A stretch of 64,000 bases of DNA. Origin: Maylandia zebra. Lineage: Eukaryota; Chordata; Actinopteri; Cichliformes; Cichlidae. The stretch is from NCBI RefSeq assembly GCF_041146795.1, contig NC_135183.1:14112840-14176839 (forward strand). Direction: 5' to 3'. Positions 1-64,000 of the stretch are shown in pieces (the first letter of the stretch is position 1; each line of letters starts with the position of its first letter). Both the position numbers and the translations under genes were made by a program. The notes under the pieces are model-generated. The model searched no databases, was not told the origin of the DNA, and saw only the letters and a list, made by a program, of their open reading frames with translations.

Positions 1-505
1 AGTTTTATACCCCAACAATAACACATTTTATTATTACTACCTTCTTCCGGAAGCAACGTGGCTGTCCTGCTGTCTCCCTTCGAGTCTCCTCTCTGTTCAC
101 GTCCAACCTTGTATCTGCTCCTTTTCCTGGAATGACAAAGACAGAAAAAACACCTACCTGCCAAGCCTTGATTATTAATATTATCTTATTGATTCTTTTT
201 ATTATCTAAGTTTGGGACAAATATTATCCTGACTGTTAACTAGTTATGATATCTAAGCATGCTGCAAAAAACTCTCTGCCATCTATGTCAATCACAATAT
301 TTTGATTCAGTCATGACACTGAATGAAACTTCCGACCCTCAAAAACACAGAGCGCCAACTTGTTAATGAGAATATGCAATGTGTATATAAAAGCAGCTTT
401 ATTTAATTATTTTAATCCTAAGTAACACAGTTGGTTCTGAAATGTCATTCATGCTATCACTATGGTCTGCCTGATTAAGTAATCACTTACCCCATACCTA
501 GTAGT
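1..505. other. No recognisable gene
   Basis: AT-rich sequence without a convincing ORF, splice-flanked exon or repeat terminus that I can identify. Confidence 0.4.
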
Positions 506-845
506 TGTCATGGCCAGCGGGGGCAGACCATGTGGAGAGTGTGTGTGGTGGACCCAGGTGCGAACACAGGCGAGGAGACGGGAGTGAACTTAAACTGAAA
601 GCAAGCCTTTATTTGGGCTGATGCAGAAGGTAGTAGACAAAACATAACAGGGACAGAGACTGCAACTAACCAAAAACCTAAACTGGAAAAACACTAACCT
701 GACTGAAAGGAATAACTATGACCACTGTGAACAGAATGCTGTGTAGATGCATGGAAACTGTGAACCAAATGGCATGACGAAACAGACATGAACATAACCT
801 GCACGGAACCTCATCGTGCGGCTGCATGAAAAACAACATAGGCAG
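506..845 (-). repeat. Truncated LTR-like fragment related to the 1.5 kb solo LTR
   Basis: It begins TGTCATGG and continues with a tract resembling the first part of the complete solo LTR at 1484-2088 (GGACCCA, then AAACTGG and AACTAACC-type motifs in similar order). The other end is lost, so no target duplication can be scored. Orientation is by comparison with the complete copies. The 846-1478 stretch that follows shows nothing I recognise. Confidence 0.45.
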
Positions 846-1483
846 GTTTGATTAAAGTATAAAAGCATTTAGTGTCTAAGTATTGAACCTTACATGCTGT
901 TCATAGACAGATATTCTCTGACAAAGTCTAATTTTGTACTTGAGTCTAACCAGCACTATGCTGTAAACCCAGATGACTTTTCATTACATTGTGAAGAAAT
1001 TTTCTTAGGTAAGAGAAAAATTCTGGAATCATTTACTTAAAAAAAAAAAGATTTTAATAGACTGTTTAGACACTCCCAAAGATCATTCTAATGATGACCA
1101 ACGTCATCATCGTGTTTGGGCCTCATTCCAGTGAACAGCGTACACATGAAATTGTCCAATTACTTGTGCACATTGCATATAAAAATAACAGTTACCGGGG
1201 AAACAGTAAAATAATTTTGTTGTTCTTCCAAGATTGTCATCTTCTCATGGTGGAGAAGCTGTGTGGTTCAGAGATCTCAAGAACAATCAGTGTTGGGGAG
1301 TAACGAAATAAATGTCCCGGCATTACGTATTTAAAATACAAGATATGAGTAACTGTATTCCGTTACAGTTACCATTTTAAAAGGTGGTATTCAGAAATAC
1401 AGTAACTTTGTTGAAATAAAGGGATTACATGGCGGTCTTTTCCTGTTTCATGTGTTCGGCTATGCCCTGTCTATTTTTGGTAA

Positions 1484-2088
1484 TGTCATGGAACGCTGTG
1501 TGGCAAGCAGGAGGAGGACCCAAATGCAAAACTCACAGACACGGGGATGAACTCGAGAAACACAGCTTTAATGCTGGCACGGCAGAACACAGGAAATACA
1601 AAACTAAACTGGGAAAAGTAAACTAACACTCGCAGGTAGACACAGGAAGATCCACACAACATGAGGGAGAACGCGACACAGCACTGAGGGAGACGCAGTC
1701 ATAAATACACCAAGGGTTAACGAGCGGAGTGGGAGCACATGGGGAACACAGGTGACACTGATAATAATCACGAGACATGGCAGGAGTGAACACAACACTG
1801 GTGGGAAGACGGGCGAGGCGAAACAGGAAGTACAGAGGTTCAGACAGGAGGAGAGAGAGCACGAGTAGAACACCAACATAACGGGCAGGGGAGACACGGA
1901 ATAAACACGAAAGGGGACGAGGGCTCATGAATACACAGAGGGGCACACAGGGGGTAGAGTCATAAAGGGAAAGCACTCAGGGAACAACACAACAGGGCAA
2001 CTCAGGAAACAGAGCCTAAACAGGGAACTGAATACAAAGATACATGAGAACTAAGAATACTGGGCCAACATGGCCCAGGACCGTGACA
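1484..2088 (-). mobile_element. Solo LTR (unclassified LTR retroelement), 5-bp TSD GGTAA
   Basis: A 605-bp unit starting TGTCATGG and ending CCGTGACA, i.e. TG...CA ends with short inverted termini. It is flanked by GGTAA at 1479-1483 and again at 2089-2093. The reverse complement is closely similar to 8771-9381, whose AATAAA signal defines the sense direction, so this copy is on the minus strand. There is no internal coding region, so it is a solo LTR. The valine/serine/cysteine-rich minus-strand ORFs inside it are not genes. The retroelement family cannot be named from the LTR alone. Confidence 0.75.
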
Positions 2089-2093
2089 GGTAA

Positions 2094-2979
2094 TTCCACA
2101 CCAATGGAAACAAAACACACATTAAGATGCTCTAATGTCTCAATCTTGCGGCCTGCATAATGACTTGACAATTTTTTAAATTTTTTATTATTGTTCAAAA
2201 AACTATTTAATATGAAGCCAGGCTGTGTTGGCCTCAGGTTTATGTAGTTAACTGCTAAGTGTGAGAAAGTGCGTTTCTGGTCATTTTACGGTGAAACATG
2301 AAAGTAATGCAATGAGTAATGTATCAAATTAGTTTCTCCTGGAATTAATTAAGCAATGTATGCTGCTAGGTGATGATGGTGACTTTCAAAGAGGAGCAAA
2401 CAAGAACTCAATGAGAACTGATAAATGAATCAAAAAGGAAGCAAATCGATAGGTAACATTGATAATGGAATATGAATTGCTGAATTCTTATTCTTTTCCC
2501 CATACACAGTGCAATATATGAACCATGGGATAAGACGAAAACCAGCATCCACAATGACCTTTCACAGCTGGAGGGTACAGCATAATTTGAACAATAGGTT
2601 CAGTGTGGCCAAAGAGTGAAAAGAGAGGGAAAGGGATCTGGACTGACGGGGTGGAGTTCCTAGAAGGCTGATCAGGAGATTCAACAGTTACAAGTACCCT
2701 GGCTCCTTAAAAAGCATTATCTCTCTTCAAGCAATGGAAATGTGGAGGATTAATGAATGTCCGAGTCACAATCCGACATGAAACATGAAGCATTCATCTA
2801 TTATTTCTATTCTATCTGTACATCTGTTACAGCTCCTGGATAACATTCTCCATAAAATACTTTTGGAAGTGATTGCTTCATCTTTTATACAGACCTATCT
2901 GTTGTTGGACTGCAAGTGCTCCCTGAATGCACAATTGAAATCATTAGAACCACAGCAGAAAGTAACTGAATCTTGACTT
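2094..2979. other. No recognisable gene
   Basis: Short ORFs only; none has a recognisable motif or plausible exon structure. Confidence 0.4.
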
Positions 2980-3490
2980 ATATGTATGAAACGTGTTAAA
3001 CCGGCTCTAAATAAAAAGTGTTGAAATGCTAGAACAAACAAGTTTCCAGATATCATCTTCAAAACATCCATTGTGTTATTATACGGTGGGATATGTTTTT
3101 GGAATCCAGTACAGCAGGCATGGTGAGGGACTTCTCATGAACCACAAGGTTTTTGTTTTCTGTTTGCACTTTTGATTCAGTAACAAAATATCAGCAGTCA
3201 ATAGATCTTGTGTCTCACAATCTTCCTCCTTTCTTACCTTACTGTATGGCCTTTCACGTCGCAGATTTGATTTGAACCAGGAACTGCCCTATATACAGTA
3301 TATGTTATTTAAATAAGAGTTGTAAAATGCAGAAGATTTCCTGTTTCATGTTCAGGATTATGAATGCAGCTGCATTAGTGAAACATTCCAATACTGATAC
3401 CTGTGCCTTAAGTCTATGATTAAAGACAGAACACACAAAAAGTCAAATATAGGGGGCTAGATGTGGGATCTAAAATGTAAGTATATAGCA
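2980..3490 (+). repeat. Diverged duplicate block, copy 1
   Basis: Aligns by eye with 3930-4420. Shared landmarks in order: CTAAATAAAAA or TTAAATAAAAA, AATGC(T/C)AGAACAAA, TTCATGTTC(A/T)GGAT(T/C)ATGAA, and a final AAATGTAAGTATATA. Copy 1 has degraded the short reading frame that copy 2 keeps. Confidence 0.55.
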
Positions 3491-3929
3491 AAAGGAATGG
3501 AGAGGTGGTATCTTAAACGTGTATTGTAGGGTCTTTAGCATACAATATAACCAAACTTAAGGTAACCGTATCTGTTATTTAGTGCTAAATTAATAAAATT
3601 GAACTGAACTAAATACCTGGTTCTGAATTTCTACTTTTGCTGTGGTCATCAGTTTTAAATACCTAACCAACTAACAAAAATAGCAAAGCAATAATTCAGT
3701 GGAATATAATGCAAAGCTACTTGTTATTACCACCACTGAGCTGGAAAATTAGTGGAAGGTGGTTGCAGTTTTCACTTAAAAGGAACGTTCAGGTCAGGGG
3801 CTACATAAAATTAAAAAATGTATTTTGATGTGCGTGTGTGTTTTGCAAATCTGTTTCAAAATAGTGTTGTTTGGAAAGACTGAAAAGACTCTCTCAAGCA
3901 TTAGTGAAACCTCAGCAAGAGTGACTGTG

Positions 3930-4420
3930 GAGGTTGTATGTATCTAAGTTGTTTACCCAGCCTTAAATAAAAACGAACAAAATGCCAGAACAAAGACGTT
4001 CCAAAGAAACTGTTTCTAAAACACCTGCTGTATTTTTCTGGGTGTGAGGCTGTGGTTGGAGTCTAAGCAAGTATTTGTGGCATTTGGAACAAGACAAGCT
4101 GAGGGATTTCTGAAGAAGAGCAAGCAAATGTTTGTGCTAGTGATGGAGTAAAAAAGTAAACATGCTATGACTTTTGCATACCATGACCTCTAATGTGTCA
4201 TGTTTGATTTAAAGAAAAACAGTACATTTTACATTACAAAACATACTTACATCCTTACGTCCTACGTAAATTATTGTTTCATGTTCTGGATCATGAAGTT
4301 AGACATTTTAACGTTGGTATTAACCTGTATTGAGAACGCCTTCAATGGAGACAATGACAGAAGGGAGCAATTGTGGGCTTTGAAATGTAAGTATATAATT
4401 GCTATGTAGTTTTTTTTTTA
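3930..4420 (+). repeat. Diverged duplicate block, copy 2 (with candidate exon)
   Basis: Partner of 2980-3490. It keeps an ATG-initiated reading frame at 4293-4386 ending at a consensus GTAAGT donor. Confidence 0.55.
4293..4386 (+). CDS. Candidate first coding exon (signal-peptide-like), unassigned
   Basis: The reading frame starts MKLDILTLVLTC, a short hydrophobic stretch like a weak signal peptide. It runs 31 codons and meets a consensus GTAAGT donor in phase 1, the same phase as exon 1 of the two LU genes. No downstream exon that could join it is evident before gene A, whose own exon 1 differs. It may be the remnant of a lost paralogue, or chance. I do not recognise a family. Confidence 0.25.
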
Positions 4421-5004
4421 AATGCATAACTTAGATTATATCATGATTGGATCTGTGTAGTGTAGAAATTTTTTTCTACAATACAATACACTTTAACCAC
4501 ACATCAATTTAACATGTGTAAACAGCCTCTTTGAGTAAATACATTTTCTCTGATTAAATAAAGTAATAAATGTATGATTTATCCTTAATGATGTTTCAGA
4601 GAGCAGGGAAAGATCAATTTTGAGGTTTTACAGCACTCATTTTTGGAGAAAAACATTTATTATCACAGAATATCATCTGCTGTTTTTTTTCCCTAAGAAG
4701 TAAAAATATAACAACCAGCAATATTTAAATATAAATTATTGAATGGTACAGTGTGTGTTACTAGGTCTAGAAAAGCAGTGGAGTTCACTCCAAAGCAGTG
4801 GAGTGAAGAATTAATGCGGTAAATTTAAATTCCAATCATATCTCTTACTGTAGCAGTAACACTGTAGGCCAAACTGCCTCATCAGCTCATCTGTAATCTT
4901 GATCTTTAGGTCCTTTCAGAAATCTTTTTGTTTGCTTTTCTCTTTTTTGAAGGAGGAGCTTCTAGGAAATTGATGTCTGTCTTTGTTTTTCAGTCTCTGT
5001 AGAG

Positions 5005-5011
5005 TATATAA
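5005..5011 (+). promoter_or_regulatory. TATA box of LU gene A
   Basis: TATATAA lies about 60 bases upstream of the ATG at 5069, the same spacing class as the TATATAAAG before gene B. The preceding 4421-5004 stretch holds no recognisable gene. Confidence 0.6.
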
Positions 5012-5068
5012 ATGGATCCATTTATGTTATGTGTAGTGTCACTATCTGGGAAAACAAATCTTCACATT

Positions 5069-6617
5069 ATGATGAAGCTGATTCTTTCCCTGACTCTCTT
5101 CTGGGCACTCTGCAGCACAGGTACATCATCTTGTTCTTAAATTTAGACTTCTCCAAAAATGTAAGGACTTAAACGTTTTTACTTCTGCAGAAAACATTTT
5201 TTAAAAGGGAATATAAATGTTATCCTGACTAATTATGAACTGACTTCAAATCATGCTTCTAAGCACTATTTAAGGAGTTAGCCTATTTTTGCTCACCATT
5301 ATTGCACGTTATGTATTGCAAGATCCCTTAAAGCCTTTCAACCAATAAAGCAAAACCCAGCTATCTTCATGAATGTGAATGAAAATGTGATCACAATTTC
5401 ACTTTTTTTTTCACAGCGGGAGCCCTTCAGTGTTTAACCTGCAAAGATGTGACATGTTTAACGACAAACCCAGTTAAGTGCACTATAGAGAAGGCGTGTG
5501 TGACATCTTCTATTCTAGGTAGTCTCTTCTTTATTCCATCTTTTACTTTTCAGTGAGCATACATGTACTGGGAGGTTACATCAATGTTAACAAACTCCAC
5601 TTTGATTCTGCAGTGACATCGTCTGGAATTAAGGTACCACAAATCATCAGGGGTTGTGCACCAGACTTCGTGTGTCCTGTCTTAGGCTCTCAGACATATT
5701 CAGCAAACCTGGGTATTTTGAGTGCAGCTGCATCTGTTGAATGCTGCAACAAAGACAACTGCAACTTAAACATTTTGCCTGGCAAGTAAAGATAGAGTTT
5801 CTATATGACAAGAAAACACAAGCTAGATAATAATGTCGGAATCCTGCCATCTTCTTGACCTGGAATGTTAAATCTGGTCACTGTAATGTTTTCTGTTTTT
5901 GAAAAAGATTTTCATTCCTATTTCAGTCCCTGCAGATCAGACCGAGAACAATCTGAAGTGTTTTTCATGTGACCCCGGCTCCACTCAGTGTAACTCTACA
6001 GTGAAGTGTAGTGGAGTAGAGAATCGCTGCTTTCAAGCATTTGGTAATTCTCTTCAAACCTGTTTTGCTACCTTGAAATGTTTATACAAATTTGTGTTTT
6101 TGTAATATGAAAAATGAAACATCAACAAAAGGAAAAAAAAGCATTATATTACATACAACTTCAAGATATTCTGTTATTTGAGTCATATTATGAGTCACTA
6201 TTACACTGACGAAATAAGGAAGCTAATTTAATGAGACTGCTACGTGAAAAAAACACCTTACAAACCCACTGGTAAAATACACCTTGCTGGTAAATGTTGT
6301 AATTACATGCTGTAGAAGGTTTTTGCTTAAAGCGTCTTTCAATACTTCTTTCTGATTTGAGCAAAATTGTTTCTATAAAGATGAAAAATCTGAAATGATG
6401 ATTTTTATCTACAGTGCCATCAGGTATCAGCACTTCAGTTCCAGTCAAGGGCTGCATGTCTGAAAACATCTGTACAGCAGTGTCCAGCCTGTCAAGTCTC
6501 CCTGTCTTGAATCTTGGGAACGTCAGCTGTTGTGATAACAATTTGTGTAATACTGCTCCAACAACAACTACCACGTTCATCTATCTTATATTTGGACTCA
6601 TATATATTATCTATTAG
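5069..6617 (+). CDS. LU gene A: two-domain Ly6/uPAR-like surface protein
   Basis: Five exons: 5069-5120, 5417-5518, 5614-5781, 5927-6043 and 6415-6617, totalling 642 nt or 213 residues; every junction is phase 1. Exon 1 encodes a signal peptide (MMKLILSLTLFWALCST). Exons 2-3 encode LU domain 1, opening LQCLTCKD and closing ECCNKDNCN. Exons 4-5 encode domain 2, opening LKCFSCDPG and closing SCCDNNLCN; the CC-x4-C-N closure is the family hallmark. A short Thr run (APTTTTT) precedes a hydrophobic C-terminus (FIYLIFGLIYIIY), suggesting GPI anchoring or a membrane tail. The layout resembles two-domain fish genes annotated as uPAR-like or phospholipase A2 inhibitor gamma-like. Ligand and function are unknown. 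Intron 3 must use a GC donor (CCTG/gcaagt) to stay in frame; the nearby GT alternative shifts it. The second of two tandem ATGs may be the start. Neighbour gene B is a paralogue. Confidence 0.8.
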
Positions 6618-7350
6618 AATAAAATAAAAAGGCATGAAAAACATTTGAAGTATCAGAAAGACTCAGAAAACACCTTTTTCAAGACCTGATTGGGGTTAGG
6701 AAATCCAAATTTAGTTAAAAGAGGCTGGAGTCTGTCTGAAGCTGAGGTACAGTAAAAAGGCATCAATATAAGACAAATAAAAAAAAAAACAGCATACATA
6801 CCAATATTTACTCAATATATCATACTTTCTGCATATTTTCTTTTTTCTTTTAATTATCAAGGATATTAGGCATTTTAAGGCTTGTGTGAAATGTGGAACT
6901 GGAGCATTCCTTGTAGCAGGAAAAATAGTATCAATATCTGAAAACAATGAAGATTCAACTCAAACAATGCTAAAGACTTTACAGGCATCAACAATCTACT
7001 GCACAAGGGATTCTGCATAAATGGCTCTCAATGTAAAACCATGAACAAAATAAATAAAATCAAATACATGAAAAGCAAAAATATATAAATAAAAACAAGA
7101 AATAAAAATGTTTGAAACCGACACGAATTTTATTTATTGTTTTGTTTTTTCTCATGTCATGCTGGTGGTCATACTTAGGCCAAACAGAATACAATAAAAA
7201 AACAAACAAATAAATAAAAACAGATAAATATTTACATGGTGTCCAACCTGTGTTTGGTAATGACGGTGTGCCTTGACATATCCTCCAATCCGTACTGTAA
7301 CTGGCTATTAAAGTAATGGCACAAACATTCACACACTTATGGTAAAATAT
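6358..7350 (+). repeat. Segmental duplicate, copy A (left block)
   Basis: Contains gene A's last exon and its downstream DNA. It aligns with 33448-34380 nearly throughout, including the ATATCATACTTTCTGCATATT and GGTGTCCAACCTGTGTTTGG landmarks. The similarity ends at the AT microsatellite near 7350. Confidence 0.8.
6618..6623 (+). promoter_or_regulatory. Polyadenylation hexamer of gene A
   Basis: AATAAA directly follows the stop codon. The orphan duplicate exon at 33499-33701 has lost this hexamer at the equivalent place. A longer 3' UTR using later AATAAA motifs near 7050 is also possible. Confidence 0.4.
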
Positions 7351-7423
7351 ATGTATATATCTATATCTATATATAGATATATAGATATAGATAGATACAT
7401 TTACCATATATAGATATAGATAG

Positions 7424-7478
<55 letters not shown>
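7331..7478. repeat. (TA)n / (TAGA)n microsatellite
   Basis: Mixed GATA/TATA repeats followed by an uninterrupted TA run at about 7429-7478. It gives rise to a tyrosine/isoleucine-rich spurious ORF on the minus strand. Confidence 0.9.
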
Positions 7479-7482
<4 letters not shown>

Positions 7483-7498
7483 CACCCAGCACGCCCCT

Positions 7499-8138
7499 GC
7501 GGGCGGTTTATCCTTCAAGCTCGGGTCCTCTACCAGGGGCCTGGGAGCTTGAGGGTCCTGCGCAGTATCTTAGCTGTTCCCAGGACTGCGCTCTTCTGGA
7601 CAGAGATCTCCGATGTTGTTCCCGGGATCTGCTGGAGCCACTCGCCTAGCTTGGGAGTCACCGCACCTAGTGCTCCGATTACCACGGGGACCACCGTTAC
7701 CTTCACCCTCCACATCCTCTCGAGCTCTTCTCTGAGCCCTTGGTATTTCTCCAGCTTCTCGTGTTCCTTCTTCCTGATATTGCTGTCATTCGGAACCGCT
7801 ACATCTAGCTGTGAGAGCAGTCCCTTCTTTCGAATGTTGGAACACTGAGCTACTAGTTGTTTCGCCGTCATTGTGGATGTTGGGTATCGAAGAATCCATA
7901 GGTCCCTCATCCTATTCATGTAGCCCCTTCCGCCAGGGTTACTTGCATAGTAGCATTCCAACAACGCCCTGTTTTCGTCTCTTGCCCACCGATGCCTTCT
8001 TGTTCCAGTAGCCCACTTTTCGTCAGGGTGCCCTGGTTCCTCAACACCTGACGCGGACCTTGTTGATCCGGGCGACGTCCGAGCCGGCATGCCTTCATAT
8101 TTATCTGTCTCGCTCATGCTCCCAGGACCCTGACACAC
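7499..8138 (-). mobile_element. Internally deleted non-LTR retrotransposon (mini-LINE) with 202-residue ORF
   Basis: A 202-residue minus-strand ORF (8138-7530) joins two pieces. The first has RRHRWARDENRALLECYY and NRMRDLWILRYPTSTMTAK, resembling the N-terminal region of a common aquatic-animal LINE polyprotein. The second has EKYQGLREELERMW, VVPVVIGALGAVTPKL and SVQKSAVLGTAKILRRTL, resembling the extreme C-terminal region of the same kind of protein. The reverse transcriptase that should lie between is absent, while the frame stays open. A separate LINE fragment at 34490-35425 carries middle RT-like sequence that may come from the same family. Family resemblance is from recall; I do not assign a clade. 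It is probably a non-autonomous derivative. Confidence 0.55.
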
Positions 8139-8640
8139 AGTAGTGTTTCAGATGTTTCATCTAAGACATGGAAACAGAAAGGAGTAAAGAAATAGTAAAG
8201 AGAAGCATATATTAAAAAATAACTCGTTATTGTAGTATAAGCTGATTAAATAGACATCTACAATGATCACTGTTTTTTTCAGATATATTAATTTTGAGAT
8301 TAAAAACACAACATTTGTTAGCAAATTAATAGTTCTTTTTGGACTTCTTTCTTTTGTTTTATCTTGACCTCTGTAGGATCTCTAAGTTTGTGTCCCTCTC
8401 TTAGACAAACAAACATGAAGCTACATTATGACAAAAACTGTATGATTTCGCTGAATGCATTATTAGCCTCACAAATATGAAGCCTAAAATATTGCAGTCG
8501 CTCTCTAGTGGCTTGTTGCAGTACAGGTAATGTGAGGTACTTGATGTTATGTTTATGTTACTTTAGTTACTTTATGAGAGCATCTGGTCCTCACAGTGTG
8601 TGCTGATAAAATTCTGGTCCTTAGACAAATGTAGTTGATA
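8139..8640 (+). repeat. Segmental duplicate, copy A (right block)
   Basis: Aligns with three separated pieces of the right-hand copy: 53326-53417, 56964-57125 and 57865-58035. Landmarks: AGTAGTGTTTCAGATGTTTC, TATAAGCTGATTAAATAGAC, GCATTATTAGCCTCACAAAT. It is the uninterrupted version of sequence split by transposons at 53-58 kb. Confidence 0.8.
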
Positions 8641-8770
8641 ACCCCTGATCTATTTAGACACCATTTATGATTAGTAGTATATGTAGAGGACAATACTTGA
8701 TGTAAAGCATTTAGGCTTGATCTTCATCAGTTGTAGAAAAGTTATTCCAGGGTTGTTTCATAACATTTGG

Positions 8771-9381
8771 TGTCATGGTCCTGGGCCGTGTTGGCCCAGT
8801 ATTCTTAGTTCTCTTGTATTTTTGTATTCAGTTCCCTGTTTAGGTTCTGTTTCCTGAGTTGCCCTGTTATGTGGTTCCCTGTGTGCTTTCCCTTTGTGAC
8901 TCTCACCCCCTGTGTGCCCCTCTATGTATTCATGAGCCCTTGTCCCCTTTCGTGTTTTATTCCATGTTTTCCCCAGCCTGTTATGTCTGTGTTCTCCCCG
9001 TGCTCTCTCCTCCTGTCTGAACCTCTGTACTTCCTGTTTTACTTTGACAGTCTCTCGTCAGTATGCGTCATGTTGTGTTCACTCCTGCCCTGTCTCGTTA
9101 TGATTATCTGTGTCAGCTGTGTTCCCCGTGTGCTCCCACTTCCCTCGTTAACCCTCTGTGTATTTATGTCTGCGTCTCCCTCAGTTCTGTGTCGTAGTCT
9201 CCCTCATGCTGCGTGGATTTCCCTGTGTCTCTCTCCAAGTATTAGTTTATTGTGCCCAGTTTAAGTTTTGTATTTTCCTGTCATCTTGTCAGCAATAAAG
9301 CTGCCTTTTGAGTTCATCCCTTGAGTCCGTGAGTTTTGCGATTGGGTCCTCATCCTGCCTGCCACACAGCCGACCATGACA
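8771..9381 (+). mobile_element. Solo LTR, TSD ATTTGG
   Basis: A 611-bp unit with inverted ends TGTCATGGTC and GACCATGACA. It is flanked by ATTTGG on both sides (8765-8770 and 9382-9387). An AATAAAG signal near 9293 fixes the orientation as +. It is the inverted relative of 1484-2088. The cysteine/leucine-rich ORF inside it is not a gene. Confidence 0.75.
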
Positions 9382-9707
9382 ATTTGGTCCTGATTTTATT
9401 CGGAAGTGTCAACTGTTATAAACAAATGGAATTGTCTGAACAAAAAGTCAATTATGGTTTCAAAGTCAAAATTAAAGATGATGGCTTAATGACACAAGAC
9501 GCAAGGTCATTCTCATTTGTTAAAAACTTAATAATGTAAAAAAGAATTCCTGTGTTTTTTGTGATGCACGAATACTTGTTATTGAATTGAAGAGGAAAGG
9601 TGTGGTAAGGTGCTGTGACATAATGATTTGACAAAAGAAGAGTTAATTGCATGAATGGTCATGCTGTAAAAATGTGAACACATGCAATTGTGAGGTCACC
9701 TGTTCAG

Positions 9708-9716
9708 TATATAAAG
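9708..9716 (+). promoter_or_regulatory. TATA box of LU-mucin gene B
   Basis: TATATAAAG lies about 80 bases upstream of the ATG at 9789, with a normal 5' leader between. Confidence 0.65.
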
Positions 9717-9788
9717 TGCAGTGCTGCTCCTCAGCTTTAGTACCACAGTCCAGGCAAACTAATCTGCAGAACTGACCTGTTCATCACA

Positions 9789-12700
9789 ATGAAGCTGCTG
9801 TTTTCTCTGTTTCTCCTCTGGGCACTCTCCACCACAGGTAACTACACTCATTTCACCTGCAGGTAGAAGAGATTCTAATTTAAAGCTTTAAATATTTTAT
9901 TTAAATCTTACATTGTAATTTTTTCCCCAAAGTTAGTGAGTAGAATTGACTCAACTGTAACCTGCTGTAACCCAATATGAACTTTCAGAACATCTCATAT
10001 TTGCTATATATTTAAATTGTGATGATCAGTTTTGTGTTTCTCTCCTGATTGCAGCTGGAGCCCTCCAGTGCCAAACCTGCACAAATTCAGCATGTTCAAG
10101 CACAGCACTACTTACATGCTCCTCATCGGAAACAATGTGTGTTACAGCTACCATTCTAGGTAATGTTTTCTTCATATCATATTTCATATTTTCACCAAAT
10201 TACAACTGCTGAGAAGCTATTTGTGTTCCATCAACATTGACAAACCGCACTTTGAATTTGTAGCTACTTCATCTGGAACTCCGGTCACACAAATCTACAA
10301 GGCATGTGCATCTTCCTCCCTGTGTCCAGCCGTAACCTCTCAGACATTTTCAGTCGACCTGGGTTTTCAAAGTGCTCTGGCTTCTGCTCAATGCTGCAAC
10401 ACAGATAACTGCAACTCAGCAACTCTACCAAGTAAGTTAAATACTACGTTGCTCATCGAAGACAAAAGAATAATATAAAGAAATAAAAACAATAATCTGA
10501 TGTTGTAAGAGTCTCTGTTCTGAAATGAAATGTCCTCCTTTTGTGTTTCAGATCCTGCTTCTCAGTCAAATAATGGTGGAGTATGCAACTTTTGTGACCC
10601 TTCCACTGGTCAGTGCTCCTCCACATTACAGTGTCAGGGAGTGGAGAACCAATGCTTCCAATCAACCAGTGAGTCTTTATGTTGTATCAGTTGTGTCATC
10701 GGTTTTCAATCAAAGATGATTTCAAATTCTTTTGTGATACATCTGACATATAAAAGAGCAGAAACTTTTACCCTAATTTATACTAAATGTTGTCCTTGGG
10801 TGTGAAAGTTACTGTGATAAGATTTTAAATTTCAAGCCTGGAAGTCAGACAAACATAAAGTTTTTAAAAAGCTGTTAAGTTGTTTTTTTTGCATGAAATA
10901 TATTAAGCTTCCTGGAAAGTAGCCAATTTAAAACATATCCTGAAATTCTTCTCTTTGGTCTGTAGTCAAAAGCGGCACCAGCACGTTTCCAGGTTACGGC
11001 TGCGCATCTGCAAACCTGTGTGCAGCTGCTTTAAGCCTGGGTTCTCTACCTTTCATGCAGAGCGTTGGTACAGTATCAGGTGTTGCCTGTTCTGCAGCAC
11101 CAACTACAACTGCTGCCCCAACTACAACCATCCCCCCAACTACAACTACAACCACTGCCACAACTACAACCACCACCCCAACTACAACCACCACCCCAAC
11201 TACAACTACCGCCACAACTACAACCACCACCCCAGGTACAACTACAACCACCACCCCAACTACACTTACAACCACTGCCAAAACTACAATCACCACCCCA
11301 ACTACAATCACCACCCCAACTACAACTACCGCCACAACTACAAATGTCATATTTGCTATATATTTAAATTGTGATGATCAGTTTTGTGTTTCTCTCCTGA
11401 TTGCAGCTGGAGCCCTCCAGTGCCAAACCTGCACAAATTCAGCATGTTCAAGCACAGCACTACTTACATGCTCCTCATCGGAAACAATGTGTGTTACAGC
11501 TACCATTCTAGGTAATGTTTTCTTCATATCATATTTCATATTTTCACCAAATTACAACTGCTGAGAAGCTATTTGTGTTCCATCAACATTGACAAACCGC
11601 ACTTTGAATTTGTAGCTACTTCATCTGGAACTCCGGTCACACAAATCTACAAGGCATGTGCATCTTCCTCCCTGTGTCCAGCCGTAACCTCTCAGACATT
11701 TTCAGTCGACCTGGGTTTTCAAAGTGCTCTGGCTTCTGCTCAATGCTGCAACACAGATAACTGCAACTCAGCAACTCTACCAAGTAAGTTAAATACTACG
11801 TTGCTCATCGAAGACAAAATAATAATATAAAGAAATAAAAACAATAATCTGATGTTGTAAGAGTCTCTGTTCTGAAATGAAATGTCCTCCTTTTGTGTTT
11901 CAGATCCTGCTTCTCAGTCAAATAATGGTGGAGTATGCAACTTTTGTGACCCTTCCACTGGTCAGTGCTCCTCCACATTACAGTGTCAGGGAGTGGAGAA
12001 CCAATGCTTCCAATCAACCAGTGAGTCTTTATGTTGTATCAGTTGTGTCATCGGTTTTCAATCAAAGATGATTTCAAATTCTTTTGTGATACATCTGACA
12101 TATAAAAGAGCAGAAACTTTTACCCTAATTTATACTAAATGTTGTCCTTGGGTGTGAAAGTTACTGTGATAAGATTTTAAATTTCAAGCCTGGAAGTCAG
12201 ACAAACACATAAACTTTTTAAAAAGCTGTTAAGTTGTTTTTTGCATGAAATATATTAAGCTTCCTGGAAAGTAGCCAATTTAAAACATATCCTGAAATTC
12301 TTCTTTTTGATCTGCAGTCAAAAGCGGCACCAGCACGTATCCAGGTTACGGCTGCGCATCTGCAAACCTGTGTGCAGCTGCTTTAAGCCTGGGTTCTCTA
12401 CCTTTCATGCAGAGCGTTGGTACAGTATCAGGTGTTGCCTGTTCTGCAGCACCAACTACAACTGCTGCCCCAACTACAACCATCCCCCCAACTACAACTA
12501 CAACCACTGCCACAACTACAACAACCACCCCAACTACAACCACCACCCCAACTACAACTACCGCCACAACTACAACCACCACCCCAGGTACAACTACAAC
12601 CACCACCCCAACTACACTTACAACCACTGCCAAAACTACAATCACCACCCCAACTACAACCACCACCCCAACTACAACTACCGCCACAACTACAAATGTC

Positions 12701-15700
12701 ATATTTGCTATATATTTAAATTGTGATGATCAGTTTTGTGTTTCTCTCCTGATTGCAGCTGGAGCCCTCCAGTGCCAAACCTGCACAAATTCAGCATGTT
12801 CAAGCACAGCACTACTTACATGCTCCTCATCGGAAACAATGTGTGTTACAGCTACCATTCTAGGTAATGTTTTCTTCATATCATATTTCATATTTTCACC
12901 AAATTACAACTGCTGAGAAGCTATTTGTGTTCCATCAACATTGACAAACCGCACTTTGAATTTGTAGCTACTTCATCTGGAACTCCGGTCACACAAATCT
13001 ACAAGGCATGTGCATCTTCCTCCCTGTGTCCAGCCGTAACCTCTCAGACATTTTCAGTCGACCTGGGTTTTCAAAGTGCTCTGGCTTCTGCTCAATGCTG
13101 CAACACAGATAACTGCAACTCAGCAACTCTACCAAGTAAGTTAAATACTACGTTGCTCATCGAAGACAAAAGAATAATATAAAGAAATAAAAACAATAAT
13201 CTGATGTTGTAAGAGTCTCTGTTCTGAAATGAAATGTCCTCCTTTTGTGTTTCAGATCCTGCTTCTCAGTCAAATAATGGTGGAGTATGCAACTTTTGTG
13301 ACCCTTCCACTGGTCAGTGCTCCTCCACATTACAGTGTCAGGGAGTGGAGAACCAATGCTTCCAATCAACCAGTGAGTCTTTATGTTGTATCAGTTGTGT
13401 CATCGGTTTTAGATCAAAGATGATTTCAAATTCTTTTGTGATACATCTGACATATAAAAGAGCGGAAACTTTTACCCTAATTTATACTAAATGTTATCCT
13501 TGGGTGTGAAAGTTACTGTGATAAGATTTTAAATTTCAAGCCTGGAAGTCAGACAAACATAAAGTTTTTAAAAAGCTGTTAAGTTGTTTTTTTTGCATGA
13601 AATATATTAAGCTTCCTGGAAAGTAGCCAATTTAAAACATATCCTGAAATTCTTCTCTTTGGTCTGTAGTCAAAAGCGGCACCAGCACGTTTCCAGGTTA
13701 CGGCTGCGCATCTGCAAACCTGTGTGCAGCTGCTTTAAGCCTGGGTTCTCTACCTTTCATGCAGAGCGTTGGTACAGTATCAGGTGTTGCCTGTTCTGCA
13801 GCACCAACTACAACTGCTGCCCCAACTACAACCATCCCCCCAACTACAACTACAACCACTGCCACAACTACAACCACCACCCCAACTACAACCACCACCT
13901 CAACTACAACTACCGCCACAACTACAACCACCACCCCAGGTACAACTACAACCACCACCCCAACTACACTTACAACCACTGCCAAAACTACAATCACCAC
14001 CCCAACTACAATCACCACCCCAACTACAACTACCGCCACAACTACAAATGTCATATTTGCTATATATTTAAATTGTGATGATCAGTTTTGTGTTTCTCTC
14101 CTGATTGCAGCTGGAGCCCTCCAGTGCCAAACCTGCACAAATTCAGCATGTTCAAGCACAGCACTACTTACATGCTCCTCATCGGAAACAATGTGTGTTA
14201 CAGCTACCATTCTAGGTAATGTTTTCTTCATATCATATTTCATATTTTCACCAAATTACAACTGCTGAGAAGCTATTTGTGTTCCATCAACATTGACAAA
14301 CCGCACTTTGAATTTGTAGCTACTTCATCTGGAACTCCGGTCACACAAATCTACAAGGCATGTGCATCTTCCTCCCTGTGTCCAGCCGTAACCTCTCAGA
14401 CATTTTCAGTCGACCTGGGTTTTCAAAGTGCTCTGGCTTCTGCTCAATGCTGCAACACAGATAACTGCAACTCAGCAACTCTACCAAGTAAGTTAAATAC
14501 TACGTTGCTCATCGAAGACAAAAGAATAATATAAAGAAATAAAAACAATAATCTGATGTTGTAAGAGTCTCTGTTCTGAAATGAAATGTCCTCCTTTTGT
14601 GTTTCAGATCCTGCTTCTCAGTCAAATAATGGTGGAGTATGCAACTTTTGTGACCCTTCCACTGGTCAGTGCTCCTCCACATTACAGTGTCAGGGAGTGG
14701 AGAACCAATGCTTCCAATCAACCAGTGAGTCTTTATGTTGTATCAGTTGTGTCATCGGTTTTCAATCAAAGATGATTTCAAATTCTTTTGTGATACATCT
14801 GACATATAAAAGAGCAGAAACTTTTACCCTAATTTATACTAAATGTTGTCCTTGGGTGTGAAAGTTACTGTGATAAGATTTTAAATTTCAAGCCTGGAAG
14901 TCAGACAAACACATAAACTTTTTAAAAAGCTGTTAAGTTGTTTTTTGCATGAAATATATTAAGCTTCCTGGAAAGTAGCCAATTTAAAACATATCCTGAA
15001 ATTCTTCTTTTTGATCTGCAGTCAAAAGCGGCACCAGCACGTATCCAGGTTACGGCTGCGCATCTGCAAACCTGTGTGCAGCTGCTTTAAGCCTGGGTTC
15101 TCTACCTTTCATGCAGAGCGTTGGTACAGTATCAGGTGTTGCCTGTTCTGGTGCCCCAACTATAACCACCACCCCAACTACAACCACCACCCCAACAACA
15201 ACCACCACAGCCACAACTACAACTACAACCACTGGAACAACTATAACCACCACCCCAGCTACAACTACAACCACCACCCCAACTACAACTACAACCACCA
15301 CCCCAACTACAACCACCACCCCAACGACAACTACAACCACCACCCCAACTACAACCACCACCCCAACTACAACTACAACTACCACCCCAGCTACAACTAC
15401 AACCACCGCCCCAACTACAACTACAACCACCACCCCAGCTACAATTACAACCACCGCCCCAACTACAACTACAACCACCATCCCAACTACAACTACCGCC
15501 CCAACTGCAACGACCACCCCAACTAAAACTACAATCACCACCCCAGCTACAACTACAACCACCGCTACAACCACCACCCCAACTACAACTGCAACCACCA
15601 CCCCAACTACAACTACAACCACTGCCACAACTACAACCACCACCCCAGCTACGACTACAACCTCCACCCAAGCTACAACTACAACCACCACCCCAACTAC

Positions 15701-18700
15701 AACTACAACCACCGCCCCAACTACAACTACAACCACCATCCCAACAACAAGTACCGCCACAACTACAACCACCACCCCAACTACAACTACAACCACCGCC
15801 CCAGGTACAACTACAACCACCGCCCTAACTACAACTACAACCACCGCCCCAGCTACAACTACAACCACCACCCCAACTACAACTACCGCCACAACTACTA
15901 CCACCACCCCAACTACAGCCACCACCCCAACTACAACACCAACCACCACTCCAACTACAACTACAACCACTGCCCCAACTACAACTACAACCACAATCCC
16001 AACAACAAGTACCGCCACAACTACAACCACCGCCATAACTACAACCACCACCCCAACTACAACTACAACCACCACCCCAGCTACAACTACAACCACTGCC
16101 CCAACTACAACTACAACCACCATCCCAACAACAAGTACCGCCACAACTACAACCACCACCCCAACTACAACTACAACCACCACCCCAACTACAGCCACCA
16201 CCCCAACTACAACACCAACCACCACCCCAACTACAACTACAACCACTGCCCCAACTACAACTACAACCACCATCCCAACAACAAGTACCGCCACAACTAC
16301 AACCACCACCCCAACTACAACTACAACCACCACCCCAACTACAGCTACAACCACCACCCCAGCTACAACTACAACCACCGCCCCAGCTACAGCTACAACC
16401 ACCACCCCAACTACAACTACCGCCACAACTACAACCACCACCCCAACTACAGCCACCACCCCAACTACAACACCAACCACCACCCCAACTACAACTACAA
16501 CCACTGCCCCAACTACAACTACAACCACTGCTAAAACAACAACCTCCACCCTAACTACAACTACAACCACCACCCCAACTACAACTACAATCACCGCCCC
16601 AGTTACAACTACAACCACCACCCCAACTACAACTACAACCACTACCCCAGCTACAACCACCACCCCAACTACAACTACAATCATCGCCCCAGCTACAACT
16701 ACAACCACCACCCCAACTACAAGTACTGCCACAACTACAACCACCACCCCAACTATAACAACATCCACCACCCCAGCTACAACTACAAACACCAACCCAA
16801 CTACAAGTACCGCCACAACTACAATCACCACCCCAACTACCACTACAACCACCAACTCAACTAAAACTACAACCACCACCCCAACTACAACTACAACCAC
16901 TGCCACAAGTACAACCTCCACCCCAACTACAACTACAACCATCACCCCAACTTCAAGTATCGCCACAACCACCACCACCACCCCAACTACAACTACAATC
17001 ACCGCCCCAGCTACAACTAAAACCACCACTACAACTACAACCACCACCCCAACTACATTTACAACCACCGCCCCAACTACAACTACAACCACCATCCCAA
17101 CTACAAGTACCGCCAATACTACAACCACCACCCCAACTACAACCACCACCCCAACTACAACTACTGCCCCAACTACAACCACCACCCCAACTACAACAAA
17201 AACCACGACCCCAGCTACAACTACAACCACCACCCCAACTACAACTTCAACCACTGCCCCAACTACAAGTACCGCCACAACTACAACCACCACCCCAACT
17301 ACAACTGCAACGACTACCCCAACTACAACTAAAACCACTGCCACAACAACAACCTCCACCCCAACTACAACCACCACCCCAACTACAACTACAACCACCG
17401 CCACAACTACAACCACCACCCCAACTACAACTACAACCACCATCCCAACTACAAGTACCGCCACGACTATAACCTCCACCCCAACTACAACTACAATCAC
17501 CGCCCCAGTTACAACTACAACCACTACCCCAACTACAACTACCGCCACAACTACAACCACCACCCCAACTACAACAACAACCACCACCCCAACTACAACT
17601 ACAACCACTACCCCAGCTACAACTACAACCTCCACCCAAGCTACAACTACAACCACCCCCCCAACTACAACTACAACCACCACCCCATCTACGACTACAA
17701 CCACCGCTATACCTATAACCACCACCCCAACTACAACTACAACCACCGCCCCAACTACAACTACAACCACCATCCCAACTACAAGTACCGCCACAACTAC
17801 AACCACCACCCCAACTACAACTACAACCACAACCCCAACTACAACTACAACCACCGCCCCAACTACATCCACAACCACCATCCCAACTACAAGTACCGCC
17901 ACAACTACAACCACCACCCCAACTACAACTACAACCACCACCCCAACTACAACTACAACCACCGCCCCAACTACAACTACAACTACCGCCACAACCACCA
18001 CCCCAACTACAAGTACCGCCGCAACTACAACCACCACCCCAACAACAAGTACCGCCACAACTACAACCACCACCCCAGCTACAACTACAACCACCACCCC
18101 AACTACAACTACAACAACTGCCACAAGTACAACCTCCACCCCAACAACAACTACAACCATCACCCCAACTACAACTACAACCACCACCCCAACTACAACA
18201 AAAACCACCACCCGAGCTATAACTACAACTACTACCCCAACTACAACAACAACCACTACCCCAACTACAACCACCACCCCAACTACAACTACAACCACTA
18301 CCCCAGCTACAACAACAACAACCACCCCAGCTACAACTACAACCACCACCCCAACTACAACTACAACCACCACCCCAGCTACAACTACAACCACCACCCC
18401 AGCTACAACTACAACCACCACCCCAACTACAAGTACCGCCACAACTACAACCACCACCCCAACTACAAGTACCGCTACAACTACAACCACTATCCTAACT
18501 ACAACTACAACCACCGCTACAACTACAACCACCACCCCAACTACAACTACAACCACCACCCCAGCTACAACTACAACCACCACCCCAACTACAACTACAA
18601 CCACCACCCCAGCTACAACTACAACCACCACCCCAACTACAACTACAACTACCGCCACAACTAAAACTACAGCCACCACCCCAACTACAACTACAACCAC

Positions 18701-19499
18701 CGCCACAACTACAACCACCACCCCAGCTACAACTACAACCACCACCCCAACTACAACTACAACCACCACCCCAACTACAAGTACCGCCACAACTACAACC
18801 ACCACCCCAACTACAAGTACCGCTACAACTACAACCACTATCCCAACTACAACTACAACCACCGCTACAACTACAACCACCACCCCAGCTACAACTACAA
18901 CCACCACCCCAACTACAACTACAACTACCGCCACAACTAAAACTACAGCCACCACCCCAACTACAACCACTGCCAAAACTACAACCTCCACCCCAACTAC
19001 AACTACAACCACCCCCCCAACTACAAGTACCGCCAAAACTACAACCACCACCCCAACTACAACTACAATCACCGCCCCAGCTACAACTATAACCACCACC
19101 CCAACTACAACTACAACCACCGCCCCAACTACAACTACAACCACTGCCAAAACTACAACCTCCACCCCAACTACAACTACAACCACCACCCCAACTACAA
19201 GTAACGCCACAACTACAACCACCACCCCAACTACAACTACAATCACCGCCCCAGCTACAACTATAACCACCACCCCAACTACAACTACTGCCACAACTAA
19301 AACCACCACCCCAACTATAAGTACCGCCACAACTACAACCACCACCCCAACTACAAGTACCGCCACAACTATAAGCTCTGCAGCTACAACTGCTACATCA
19401 ACTGCAACAACTGCCTCTACAACCAAAAGTGATGCTTGTTCTATCAGACTGGGAATGTTCCATCTGCTGCTTGGACTCCTTCTCTTTACCTTTCATTAA
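9789..19499 (+). CDS. LU gene B: giant multi-LU mucin-type protein (tandemly expanded paralogue of gene A)
   Basis: Exon 1 (9789-9837) encodes a signal peptide (MKLLFSLFLLWALSTT). Exons 2, 3 and 4 (10055-10159, 10264-10431, 10552-10668) match gene A exon for exon, all phase 1. From exon 5 (acceptor before 10966) the reading frame runs through a Thr/Pro linker, then through a remnant of intron 1, into the next exon 2, ending at 11511. This fused exon recurs at 12318-12863 and 13670-14215. Exons 3 and 4 repeat at +1352, +2704 and +4056. The last exon (15022-19499) carries the mucin domain and ends SDACSIRLGMFHLLLGLLLF, a GPI/membrane-type tail. The model is 7,410 nt, 2,469 residues, eight LU modules. 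LU1 keeps QCCNTDNCN; LU2 ends VACS-AAPTTT and lacks the family closure. Probably an extracellular glycoprotein; function unknown. Alternative splicing or assembly collapse could change the copy number used. Confidence 0.6.
9996..11347 (+). repeat. Tandem unit 1 (1352 bp), type alpha
   Basis: Runs from the end of intron 1 through exons 2-5 into the Thr-rich linker. Type-alpha markers: acceptor TGTAG before exon 5, CACGTTTCCAGG, and eight T residues in intron 4. Confidence 0.9.
11348..12699 (+). repeat. Tandem unit 2 (1352 bp), type beta
   Basis: Exact 1352-bp offset from unit 1. Type-beta markers: acceptor CTGCAG before exon 5, CACGTATCCAGG, ACACATAAAC and six T residues in intron 4. Its start junction joins linker ACTACAAATGT to intron-1 sequence CATATTTGC. 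Confidence 0.9.
12700..14051 (+). repeat. Tandem unit 3 (1352 bp), type alpha
   Basis: Carries the alpha markers of unit 1, with a few private substitutions (for example GGTTTTAGATC in intron 4). Confidence 0.9.
14052..15150 (+). repeat. Tandem unit 4, type beta, continuing into the terminal mucin exon
   Basis: Carries the beta markers of unit 2 up to the end of LU2. It then runs into the long mucin array instead of the short linker. Confidence 0.9.
15151..19380 (+). repeat. Mucin-coding minisatellite array
   Basis: About 4.2 kb of degenerate 24-bp (TTTTTTTP) and 36-bp (with STAT) units built from ACN codons, giving about 1,400 residues of Thr with regular Pro and scattered Ala, Ser and Ile. 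The frame stays open throughout. Such PT-rich tracts are typical O-glycosylation domains. The + strand is almost devoid of G. Long ORFs in other frames and on the minus strand (poly-Val, poly-Cys/Gly) are by-products of the repeat. Confidence 0.9.
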
Positions 19500-19500
19500 A
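19495..19500 (+). promoter_or_regulatory. Possible polyadenylation hexamer of gene B
   Basis: ATTAAA overlaps the stop codon TAA; an A-rich tract follows about 15 bases later. No AATAAA occurs in the next 50 bases. Confidence 0.3.
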
Positions 19501-20658
19501 GTCCCGAATAACAAAAAAAACAAACAAAAGAACATATGATGTTTTAACAAGACTCAAAAACCTTTTGGATATTCACCTTGTGTTTACAAACCACTGTTAA
19601 AGTATAGTCAATGAAAAAAGGTGATAGAGTCTTGTTGAAGCTGACTTGGAATAAGTATGTAAGACTTCTTTGTATGTTGTCATGATGGACAATTATGTCC
19701 ATTATGTCCAAAATAATATAATAATATAATAATTATTTATAATGGATGATACAACTGAATCCTTATAACAACAACAACAAAGCATGCTTTGGAAATAGAA
19801 GAAAGAAGGAGAATTTCTATTTCTTATTTATTCATTTGTTTTGCTTTGTGCTTTTTATTTTCTGCATTTCTCTCTGTATATTACTAATGATCAATGGTGA
19901 ATCTGCAAGGGTGGCATGTGCCCACCTAAAATTAATCTCTTGCCATCCTTAGTGGAACCCAAGTTTTGCATATGACAGTGTTGTTTATTAAAATAAGCTA
20001 GCATTAACACTTTGAGCCTAGCTACAGTTAACATTGACAGAGTGAGCAATACAGTAAGTTTGCACCTCCTCTTGTCAGACCTGCAGGGTTTAAGCTTGTG
20101 GTGTTCTCCTCTGTCTTATGGCAGACAAACTATTTTTTTGCACTGGCACAAATAATTTGTGTGGCATCTTACTGTGACACCTGATTGTTGTCTAATTTTT
20201 GTTTTAGTAGTTTTAAATAGAGGTACAAAAAAACAAAAAGATGCCTGCATCTTTTGGTAAAAAGTTGTATAGAACTTTATTGTTTACAAAATGTGGGTGT
20301 AGGTCTTTAGAATTTAGGAAATTTCTGTAGATCTGCCCCTGCTGATGATAAAGATACAATAAAGCCCTTGTCCTATATCCTTCTGTGTTTCAGTGTTAAA
20401 CTGGGAACATTTCTGTCATATGCTGGTATAGATTAATTTGGTGGTGTTGAGGCTGCTGCTTACAATCCTTTGTGTAGTTTTCACAACCGCTGGCAGAGTC
20501 ATCTTCTTTGCCATAGAGCAGATTCCATGCCAGTGATGCAGGAGTTTTAGTACTGAATTTCCAAGTCCAGTGTTCCTTCACTTCCTGAGAAAGTAGAGTT
20601 TGCCTGTGCACCTTGTTAACCACAAAGAAAAGGTTGTTGTTCCAGATCAGGTCCTCAG
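19501..20658. other. No recognisable gene
   Basis: AT-rich flank of gene B. A 75-codon minus-strand ORF at 20396-20623 looks protein-like in composition, but I could not assign it. Confidence 0.35.
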
Positions 20659-20740
<82 letters not shown>

Positions 20741-20752
20741 TTATTTATTTAT
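20659..20752. repeat. (TCTG)n-(TCTA)n-(TTTA)n compound microsatellite
   Basis: About 17 TCTG units followed by short TCTA and TTTA runs, abutting the start of the LTR at 20753. Confidence 0.9.
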
Positions 20753-21455
20753 TGTAGGAATGTTTAGCTTATTTTAGAGTTTAGAAATGTGTTAACATAG
20801 AATGTAGAACTATTGTAGAGACACTGACACTGCCCTCAATATAATAAGGGCCTCACTGTGTCGTGAACTTAGGAGTAGATTGTAGGAGACCCCTCCCCCA
20901 CTTGAACTGTGAAAGTAAAACAGAGAGGAGTTAATGCTGAGTGGAAATTCCCCAGAGAATGTTTGGGTGGGGGTCTCAACATTTGTAACTGGATAACTGT
21001 GGTCTGGAAGGGAGATGGGTTTTATGACCTCTAGGGAGTCACCTAAATCCACAGTGTTTTAACTGTCACGCACACACATCCACATGCACACTCACTCATG
21101 TGCACTCACACATACACACAGGTATGCGTACACAGTCACACACGAGCACTCACATAGACATGCGGGAATGCGCTCACATAGGCATTCATGTGCTCGTGCA
21201 CACAGACACAGAGTTTGCAGCACACCGTGGGGGTTTTATGATAGGGTCGCCCCTACAAAACTGTGTTTCACAGACAAAGGAGTGAAGATTTTTTGCAGAG
21301 GGACACACCGGCCTCGTCTTCCCTTCTAGAAGTGCATGCTTAAATGAAGATGAATAAAGATAAATAAAGGTTTTGTGAAATGACTACTGAGTTCCGGTGC
21401 CGTCTCTGGAAGTTTCGACGAATAAAAGAACCGGGGTAAAACTGATTTCGCAACA
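20753..21455 (+). mobile_element. 5' LTR of retroelement A (endogenous retrovirus-like)
   Basis: Starts TGTAGGAATG and ends CGCAACA, about 703 bp, with AATAAA-type signals near its 3' end and a CA-rich tract in the middle. Directly downstream is a primer-binding site, marking this as a 5' LTR. The first ~315 bases recur inverted at 33062-33324. Confidence 0.7.
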
Positions 21456-21459
21456 GTTT

Positions 21460-21477
21460 TGGTGCCGAAACCCGGGA
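21460..21477 (+). other. Primer-binding site, tRNA-Phe type
   Basis: TGGTGCCGAAACCCGGGA is the exact complement of the 18-nt 3' end of eukaryotic tRNA-Phe including CCA. It lies 4 bases after the LTR end, as expected for retroelement minus-strand priming. Confidence 0.8.
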
Positions 21478-22254
21478 TTCACTCGAGGCCCAGAGAGGAT
21501 GAATTGGCAGAGCTGAGATCGTGAAACGAGGCGAACAGAGAGCTAGCTCACATGATTAAAAGGTAAGCACGACCTGTTTATTTTCGAACCGTGCATATTG
21601 TTTAAAGCCTAAATTATCTGTTCGCTAAGTTGAACGTATTGCAGTGTAAATTCACTCAGTATGTTAAAGAAACGGTGTGTGATCCGTCTTAGTTAGTAAT
21701 TAATAGCATCGGTGTTTCATCCATGGCGGTGTGTGATCCGTCTTTAGTTATTAGGAAAAAAGTGGCGGTGTGTGATCCGTCCTCGTGCATTAAAGCAGGG
21801 AACTTGTGTTACTATTAGTTAGAAAGCGGGGCTGAAAGGCCTCGTCGCCGGCTGAGGGCCGTGTGCGCTCCGAGTTTGGCAACTCCACCCTTGGTCAGAC
21901 GCGTCCTTGGGATTTGCCGGGGTGGTGACCTGGGCACCGGGGGCGCCCTAAATAACTAAAGCTAGGTGTTGGATCCTAGTCACGGTTGATAACCTGCATG
22001 AGAGTGGGGGCAAGTTGCTTTGTTAGTGAGAGAACGACTGCTTGGCTTGTCCCACTGACTGCGGTGTGTGTAGACTGTGTAGTTGTGTGAAAGCGCCGTT
22101 AGAGTTGGCGTCTCGTCTGAAGCACAGAAGTCAATTAAAGTAACAAAAAGAATTTGTGTCTAAAAGTGTGTGTTTGTGGTATGCAGAAATTGCGGCAGGA
22201 GACCGTGTTGCGAATTGTTGCAAACTGTGAAGTCAATTGGGGGTTTAATTTGGT
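21478..22254 (+). mobile_element. Leader of retroelement A (non-coding)
   Basis: Follows the primer-binding site. It has a donor-like AAAAGGTAAGC at about 21560 and three copies of CGGTGTGTGATCCGTC between 21672 and 21785. No gag ORF is present; the leader is interrupted by the LINE at 22257. Confidence 0.5.
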
Positions 22255-22256
22255 TT

Positions 22257-23740
22257 TACTACAGGCCGGTGGCTCTGACATCCCACCTGATGAAGACCCT
22301 GGAGCGGTTGGTCCTGGCTCAGCTTCGGCGCCTAATAAGCTCATCACTGGACCCACTTCAGTTTGCCTACCAGCCTGGCATTGGAGCGGATGATGCCGTC
22401 ATTCACCTCCTACATCGTTCCCTCGCTCACCTGGAGACCGCTGGAAGCACTGTGAGAATCATGTTCTTTGATTTCTCCAGTGCCTTCAACACCATTCTTC
22501 CCTCGGTTCTAAAGGACAAGCTGGTGAACTCTGGAGTGGACCATCACCTCACTACCTGGATCCTGGACTACCTCACCGACCGACCACAGTATGTGAGGAC
22601 TCAGGGCTGTGTGTCGGACAGGGTCGTCTGCAGTACGGGGGCCCCACAGGGAACGGTTCTGGCTCCGTTCCTCTTCACCATCTACACTGCAGACTTCTCC
22701 CACAATTCCACCCAGTGCTTCCTGCAGAAGTTCTCTGATGACTCTGCAATAGTCGGCCTCATCACTGATGGGGACGACAAGGAGTACAGAGGTCTGACCC
22801 AAGACTTTGTGGACTGGTGCCAGCTGAACTACCTCCAGATCAACGCCAGTAAAACCAAGGAACTGGTGGTAGACTTCCGCAGGCACAAGCATTCTCCACT
22901 GCAACCACTGAACATCCAAGGTATGGACATTGAGGCTGTGGACAGCTACAGGTACCTTGGTGTTCATCTGAACAATAGACTGGACTGGACTCATAACTCA
23001 GACGCCCTCTACAGGAAAGGGCAGAGCAGGCTGTACCTGCTGCGGAGACTCAGGTCGTTTGGAGTGGAGGGCCCACTCCTGAAGACCTTCTATGACTCTG
23101 TTGTGGCTTCTGCTATCTTTTATGGTGTGGTCTGCTGGGGCGGCAGCATCTCTGCTGGGGACAGGAAGAGACTGAACAGGGTGATCCGAAGTGCCAGCTC
23201 TGTTCTAGGATGCCCTCTGGACCCAGTGGAGGTGGTGAGTGACAGGAGAACGGCGGCTAAGCTGTCATCCCTGTTGGACAACATCTCCCACCCCATGCAG
23301 CAGACTGTGACAGCACTGAGCAGCTCCTTCAGTGGGAGACTGCGGCACCCACGGTGTGGGACAGAGAGATTTCGCAGGTCTTTCCTCCCCACTGCTGTCA
23401 GACTCCATAATAAAGACTTTAACTGATCAAGCACACACATCCATACATATGCAATAATACTAAGTGCAATAATCCTTTCTGTCATCGTTGTATTTTTACT
23501 CAGTTGTATATAGTATTTGTATTTGTATTCTATTTTTATCTTATTGTATATTTATTTTATTTTATTCTACTGTATATAGTATTTTATTTTATTCTATTCT
23601 GTACAGTTGTGTACTGTATTTATTCTTATTGTATTCTAATTTTTGCCTCATAACTTTTGCACTGTCCACTTCCTGCTGTGACAAAACAAATTTCCCACGT
23701 GTGGGACTAATAAAGGTTATCTTATCTTATCTTATTTTTT
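22257..23740 (+). mobile_element. 5'-truncated Rex1/CR1-like LINE
   Basis: A reverse transcriptase reading frame to 23426 starts abruptly at YYRPVALTSHLMKTLERLVL. It holds FFDFSSAFNT (RT motif with catalytic Asp), GAPQGTVLAPFLF and FSDDSAIVG (catalytic pair, FSDD for the usual FADD). The C-terminal region runs through VCWGGSI and VIRSASSVLGC. The endonuclease is missing. After the stop, a T-rich 3' UTR ends in TATCT repeats (TTATCTTATCTTATCT), a microsatellite tail typical of CR1/Rex1-type elements. The frame is otherwise intact. The clade is judged by motif resemblance; L2 is the alternative. It interrupts the leader of retroelement A. Confidence 0.7.
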
Positions 23741-25573
23741 ATGGGGAAGAGAAACTGCGGTATCCAGTCCGTGGCGCAGTTTGAATAGTTTGTGAGGCAA
23801 ATGTGGCGCGATCTGAAGATCGTGAGCCTAATTGTCCTAGTTAGGTTGAGGTGTAAGAGCGGACAGCACCCGCTCTGTGTGCTGATTAGGGCGTTGTCCT
23901 GAATCAGCAGAAGTGTCTCGCAGAAAGTTTGAATGGGACTGCGGGTTCACAGGTGGAACGAACGAAGAGTAAAATGTGTGTGTGTGTGTGAGAGAGAAAG
24001 AAAAGGTGGGGGATAGTGACCAGCCTGTGAGTGTGTGTGTGAATTCCTTGATGACAAAAAGGGAGACAAAGTAGATTAGTTGATTTTCTGTGAAATAATA
24101 ATAGTTAAGAAATCGTAGTAATCAAAGAGGAGAAAGTGAACTGAAAATAAATAAAGAAAAATAAACAGTGGATTAGTGTTAAGGTAATGACAAATAAATT
24201 GATAAAATTAACAGTGACATTTAAAGGTGACCAAGTATTTAAGGATGAATGGAGAATTTGATTGCTGACTGTATGAGAGTTGTTGGGGTGAAAGGAAGAT
24301 GAGGTTGGAGGAGTGAGTTAACAGGTTGTCTCCAACTGGGGGAAGCAGTGATGCTACAGGTCACCTTCTTCCCCTGCTGGACACAAAACGAAAACATAAT
24401 TTGGAGTGTTGTGGATGAAAATAATTAACAACAACATCAAGAAGATTTTTGTGTTTGCAGTTAAGAACAAATAAAAATTTCATTTTTGGGGCTTAAAGTC
24501 AGAGTTCAGAAACAAAATGAATAGAGATGTGTGCCTTTAGGAGTGATGAAAACATATGCAGTCACAGCGAATAATGAAAGTCTCTCAGTCTGTCGATTAC
24601 AGGTGGGGAACGGACCTGAATCAATTCTCCACGGGCAGCAGTCGGAAGAAAATTATAGGTTAAAATCATTAGAAAAAAATAGAAACACCCAGCCAGAATT
24701 TTTGGCTGAATTGTTTTGCAGCTTCCCGTCTTCATCCTGAAAAAGCAAGCTCCAAGGAAGCTAATCTCTCCCTGAAGACACCGAGTGCAGTTCCAGAAGC
24801 ACAAGCATGAACATCAACACTGGACAGAAGACCAAGAGACAATACCAGAGTTCTGAGCAGAGAGGTCCAGCAGCACTATGGGCAAACGGCATCAGAAAGA
24901 GAAGATCCACCATCTAGATTGGATGGATGGAGATGCGTTTCCAGCAAGCTGCAACCTCACTGTGTGTGAAGGACTTTTGAGAAGACTGTCTGAGCTTGAC
25001 ATTTGCCATGTTTGGAGTGAGATGGCAATGAAAGAGACAGTGGGACAAAGAGATACGCGGGACAAAGCTGAAGAAAACAGACTGCCACTGGACTGCAAAG
25101 TGGGAGAGAAGAAAAGGAGCAGAAGAGGACTGAGGCGGCTGTTTTAGTGTGGGGAATCAAATTAGGTTAAAGCATCCGGGGAGACAAGCGACTGCCTGGA
25201 AGTGGAGGATTGACACAGTGTCCAGACCACCACAAAAGGGGGAGGAAGACAAGCACTGAGGTATGCAAGTGTACTGTTAGAAAAAATGGAAAGGTGACAC
25301 CACACATGCAGATAATATGCACCAGAGATAACAAAAAATCATACACAAAGTGTTACACATTAAAAGAGGGCATTTGTAGAAGGGGTTAACAACACTCAGT
25401 GTGGTTGCCTATGGTAACCTGCAAGCATTTGGGGTTTAGCTGTGCCTGTCTATGGCAGAGTTTTTCAGTTAGATGTTTCTGGAACAAAATTTGGAGTGAA
25501 CGGAGTTTTGTTTCAGAAAAAAGGGGGAGATACATAAAAGGATACATAAAAACAGAAAATGTATTAACCCGAC

Positions 25574-25609
<36 letters not shown>

Positions 25610-27399
25610 AATGAAGATCAAACACAATTTTAAGTAGGTAATACTGTTACCATCATCTGGTCTGGTTTATTGAGTGGGGTGAGAACTGATACATAGACGA
25701 CTGAATTAGTATTATTTTGGGGAACATGATAGCAGGGGTGAACAGAATCCTGCAGCCAGAGTTTAAATGAGTCAAACTAGCAGATTTTTTGTTTTTGTTT
25801 CTGAAGTATGGGGAAGGTTTTACCATGGCACCAAGTTTTAGATTTGGTGTCTTCTCACCTATAAGAGAAAGAATATTCTGTGACAAGTCCTAAGACCGGG
25901 CTTCTGTATTTTTTCTTTTTCTTTTGTTTTTCAGTTTTATTTGTCATTTTTCATTTCATTTTTATTTTTTGAACAGTGCACTGATTTCTGTTTGTGAATT
26001 TCTTTTCTTTAAGCAGATCTGCACGTCGGGAATTAAAAGTGCTACACGTCGTCGAGAAAATTATTGTAAGTGAGTTTCTCCACATTAAAATGGGCTCTGG
26101 AGAAAGCCACTTATTTGGGACAATTAGAAAATGAGAGTCCCGGCCTAAAAAGGATTCAGCGAGGTAATCCGATCTAAAGTTCTTCTTTTTCTTTTTGAAA
26201 TGACGTCATTTTGCTGAGAGTGGAAACTAAATGCGACGATGGGTTCCACTATCAGCAAAGAAAGAATGAATGAATGGATGAATGAATGAATGGAAATAAA
26301 AACAAACTGACTGACTGGTAAAAGCTGACAAGACTTGACCACGACTCAAGGTTAACCTCCACCTAGACAGGACAAAAGGGTGGATGAATTTATGTGTTTC
26401 CTTTTACAGGAGCAGAAAGATGATAGCAACATCTGAGGTTGCGTGATGGTTTAACCTTTTAAATGCCATTTTCTATGTTTGGGAATCAACCAGGGGTGTG
26501 TTGCTCACAGAAGTTACTGTGAGAAAGTGTGTACACACCTGCGCAGCGCTAACATTTACATTCTCTTTTCTACAGCATTACAGTTCTTCATGTGATTTGA
26601 TGATGTGATTTCTAACAGAACAATGGGTTGATGTTTGTTTCTCTACTACAGGTTATGAGTTGGTGATGCTGTTACACTGTGTTGTTGGGAAAATGTTGAA
26701 GATTACTTTGACGATGCGAATAACGTGAGAAATTTCCTGTGTTGAAACCAGTGTTATTCTTTTTACAGCAGGCTTAATTTTATGGCCTTTTACGGCACCT
26801 CTGGAATGTGGATGGCCGACGCCTGCCCACCACACGATCCATGTGTGTTGCTAATGTTTGTTTTTTCTCTAAGAGTGCATGTAGAGGATTCAGCAGAAGC
26901 AGACAAGTGACATGAGAAAAACAAATAAGAGATGCAGTGTTTATGGAATAGTTGAATATGGGCTCATTAGCCTGCCACTATTGAACTCATAGTGATAAAA
27001 TGGGTGGAGTGACATTGTTTAAGGAAAGTCACAGATTAAATTGTGGAATAAATTGGGATGATTCATGATTTGGGACAAATTATGGCAATAATAGTGATTT
27101 AATGATTGGAGAAAACCTGCACATGATACTTGTCTGTTATGCTGAGTACTTTATCACTCTCATGATCTATAGTTGGTTGAAAATGTGAACTTTGATTTAA
27201 CAGATTTGTCTGGCACACAGGCTGTTGTCGATCAGGGCAAGCTAAAGAATAAACATTTTATGTCAGCAAGGGGTGGGGGAAAGCCATTCACCAGAGCATA
27301 TCTTAAGTGCTGCTGATGTGGGCTGGCCTTCTCCACACGCTCTTTAAGGCTGGTGTGTTTTATGAAAACTTCTGACATTTGAATCTCTTCCATTTATAA
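23741..27399. other. Probable decayed retroelement interior, no recognisable gene
   Basis: Purine-rich, G-run-containing sequence with polypurine-like tracts (for example AAAAAAGGGGGAGA near 25515) and (CA)n at about 25577-25606. Only short ORFs, including an 89-codon lysine/arginine-rich one at 24878-25147 without a known motif. It lies between two retroelement leaders facing each other, so it is likely leftover internal sequence. Confidence 0.35.
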
Positions 27400-28223
27400 G
27401 CCTGCGATTAACCGCACGGCTCAGGTCCGCGTGAAACCCGCGCCACCGTGCTCGCGTGAACCCGCGCAGCTAAGGAGCCGTTGCTCTGTTTTTTTTTGTT
27501 TTTTTTTAAATACTTTGTGCTGCCAGGAGCAAAGTCCAGCATAAACGTCTGTCACCCTCTGACGCACTCTTGGTTGCTTAGGAACCCATGATAACAACAG
27601 CAGCCGGTGTCACAGACCACGTGTTCTGCTCCACACCCACTCACACAAACACACTCAAACACAACAACAACAACACAAAATAGGCCTATTGTCCAGCACA
27701 ATTTGGACCCCGCGGAACTTCTAAATTCCCCACAAAGCGGCGGATCCCACAAAGCGGTCTACATTTCGCCCGACTAAGACGGCGAACCAAAAAAGTTCGA
27801 ACTGCGCAACTCTGCGACTTAATGCTTCTGTACAAAAAAACCCCACTGAGCGGCTTTGTACATCGCCCCACTAAGACGGCGAATTTTAGCCCCACTGAGC
27901 GGCCACGGACAACTCCCCACTGAGCGGCGAAGACGTACAAACAACGAATTTTATCCCCACTAAGCGACCACGGACAACGCCCCACTGAGCGGCGAAGACG
28001 TACAGTTATAGAGTTGGACTCTAAACTTACTCGGTGTTGCTTAGCGTGTAGTATAGCCTCGGATCCCGCCGATCGTCATTCATCAAGGAGAGAAAACAGA
28101 CAGCTAATCCACTGGCCCGATGACAAATTCTCACGTCTCGGGACTTTACTACAGGAACTTCCTGGCTGACGTCAGTCTTTCAGCGTGTCTCTTCTCCCCT
28201 CTGAGAATGTCGACTCCAGGGCT
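27400..28223 (-). mobile_element. Leader of retroelement B (minus strand)
   Basis: GC-rich DNA downstream, in minus orientation, of the LTR and primer site at 28224-28866. It contains a degenerate run of CCCCACTGAGCGGC and CCCACTAAGCG motifs at about 27727-28007. No gag-like ORF was recognised. Confidence 0.4.
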
Positions 28224-28241
28224 CCGGCTCTCGAAGGACCA
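28224..28241 (-). other. Primer-binding site, tRNA-Tyr-like
   Basis: On the minus strand this begins TGGTCCTTCGAG, matching the complement of the tRNA-Tyr acceptor end (CTCGAAGGACCA). Two extra bases then precede CCGG. It lies 5 bases after the LTR end. Confidence 0.5.
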
Positions 28242-28246
28242 ATTAA

Positions 28247-28866
28247 TGATAGGTTTGTAGCTTGAACCTATTCGCTGGAATGTTGAAGACAGTATAATTA
28301 CACAGCAAAAGCATTGAACACCAAGTAGGCAAAGTTCTTCATGTTACTCATGCATGAGGGAGACCTGCCTGGAGCCAAGTGTTGTTCCACCACTTGACCT
28401 CCATCAGACTCTCAGCCAGGTTCCCCATAGCACTCCTTTTATTGTGGTTACATGAATATGCATAGGGTCATTAACATATAACATCTTACATAGGTATACA
28501 TGTGAACAAAGAATACTGTGTGTGTGTGTGTGTGTGTGTATGTGATTTGTGTGAGGTCAAGATGTGACCCTGTGAAGACTCCCCAAAGCTGGTGCCAGGA
28601 GTCTAGCGGGTCCATCTGAACAAAAGGCTCTTATACTTAAAGAGATATACGTGTGTTTGCTATACCATATATCAACAAAGAGAAGATAGGACCTCTCTTA
28701 TGCTCTTAGGATGTGGGTGTGCATTCCACTCTAGAATGCACACCAAGCCTTTGCAGCCTGCTAAAGATCACACATCCTATCACTACACAATTGATTATAC
28801 ACCTCTAAGCATATATGGTTAAATATTTCTAAGCATAAATGGCAATCAACAATACAAAACCTAACA
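28247..28866 (-). mobile_element. 5' LTR of retroelement B
   Basis: Minus strand: starts TGTTAGGTTT, ends CCTATCA, about 620 bp. Nearly identical in order and content to the solo LTR at 53473-55714 once the Tc1 there is ignored. AATAAAAGGAG provides a polyadenylation signal and an internal (GT)n is present. The flanks ATTAA and GTTGC do not match, as expected for one LTR of a longer element rather than a solo LTR. Confidence 0.75.
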
Positions 28867-31800
28867 GTTGCTGCGTGTTGTTCTAAAGTGCATTTAAAAC
28901 AAGGGAGAGCATGGTGCTGCTGCCAGAGAGCAGCAGGTGTTTAGCACGGCCCCTCCCGAGAACCCTCAATGTCTACATGGATTTAAAATTGGGAGGTGGG
29001 CACCAGCGCCAGAGGTAGGTTTGAGTACACAGACCGTCCACCGGACGCCGTTAACGTGCCCACCCTCAAGGCCCTATATATGTGTGTGTGTGTTATGAGA
29101 GTGTAAGTAATGTGGATGTCTAAGTTGTGAGATAAAATATAGGCACAGGTGGCCAGAAGGGAACAGAGGGGGGGGGATGTCTCCCTTGCACCCTTGTGAC
29201 ACACCCACACCCCAAGGCCCTACCTGTGTGGGTGAGTGTGGTGGAGCGGGAAGAGGGAGGTAGCCAGGGATGGGGAGGAAAAGGAGGGAGGGGAGGATGC
29301 CCCTCCCTAGGGCCAGCTCCCCCGCTGACCCCAGTAGGCACCCCCGTCCTCTGGTACCCACCAAGGCAAGGGAGCCCAGGTCCATCCAGACTGGGGCCTA
29401 TGGTAGCACTGCCAAGCCCCACAGGACCCGGGGCAGCCCACCCTACCCCACCGCAGAGGAAACTGTACCCACCCCAACATTCAATCGTCTCCCAGACTAC
29501 ACAAGACAACAAACACCCAGGTTAAGTTTATTCTCCACCTCTCTTATGTCTCTCCCCCACCTGCAGAGTGGACTCCTGCAAGGATGGAACAACCTCCCCG
29601 CCAGTTGAAGAGCCCCCCAGTTAGGCCGATGCACAAGAGGCCCCCTGCGCCAGGGCTGAGCCCCCATGCACCCACCCGCTCACAACCTCGGTGACACACC
29701 GACGAGGACCGAAGCCCCCAAGGCCCAGCCAGAGCCCCAGCATGGAGGCGAAGCACCCCCGAACCCCAAACCCCCACGCCTGCCCCGGATCCACTCAGGG
29801 GCAGCCAGGCCACCAGGCCAGTAACCTACGTCCACCAGTACAGACCATCCTCCAGCCCCGCTGCACGCAGCCACGAGGAGAACAACCTCTAAGAGCGACC
29901 AGAGCCACTAACCAGGGATAACGCCTCTAGGTGTCCTCCAGGCGCCCTAAGCCCGCCCCAACTCCATATCAACCACAGTAGCTAAGGCGGGACCAAACCA
30001 CGACCCCCTACCCCCGCTAGGTGATGGAGCCAATCAAAGGAGCCCAGAGGGATTGATCTAATGTGGTGGCAGAGGCTATATCGAGACTAATGTGATCTAT
30101 TAGAAGGTTTCTATATTGGTTAGAATTAAGGTTAGAATTTTTATTTTTCCAGTTTATGAGGACCGTTTTATTGGCGATGCATAGGGCAGTAAAAACCATG
30201 TGGACTGTATTAGTTTCTGTAGTGACCTCATCCAATTTTCCCAACAAGCATACTAAAGGGGAGGTTGGAATTTTACATTTCAGACACTTTGATAAGTCTT
30301 CACATATCTCGTGCCAAAACTTCTGCACTGGTGGACAGAACCAAAGAGCGTGAATGTAATTGTCTGGTGTATTGCCTTGACAGTGTGAGCAGTTGTTGGA
30401 AGATGTAGAGCCCATCTTGAACATCCGATGACCTGTATAGTGCACTCTATGTAGTATTTTGTATTGTATTAATTGCAGACTGGGATTTTTAATCAATTTA
30501 AAGGTTTTTAAGCATACCTGAGACCAGAAGTTTTGTTCTAAGCTGACTGATAAATCTGCTTCCCACTTTGAAATAGGAAGGGATGTTGATTCATCTAATT
30601 TAGAAAGTGTTCTGTATATTTTAGATAATAATTTGGGGGATTTAAGAGTAAGGAAATGTGCCGCACTTGGTGGTGTTTGTAATTCAACTTGACTGAGGTT
30701 AAATTTCCTTTTTACTATGGATTTAGTTTGTTGATATTCTAAAAATCTTTTCTTGTTGATCCCATATTGTGCAACTAGTCTGTCAAATGGAATAAATTCT
30801 GTTCCATCTAATATATGTTCTAAGTATTTAATTCCTTTACAACTCCATTCTGGGAAATTAATCATATTATTGTTTTGTAATATGTCAGGGTTTTCCAGAT
30901 AGGTGTACGTTTGCATGGGATTAATGAAGACTCAGTTATTTTTAGAAACTCCCACCATGCTGTCAGAGAAAACCTGATGTTGATACTTTTAAAGCATTCA
31001 TGTCTTTTGATGTTTGAGCTAATAAATGGTAGGTCTGAAATCTCTAGATCCTTGCATAGTGCCTGTTCAACATCTAGCCAGGGCTCATCTAAGAAGGTAT
31101 GTTTTAACCATTCTGAGATGAACTGAAGCCTGTTGGCTAAGAAGTATTGGTGAAAATTAGGCAGATCTAATCATCCTCTATCCTTGGTTCTTTGTAGCGT
31201 TTTTAAGCTGATACGCGGGGGTTTATCTTTCCAAAGGAATTTGGAAATATATGAATCCAGAGATCTGAACCAATCTTGTGATGGTTTGTTAGGGATCATC
31301 AAAAATAAGTAATTTATTTTTGGCAAGGTCATCATTTTTATAGAGGCGACCCTTCCCATGAGTGATATGGGTAAAGATTTCCATCTAGTCAGATCGCCTT
31401 CTACTTTCTTTAGAAGTGGGATGTGGTTTAATTTAGTTAAGTCTGAAAGCTTAGGAGAAACATTAATACCTAAATATTTAATATTTCCAGATTGTAGTGG
31501 GGCAGAGGAAGAATTATGGAAGGAGCAGTTAATGGGAAGAACTGTAGATTTTGGCCAGTTAATTGAATAATCTGAAACTCTTGAAAACCAGTTTATTAGA
31601 GTAATTACCTCATAGAGGTTTGTTTGTGTGTTTTGCAGAAAAAGCAACACATCACCCGCATAGAGACTGATTTTATGTTCTATGTTCTTACATTTTATGC
31701 CCTTAATTGTTGTAGCCTGTCTAAATGCTGCTGCTAGAGGTTCGATAAAAATTGCAAAAAGTGAAGGGGAGAGTGGGCATCCCTGTCTGGTGCCCCTCAG

Positions 31801-33061
31801 GAGACAGAAGCTGGAGGATGTCTGGTCATTTGTTCTGATACGAGCTGTTGGGGAATTGTATAATATTCTTATCCAGTTTATGAAAGAGTTTCCAAAACCA
31901 AATTTGTGTAAAGTTGCGAATAAAAATTTCCAGTTAACTCTGTCAAATGCTTTTTCTGCATCTAGAGATAATATTATGGTTTCGATGTTTTTATTGTATG
32001 AGTAGTCTATTAAATTAAGTAATCTACGAGTGTTTGTTGAGGAGTGCCGACCTTTTATGAAACCAGTTTGGTCAGGATGAATTAAGAGGGGGGTCATTTT
32101 CTCTAATCTCTTTGAGAGAGCTTTGCAGATTATTTTAAGGTCTACATTTAAAAGAGAAATTGGACGATAGCTTGAGGGAAATAAAGGGTCTTTGCCTGGT
32201 TTTAGCAGGAGACTAATGTTGGCAGAATTCACATTTGGTGGTAGTCTGCCATTTTCCTCGATTTCCTGCAACATTCCGTGGAATACTGGTGCCAAAATTG
32301 TCCAGAATTCTTTGTAGAATTCTGCAGGGAAGCTGTCTGGACCTGGAGCCTTATTATTGGGCATACTTATCAGGGCTTCCTGGAGTTCACCTGGCGTCAG
32401 TGGCGAATCCAGTGCCATTGCTTGACTGTCTAGTAATTTTGGAAGAGTTACGTTGTCAAGAAACAAATGAATTTCATTTTTAGATGGGTTTATTTGTGGT
32501 GAATATAAAGTTTCATAGAAATCCCTAAAAATGTTGTTTATTCTTCCAGGGTCATATATTGTGTTCCCCAATAAATCTTTAGCAGCACATATAGTTGTTT
32601 TTTCTTTATTTATTTTTAACTGGTTAGCTAGAAATCGACCTGATTTGTTACTGTGTTCAAAATTCGGCAAGCGAAGTCTTTGTATAAGGAATTGTGTTTT
32701 TTTATTAATAATTTCATTTAATTCTAGTTTTGTTTTGTGTATTTTGTTCAATGTTTTCTGATCTTGGTCGCACGCATAGGCTTCTTCTAGTGATTTGATG
32801 TTTTTTTTCTAATTCCTGAATATTTTTGTTTTCTTCTTTCTTTTTGTGTGATGAGAAAGAAATTATTTTACCTCTCATCACAGCTTTCCCTGCTTCCCAT
32901 AGAACAGAAGCAGATATTCCGGGAGTGTCATTAAAGTCTAAATATGAAATCCATTCCTTTTTAAAATATTTAATAAAGTCTTCATCTTTAAGCAGTGATG
33001 TATTAAATCTCCAGTTTTTACTTGGCGTAGTATTATTCTTGTGCATTAGTGTTAAAGATAC
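28867..33061 (-). mobile_element. 5'-truncated fish L1 LINE
   Basis: Minus-strand element: 5' end at about 33061 inside a retroelement-A LTR, ORF2 remnant down to 30017, then a long GC-rich 3' UTR (28867-30016) with GGTGGCCAGAAGG and CCC/GGG-rich stretches. The apurinic endonuclease domain is missing. The 3' end abuts the LTR at 28866. Several proline/glycine-rich ORFs in the 3' UTR are artefacts of its composition. Confidence 0.7.
30017..33061 (-). pseudogene. L1 ORF2 remnant (reverse transcriptase and C-terminal domain)
   Basis: The upstream part (frame open 33097-32714, then 32751-31171) covers the region before and including the RT. It has NNKAPGPDSFPAEFY, SYRPISLLNVDLKI, LSLDAEKAFDRVNW and LLRGTRQGCPLSPSLF in the order of L1 RT motifs. 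The catalytic box reads LYAGDVLLFL (residues 363-372 of the 526-residue ORF), so one of the paired aspartates is Gly. The downstream part (30916-30017, 299 residues) holds the C-terminal cysteine-rich segment CSHCQGNTPDNYIHALWFC. The pieces are in different frames, with breaks at about 31171-30916 and 32714-32751. The endonuclease is absent. Not functional. Confidence 0.7.
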
Positions 33062-33324
33062 GTGCGTGACAGTTAAAACACTGTGGGTGTAGGTCACTCC
33101 CTAGAGGTCATAAAACCCATCTCCCTTCCAGACCCCAGTTATCCAGTTACAAATGTTGAGACCTTTCACAGTTCAACTGGGGGAGGGGTCTCCTACAATT
33201 TACTTTAACTTCATGACAGAGTCAGGCCTTTATTACATTGAGGGCAGTGTCAGTGTCTCTACAATAATTCTACATTCTATGTTAACACATTTCTAAACTC
33301 TAAAATAAGCTAAACATTTCTACA
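33062..33324 (-). repeat. Inverted fragment of retroelement-A LTR
   Basis: The reverse complement matches the first part of 20753-21455: it begins TGTAGAAATGTTTAGCTTAT and runs to CTGTCACGCAC, where the L1 starts. The L1 therefore appears to have inserted into this LTR. Confidence 0.75.
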
Positions 33325-33447
33325 CTGGTCAGGTGTTTTTAGTTTAATGTAATACCACTTTGTACCACAAGATGGTATGCTGAGTCAATATAACCCATTA
33401 AGAACGTGTTTGTATTTACCAGGTTGGCCTGGAAAAAGTTTCTTGAC

Positions 33448-34380
33448 GAAAAAATTTCTATAAAGATTGAAATCTGAAATGATGATTTTTATCTACAGTG
33501 CCATCAGGTATCAGCACTTCATTTCCAGTCAAGAACTGCATGTCTGAAAACATCTGTACAGCAGTGGCCAGCCTTTTAAGTCTCCCTGTCTTGAATCTTG
33601 GGAACGTCAGCTGTTGTAATAACAATTTGTGTGATGCTGCTCCAACAACAACTATCACGTTCATCTATCTTCTATCTGGACTTATCTATATTATCTATTA
33701 GAAGAAAACCAAAAGGCTTGATACACCTTGTGAAGCATCAGAAAGGCTCAGAAAACACCTTTTTCAAGACCTGATTGGGCTTACGAAATCCAAATTTAGA
33801 TAAAAGAGACTGGAGTCTGTCTGAAGCCGAGGTACAATAAAAAGGTATCAATATAAAACAAATAAAAAAACCTGCATACATACCAATATTTACTCGATAT
33901 ATCATACTTTCTGCATATTTTCTTTTTTCTTTTAATTATCAATTTTAAGGCTTGTGTGAAATGTGGAACTGGAGCATTCCTTGTAGCAGGAAAAATAGTA
34001 TCAATATCTGAAAATAATGAAGATTTAACTGAAACAATGCTAAAGACTTTACAGGCATGAACAATCTACTGCATAAGGGATTCTGCATAAATGGCTCTCA
34101 ATGTAAAACCAGTAACAAAATAAATAAAAAGAAGGAAAAAAATCTGTTTGAAACTGATATGAATCTTATTTATTGTTTTGTTTTTGTCATGTTATGCTGG
34201 TGGTCATACTTAGGCCAAACAGAATACAATACAAAATGAAGAAATAAAAACAGAAACATTTCCATGGTGTCCAACCTGTGTTTGGTAATGACGGTGTGCG
34301 TTGACATATCCTCCAATCCGTACTGTAATTGGCTGTTAAAGTAATGGCACAAAAATCCACACACTTATGGTACAAAATGT
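33448..34380 (+). repeat. Segmental duplicate, copy B (left block)
   Basis: Counterpart of 6358-7350; high similarity with small indels. It ends at TATGGTACAAAATG, where copy A turns into its AT microsatellite. Confidence 0.8.
33499..33701 (+). pseudogene. Orphan terminal exon of an LU gene (duplicate of gene A exon 5)
   Basis: The acceptor ATCTACAG is followed by an open 67-codon stretch matching gene A exon 5: GISTSFPVKNCMSENICTA and then NVSCCNNNLCD, the family closure. It ends in the same Thr run and hydrophobic tail with a TAG stop. Only about 50 bases of the preceding intron are conserved; exons 1-4 are absent and the space is filled by an LTR and L1. The AATAAA next to the stop in gene A is changed here. 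Most likely a non-functional fragment of a duplicated gene, unless an upstream gene splices into it. Confidence 0.7.
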
Positions 34381-34489
34381 AGCTTTAAGAGCTATGAGTA
34401 AGAGTAATGATAAGAGTTGTGAAAGCTATCTGAATCATATATTATCCTTCGGCAATGTCACTCAGAAACAGCCTATATATGATGAATTC

Positions 34490-35425
34490 AGCTGAGATGG
34501 CTAGATGGAAGTAACCTTCCATGAAGGTTCTTTGTGCTCCTTTTCTTTCTCCAGTTTCTGCTCCTTGAGGTATTCACTGAGGTATTCAAGCACCCGATCA
34601 GTTGTGGCCATCTCCCTGGTGTACTCATGGATTTTTTTGTGTTTCATCCTGGACAGTGGTTCTTACACTCACTAGTCCCTGGTCACCTTACTGCCGCTTA
34701 GCGTACACCTCAAGGTGCTGGACTCTGAGTGAAACCCCTCATGCATAGTAAAGCCTTTCCTTGTCTTGATGTCAGTGGCTTCTGTCTCCTCCTTTGGCCA
34801 ACTTATTATCCCAGCAGGGTATCTAAAGGGTATCTAAAGGCCAATATGTGTTGGTTGGCCAGATTTTGTACTTCCCATTTAGCTGACTCCTCAGGCCTTT
34901 TTCTCTGTGGGTATTTCATTGTTGTGGCTTTCCTAGCAGCCTCGTCATGGGTCCCATTTACCTGTGGGATTCCAAGGTACTTGTAGCTTTTCTTATGTCT
35001 GCGATGTTGTCTTCTGGTAGTGCAATCCCCTCAGTTCTGACTACCTTCTCCCGTCTGAATGACATTCTCATGTCATTGCTGTAGGTCTTAGTGGTGTGGA
35101 TCAATGAACTGATACCTCGTTCACTACTGGCAAACAGCATTATGACATTCATTTAGAGGAGGTGGCTAACAAGTCCTCCATTTTGTAGTCTGCATCCACA
35201 GCCAGTTTTGTTAATGTTAATGGCTGAGAGGGTTCAGTTCTACGCAGCAGTGAGAACAAAGGATATTCTTGGTAGATCCCACACTTATGGTGACTTGTGC
35301 TTGAAGTTGGCCTCTAGTGTTATTCTGCACATTCCCATCCAATTCCTGATGAAGGGGCAGAGAGTCCGAGGCTTTTTTGTAATCAATCCCGGCAGTGCAC
35401 AGGTTGGTTCGTCTGCTGTAGATAC
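34490..35425 (-). mobile_element. Decayed LINE fragment (internal RT-like region)
   Basis: On the minus strand, broken frames give SSLIHTTKTYSNDMRMSFR and VVRTEGIALPEDNIADI, then PAGIISWPKEETEATDIKTR, resembling the post-catalytic part of the LINE family that may also have supplied 7499-8138. Many stops. The upstream end (about 35160-35425) has further RT-like segments. Clade not assigned. Confidence 0.5.
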
Positions 35426-35429
35426 AGTG

Positions 35430-35791
35430 TAGAGAAATGACCAAAAAGATGGAAGACAGCAAACAAATCTTTATTTAAATAGCATATAGGAAAGTACACT
35501 TTCCTATATAAATATATCCTATATAAATATACATAAAACATTACAAATCTAGCTGATGAAAAATAAGAATACAAATAGTATTCTATAGTATCATTTAAAT
35601 AAAGTAGAAACAAAGGCCATTCAACAGACTTGCAAATTGGAAGTTACCAGAGATTGACCCTTGACATTCATGATAACTTCTTTGTGTACATGCTGTTCAG
35701 AGCCATCGCTTTTGTTTAGCAACACTGTCTCTAATATTACTAACAGTAAACACAAATTTTACATTTGTATGTGTAAAGTAATGTGATGTGT
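35430..35791. other. No recognisable gene
   Basis: AT-rich sequence between the LINE fragment and the first MITE. Confidence 0.4.
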
Positions 35792-35795
35792 TTAA

Positions 35796-36715
35796 CCCTT
35801 TAGAGCCGGTCGGAGCGGGCACGCTCTGTTTTGCATAACTATTTTTAAATCCCGGTAGCACTGCAACCACGTAAGCTAGTGCAATAATTTTTTTTGCATA
35901 TGAAACCGGAGGAGTTGTACTTACATCTTATGCCATCAGCTTGTCCTAGGTCACAGTTTCCTTCCACATATAGCTTTGCAAAAACTGCATAAAAAGCGCT
36001 TGCAGGAACAAAAACATAATATTCCAGAAACACGCTTTGCCGATCCGATCAGCTGTTCATAACACTTCCTACGTTGGAATAGACGTCAGCGCGAACTTTT
36101 GCATGTCCGCCATTACCTGCCCAAAACAGGAAGTGACGTCATTTTCGCGGAAATTTAGTTTTTTTTTTTTACCATCATGGCCTCAGGGCCTATACTGGTA
36201 TTTTTAAAAGTTATGTTAGACTTTATGACTTTCTGTGTCGTTTCTGGGATGCTTAGGATTCATATTGCACTGCTGGAAATAGTTTATTTTGATGCATATG
36301 CTGCTTTTTTGCAAATTTGCAGTATAATATTTATTTTCATTTTTTCTGCAGTGTATAAAAATCGGTGTATTTCAAAAATAAAACTATGAAGACACAAATT
36401 AATTTCCTGTGGTGGGAAACTATTTTGTGCAACTTTTTTGTATTTACAGTTTTGCGGGATAAGCCTCTTAAATTTCTCTAACTAGAAATATATGTTAAAA
36501 AAGCAAAAACGATTTTCAATTTTTTTGTAGTTTGTTGCACTTTTTTGCAATTTATGTAATTACTATGCACTTAATGAATACATATTATTAAAATCTGGGC
36601 TATAATTGTTGTATTGATGTATAGCAACTTGAAATGCTCCCAAAAATGGCTCCACACCATGTAAAAATATAATATAAGCTCTGGCGGACTTGGTTCTATG
36701 GTAGGTCTTAAAGGG
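35796..36715 (+). mobile_element. piggyBac-type MITE, copy 1 (TTAA TSD)
   Basis: 920 bp bounded by CCCTTTA inverted termini (CCCTTTAGAGCC / GGTCTTAAAGGG) and flanked by TTAA at 35792-35795 and 36716-36719. TTAA target duplication with CCC-starting ends is the piggyBac signature. No transposase. Confidence 0.8.
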
Positions 36716-36735
36716 TTAAAGTGTATTCTATAGAT

Positions 36736-39700
36736 CAGGGGTCGGCAACCCTAGGCACGCGTGCCAGCGGGTTAACTGATGGCACAACTATAGCTGGACT
36801 GGCCATCGGGCATACTGGGCATTTGCTCAGTGGGCCCATGGTGAATTTTTTTTTTTCTGACGGTATAAACAATGAAAGGTGGTGGATTGGCCAGATGCTG
36901 GCTGATGTGTAAAAATAACTCAGTTGTTTGGTGGTCCGAGTGTCAGGTGAACTGAACTTCAGGTAAGAATTTATGACCTGCAGTTTATCTGGGTCAGATA
37001 TAAACCAAGTTTAGGTGGAGTTTTTTTTTCGTTGTGCTGACTTTTTACAGTCAGTTACAATAACGTGTACTGCGTACTAGCTAGCATGACAGAGTTTCTA
37101 TACAGCTGGGTGGGTGCTATGATGTTACTGATAGCGAATCGTCCCGTATTCAGAGAAAATATTACGCGTTTCGTATTGAGCTGAAAAGAAACCCGATTTG
37201 TCCCGGACTTCAGCTAGAATAGAAAAAAAGACACAAAGCTGGAGTTATTCTGCATTATTACGCTGCAGCTGCCTCTTCTTCTCTCATCCTCTCACCCTCC
37301 CGCACCTGTTGCTACTTCAATCATGAAATGGATCAATGATCAGCTGATCGGCTTTTCTCTCATGTTTGTTTATTGCCCACTTTGCGCCAGAAAGAGGAAA
37401 CCAGCGGATATTGCGCTAAACAACAGCAGCACGTTTAAGCTTGATCAGCTGTTGTTAGAATTTATTTAATATTAATTGTTGTTTGCTGGAGCCACAGCTG
37501 GAAAAGCTGCTGGTCACGATAACGGTTTGATATGTGGTGAGAGGTAAACATGAAGATGAAAACAGGAGATGTCCTTACTGAATCATCAGAGCTGAACAGG
37601 TGATGGAGAAACAGGTTTACCTTTTAGGTGACATGAATGAGTTGAAGGGAAGTTATGAACTGTTTCTGAGAGACAAATAACCCCAGGATCCTTTTCTATG
37701 TAGCTGACAGCTGGTAAGTGTGCAGGGGCGGGTCTAGCAAAGTTTTGCCATGGGGCCAGGTAGAGCATTAACAAGAAAAGGAGGGCACAAAAAATACTTT
37801 TCTTTCTTATTCTCATTTAAAATGTCTCGCTTTTAACAAATAATTATCCGAATCTTACAACCAAAGTTTTCATCTGATGTCAAATGTATAGAAATCCATT
37901 ATTGTACATAGTAATTTTTTTCAGGGTCCCAACATAATTTCTTCAGAAGAAAGTACTGTACATGATGCCAGTATTTTCCCACATTTTCTAGATTCTGTAT
38001 TAGTACTTTGTGTAAAATGCCATCAAAAAAATTAAGTTTTATTCTTTCTCACGTCTTTCTATCTCCTTTCACTTTTTAAAGGTTGCCATGTTAGAAAAAA
38101 TATTTTGCCCTGCCATGCTGTTTAACCCTTTACAGCCGATCGGAGCGGGCACGCTCTGTTTTGCGTAACTATTTTTAAATCCCGGTAGCTCTGCAACCAA
38201 GTAAGCTAGCGCAATAATTTTTTTTGCATATGAAACTGGAGGAGTTGTACTTACATCTTATGCCATCAGCTTGTCCTAGGTCACAGTTTCCTTCCACATA
38301 TAGCTTTGCAAAAACTGCATAAAAATCACTTGCAGCAACAAAAACATGATATTCCAGAAACACGCTTCGCCGATCCATCAGCTGTTTGTAACACTTCCTA
38401 CGTCCATCAGCGCGAACTATCACATGACCGCATGACCTGCCCGAAACCGGAAGTGACGTCATTTTGCGGAAATGTAGTTTTTTTACGATCGGGGCCTTAT
38501 GAGCTTGTGTTTTACTTGTTATGTGTTTTAAAAAGTTATGTTTGACTTTATGACTTTCTGTGTCGTTTCTGGGATGCTTAAGACTCATATTGCACTGCTG
38601 GAAATAGTTTATTTTGATGCATATGCTGTTATTTTGCAAATTTGCACTATAATATTTATTTTCGTTTTTCCTGCAGTATATAAAAATTGGTGTATTTCAA
38701 AAATAAAACTATGAAGACACTTAAAATAAATTTCCTGTGGTGGGAAACTAGTTTGTGCAACTTTTTTGTATTTACAGTTTTGAGGGATAAGCCTCTTAAA
38801 TTTCTCTAACTAGAAATATATGTTAAAAAAACAAAAACGATTTTCAATTTTTTTGTAGTTTATTGCACTTTTTTGCAATTTATGTAATTACTATGCACCT
38901 AATGCAGACATATTATTAAAGTTTGGGCTATAATGGTTGTATTGATGTATAGCAACTTGAAATGCTCCCAAAAATGGCTCCACAGCATGTAAAAATATAA
39001 TATAAGCTCTGGCGAACTTGGTTCTATGGTAGGTCTTAAAGGGTTAATGATGTGGTAAATAAATAGTTTATGAAAATATCATTAAATCTGTCATTTATTA
39101 TTTTTAATATTCAGTAATGGTCATGTCTCGCCTCTAGTCTTCTCTGTCTTAATTTCAGGTTTCCACCATATGATGTAGATAGTTCAGGAAGTTAACTCAA
39201 CCAAGCAGTCTTTGGGTTTCGGCTAAGTACTGTTTAGAATACCAGAATAGGGAGGATGGTGTAGATTTAAGTTTATTAGAATGATACATATGTACCAACA
39301 AGACAGTGTACATCACTGTCACAATGACGTTTGTTTTCATTCAAAGGCTTTATGGTTTTTCCTATAATACCTGGTGGGCCGGTCTCTAGTCAAAATGCCT
39401 GGGCCAATTTTTTTGTCCCAGTCCATTCCTGGGCACGACATGCAGTGAATGAATCTGAGAAGGATTAAAAAAAAATGGCTGCGCCAGCGGTGCACATCAA
39501 AAATTAGCTCGCATAGACATAATAGTTTTGCCGCTTCTAAATGACGGTATCTTAGCTAACAACCCCAACTACCAGATTCAACTTGTAATTGGCTAAAAAT
39601 AACTTAGCCTACCGGTGAGAGTCACGTTGTTAGCTTTCCACTTTCCGACACTTCAAAAGCTTCAGGAGCTGTCCGCTCAGCACAGCATCAGCACCACGGA

Positions 39701-40430
39701 AATACACGGATACATCTGTAGACTCGAGACAGAATTCACAATGTGTTTTTGGGACTTTCAGGTGTGTGGACCAATGTTTTCTTTTCTAATCAAACCAGAA
39801 ATCTTTAATGAGCAGCTGGATTTGTCTTGCATTAACTGGCTGAGTTAATGCCAGTTAATGCAACATCGAAGCAGCTGGAATCCATAGATGTGCGTATTCA
39901 TGGAGCTGCATTTTCACCTGCTGGACATCACTACCTGACAAGTTTGACTGTCTTCAGAACATTGCAGAGGCCTTATTGACAGTATTTGGCTCTACATATC
40001 TGTGTGAGCAGATTTTCTCTCACATGAGTGTCCTCAGGTAGCCATCTGAATGCTGGACACTCGGAGACCTGTGTCTCTGAGTGGGAGACCAGAGATCACA
40101 TAACATGTGTGTCTCTGTATTAACAGACATGTCATATTGGCTTAGTTTATTTTTCTTATCATTGTTGTGAGGAGACCATAAATAGCATTTGTATTTTCTG
40201 TTGTACAGTTCATTTGCTATTATGGAGTTCTTGTTATGGGTAAAAGGTGTCTTTTTTTGTTTCAAAATAGCTGATAACTATTCACTGATAGCTGCCAACA
40301 TCTGCGAACAAATATAATTCTATAAAGTGGTTCTATATAGTGTGTAACTGTTTATATAGCGTGTTATTAAATTTATTGCTAATGCAATCATATGGCACAC
40401 TGACTTCTGAGGAAATTTTAGATGGCGCAT
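36736..40430 (+). mobile_element. Decayed hAT element region, interrupted by other repeats
   Basis: Left end CAGGGGTCGGCAACC is a typical hAT terminus. Near the right, 39615-40040 holds transposase remnants: DFQVCGPMFSFLIKPE and FGSTYLCEQIFSHMSVLR, the latter the conserved C-terminal dimerisation motif of hAT transposases, with frameshifts and stops. Within it are a second piggyBac MITE and another element with ends at about 36795 (TGGACTGGCC...) and 39420 (CAGTCCATTCC). The right terminus is not clear. From 40430 to 40813 I see nothing specific. Confidence 0.5.
38126..39043 (+). mobile_element. piggyBac-type MITE, copy 2 (TTAA TSD)
   Basis: 918 bp, about 90% or more similar to copy 1 by eye and in the same orientation. 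Ends CCCTTTACAGCC / GGTCTTAAAGGG, flanked by TTAA at 38122-38125 and 39044-39047. Both copies keep a short minus-strand reading frame with GNCDLGQADGIRCKYNSS; it matches no domain I know. Confidence 0.8.
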
Positions 40431-40818
40431 GCTATAGATGCAAGCTACCTTGAAGAAAAGCTAAAATAAGAGGGACCATTATTGTACTCTCAGTGATTAG
40501 TCCATGTTTTCTTTTGTTTTTTCACTTAGGGAAATACAGGCGCATTTGGACCCATCAAACACTTGTTTTTACCCAAAAAATGATGTGGATGTTCTGACTA
40601 CTAGGCACTGACATTTGTTTTCTGTTAATGTGCTTTAATGTTATTAATGTAATGTAATTCTGAATATTGGAATTTAAGTTCCAGAGAAGAGCCAGCACTT
40701 AATGGTGTGTGGATATCCCACCCGTCACACTCATCCACAGACAAACCTTAGACTCAGTTTGTCTTCATTTGACTGTAACGTAATGACTAAGTTGTTGTGT
40801 CACATCTACTATTCCAAA

Positions 40819-41408
40819 TGTTCTGTCCTCACTAAGCGTTGTCCTCGTGAACGTAGACTCAGCTATACAGACAGCTAAACACTCTCAAAATCCAGGGAAC
40901 AGGCCAATGTGTTGAGTTGGATGATTTAATAAGGAAAAAGTGTGAAACTGTTGACAAAACCAGAAATAAACCAATAAAAATGTTGCCTCAATATACAGTA
41001 TAACAAACACATATTCAAAAATATGACCACAATATTTATCTGCTTAGTGAGTGCCCGAATAAAACATCAAATGAAATCACACTCATGATCAAAACGTTAA
41101 AGAAACCACATGACATATGAGCTAGCTTAACCTCACTAGCTTAGGTTATACATGCATTCAAATTAAATTCTAACTACAAACTATATCACGCCTTCACAAC
41201 AAATAATAATGCACACAAGTTGTCTCAGTGATAACAAACAATATTACTCACAGATGATGCCGTTTATCAGCTTGTGAAGGCATGGATGGCAACAGATTAA
41301 TGGAGGTGAAACTGCCTCTGGCTCGATCTTACAGAGTAAAAAAAATACACAAAAACAACCACTAGAGGGCAAACTGCTGCAGAACAGAAAATACCTAATG
41401 CCAGCATA
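40819..41408 (-). repeat. BEL/Pao 3' LTR
   Basis: 590 bp. Contains about 165 bases (from about 41113 to 41280) that the 5' LTR lacks; otherwise nearly identical to it. Confidence 0.85.
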
Positions 41409-41445
41409 CTCCCCACCTGACATCCCTAGGATGTCAAACTGCACA

Positions 41446-44400
41446 TCACTTGACAGAGTTTCTCTGCAACAGGAGTATAACTTCAGACACTGGCCTTAAG
41501 TAAAGTTTTGGAACACTGTCTCTGAAAACTTTCACCTCGACCTTCCTGACCTTCCCATCGTCACTTGGAAAAGTCCTTGTGATCAGTCCTGTGGGCCAGT
41601 CATGCCTCTTCAGTGAATTGTCTTTCATCAGAACAACGTCTCCGTCCATGAGATTAGGTCTCTCCGTTCTCCATTTCTTTCGACCTTGTAGACTACTGAG
41701 GTACTCCCTTTTCCACCTCTCCCAGAATGTGTTGGCCAAGCTTTGAACCTGATGCCACTGACGTCTGAAGATATTACTATCATCAAAGTTACCAGGAGGA
41801 ACAGGAAGTACAGCAATCTTCTGAGTTAGCAGCATAGCAGGAGTGAGGATGAGAGGTTCGTCTGGATCTGTGGACACTGAAGTAAGTGGTCTGGAATTGA
41901 CAATTGCAGTTACCTCTGCCATAAATGTTGTCAGGACCTCATGTGTGAGCTGAAAAGACCCAAGCTTGAGGAACATTGCGTCAAGGATCCGACGTGTGAC
42001 ACCGATCATCCTCTCCCAGCTTCCCCCCATGTGTGAAGAGTGGGGAGGGTTAAACAGCCATACACAGCCCTGATCAGACAGGTAGTTGGACACTTCCTTG
42101 TTGTTACAGCCTTTGGAAGTGATCCCAAGCTCTCGACAGGCTCCAACAAAATTAGTACCACAGTCTGACCTTAGCTGTTTGACAGGCCCTCTAACTGCAA
42201 AGAAGCGTCTTAGAGCGTTAATGAAGCTGGATGAATCCATTGATTCGATGACCTCGATGTGTATGGCACGCACGCTCATACATGTGAAGATGATTGCCCA
42301 ACGCTTACTGTTGGCTAGCCCTCCACGTGTCCTCCTTGAGGTGACACACCATGGTCCGAACACATCCAATCCAACAAAGGTGAACGGAGGATCTGTACTC
42401 AAGCGATCAGCAGGCAGGTCTGCCATTATCTGCTCCTCCTCTCTCCCACGCAATCTTCGACATGTCACACAGTTGTAGACCAAACTGCTGACAGACCGTC
42501 TTCCTCCAACAATCCAGAAACCAGCACTCAAGTGTCGTCCTTGATGGCAGACTTGTTCATGGCAGTGTCTGATAAGCAAGGAGGTAACATGATGTTTACC
42601 AGGCATGATAACTGGCTGACCCTCTTCTGCTGTGAGCTGTGACTTTTTCAGTCGTCCTCCGACGCGGAGAAGACCTTCAGAATCAATGAAAGGACAAAGC
42701 TTGCTGAGAGAGCACTGTTTAGGGACCTGACCTCCCTTTTGTAAGCAGTGTATTTCTTCTGAATAGACCTGCCTTTGGACAGCAAGCAAAATTCTGATCC
42801 TTGCATGATGCAGCTGGTCTGGACTGAAAAGCAGCTTGCAGTTGTGCCAACCATGGCAAGGACCTTCTTTTGCTGCCCTTGTAAAGGAGTAAGCAATGTG
42901 GCAGAGCCTGGCAATAGCTCTGGTGAGTGACCTCCAACTTGAAAATCGCTCAAAGCGTTTACTGCCCAGCTGAAATGACAAATTTGTGGCACAAGTCACT
43001 ACTTCTGGACGTAGTTCCACATCTGTTGCGGGTTCAACTAGGCTGAAAGCTTCCTGTTTTAAGTGACAATGTTGCTTGTCTACAAGAAAGGCTGGTCCAG
43101 ACAACCAGGAGGAAGCTGCAAGCTGGTTAGCTGGAATCGCTCTAGTTGCCTGGTCAGCTGGGTTGACATCAGAAGGAACATAGTTCCATTGGCTTTTGTT
43201 GGTTGAACGTCTGATCCTTTGTACCCTGTTATGAACATAGACGTAGAACCGTCTAGAGTCATTAAATATATACCCAAGCACTACTTTACTGTCTGAGAAA
43301 AGCTTGATGTCGTCTACCTGAATGTCCAACTCTGCAGACATAACCTCTGCCAGTTCCACTGCAAGAACGGCTGCACAGAGCTCAAGCCTTGGGATGGTGA
43401 TGTCAGGCTTAGGTGCCAACTTTGTTTTCCCAAACAGGAATCCAACTTCGCTATGTCCTGCAGCATCTGTGACTCTCAGATAAGCAACAGCAGCAATAGC
43501 TTTGGTAGATGCATCACAAAAGATACAGATCTCCTTGCTCTGAGCTGTGGAGAGTGGGACCATTGTGTAGGCCCTTGGGATCTTCAACTCTCTTAGGTCT
43601 TGAAGAGATGTGCACCACCTCTGCCACTGTTCAAGCTTTTCTCGGGGCAGTGGTGCATCCCAGTCACAAGTCTCAGTGGTGAGTTCTCTCAAAATGAGGC
43701 GGCCCTGAACACTGAAGGGAGCAGCGAACCCCAACGGGTCAAATAAGCTGTTGATAGTAGACAACACACCCCGACGAGTAAAGGGTTTTTCAGCGCAGTC
43801 CACACGGAAAGTTAGAGTATCTGTAGCAAGATCCCAACCAAGACCCAGGCTGCGCTGCATGGGAGGGGAGTCCTGACCCACGTCCAGGTCTTGCAGGTTG
43901 CTAGCTAGATCTTCAGCTGGAAATGCCCTCATGACCTCAACACTATTAGACACAATCTTGTGTAGCCTGAGGTTGGATTGCGCTAGCATGTCTTGTGCAC
44001 CTTTCAGCACTTTGATGGCATCTTCTGCACTGAGGAAAGATTTCAGGCCATCATCAACATAGAAATGTCTGTGCACAAAGCTCCGCACTTCGGGTCCATA
44101 GTCCTCTTCACCCTCCATAGCCGTCCTCTTCAGGCCATAAATGGCCACAGCTGGCGAGGGACAGTTACCAAACACATGAACCCTCATGCGGTACTCCAGC
44201 ACTTTGTCATCAAGTTGGTGGTTACGAAACCACAAGAATCGGAGGTGGTCCCGATGATCCTCCCTCACTAGGAAACTGTGGAACATCTGTTGAATGTCTG
44301 TCATCACAGCCACTGGGTCCATTCTGAAACGCATGAGAACCCCAATTAGGGTGTTGTTGAGGTCCGGGCCTTGTAAGAGCACATCATTCAATGAGATGCC

Positions 44401-44721
44401 TTTGAACTGTGCGCTTGAATCAAAGACGATCCTTATTTTTCCCGGTTTCTGGGGGTGATAGACACCAAAGGAAGGTAAATACCAATACTCTTTGTCAGGC
44501 TCTGGTGGAGGAGCTGGCTCAGCGTGTCCATTTTTGAAAATATCCTCCATGAAATCTATGAAATGATGTTTCATCTCCGGTTTCCTATTCAAGGTACGGC
44601 GAAGTGACATCAGTCGGCTGAGGGCTTGCTCTCGATTATTTGGTAAACGTGGTCTTGGACTACGAAATGGCAGGGGAGCCACCCAGCTGTTGGAATCATC
44701 TTTCTTGAACTCCTTGTTCAT
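41446..44721 (-). CDS. BEL/Pao Pol: reverse transcriptase, RNase H, integrase (1091 residues)
   Basis: RT: IRIVFDSSAQFKG near residue 97, then HVFGNCPSPAVA, and catalytic YVDD at 221-224. RNase H region: FCDASTKAIAAVAYLRV, TIPRLELCAAVLAVELAE and LFSDSKVVLGYI, the BEL/Pao variant. Integrase: zinc-binding HCHEQVCHQG with CVTCRRL, then core motifs GLDVFGPW, LRSDCGTNFVGA and GGSWERMIG giving D, D and E. A C-terminal domain follows with GDVVLMKDNSLKRHDWPTG. The frame is uninterrupted and the main catalytic residues look present, so the coding part may have been active recently. Translation needs reinitiation at the ATGA overlap or a -1 shift from Gag, or else a one-base change has broken an ancestral single ORF. 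Confidence 0.85.
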   Translation of the reverse strand: MNKEFKKDDSNSWVAPLPFRSPRPRLPNNREQALSRLMSLRRTLNRKPEMKHHFIDFMEDIFKNGHAEPAPPPEPDKEYWYLPSFGVYHPQKPGKIRIVFDSSAQFKGISLNDVLLQGPDLNNTLIGVLMRFRMDPVAVMTDIQQMFHSFLVREDHRDHLRFLWFRNHQLDDKVLEYRMRVHVFGNCPSPAVAIYGLKRTAMEGEEDYGPEVRSFVHRHFYVDDGLKSFLSAEDAIKVLKGAQDMLAQSNLRLHKIVSNSVEVMRAFPAEDLASNLQDLDVGQDSPPMQRSLGLGWDLATDTLTFRVDCAEKPFTRRGVLSTINSLFDPLGFAAPFSVQGRLILRELTTETCDWDAPLPREKLEQWQRWCTSLQDLRELKIPRAYTMVPLSTAQSKEICIFCDASTKAIAAVAYLRVTDAAGHSEVGFLFGKTKLAPKPDITIPRLELCAAVLAVELAEVMSAELDIQVDDIKLFSDSKVVLGYIFNDSRRFYVYVHNRVQRIRRSTNKSQWNYVPSDVNPADQATRAIPANQLAASSWLSGPAFLVDKQHCHLKQEAFSLVEPATDVELRPEVVTCATNLSFQLGSKRFERFSSWRSLTRAIARLCHIAYSFTRAAKEGPCHGWHNCKLLFSPDQLHHARIRILLAVQRQVYSEEIHCLQKGGQVPKQCSLSKLCPFIDSEGLLRVGGRLKKSQLTAEEGQPVIMPGKHHVTSLLIRHCHEQVCHQGRHLSAGFWIVGGRRSVSSLVYNCVTCRRLRGREEEQIMADLPADRLSTDPPFTFVGLDVFGPWCVTSRRTRGGLANSKRWAIIFTCMSVRAIHIEVIESMDSSSFINALRRFFAVRGPVKQLRSDCGTNFVGACRELGITSKGCNNKEVSNYLSDQGCVWLFNPPHSSHMGGSWERMIGVTRRILDAMFLKLGSFQLTHEVLTTFMAEVTAIVNSRPLTSVSTDPDEPLILTPAMLLTQKIAVLPVPPGNFDDSNIFRRQWHQVQSLANTFWERWKREYLSSLQGRKKWRTERPNLMDGDVVLMKDNSLKRHDWPTGLITRTFPSDDGKVRKVEVKVFRDSVPKLYLRPVSEVILLLQRNSVK

Positions 44722-47150
44722 GATCTGGAGGAAGATTTCATCTTCGATGGAGGGTGCTGTTCCTCTATGAACTTTTCTTTGCAGATGATCCTGTTCTCAC
44801 AAGGCTTGAAGTAGCTTGGTCGTCCATTCTCAAGGACATTGGTCTTGAATGTGTTGACAGTCGGCCGGTGAGCCCCACCGAGACAGACGTCACCGACTAT
44901 TACCCAACCCAGGTCCACCTGTTGGGCATAAGGTTCGTTGTGACGGCCGTTACGCTGAATGCGCACTTTGTGAACTCTGATGATGTCCCTCCCAAGTAAC
45001 AAAAGTATCTCAGCTGACGCATCAAGAGGAGGGATCCTGTCAGCAATACACCTGAGATGCTTGTGGCTTTGGGCGGCTTCTGGAGTAGGGATTTCGTCCC
45101 TATTATTGGGAATCAGGTTGCACTCAATAAGAGTCGGCAATGATAAGTGCAACTGTCCATCAGCTGACTCCACCATAAATCCAGAGGCCCTTCTTCCAGC
45201 AGTCTCGGTGATTCCTGAGCATGTTTTGAGGGTATAGGGGGAAGCCTCACCCTGGATGTCAAACATGTCAAAGAATGCTGATCTGGCTAGCGACACATTG
45301 CTTTGGTCATCCAGCATCACGTATGTCCTCACCTTTTGGTCTGGGCGACCCTTGGGATACACACTGACCAGACAGATTTTGGAACATGATTTACCTTTAA
45401 GACCCTGACCACACATGGCTGTGCATGAAGAGGCTGCTATGTCAGTGACACACTCGGTAGGCTCCCCACCATGCTCTGCAGAAGGTGGTCTGGAACTTGG
45501 AGCCCAAGGTGCCGGTCCAGGATGGAGTGCTGCAATGTGCCGGTCGCTGTCACACTCAGAGCAGTGGGTGTCAGCTTTACACTCTTTAGCTTGGTGAGTT
45601 GCTGAAGCACAACATTTAAAACATATGGAGTGCTCCACCAGGAAGCGTCTTCGCTCTGCAAGTGGTCTTTCTCGAAAGCCTCTGCATTTCCTGAGGGAGT
45701 GAGGTTTCTTGTGGAGAGGACACTCTCTGTCTAGATCAACGGTGAGTCCTTTGGAGGACTGAGAGGTGGGGGGGTTTCCTACCTCAGTTTTACTTACGGA
45801 TAAAGGAGGTTTGGATTTCCATTGTTTGGAGAAGGATCCGTCACCTTTGAACACAGCTGAACTGAAGTTAGCAAAAGCAAAGCTAGGATCATTTCTCATC
45901 TCTGCATGGTTATACACGAAGTCCACAAAAAATGAGAAAGGGGGATATGGAACTTGGTGCTCCCTCTTATAGCGAGACCCCTGAGTTATCCACTGTTCTT
46001 GGACATTGTGGGGCAGTTTCTCCGCTATAGGGTTTATTCCCCTTGCAGTGTCTAGGAAGCTGAGCCCTGGCAAATATCCCTCTTGCTTAGCAGCTTCGAT
46101 CTCTAGGAGCAGGTCTTCGAGTTCTTGAAGCTTCTGGTGATCTCTAATTGAAAGCTTTGGGAAGTGGTTCAATCTATCGAAGAGAGAAGCTTCAATGGCC
46201 TCTGGAGAGCCATAACACTTGTCCAGCCTTCGCCAAAGCATGTTCAAACCCATGAATGGATTGTTGACATAAACTGCCCTTATCCTCTTGGCGTGGTGTA
46301 GCGACTCCCCACCAAGCCACTTAATGAGCAGGTCCAGTTCTTCACTAGGTTTGAGGCTAAGTCCCTCCACAGCGTTAACAAAGCTAGATTTCCATGACAG
46401 ATAACTAGCAGGCTGGTTATCAAACACTTTTAGTCCAGCTGTGACAAGGTCTCGACGCGCCAGATATACAGCTAACTCAGATACACCTTGAGCCTCCAGT
46501 GGTGAGCGGGGTGGAAGTTGGTTTGTTGAGTCTGTGCAGCGATGTGTGTGCATGGAGGGGACATCTCTATCTGTGTTAAAAGGCAGAGGGTCAGGGCGAT
46601 TCTTTCTCTGGTTGCCTGGGTGCAGGCCTTCAGCCGAGCAAGCAGAAGGATACGGCTGTTGTGTGTCACGACTGACGCAATGAACTTGTCTGTGTTGTGG
46701 TACAGAAGCAGCAGCCTGTGTTTCTTTCTCATTTTGAGCTAAAGCATAACTCTGCCCTGAAGAGAAATGTGCTTGGATGAACTCACCAGTTCGCTGTAAT
46801 GACTGCTTCGTTGCTTGAGCATGACTGGCTTTACTCCCAAGGTCACAGTTGTCTAAATCCGCAGCAGCCTCAAACACTTGAGCCTCTGCTGAGGCAGCCT
46901 CAGCTTCACACTCTTCTTTTAGTGCATTCAATGTAGCCTCTATGCGTGGTTTCTCCACTTGCATGTCTATTTGACGTTTTGCATAGGCTGCTCGTGTGCA
47001 TGCAGCTTCCGCCTTTGCATGAGCTTTAGCAGCAGCGGCACTAGCTGAAGATTTATTTGAACTTTGCTTGGAAAATGCAGCTGAGGCAGCACACTCCGAC
47101 CTAACCTCCAGGCTCTGAATATCGGCGTCAATAGGGTTTGAGCTGGACAT
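44718..47150 (-). CDS. BEL/Pao Gag-protease polyprotein (810 residues)
   Basis: Residues 1-150 are rich in Ala, Lys and Glu and likely helical or coiled. The central region (about 220-430) matches the DUF1759-like Gag of BEL elements (VFDNQPASYLSWKSSF, FDRLNHFPKLS). Zinc-binding motifs follow at 477-535, including CFKCCASATHQAKEC (CX2C-X5-H-X4-C) and CSEC. A retropepsin-like site reads VMLDDQSNVS at 611-620, with LLLLGRD later. The protein forms the capsid and processes the polyprotein. The ORF is intact and ends in a TGA overlapping the ATG of the pol ORF (ATGA). Pol-frame sequence continues upstream of that ATG without a stop, so Gag and Pol overlap in the -1 relation. The start is the first ATG after the 5' leader. 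Confidence 0.8.
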   Translation of the reverse strand: MSSSNPIDADIQSLEVRSECAASAAFSKQSSNKSSASAAAAKAHAKAEAACTRAAYAKRQIDMQVEKPRIEATLNALKEECEAEAASAEAQVFEAAADLDNCDLGSKASHAQATKQSLQRTGEFIQAHFSSGQSYALAQNEKETQAAASVPQHRQVHCVSRDTQQPYPSACSAEGLHPGNQRKNRPDPLPFNTDRDVPSMHTHRCTDSTNQLPPRSPLEAQGVSELAVYLARRDLVTAGLKVFDNQPASYLSWKSSFVNAVEGLSLKPSEELDLLIKWLGGESLHHAKRIRAVYVNNPFMGLNMLWRRLDKCYGSPEAIEASLFDRLNHFPKLSIRDHQKLQELEDLLLEIEAAKQEGYLPGLSFLDTARGINPIAEKLPHNVQEQWITQGSRYKREHQVPYPPFSFFVDFVYNHAEMRNDPSFAFANFSSAVFKGDGSFSKQWKSKPPLSVSKTEVGNPPTSQSSKGLTVDLDRECPLHKKPHSLRKCRGFRERPLAERRRFLVEHSICFKCCASATHQAKECKADTHCSECDSDRHIAALHPGPAPWAPSSRPPSAEHGGEPTECVTDIAASSCTAMCGQGLKGKSCSKICLVSVYPKGRPDQKVRTYVMLDDQSNVSLARSAFFDMFDIQGEASPYTLKTCSGITETAGRRASGFMVESADGQLHLSLPTLIECNLIPNNRDEIPTPEAAQSHKHLRCIADRIPPLDASAEILLLLGRDIIRVHKVRIQRNGRHNEPYAQQVDLGWVIVGDVCLGGAHRPTVNTFKTNVLENGRPSYFKPCENRIICKEKFIEEQHPPSKMKSSSRS

Positions 47151-47314
47151 CGTTTAATACAGGCAGGTGAATGGGTCTTCAAATCCCGTAAAAAGATACA
47201 GAAGAAGCGAACGTAACCTCTTTGATGTTTTTCTTCTACTTAGTGGTTACTGGTGGCGAAGAAATAGGCTGCCGAGATTCCTTCAAAGCTTGATGTGATG
47301 ATTCATCTTTTCAC

Positions 47315-47743
47315 TGTTCTGTCCTCACTAAGCGTTGTCCTCGTGAACGTAGACTCAGCTATACAGACAGCTAAACACTCTCCTAATCAAAATCCAGGGA
47401 ACAGGCCAATGTGTTGAGTTGGATGATTTAATAAGGAAAAAGTGTGAAACTGTTGACAAAACCAGAAATAAACCAATAAAAATGTTGCCTCAATATACAG
47501 TATAACAAACACATATTCAAAAATATGACCACAATATTTATCTGCTTAGTGAGTGCCCGAATAAAACATCAAATGAAATCACACTCATGATCAAAACGTT
47601 AAAGAAACCACATGACATGGATGGCAACAGATTAATGGAGGTGAAACTGCCTCTGGCTCGATCTTACAGAGTAAAAAAAATACACAAAAACAACCACTAG
47701 AGGGCAAACTGCTGCAGAACAGAAAATACCTAATGCCAGCATA
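47315..47743 (-). repeat. BEL/Pao 5' LTR (internally deleted)
   Basis: 429 bp. Same ends as the 3' LTR, but joins ACCACATGACAT directly to GGATGGCAACAG, a deletion flanked by short CAT repeats in the other copy. It also has 6 bases the 3' LTR lacks (CTCCTAATC versus CTC). Confidence 0.85.
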
Positions 47744-47748
47744 CCAAA

Positions 47749-48316
47749 TGTGACTTTATAAATAACTTCTTTAACCAAATTAATTTCTTTCCAAAAGCAT
47801 TCTAATAAAGATATCAAACAAAAGTCAAAAAGTCCAGGTCAACATTATGAGCCAGAGAATAATCGTAAACAATTCTGTGCCCTCTCTTTCTAGTACAGGC
47901 TCACTGACTGCAACACTGCACCCTGATGGTGGCAGATTTTACAGAGCAAAAATACAATGTGGCTCTGCCAGTGTTTCTGAAAAATATAAGCGCTTCCATT
48001 GAAGTGTTGCTATATTACTCATATTAAATACATTTTAATAGAAAAAAAGAAAATAAAAATGTACATTTTTGTAAATTCCTTAGACATAACACTAGTATTT
48101 GTATATATGCACTGCACAAACACGTTAAAGAAACAATTTGAAAATGCCTCATCTCAATGGGATTTTTTTTTCTTTTTGCTGTATATCTCTCAAATAAAAG
48201 ACACATTTAAAATCAAAATGAACAAAATGATGCTGTAGGCTAGTTCATTTTGCATAAATTTCAATGCAGCATTAGTATCAGTATCAGTAGTTTGTACGAC
48301 CCCCATGTGCTTGTAT
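47749..48316. other. Flank between BEL and Gypsy; 3' remnant of a Tc1-like fossil at its right end
   Basis: Mostly AT-rich without a gene. On the minus strand, bases 48316 to about 48270 continue the C-terminal reading frame of a Tc1-like transposase (IQAHGGRTNY then stop) that resumes at 52471 beyond the Gypsy insertion. Confidence 0.45.
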
Positions 48317-48321
48317 GCATG

Positions 48322-48496
48322 TGTGGCGGAGGTGGGAGGAGGGGAGGAGTGGTGCAGTGATCTCAACGGGGCGGTGCTGGTAAGAACAGCTAATGCAGAC
48401 GGTGTTCTGTTGTGATTCAGTGCACACTCTTAATAAATGTGGGATCTGATGACAACGACCTGTGTGTGGGTGTATCTGTGCCTAGCATGTGTCACA
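48322..48496 (+). repeat. Gypsy 5' LTR (175 bp, promoter region deleted)
   Basis: TGTGGCGG...GTGTCACA. It lacks about 105 bases in total that are present in the 3' LTR, including its TTTATATAGG TATA box. Confidence 0.85.
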
Positions 48497-48498
48497 AG

Positions 48499-48516
48499 TG
48501 GTGCCGAAACCCAGGA
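48499..48516 (+). other. Gypsy primer-binding site, tRNA-Phe type
   Basis: TGGTGCCGAAACCCAGGA matches the complement of the tRNA-Phe 3' end at 17 of 18 positions, two bases after the 5' LTR. Confidence 0.75.
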
Positions 48517-48532
48517 GCCTGCCGGTGTGGGG

Positions 48533-49422
48533 ATGTCCGACCCGCAGGCTGCGCCGCCCGCCCAGCCTTTGCAGTTTTTGGCGCAGATGCTGGCGGAGAT
48601 GGCGAAGATGAGCCACGACCATGCGGCGGCCCAGCGGGCTCACCTGGCTGCGCTGCAGGAGCAGACGGACCGGCAGACTCTGGTTCTGGAGCGGCTGGTT
48701 GGCGCCGCTGCCCCGCCGAAGCCCCCACCGCTGTCGGTGGCAGTGCCCCGGATGGGGGACGGGGACGACCCCCAGGTTTTTCTGGAGACTTTTCGTGCCA
48801 CGGCGGAGGCCTGCCAGTGGCCGCAGGTGGAGTGGGCTCCGCGTTTGCTTCCTCTGCTGTCGGGGGAGGCTCGGACGGCGGCCCTCAGTCTGCCGCCGGC
48901 TTCGAGGGGCAGCTTCCAGGACGTGAGCCGGGCGGTGGTGGACAGGTTGGGGCTCACCACTGAAGATCGTCGGGATCGTCAGAGGGCGAGACGCTGCTGG
49001 TGGACAAAGTGGTGCTGGAGCAGTTCGTGGAGGGGCTGCCTGCGGAGACGGCGAGATGGGTCAGGTGCCACCATCTGGAGGTGGCGGTTACGTTGGCGGA
49101 GGACCACCTTGCCGCTAGAGCGGGGGAGCCCGGGAACAGCGGCCGGAGGCCGAACAGACAAGCCCCGGTGCCGGCACCGCTGGCGTTGAGCCCCACTAAT
49201 CCTTTTGCTGCGTTTGTGCCTTCCCAGGGATCGGACCTGAGCAGTGCCGCCCCTGAGCCACGGAGAGCAGCACAGACGCCGGGGCAGGAGTGCTGGAAGT
49301 GCGGACAGCCGGGACACCTGAGGAGGGACTGTCCTTTGATGGAGGTGGGGCAGGTGTTCCGCGTTGCCGGTGCTCCAGCACCCTCTCCCGGAGGGACATA
49401 CAGCATTCCGGTAAGGACTTGA
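48533..49422 (+). pseudogene. Gypsy gag, frameshifted with a deletion
   Basis: Starts at MSDPQAAPPAQPLQ in the first frame and is open with a helical N-terminus (FLAQMLAEMAKMSHD) to about 48975. A second frame then continues with DKVVLEQFVEGLPAETARWV, a SCAN-like capsid segment, and a CCHC zinc knuckle CWKCGQPGHLRRDC, ending at 49422. The region between the two frames is shorter than expected for a SCAN-like fold, so a deletion with frameshift is inferred near 48960-48990. Upstream ATGs at 48412 and 48437 lie in the LTR and are unlikely starts. Confidence 0.65.
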
Positions 49423-49429
49423 GGGGGTA

Positions 49430-50215
49430 TACGCCATGCTTTGGTGGACACGGGCTGCACGCAGACCCTCGTGCACCAATGCTTGGTTCGCCCCGGGGCA
49501 TTGCTGGAGGCAGAATGGGTGGTGGTGAGGTGTGTGCATGGTGATGTTCACAGGTATCCCATAGTGCCGCTGTTATTAAAGTATAAGGGCAAAACGCATA
49601 GAGTAACGGCTGCGGTTAGCCCGCGCCTGTCGCATCCCCTAATTCTGGGTACGAATTGGCCGGGGTTTCATCATCTGTTGGGACAGTATGCGGGGGTGCG
49701 GTCACGACCGCTAGTAGCATGTAGTGTCTGCGCGGTGCTCAGTGGTGACGCGGGGTCGTCCGACACTGACTCTGGGGAGGGGGAGACGGCGGGTCCTTCA
49801 CAGGTAGCCCTGCCGGCTCCGGAAGTTCCCCCCACGGGTGATTTCCCACTGGAACAGTCTCGTGATGACACCCTACGCTCAGCCTTTGACCAAGTGATTG
49901 AGATTGATGGTCACGTGGTGTGCCCTGAAGCCGTGCGGACCTACCCACGCTTCATTTTATCAAAAGACAGGTTATATCAAGTGAGTCGTGACGCTCGCAT
50001 GGAGGGGACACACACCCAGCTGTTGGTGCCGCAGGGCCGCCGGGAAACAATTTTCCAGGCGGCTCATTATAACCCCATGGCAGGGCATATGGGATACGAA
50101 AAAACTCTGGAGCGAATAACGGCCCGATTTTATTGGCCGGGCATCCGAGCGGATGTGCGCCATTGGTGCGCGTCCTGCCCGGACTGCCAACTTGTTAATC
50201 AGCCGGCCATTGATC
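49430..50215 (+). pseudogene. Gypsy pol part 1: protease and integrase zinc-binding domain
   Basis: Protease active site LVDTGCTQTLVH near 49441 and flap/C-terminal motif LILGTNWPG. Then, after a linker, the integrase zinc domain HYNPMAGHMGYEKTLERI with CASCPDCQL (H-H-C-C). The open frame runs on to 50262, but its meaning changes at about 50210, where the sequence jumps to the far side of a missing integrase core. The catalytic D-D-E segment is absent. Confidence 0.7.
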
Positions 50216-52315
50216 GCAGTGCGGGAGGTGCCCCAGGCCTCCACGGGATTTTCTCCCTTTGAACTGCTGTTCGGCAGGAGGCCACGTGGGGTGCTCGACC
50301 TGATTAAAGAAAGCTGGGAGGACGGTCCGAGCCCCGCCAAGAATGAGATTCAGTACGTGTTGGACCTGAGAGCAAAACTCCACACTTTGGGGAGGTTGTC
50401 ACGGGAGAATTTGCTCCAGGCTCAGCAGCGTCAGCAACGCCTGTATGACAGAGGGGCTAGACTCAGGCAATTTTCACCGGGAGACAAAGTGCTTGTATTA
50501 CTCCCTTCTTCTAGCTCAAAGTTGCTCGCCAAGTGGCAAGGACCCTTTGTGGTCACACGGCGAGTCGGGGACGTTGACTATGAGGTCGCTCGGTCGGACA
50601 GGGGAGGGGCCACGCAGATTTATCACCTCAATCTCCTTAAAGCGTGGAGAGAGGTTGAAACCGCTTCTCTGGTGAGCCTGGTTAAGGAGAGAGATGAGTT
50701 GGGGCCGGAGGTGCCAAATTCCATCATCCCCGCCTCCCTCCCTTGTGATGACCATCTCACACAGGCCCAGAGAGCGGACGTTGTCGCGTTACAACAGCGT
50801 TTTGCTGACGTGTTCTCCCCCCTGCCCGGCCGGACGTCTCTCATTGAGCATCATTTTGTAACGCAGCCTGGCGTGACAGTGCGTTCACGGCCCTACAGGC
50901 TTCCTGAGCATAAACGGCAAATCGTGCAGAGGGAATTGGCTGAAATGCTGAGAATGGGAGTGATAGAAGAGTCGCACAGCGCCTGGTGTAGCCCCATCGT
51001 TCTGGTGGTGAAGAAGGATGGGTCTATACGGTTCTGTGTCGACTATCGCAAGGTGAATGAAGTGTCACGTTTTGATGCTTATCCCATGCCCCGGGTCGAC
51101 GAGCTCCTGGATCGGCTGGGCACGGCCCGTTTTTTCACGACCCTGGATTTAACCAAGGGCTATTGGCAGATTCCCTTGTCTGCCGAGTCCAAGGAGAAAA
51201 CGGCCTTCTCCACTCCGTACAGTTTGTACCAATTCGTTACACTTCCGTTCGGCTTGTTCGGGGCCCCTGCCACCTTCCAGCGCCTCATGGACCGGGTGCT
51301 GCGCCCACACGCTGCGTATGCTGCTGCCTACTTGGATGACGTGATCATCCACAGCGACACCTGGGCGGAGCATGTGCAGCGGGTGGCCGCGGTCCTGGAG
51401 TCCCTGAGGCAGGCGGGGCTCACGGCCAACCCGAAGAAGTGTGCGGTTGGACGGAGGGAGGTACAGTATCTGGGGTACCACTTGGGGGGCGGGCAGGTGC
51501 GTCCACAGGTGGAAAAGACGGCGGCTATCGCATCCTGCCCGCGCCCCAAGACTAAAAAGGAGGTGAGACGGTTTCTGGGGCTGGCGGGTTACTATCGCCG
51601 GTTCGTGCCAGGATTTGCGCAGCTGACCAGCCCCTTAACCGATCTTACCCGGAAGGGTGCTCCAGATCTGGTTCAGTGGACGGGGCCGTGCCAGGCGGCG
51701 TTTGTGCAGGTGAAAAAGGCTCTCTGTGGGGAGCCGCTGCTTCACACCCCTAACTTTTCCCTCCCTTTTGTTCTGCAGACTGACGCCTCGAACAGAGGGT
51801 TGGGGGCCGTTTTGTCCCAGCAGGTGAGGGGGGCCGACTGTCCCGTTCTTTACATCAGCCGGAAGCTGGCAGAGCGCGAAAGACGGTACAGCACCGTGGA
51901 GAAGGAGTGCTTGGCTATCCGGTGGGCGGTCGACTCCCTTCGCTATTACCTCCTGGGGCGCTCATTCACCCTCTGCTCGGACCACGCCCCGCTACAGTGG
52001 CTCCACCGCATGAAGGATGCCAACGCCCGGATCACCCGGTGGTATCTGGCTTTGCAGCCTTTTAAGTTCAAGGTGGTCCATAGGCCGGGGGCGCAGATGG
52101 CGGTGGCCGATTTCCTCTCTCGCTCGCGGGGGGGGGGAGTAGGTTCGGCCGGTGGGCTTCCCGGCCTCAGTCGGGCGGTGGGGGTGTGTGGCGGAGGTGT
52201 GGTCCGGGGCGCGGCTGCAGGGGAGGAGTGGTGCAGTGAGCTCAACGGGGCGGTGCTGGTAAGAACAGCTGATGGCGATTTTGGACTGATGATGCTTTTC
52301 CTTTCCTTTATATAG
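50213..52315 (+). CDS. Gypsy pol part 2: integrase C-terminus, reverse transcriptase, RNase H
   Basis: The open frame (50153-52315) is meaningful from about 50213: REVPQASTGFSPFELLFGR is the end of an integrase core, then SPGDKVLVLLPSSSSKLL and WQGPFVV, a chromatin-type/GPY-F-like C-terminus. RT follows with VVKKDGSIRFCVDYRKVN, LTKGYWQIPL, FGLFGAPATFQRLMD and YLDD at residues 393-396. RNase H has TDASNRGLGAVLSQ and STVEKECLAIRWAV. No stop interrupts RT or RNase H. A G-run (polypurine tract) at about 52129-52137 and the 3' LTR follow. Enzymatic domains look intact, but the element cannot integrate on its own. Confidence 0.8.
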   Translation: MAVREVPQASTGFSPFELLFGRRPRGVLDLIKESWEDGPSPAKNEIQYVLDLRAKLHTLGRLSRENLLQAQQRQQRLYDRGARLRQFSPGDKVLVLLPSSSSKLLAKWQGPFVVTRRVGDVDYEVARSDRGGATQIYHLNLLKAWREVETASLVSLVKERDELGPEVPNSIIPASLPCDDHLTQAQRADVVALQQRFADVFSPLPGRTSLIEHHFVTQPGVTVRSRPYRLPEHKRQIVQRELAEMLRMGVIEESHSAWCSPIVLVVKKDGSIRFCVDYRKVNEVSRFDAYPMPRVDELLDRLGTARFFTTLDLTKGYWQIPLSAESKEKTAFSTPYSLYQFVTLPFGLFGAPATFQRLMDRVLRPHAAYAAAYLDDVIIHSDTWAEHVQRVAAVLESLRQAGLTANPKKCAVGRREVQYLGYHLGGGQVRPQVEKTAAIASCPRPKTKKEVRRFLGLAGYYRRFVPGFAQLTSPLTDLTRKGAPDLVQWTGPCQAAFVQVKKALCGEPLLHTPNFSLPFVLQTDASNRGLGAVLSQQVRGADCPVLYISRKLAERERRYSTVEKECLAIRWAVDSLRYYLLGRSFTLCSDHAPLQWLHRMKDANARITRWYLALQPFKFKVVHRPGAQMAVADFLSRSRGGGVGSAGGLPGLSRAVGVCGGGVVRGAAAGEEWCSELNGAVLVRTADGDFGLMMLFLSFI

Positions 52316-52465
52316 GAGGTGGAGAGGAGCGGAGGAGAGAGACGCTGGGGAAACCGACCGCTGTCAGACGGTGTTCTGTTGTGATTCAGTGCACACTCTT
52401 AATAAATGTGGGATCTGATGACAACGACCTGTGTGTGGGTGTATCTGTGCCTAGCGTGTGTCACA
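52187..52465 (+). repeat. Gypsy 3' LTR (279 bp, intact)
   Basis: TGTGGCGG...GTGTCACA with TTTATATAGG TATA box and AATAAATG polyadenylation signal. Confidence 0.85.
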
Positions 52466-52470
52466 GCATG

Positions 52471-52705
52471 CTTGTAATGTTAAGACATGCTTGGTCCACG
52501 GCATCACTGAGATGCTGCATGAGGCTAATAATAATGCTGAGGCTGGGCGTTGACGGGGACCAGGAGGAGCCAGGATGTACAGCAACAGAGCAGGGTCTGA
52601 CAATGGGCCCAAGGATTTCTTGATGATACCTAATAGCAGTCAGGCTGCCGTTGCCTAGCTTGTAGAGGCCCCTCCATGGATATGCCTCCACAGACTGGTG
52701 TTGGC
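52471..52705 (-). pseudogene. Tc1-like transposase fossil, split by the Gypsy insertion
   Basis: The minus-strand frame has GSLTAIRYHQEILGPIVRP, a Tc1/mariner catalytic-domain segment, then a decayed stretch reaching the GCATG target site. Joining across the target duplication continues into IQAHGGRTNY-stop at 48316-48270, a Tc1-type C-terminus. Frameshifts are present. This is a second, older Tc1 family than the one at 53663. Confidence 0.5.
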
Positions 52706-52895
52706 CAGAGGGGCCGATGGCGCGATATGGCAGCCTCGTCTCTGTCAGTCTGCCCCAGGGCAACTGTGGCTACAACCGTAGCTTGCCTCCACCAGTGTGT
52801 GAATGTGAGAGTGAATGAATAGTGGCATTGTAAAGCGCTTTGGGTGCCTTGAAAAGCGCTATATAAATCCAATCCATTATTATTATTATTATTAC
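52706..52895 (+). repeat. SINE / L2-type 3' tail
   Basis: GTAAAGCGCTTTGGGTGCC then GAAAAGCGCTATATAAATCC and an (ATT)n tail, the conserved tail shared by fish L2 LINEs and the SINEs they mobilise. The upstream body to about 52706 appears to belong to the SINE, but its promoter boxes are not clear. Confidence 0.6.
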
Positions 52896-53054
52896 TGACT
52901 AATTAGCAAACCAGTCAGTTGAAGGCATAAGAACTGGTTTGGTTTAGCCAACAGGGCTCTATGGCGCTGAGGAGAGTACAGGACCTACTAGAAGGCGAAA
53001 AGTTCTCAGCACATCAGAGGCTGCCTATCTCCCTCTCTTGACCACAATCAGCTT

Positions 53055-53145
53055 GTGTACACACCAAATCAGTTCACGGAGGATGCCATCATCATCACCC
53101 TTCACAGAATGCTGAGCCATCTGGAGAACAGGAAGATCTAAGTGA
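53055..53145 (+). repeat. Small LINE RT fragment
   Basis: Encodes QFTEDAIIITLHRMLSHLEN, resembling the DDAxxxLLHxxLxHLE segment of CR1/Rex1-type RTs (compare the element at 22257). Stops on both sides. The 53146-53325 flank shows no gene. Confidence 0.35.
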
Positions 53146-53325
53146 GGATGCATATACTTCTCTTATCTGCTACTTATTCTTGCTCCCCTGTTTATATTTT
53201 ATTTTATTCCATGCACAGTTGGACAGTTGCACAGCCATTCGTTGAAAATGTCCATTTCAAGCTGGACATTATGTTTTTCCCCTGCAGTTTCAGTCATAGT
53301 CTTCCTTTTATAGTTCATGTTTGTC

Positions 53326-53417
53326 ACACAGTAGTGTTTCAGATGTTTCATCTAAGACATGGAAACAGAATTGAGTAAAGAAATAGTAAAGAGAAGCATA
53401 TATTAAAAGATAACTCG
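53326..53417 (+). repeat. Segmental duplicate, copy B (piece 2)
   Basis: CACAGTAGTGTTTCAGATG to AAGATAACTCG matches 8136-8225. Confidence 0.75.
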
Positions 53418-53662
53418 GCTGTGGGGTATAGGTGACATACCAAGGCATTAGCTGAAAAATTAATGTAATGGCTGTTAGGTTTTGTATTGTTGATTGCCAT
53501 TTATGCTTAGAAATATTTAACCATATATGCTTAGAGGTGTATAATCAATTGTGTAGTGATAGGACTGTGATCTTTAGCAGGCTGCAAAGGCTTGGTGTGC
53601 ATTCTAGAGTGGAATGCACACCCACATCCTAGGAGATATATGGTATAGCAAACACACATATA

Positions 53663-55267
53663 CAGTGGGGCAAAAAAGTATTTAGTCAGCCACCGATTGT
53701 GCAAGTTCCCCCACCTAAAATGATGACAGAGGTCAGTAATTTGCACCAGAGGTACACTTCAACTGTGAGAGACAGAATGTGAAAAAGAAAATCCATGAAT
53801 CCACATGGTAGGATTTGTAAAGAATTTATTCGTAAATCAGGGTGGAAAATAAGTATTTGGTCAATAACAAAAATACAACTCAATACTTTGTAACATAACC
53901 TTTGTTGGCAATAACAGAGGTCAAACGTTTACTATAGGTCTTTACCAGGTTTGCACACACAGTAGCTGGTATTTTGGCCCATTCCTCCATGCAGATCTTC
54001 TCGAGAGCAGTGATGTTTTGGGGCTGTCGCCGAGCAACACGGACTTTCAACTCCCGCCACAGATTTTCTATGGGGTTGAGGTCTGGAGACTGGCTAGGCC
54101 ACTCCAGGACTTTCAAATGCTTCTTACGGAGCCACTCCTTTGTTGCCCGGGCGGTGTGTTTTGGATCATTGTCATGTTGGAAGACCCAGCCTCGTTTCAT
54201 CTTCAAAGTTCTCACTGATGGAAGGAGGTTTTGGCTCAAAATCTCACGATACATGGCCCCATTCATTCTGTCCTTAACACGGATCAGTCGTCCTGTCCCC
54301 TTGGCAGAAAAACAGCCCCATAACATGATGTTTCCACCCCCATGCTTCACAGTAGGTATGGCGTTCTTGGGATGCAACTCAGTATTCTTCTTCCTCCAAA
54401 CACGACGAGTTGAGTTTATACCAAAAAGTTCTACTTTGGTTTCATCTGACCACATGACATTCTCCCAATCCTCTGCTGTATCATCCATGTGCTCTCTGGC
54501 AAACTTCAGACGGGCCTGGACATGCACTGGCTTCAGCAGCGGAACACGTCTGGCACTGCGGGATTTGATTCCCTGCCGTTGTAGTGTGTTACTGATGGTG
54601 ACCTTTGTTACTTTGGTCCCAGCTCTCTGCAGGTCATTCACCAGGTCCCCCCATGTGGTTCTGGGATCTTTGCTCACCGTTCTCATGATCATTTTGACCC
54701 CACGGGATGAGATCTTGCGTGGAGCCCCAGATCGAGGGAGATTATCAGTGGTCTTGTATGTCTTCCATTTTCTGATGATTGCTCCCACAGTTGATTTTTT
54801 CACACCAAGCTGCTTGCCTATTGTAGATTCACTCTTCCCAGTCTGGTGCAGGTCTACAATACTTTTCCTGGTGTCCTTCGAAAGCTCTTTGGTCTTGGCC
54901 ATGGCGGAGTTTGGAGTCTGACTGTTTGAGGCTGTGGACAGGTGTCTTTTATACAGATGATGAGTTCAAACAGGTGCCATTCATACAGGTAACGAGTGGG
55001 GGACAGAAAAGCTTCTTACAGAAGACGTTACAGGTCTGTGAGAGCCAGAGATTTTCCATGTTTAAGGTGACCAAATACTTATTTTCCACCCTAATTTATG
55101 AATAAATTCTTTACAAATCCTACCATGTGGATTCATGGCTTTTTTTTTCACATTCTGTCTCTCACAGTTGAAGTGTACCTCTGGTGCAAATTACTGACCT
55201 CTGTCATCATTTTAAGTGGGGGAACTTGCACAATCAGTGGCTGACTAAATACTTTTTTGTCCCACTG
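53663..55267 (-). mobile_element. Complete Tc1-family DNA transposon (1605 bp)
   Basis: TA at 53661-53662 and 55268-55269. Inverted repeats about 210 bp long (53663-53872, 55058-55267) begin CAGTGGGGCAAAAAAGTATT (right end CAGTGGGACAAAAAAGTATT). Each ends in an inner GAAAATAAGTATTTGGTCA-type motif, so both outer and inner direct repeats are present (IR/DR structure). Confidence 0.9.
53880..54902 (-). CDS. Tc1 transposase, full length
   Basis: 340 residues, uninterrupted. The N-terminal paired-type DNA-binding region comprises helix-turn-helix 1 (residues about 1-55, [16 protein letters not shown]), a basic linker SGAPRKIS, and helix 2 with [19 protein letters not shown]. The catalytic triad is D153 (WSDETK), D244 (QHDNDPKHT) and E279 (LNPIENLW), with 34 residues between the last two, i.e. 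DD34[13 protein letters not shown] is the glycine-rich box. It cuts and pastes DNA at TA sites by binding the terminal repeats. Length and all key residues fit an intact enzyme of the fish Tc1 family; the closest relatives from memory are Passport-like. The ATG at 54902 is the family start. Activity is untested. Confidence 0.92.
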
Positions 55268-55373
55268 TATCTCTTTAAGTATAAGAGCCTTTCGTTCAGA
55301 TGGACCCGCCAGACTCCTGGCACTAGCTTTGGGGAGTCTTCACAGGGTCACATCTTGACCTCACACAAATCAC

Positions 55374-55448
<75 letters not shown>
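55374..55448. repeat. (CA)n microsatellite inside the solo LTR
   Basis: About 37 CA units; the equivalent site in the LTR at 28247-28866 has about 10 GT units. Confidence 0.9.
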
Positions 55449-55453
<5 letters not shown>

Positions 55454-55719
55454 CTTTGTTCACATGTACACCTATGTAAGATGTTATATGTTAATGACCC
55501 TATGCATATTCATGTAACCACAATAAAAGGAGTGCTATGGGGAACCTGGCTGAGAGTCTGACGGAGGTCAAGTGGTGGAACGACACTTGGCTCCAGGCAG
55601 GTCTCCCTCATGCATGAGTAACATGAAGAACTTTGCCTACTTCGGGTCTTGCTTGCTGTGTAATTATATTGTCCTCAACGTTCCAGCGAATAGGTTCAAG
55701 CTACAAACCTATCAATGGC

Positions 55720-56963
55720 CAAACCCTTAATTAAGTGATTCAGAAACAACCTGCGTTATTTCTGTGTTAGACCATAATAGATAACAAAAGAAGGTGTGTG
55801 TGACAAATGATCATACTTGATAAATAACATGCTGTATGTTTGATTTGAATAGGCGTGCTATTATTATGTTACAAAGAGAGCGTGGCAATGACATCCGTTT
55901 AACAACAGCAGGTGTGGTAAATTGAGAGAGTAGCACAACACTGTGACAGAGTTACAGCGTCAGTTGTGCTTCATGATGGTTTTTGGAAACATTTGAGATG
56001 GTAGATCATGAGGTTTAGATGATTTCTTGGCTGTTTGAAGCGTGTAAGAGCAAAATGTACAAAGCATAGAAGCATGTGAAGAGAAAATTTTAGAAGGCAA
56101 AGGAACTCAGACTCAAGATATCTTATACATGTGCACACATGGACAATCCCCCCCTCATCGCCCGATCCATCCTGCAGCAACGTGTGCAGGACAGATTTGA
56201 GAGAGAGGAAAGACCGCCCAGGGCTTTCAGAACTCTCTTTATTTATACTTAAACGAGCTTTCAGGGAAGTAGGAGTGGCAAAAACATTTCCATAAAAGGA
56301 GAGACTGTTCGCTTGTCAGCTGGAACAGGAGATAACTTTGTATGTATAGAATTCAGACATTCCCATAAAAGGATAGAAAGAGAGGGGGAGCGCCAGTTTG
56401 TCTCGTATGTCACCGCATTCCTCTACACATATGGCTTCAATCTCTCTTCCTGTGTTGGCTCCAATTCACAAGCTCTTCTTCCTTTAAATGAAGCTACAAC
56501 TAAGCATAATCACAAAATTAAAAATCTTTCATCAAAGCATAAACCAGAAAATCAATGTTTGAGCTAAAAGACATTTCAATACAGTAGCTGAGTAAAAGTA
56601 AAGTTACTCCACGGTTCAAGTATTGATCTTGATCGGTAAGGCAGCTGCCACACCTGCAGCAGGTTTTACACCATTGATCACAAAGCCGTCACTTTCTCAA
56701 CAAACCAGCTGTACAGGAAAGAATGAAGCAGGTGTGGGGCAAGAAAATAAAGAGTGATTAACATGTTTTATATTTTATTCAAACAGTTACCTCCCAGTCA
56801 TGACTGTTAGTTCTTGCATCAAGGAACATCTGATGATTTTCTTTCAACTTACACATAAAATCAAACAGATTTCACACCACACTGTTTGTACTGTGTTAGT
56901 GAGTAAAATCAAGTTTTCATATTGAAATGGTCAACAACTGGCATTCAAGTAGGAATGAAAACT
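55720..56963. other. Insert of unknown origin, no recognisable gene
   Basis: Absent from copy A of the duplication. It contains a minus-strand TATAAATAAAGAGAG motif near 56230 that could belong to another LTR, but ends and target duplications were not found. Confidence 0.3.
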
Positions 56964-58035
56964 GTTATGGAGTATAAGCTGATTAAATAGACATCTACAA
57001 TGATCACTGTTTTTTTCAGATATGTTGATTTTGAGATTAAAAACACAACATTTGTTAGCAAATTAATAGTTCTTTTTGGACTTCTTTCTTTTGTTTTATC
57101 TTGACCTCTGTAGGATCTCTGAGTTTTGTCCCTCTTTTGTCCCATGATTTCTCTGTCTTCAGAGGACTTGTTAGCCTATCTTTATAAACTACATTATTAT
57201 TTAGCAACCGCGACTCTTTGTTTGCAAATGAGGCACCCAGGTACAGCATTTCTAAAAGTTTGCACTATGAGTACATACGTATCAGTCCATTCTTCATTAA
57301 AGCTATGGTTTTCTGCATTAACTTTCTACTTAACCTGTTAAACACTTCTGCCTGTTTCCACAGAGTCGCCAGAGTTCAATCAGAAAGCACAGATTCCAAA
57401 ACTGCAAGTTTTGGCAGGCTCCAAGCAAAATTTACCAAACAGCAGCAAAAGACCACAATTATTCTTCAAGTTTGAAAAACATTAGGATGAATTTTGTTTT
57501 ATCTTTGCTCTCTTGCTTCCAAACGTCCACCTGAACAAACGCTTCCCGCACGGCTCCATCTTCCAGTGTGCTTCAAGAGCTGTTTCCCATCACTATTTTC
57601 AGCCTTATTTGCTAGTTATGCGTAGATGCTTTATGCACCAGTCTATTATATGTACAGTGTGGCTGTCCCCTTTTTAAAATTGATTTTGTTTTGTAACAAA
57701 CACCTCTGACAAGACAACCAAATTTCTGCTGTTCAAGACCTAAGAAATTTCAGCTTTTGTATGAAATTGTATCAAATTGCACAACACTTAAGGCTCTTGA
57801 GGAATGACATTTTTTCATTCATGTAATATATTCAGGCCAACTCCACAAACTAAAGCACTGCATGCATTATTAGCCTCACAAATATGAAGCCTAAAATATT
57901 GCAGTCGCTCTCTAGCTAGTGGCTTACTGCAGTACAGGTCATGTGAGTTACTTGATGTTATGTTTATGTTACTTTAGTTACTTTATGAGAGCATCTGGTC
58001 CTCACAGTGTGTGCTGATAAAATTCTGGTCCTCCA
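56964..58035 (+). repeat. Segmental duplicate, copy B (pieces 3 and 4)
   Basis: 56964-57125 matches 8237-8400 (TATAAGCTGATTAAATAGAC onward), and 57865-58035 matches 8457-8630. The 57126-57864 stretch is present only in this copy and shows no gene. Confidence 0.7.
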
Positions 58036-58046
58036 GTGTCTATCAG

Positions 58047-58051
58047 TGTGT

Positions 58052-58099
<48 letters not shown>
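58047..58099. repeat. (GT)n followed by a 34-base poly-G run
   Basis: An uninterrupted G run at 58066-58099 follows a short GT repeat. It is capable of quadruplex formation and prone to sequencing error. Confidence 0.85.
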
Positions 58100-58284
58100 C
58101 TGGGTCAATTTCCCTTATTTCATCACAATTGGGAACCTTTTGAAACAGCTTGTTTTATGCACATTATTCCTGAAACCAGGAATGGCAGTGACACTAGTTA
58201 GTGTCTTGATGCAATCTGCTGTGTTCCTTATAATGAAAACTTTTTACTAATTGGCATAATTAACTGAACTCCATTGGAGTGTTT

Positions 58285-58350
58285 ACTTTCTGAAGTGCCT
58301 TGAGATGACTGTTGTTGTATACCGCTATATAAATAAACTGAATTGAAACA
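58285..58350 (+). repeat. L2-type LINE/SINE 3' tail fragment
   Basis: GAAGTGCCTTGAGATGACTG then CGCTATATAAATAAACTGAATTG, the conserved fish L2-type tail. No upstream body. Confidence 0.6.
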
Positions 58351-58590
58351 CTGACGGAAAATGGATGAATGTTTTCTCCACATTTACTGTGTATATAGAG
58401 GCAGTAGATACCTACATGGCAGCACCAAAAGAATGAACAATTGAATTTTTGCTGAAACTGTCCCCTTAAAAAGTGCTCTCCAGCGCAAGTTTCAACAATG
58501 ACTATTAAGAATAATACATATTTCACAATTATATTGTCTCTTTTGAATATATGAGGATTTTGTGTGCGATGAACCTAACTCAAATTGAAT

Positions 58591-60753
58591 CTAGAAAAGA
58601 AAGTGTGATAAGCGTACCAGATACTCCTTGAACAGTAGGTCTGGATCTTCATTAAAGTAGATCACCAGGCTTTTAAGAGTATGCTCCCTCTTTATGTCGA
58701 TGTCATCACACTAATGCAAGGGTGAAAAACAAGGGTGAAATAAATGTAATTGATTGCATTTAATTGATGGGTTTATCATTAGTACTGACCAAACTACTGA
58801 TCGCCATGATATCCTTGATCTTTTGGCCCTTTGCTCCTTTGCTCCCCTCAAAAATTTGCATCAGCTTGTCTGTTAAGTTGTCCAGCTGAGCCAAGAACTT
58901 TGCCTGCAGGGGTTTTGTAGTGATCCGCAGGAACTCTGCATTCACCTGGAAATAAAACATACATAAATATAGTAAACTAGAAGTTAAGTAAATACAGACT
59001 GCTGAATCAACACACTTAAAGTTGCTAAACATTTGAACCATCAGTGAAGTTTGTCAAGACCTAAACTGTTTGTAACTGAGTTTTAAGTTTGATGTGTCCT
59101 TTTTCATGACAACAGCATTCAAAGTTCATTTAGCCTCTTCTTACAATACCGTTATAGGGGTTTTCCCAGCAGCACTACTCAGCATGACTCGGATGGTTGT
59201 GGTTCGGTTAGACAGCCTTGTCCAACAGCACGATTCGCTATTGTCCCCCAAATTTTAGTACCTACCCCATTATTGTGCTGTAGTGTGCCTGAATTATACT
59301 TCACATTGTTTACTGTTTACCTTGTGCTATTTCTGTCTCCAATAAAGATAATGACTGCAACTAATACCCCTTAACTAGTGTTTTTTTTTCCTCTCCACTG
59401 ATTTGGCAGGAAAAACCAACTACACTAATGTGAGCTGTGTTAACCCACACTGTACTGAGTTGTTTTGGGTGAGTAGTGCTGCTGGGAAAAGGGCTTCAAG
59501 TCACCACCCTTACCACTAGGACCACTATGTTTTTCACCAAAGTTTAGTTTAACTTTATTACAAGTTGGCTAAAATACAGACAAAAGGGTTTTTTGCTCAA
59601 ATCCTCAGTTCATCTACACAAAAATATTCAGTAATATACCTAAAAGCGCTGACAAAACAAACAATACTTAAATTTGTTGATACACAATCATTTTACTTAC
59701 TTCACTTTCCTTGAAAAGGGCAGGCCATCTGTTCATGAAGTCTTTGATCATCGGCCTCTGTTCCACGATCTCTAGTCGTCTATGGGAGAAGGTTCTTTCC
59801 ATTTTTGCTTTTATCACTGCTTCATTGTCCCGCTTTTTGATTTCTGAGAGTAGTGCCACTCTTTCAGTTTCCAAGCTTTCAGTGCTTTCACCTTTTGGGG
59901 GCAAAGGGACATAATAGACCTCGGCCTTTCTTGGTTTTTTGATGTTGGCAGCAGTTTTTCCTCTGCCTTCTTGTTTGTGCTTTAAGGAATTCACACGGAT
60001 TTCAGGATCACCGAGCCGCCCAAGCTTTGTTCGATAGTTTTGCATTTTGTACTTCAGTGATTGTTTCCATCCCCAAAATCCTGTCTTAGATCCTAGCTGC
60101 CCTAAACAAGGATGGGTCCTTGTCAGTGCTGCTGCCACCTCTTCACATTGATAGTCTTTAGGATATTTTGTGTATTTCAGCATTTCTTGAGCTAACCCAT
60201 CAAGGATGACTCCCTTCAGTTTTATCCCAGGCTTGAAGAGTGTGCCATTTGCTTCATATTCTGCGTTTTTCTGCTGGAGTTCCAATTCCACGTCATATGT
60301 GAATTTAGGGACCACAAACACATTGGGCCAGGAAAACTGTCTTGTCGGTTGAACGTCTGGTGATGAATGAGGGGTTGATGTGTATAGGGTATCATCACTG
60401 CAGGATGAAACTAAAGAAGGCCCAGGGCTGGAAGTTCCTTGGCAAGTGTAAACACTGCTGTTTGTGGAAGTCTCAACTGGGTACAAAGTGATGAATTGTT
60501 CCTCAAGTGTGGGTTTAGGATTGGATATCACTTTCAGTGTGCCTTTATCCTTTACATCAGACATTGAAGTTAAGTTCATAAATGCATTAAAGTCTTCATC
60601 CATGTACTGCAAACGGAAGTCTTCTGTCAAATTGAAGAATGTCTTCACCAACATATGGAGTTCTGATAATGTTGCTGGAATTCCAGAGTCCAGATGCATT
60701 TTCCTGGAGTCTGACACATCCCCAAAGATGATTCTGAGAACAGGGCTTGCCAT
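58591..60753 (-). CDS. PB1-like-domain protein of the fish SAMD3-like family (partial gene model)
   Basis: Three minus-strand exons: 60753-59701 (351 codons), 58945-58790 (52) and 58710-58618 (31), all phase 0, with consensus donors GTAAGT, GTCAGT and GTACGC. An acceptor (TTCTGTTCCAG) at 60772 precedes the start codon, so a non-coding 5' exon exists; the in-frame Met at 60795 lies in that intron. Residues about 4-75 resemble a PB1-type domain (VLRIIFGDVSDSRKMHLDSG, LQYMDEDFNAFMNL, KGTLKVI). The region MLKYTKYPKDYQCEEVAAAL to FWGWKQSLKYKMQNYR, then RPMIKDFMNRWPALF and, in exon 2, EFLRITTKPLQAKF match the fish proteins named sterile alpha motif domain-containing protein 3-like. If the last donor is skipped, a stop follows after eight codons (TAG at 58593-58591). 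The usual final exon was not found. Role unknown; possibly a transposon companion gene. Confidence 0.65.
59161..59490. mobile_element. Short MITE with 21-bp perfect inverted repeats, in an intron
   Basis: TTTTCCCAGCAGCACTACTCA at 59161-59181 is repeated exactly inverted at 59470-59490. 330 bp, no coding sequence, in intron 1 of the PB1-like gene model. Superfamily not identified; no clear target duplication. Confidence 0.7.
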
Positions 60754-60912
60754 TATGGGACAACCTTTACTCTGGAACAGAAAAAGCACAGCCAAATGAT
60801 GGCATATTAAATGAACATAAATACAGCTCTAGACCACATACATTTCTAACACCTTTGTATGATTCTTCTGGTATGCTCACCCAGCAGTATTATTTTTATT
60901 AACTTTTCAGTG

Positions 60913-63819
60913 TCACCTAAGAAAGTGTGCTGCTGGGTCTCCCAGAGCTGAAAGAAGCTTCCAGGACGACAATGGAGAGTCTGGCTTTTCGACGCCGGAC
61001 ACAACTATAAGCAAAACCTTCAAAGAGTTTGCTTTCAAGAGCTTATTGTCAGGCATCCTCCAGCAGAGGGGTTGCTCTTTATAAGAATCTTTACATACTA
61101 AATTTAGGAATTTTAAGAGCCATGTTATTGAAGAAAACATACCCTTCACGATGATGAATCTCTTTAACATCACCAAGCGTAGTCCCTCCACAATGTAGTC
61201 CGCAAGGGGATATGGGTCCTCCAAGTCACCAAGCTCAATTATGGCCAGCTCTCTAGTGGATGGGGTAGACAGCTCAAATCCACCATAATGCTCCCTGTAC
61301 CAAGAACATAGTTCCCTAACTATGAAACACAGTTTCTTCTCAACTATGCACAGCTGAATGATCTCATTAAGTTTCGGCAGCCCATTTACAGTTCCATGAA
61401 CAATAAGCATGCCTTGACTGTAATGCATACCATTGCAGGATACCTTCTTTAACAGAGCAACTTCAGAAACAGATGGGTATCTTTCCATCAAAGCAGACAC
61501 TACTCTGTCATTAAGAACCTCAACGGGCATGACAGAGGCATTTCTAACTTCCAAGGATGACTTTTTGTAATTAGAGGAATGTGTCTGATGGGCAATCATG
61601 AACTGATGTTTAACAGCTAATGAGAAAGGTATGTTTTTGAAGCAGTTTGTATGTCGTGCAACCTGCTTGAAAAAACTATGCTTTGCCTCGAATCGCATGG
61701 TCCATAGAGAAATGAGAGGTCCAAAGCATTTAATCAGCTGTGGATAGTGCTCCAAATAATGATGCTTTGGCAACAGATTTACATGTGGAAAGAGATCAAG
61801 ATAGAGCTGCTTATGATCATAGATCTTGGCCTCAAGGTAAGCTAAGGTTTCATCTGTGTGGACATGGGCAACAACCAACTCAACTATATCTTTAAGATGT
61901 AGAATTACCTGCCATGCTGGCTCATCAACTGGCAAAAATGGCCCTATGATTAAAGGAAGCAATCTCAGCAAGGACCAATTTTCATGAGCATTGCCCCCTA
62001 TTGTGTTTTTTGAAGAATAAGTGTGTGGTATGGCATGAGGTCGATTTGTTTTGTCATCAAATTTGTATGGAAATGTCTGGATCAAGGTGTTAAGTTTGTC
62101 AAGTGTGAAGTATTTTTTGGCGATCAATAAGCTAATACAACGTGCCAGTTCTGTGGGAACAATACCTTCAAAGATATCGTGGACAATATCTGGAGGATAT
62201 CCAGTGCTGACATGAAAATGTGAGAGATTCTCTGTCAACACACACTGTTTTTTTACACCACAGACAGCAGTTGCCTTTTCTTGAGCACAGCGGACATGAA
62301 CTTCATGGACCTCTCTGGTTCGAAGTTGGAAAATCCCTGACATTACATCCTGTTTTTGAAATTCTGATTTGTCTCCAGTACAGAACCTACAAATGTATCC
62401 ACCAGCAAAACTCTCAACAAATCCACCAATACCATGAGCTGAAAGATTGTCCGCTATTACACATTGGACAGAGCCTTTTACAAATTTACCAAGCTGAGAC
62501 ACAAAGACACCATGCTTTTCTAAAATGGTCAAGTCTTGAATGAGAGGCTCCAATACTTTCACGAAACCAAAAGCTTTTGTGTCATCTGACTTGCAAAGTA
62601 CAGCTAAATAAATTGAGGTTAGGGCTGAATGGGAACCTGGTGGTAAATTCCCCAAAACCCAATAGACACCACAGAGTTTGTGCTTTTTACGAGATGTCCC
62701 AAGCGGGTTACATATCTCAAAATCATCAATATAAAGATTTACAGCAATTCTTAACTCTTCACCACAGAAGAAACTGTTTTGCTTGTAGTACTCACCATCT
62801 CTAACTGTTCTGTATTCTTTAGAAGTCAATTGTGTGTTTTGACCCTTCTGGGCTACAAGAAGTTCAAGAACATCTTTCTGAGAAAGCAACTGCTGCAGAG
62901 ATCGTAATAAAGGAATGTACTGATAGGTCCGATTCCTTTGAGCATCTAGTATGTACTCTATTGGCTCTATAATACCAAAATGTGCACAGTAATACTGTTT
63001 TCTTCTATATGCAGTAGCAAGAGGGCCGTCACTCGCAATGGCTATGCAAACAGGACTAGATCTGCAAACAATAGAGGAAATCTCATCAATTAAAGACTCT
63101 TCAATTTGTAGCTGATTATTTTGAAATACACCAGAAATAACGTTTTTCGTGGCATGTAAAGATGCTGTACTCAATAAGTAATCGAGTTCAGACAGCAGTT
63201 CATCAACAACTGTTGTTGGGACATGAATGACATTTTCTAACTTCAGTAAAAGGCAAGCAATTCTTTCTTCAAAGTAATCTGAAGTAAGTAATTCTACCGG
63301 TTCATGACAATCTAGTTTTTCCTGAAGGGTATCTGTTGTCCCAGCCTTAAACAGATCATCTTCAGAACTCCCTGACTGAATCAACTGATTACGTATACAA
63401 ATATTATCTCTAAAATCATGAAGGGAGTATTTGTTGTGTTTTCTGTATTTGTGTGTCTGAAATGTACTGTATATATTAGTTTCAAATTCACAATTTTTAA
63501 ACACACATTGGACAGTTTGGTGACGCCTGAGATGTGTATTTATGTGTTGGAAAAAATTTCTCTCTGAAATCTATTCTCTGCGTGAGCAAATAGGACACTG
63601 AAAAATGGATTGTTCTGATTTGTTTTGTGTTGTTTGTTCTGAATGATTTTTGTACGTGTGATTTAACAATTTAGTCCATGTAGTAAAGCTACATGGACAA
63701 TCTGAGTACGGACAGGGAAACCGAATAACACCTCTTATATGCCCGTGAGCCTGTCTAAAATGTTTCAACAACAAATACCTGCTAGATAATTCTAAACTGC
63801 AGCTTTTACATGTCCACAT
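60913..63819 (-). pseudogene. C2H2 zinc-finger transposase-like gene with one in-frame stop
   Basis: The minus-strand frame is open from the ATG at 63819 to the stop at 60913 except for TAG at 63573-63571. An acceptor (TTTCTTTCAG) at 63828 indicates an upstream exon. The N-terminus has four C2H2-type finger patterns (CKSC..., CPYSDC..., CPIC..., CVFKNC...); the TAG falls inside the third. The 863-codon main part has YIDDFEICNPLG (D260/D261), IADNLSAHGIGGF (D352), CRFC (372-375), YPPDIVHDIFEGIVP (H442, D443, E446) and RFEAKHSFFK (E606). These acidic motifs with an embedded CxxC resemble CACTA/EnSpm (CMC)-type transposases, by recall. Which residues are catalytic is uncertain. The stop could be a lesion or a readthrough site. 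It lies 160 bases upstream of the PB1-like gene, same strand. Confidence 0.6.
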
Positions 63820-63936
63820 CCAACTACCTGAAAGAAAGAAAAATAAGACAATATCAGTGAAAAATAAGTTTATAGAATCCCAAAACTGTTTTACACAAGG
63901 GAAATGTGTAAAATGTGTAAAAAATGCTACTTACCA

Positions 63937-64000
63937 ACACTTAAAAGTTGACAGATAACTTGGTGACTTAGTGATGTAAAAATGATGATCACACTTCAAA
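63937..64000 (-). other. Probable upstream exon of the transposase-like gene (runs off the window)
   Basis: A consensus donor (TTG/GTAAGTAGC) on the minus strand at 63936-63937 lies about 110 bases upstream of the acceptor at 63828. Coding content cannot be judged in the 60 bases available. Confidence 0.35.

Follow-up and report, generated by a model that had tools for sequence, protein, structure and literature searches.

Within the window (the whole 64,000-nucleotide stretch of Maylandia zebra DNA that was analyzed, C17:14112840-14176839), an array at positions 9789 to 19499 probably represents one gene of a fish LU-LU family, namely, a recently amplified, multi-headed LU-mucin that would probably be GPI anchored and may act on skin or mucosal epithelium. 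The anatomy of this gene, its open frame, its family and the recurrence of its type in related genes were demonstrated by the analyses described here.

Anatomy of the four-unit gene

A sequence-only reading had proposed four units spaced at 1352 bp, and this was borne out by the positions of the exon-2 acceptors and by comparison of the units. Exons started after these acceptors at 10055, 11407, 12759 and 14111, in steps of exactly 1352 bp, and the remaining splice sites of exons 2 to 5 repeated at the same step. Each unit comprised exons 2 to 4 and the start of exon 5 (Table 1); the origin of such an array by chance is far out of reach. In the read-through model, 14 exons totaling 7410 nt had phase 1 at every internal boundary and contained a single stop, the last codon; according to this open model, the coordinates and 2,469-residue length given by the sequence-only reading were correct. 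A family profile identified eight LU-type domains in the protein, preceding a Thr/Pro stalk and an anchor-like tail, in agreement with the proposal of eight LU modules and a giant mucin stalk in one open frame. The stalk was ∼1,400 residues long, with 1051 Thr and 151 Pro among the last 1450 residues of the protein, and the C terminus was hydrophobic (mean hydropathy of 2.15 over 15 residues). Near 15151, at the beginning of its own mucin stalk, unit 4 ceased to match units 1 to 3. Exon 1 and the anchor-like last exon were each present once. The interpretation of the array as one gene rather than four was upheld because these two exons are single, a single-unit sister exists and two other multi-unit genes are present in the genome; four separate genes were ruled out by the single exon 1 and anchor exon and by the complete absence of stops between units.

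Table 1. Features of the window gene (window coordinates)
Feature	Position	Strand	Description
TATA-like element TATATAAAG	9708..9716	+	Candidate core promoter, by spacing kept among paralogs
Exon 1	9789..9837	+	Signal-peptide-like, single copy, phase-1 end
Unit 1	9995..11346	+	Intron-1 end, exons 2 (10055-10159), 3 (10264-10431) and 4 (10552-10668), exon 5a, Thr-rich spacer
Fused exon, 546 nt (read-through model)	10966..11511	+	Exon 5a, spacer, 60-nt intron-1 remnant and exon 2; open, in frame
Fused-exon repeats	12318-12863, 13670-14215	+	Same make-up as 10966..11511
Cryptic intron (alternative), unit 1	11236..11406	+	Donor CAG/GTACAA to old intron-1 acceptor; phase 1
Cryptic-intron repeats	+1352 and +2704 from unit-1 site	+	Phase 1
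Unit 2	11347..12698	+	Exons 2 (11407-11511), 3 (11616-11783) and 4 (11904-12020), exon 5a from 12318, spacer
Unit 3	12699..14050	+	Exons 2 (12759-12863), 3 (12968-13135) and 4 (13256-13372), exon 5a from 13670, spacer
Unit 4, shared part	14051..15150	+	Exons 2 (14111-14215), 3 (14320-14487) and 4 (14608-14724), last-exon start 15022
Last exon, 4478 nt	15022..19499	+	End of eighth LU domain, Thr/Pro stalk, hydrophobic anchor-like C terminus, stop

Relevant passages of PMC6600238 describe LU genes as opening with a signal-peptide exon, after which each LU domain is encoded by two exons with phase-1 borders; the window gene exhibited this same layout. Two-LU clusters in teleosts and multi-LU proteins are also covered there. 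The first LU of the pair matched PF00021 (37.7 bits versus a cut-off of 24.8), while the second matched no Pfam family at E values up to 1 and was recognized through the family profile and fold only. The first domain had ten cysteines and the motif CCNTDNCN; the second had eight and lacked the CC...CN end, which was kept in 54 of the 95 relatives having a second LU. No VWD or cystine-knot domain, as expected for a gel-forming mucin of the MUC2/MUC5AC type, was detected in the 193-residue LU part by a Pfam scan covering that part. A fold was predicted, from a 40-row alignment, for P0001, an Astatotilapia protein 98% identical over 99% of the 190-residue query. The model had a mean pLDDT of 85.2 and a pTM of 0.74, with beta domains in both halves, and its top PDB matches were uPAR (E = 5.1e-07), then C4.4A, TEX101 and, more weakly, CD177 (E = 0.0077). 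TM-scores by query length were 0.28 to 0.53 among the 30 matches with E up to 0.001, so that the modeled placing of the domains relative to each other is provisional.

Junctions between units and related genes in the genome

The sequence-only reading had the junctions preserve the frame and all exon boundaries in phase 1, which they do. The junctions do not join exon directly to exon: 60 nt of old intron 1 intervened between each spacer and the next exon 2 (11347-11406, 12699-12758 and 14051-14110). A 35-bp word spanning the junction occurred exactly three times in the whole 962-Mb assembly, each time in the window array. Intron 1 is 217 nt long and its last 94 nt are open in the exon-2 frame; hence, ∼14% of uniformly placed intron-1 breakpoints would give an open, in-frame junction, and openness of the remnant was discarded as strong evidence. 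The read-through linker contained two additional cysteines and a moderate hydrophobic peak (1.56 over 19 residues), odd features for a spacer that count against the favored one-gene reading.

The remnant would be either coding by read-through or spliced out by a weak in-phase cryptic donor. This donor fitted six of the nine donor consensus positions, while the normal donors fitted 8, 6, 8 and 7. Two more in-phase sites in the same exon (10993 and 11080), both inside the second LU domain, also scored 6/9. Open outputs other than the read-through product were obtained with the cryptic donors (2298 aa), with skipping of exon 5a (2028 aa) and with exon 1 joined to unit 4 (1638 aa).

Eleven stretches of the genome were fetched for comparison, copy counts from the genome search being lower bounds. 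A complete single-unit sister (L009, 459 aa) with the same anchor-like tail was located ∼59 kb downstream of the window gene and was 92 to 99% identical to it segment by segment. A second single-unit gene (L010, 1011 aa) also had this tail, while the tail of a third single-unit copy (L011) was interrupted, indicating that copies can decay. Two further genes were multi-unit. The C4 contig carried two units 2186 bp apart (model of 2331 aa), with the mucin running directly into exon 2 at GCAGCTGGAGCC without any intron; the mucin repeat of this gene also contained CAGCTG, in the same codon register as at the exon-2 boundary. The second gene, at 13.34 Mb on C17, the same contig as the window, had two units (model of 2393 aa) and a junction at which a donor in the mucin sequence must be spliced to the old acceptor, because read-through stops at residue 228. 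Its mucin donor was as weak as the cryptic donor of the window gene (6/9), and the Haplochromis burtoni protein P0089 had the spliced sequence at this junction point. Thus, each of the three multi-unit genes for which models were built from this genome stayed in frame, by three different junction designs in all, which argues for separate duplication events. The TATA-like element was present at about the same place in six of the seven paralogs examined (window gene included) but was not found in L011; its distance to the end of exon 1 was 125 to 130 bp in L009, L010, the C4 gene, the 13.34-Mb gene and L014.

These comparisons bear on whether the array, while real, yields mature transcripts that are mostly not read-through, either by splicing of exon 1 to any of the four exon-2 acceptors, giving one to four units, or by removal of the remnant from the cryptic donor. 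Such nested isoforms, which are compatible with the one-gene reading, are possible rather than probable. All four intron-1 acceptors were retained with their last 60 nt, the shorter products are also open, and the 13.34-Mb gene needs splicing from a 6/9 donor, with P0089 having the spliced sequence. However, the cryptic donor equals two other in-phase sites and falls below three of the four normal donors, and the intron-free C4 junction indicates that fused exons do occur.

Other LU-LU sequences were observed nearby. Upstream in the window, positions 5069-6617 (+) contained exons of a second LU-LU gene with a stop at 6617; its second LU kept the CC...CN end and was followed by a short Thr run and then a hydrophobic tail, so that it looks like a mucin-less form of the family. 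Four LU-LU copies at C17:13.14-13.26 Mb (L014 to L017) had a near-identical match pattern (exon matches only), with the last exon 2.9 to 4.2 kb from exon 4, and are a recent gene cluster. Intron 2 in unit 1 of the 13.34-Mb gene contained an insert of ∼4 kb (about 4060-8060 of L018), ∼100 bp of which was 73% identical to window positions 9290-9383, just upstream of the window gene. Elsewhere in the window, reverse-transcriptase open frames were present at 22164-23426 (+), 31171-32808 (−) and 50120-52315 (+), the last also having RNase H and integrase C-terminal matches. A retroelement frame of the Pao type, 1116 residues long and matching Peptidase_A17 and DUF5641, lay at 41446-44796 (−) and a Tc1/mariner-type transposase frame of 361 residues, open throughout, at 53880-54965 (−). 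An 885-residue open frame at 60913-63570 (−) had no Pfam match, and the adjoining frame at 59668-60828 (−) had a PB1-like match below the cut-off.

Unit history and related fish proteins

Over 1352 positions, units 1 and 3 differed at 6, units 1 and 2 at 27 and units 2 and 3 at 31, two compensating intron-4 indels accounting for most of the larger counts. Exons 2, 3 and 4 (390 bp) were identical across all four units. The first 1100 bp contained 14 variable columns, none of them in exons 2 to 4: intron 4 held 12, and intron 3 and exon 5a held one each. Nine of these separated units 1 and 3 from units 2 and 4, and at every one of the nine the sister L009 agreed with units 2 and 4. At each of the other five, unit 2 or unit 3 alone stood apart; at one of them, 10792, L009 shared the base of unit 3. 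This split points either to one duplication followed by duplication of the pair or to two two-unit haplotypes joined by the assembler, the latter being the main technical doubt. An overcounted array, produced in this way or from too-short reads and with a true allele of two units, is unlikely. The column pairing is what it predicts, and the six differences between units 1 and 3 are within an estimated allelic range, but the 962-Mb assembly is in 63 contigs, suggesting long reads, private bases occur in units 2, 3 and 4, and the junction word is found nowhere else in the assembly, so that there is no second haplotype copy elsewhere. Under the one-gene reading, the array would have grown recently and in frame in two steps, a duplication that gave two units and a later duplication of this pair that gave four.

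Related proteins were collected by an LU-pair search (84 proteins) and by searches in longer length windows (9 and 5, with two repeats), giving 96 in total. They were mostly automatic predictions, and all those with a recognizable organism in the name were from fish. P0002, from Oreochromis aureus, was 91% identical over 99% of the query and shared the anchor-like tail of the window gene. The closest proteins came from cichlids of haplochromine type, namely, P0001 for the window gene and P0089 for the 13.34-Mb gene. Two or more LU pairs were detected by the profile in 11 of the 96 proteins, from eight species, a share that is not a frequency because the longer-length searches favor long proteins and the nine-protein search scored only candidates sharing most words. 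LU matches numbered 27 in the Gouania protein, 13 each in those of O. aureus and Sarotherodon, 8, 5 and 4 in O. niloticus, 7 in Salarias, 6 in Platichthys, 4 in H. burtoni and 4 and 4 in Pleuronectes; the six matches of P0032 were excluded as split fragments. A 40-residue stretch with at least 70% Thr/Pro/Ser was present in 26 of the 96 proteins and in nine of the 11 array proteins. The two arrays without clear mucin spacers were Gouania P0096 (top 40-residue share of 0.50) and Salarias P0090 (0.60). In P0085, the O. niloticus protein with eight LU matches, the N-terminal part consists of a reverse-transcriptase RNase H domain and an integrase-type domain, and this protein could be either a fused prediction or a real fusion. 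The search for LU and Pro/Thr-rich mucin fusions in other fish, as suggested by the sequence-only reading, was productive, and a domain combination unique to the window gene was ruled out. None of the 96 proteins had the four-unit form in which every junction contains 60 nt of intron 1. Multi-unit growth has apparently recurred in related fish genes on separate occasions.

A tree of 65 units (48 different) was constructed by a quick method with SH-aLRT support only; 17 of its 45 inner branches are open and some branches are long. The window units, L009 to L011, P0001 and P0002 formed one group (99), within which the window units had no supported group of their own relative to the single-unit genes. 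The C4 units clustered (95) and adjoined a Sarotherodon protein whose units also clustered (96), both lying in one set (97). Unit 1 of the 13.34-Mb gene paired with unit 1 of the H. burtoni protein (96) and unit 2 with unit 2 (94), indicating that this duplication is older than that split. Units of the Oreochromis proteins intermixed, while the flatfish units formed one set (100), as did the Salarias units (89) and 12 of the 13 Gouania units (91), unit 1 of the last being apart on a long branch. Gene-wise grouping of units could also reflect homogenization.

The dN/dS values for the LU pairs were 0.22 to 0.46 in eight of 11 comparisons, some on few differences (two for the C4 units). Unit 1 versus L010 gave 1.53 on 11 differences, and two other comparisons were without synonymous change. 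A neutral or decaying array, in which a chance tandem duplication happens to be open and adds no function, is unlikely: the amplification is very recent, random breakpoints would be open and in frame at the ∼14% rate given above, and no Thr codon is one step from a stop codon, but the three multi-unit genes all hold the frame, through three different junctions (out-of-frame cases might have gone unnoticed), intron 4 varies while exons 2 to 4 are identical, and dN/dS between the units of the older 13.34-Mb pair was 0.42 on 27 differences.

Known LU proteins and possible role

The sequence-only reading knew of no described family with this combination. That view was not sustained, as LU-LU proteins, of which many have Thr-rich tails, abound among the predicted proteins of fish and C4.4A is a two-LU relative. 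In the account consulted (PMC7053344), C4.4A/LYPD3 carries two LU domains, then a Ser/Thr/Pro-rich region of mucin type, and is GPI anchored. The window gene likewise has an LU pair followed by a Ser/Thr/Pro-rich region, and C4.4A was the second-best named fold match, but C4.4A has just one LU pair. Its first LU lacks the 7-8 disulfide, according to the portion of PMC6600238 concerned, whereas the first LU of the window gene keeps ten cysteines; hence, the gene was not filed as C4.4A. Fish proteins named integumentary mucin C.1-like, mucin-5AC-like, mucin-17-like, PLA2 inhibitor and Ly6/PLAUR-like had the same signal peptide and an LU pair at 33 to 98% identity.

CD177 is GPI anchored, with four LU domains in mouse and two in human by one count (PMC4839075, as excerpted) and four in mammals by another (PMC6337849, likewise). 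Like the window gene, it gained LU repeats through domain duplication; its fold match was weaker. CD177 is not known to have a long Thr/Pro stalk or mucin spacers. The 2019 survey, in its teleost passages, reported just two-LU genes in the species examined, with one exception, a three-LU gene of Lates calcarifer in which LU 2 and 3 are 90% identical and for which the authors propose a recent intraspecies domain duplication (PMC6337849). This is a teleost multi-LU gene like that of the window, but with one added LU and no repeated LU-LU-mucin modules. No paper on LU-mucin arrays in fish was found among the matches listed from the open-access collection searched. A salmon skin/head-kidney gene list and a sea-bass scale data table each use the name "integumentary mucin C.1-like" in one passage; skin expression was not adopted from such papers, the name being too loose to assign those genes to this family. 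The new part is the recurrence, the combination of LU-LU and mucin being already present in known proteins.

LYPD8, from the epithelium of the colon, is a GPI-anchored, heavily glycosylated Ly6/PLAUR-domain protein that slows bacteria and binds their flagella (PMC5725809, in the sections available). By analogy it offers a possible working model for the window protein, from which it differs in being N-glycosylated; an array of units is not mentioned in those sections. The family as a whole would consist of secretory-pathway LU-LU proteins with Thr-rich tails, probably GPI anchored. The product of the window gene is predicted to be a glycoprotein of the cell surface that bears its three-finger binding heads as four pairs, with Thr-rich linkers between them, on the outer end of a stalk. 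This stalk is presumably O-glycosylated and extended and so would hold the LU pairs away from the cell. Higher avidity would be expected from the repetition of the heads, and the likeliest role would be multivalent capture of microbes or other ligands away from the membrane of skin or mucosal epithelium. A defence role taken alone, suggested because of the LYPD8 analogy and the mucin character, is a tentative proposal with the balance lying against it.

Amplification would work because all modules are bounded in phase 1 and a break anywhere in the mucin region can be accommodated if it is in frame. In the C4 gene, recombination at the shared CAGCTG may have added an in-frame LU-LU-mucin unit, while intron-1 breaks may have been rescued by read-through in the window gene and by a recruited donor in the 13.34-Mb gene. 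It is possible rather than probable that this fish gene family repeatedly rebuilds itself by frame-locked amplification of modules, with breaks rescued in various ways and unit number acting as a valency dial. Automatic names such as mucin-5AC-like, spore coat protein and cell wall protein DAN4-like have masked the family, and while descriptions of LU proteins usually give one to four domains, the predicted fish arrays have 4 to 27 LU matches. These arrays offer a natural experiment on the addition of whole modules to a protein through exon phase, simple repeats and recombination; if the wider reading is true, the valency of a receptor on the epithelial surface would be set by a unit number that changes fast and may be polymorphic.
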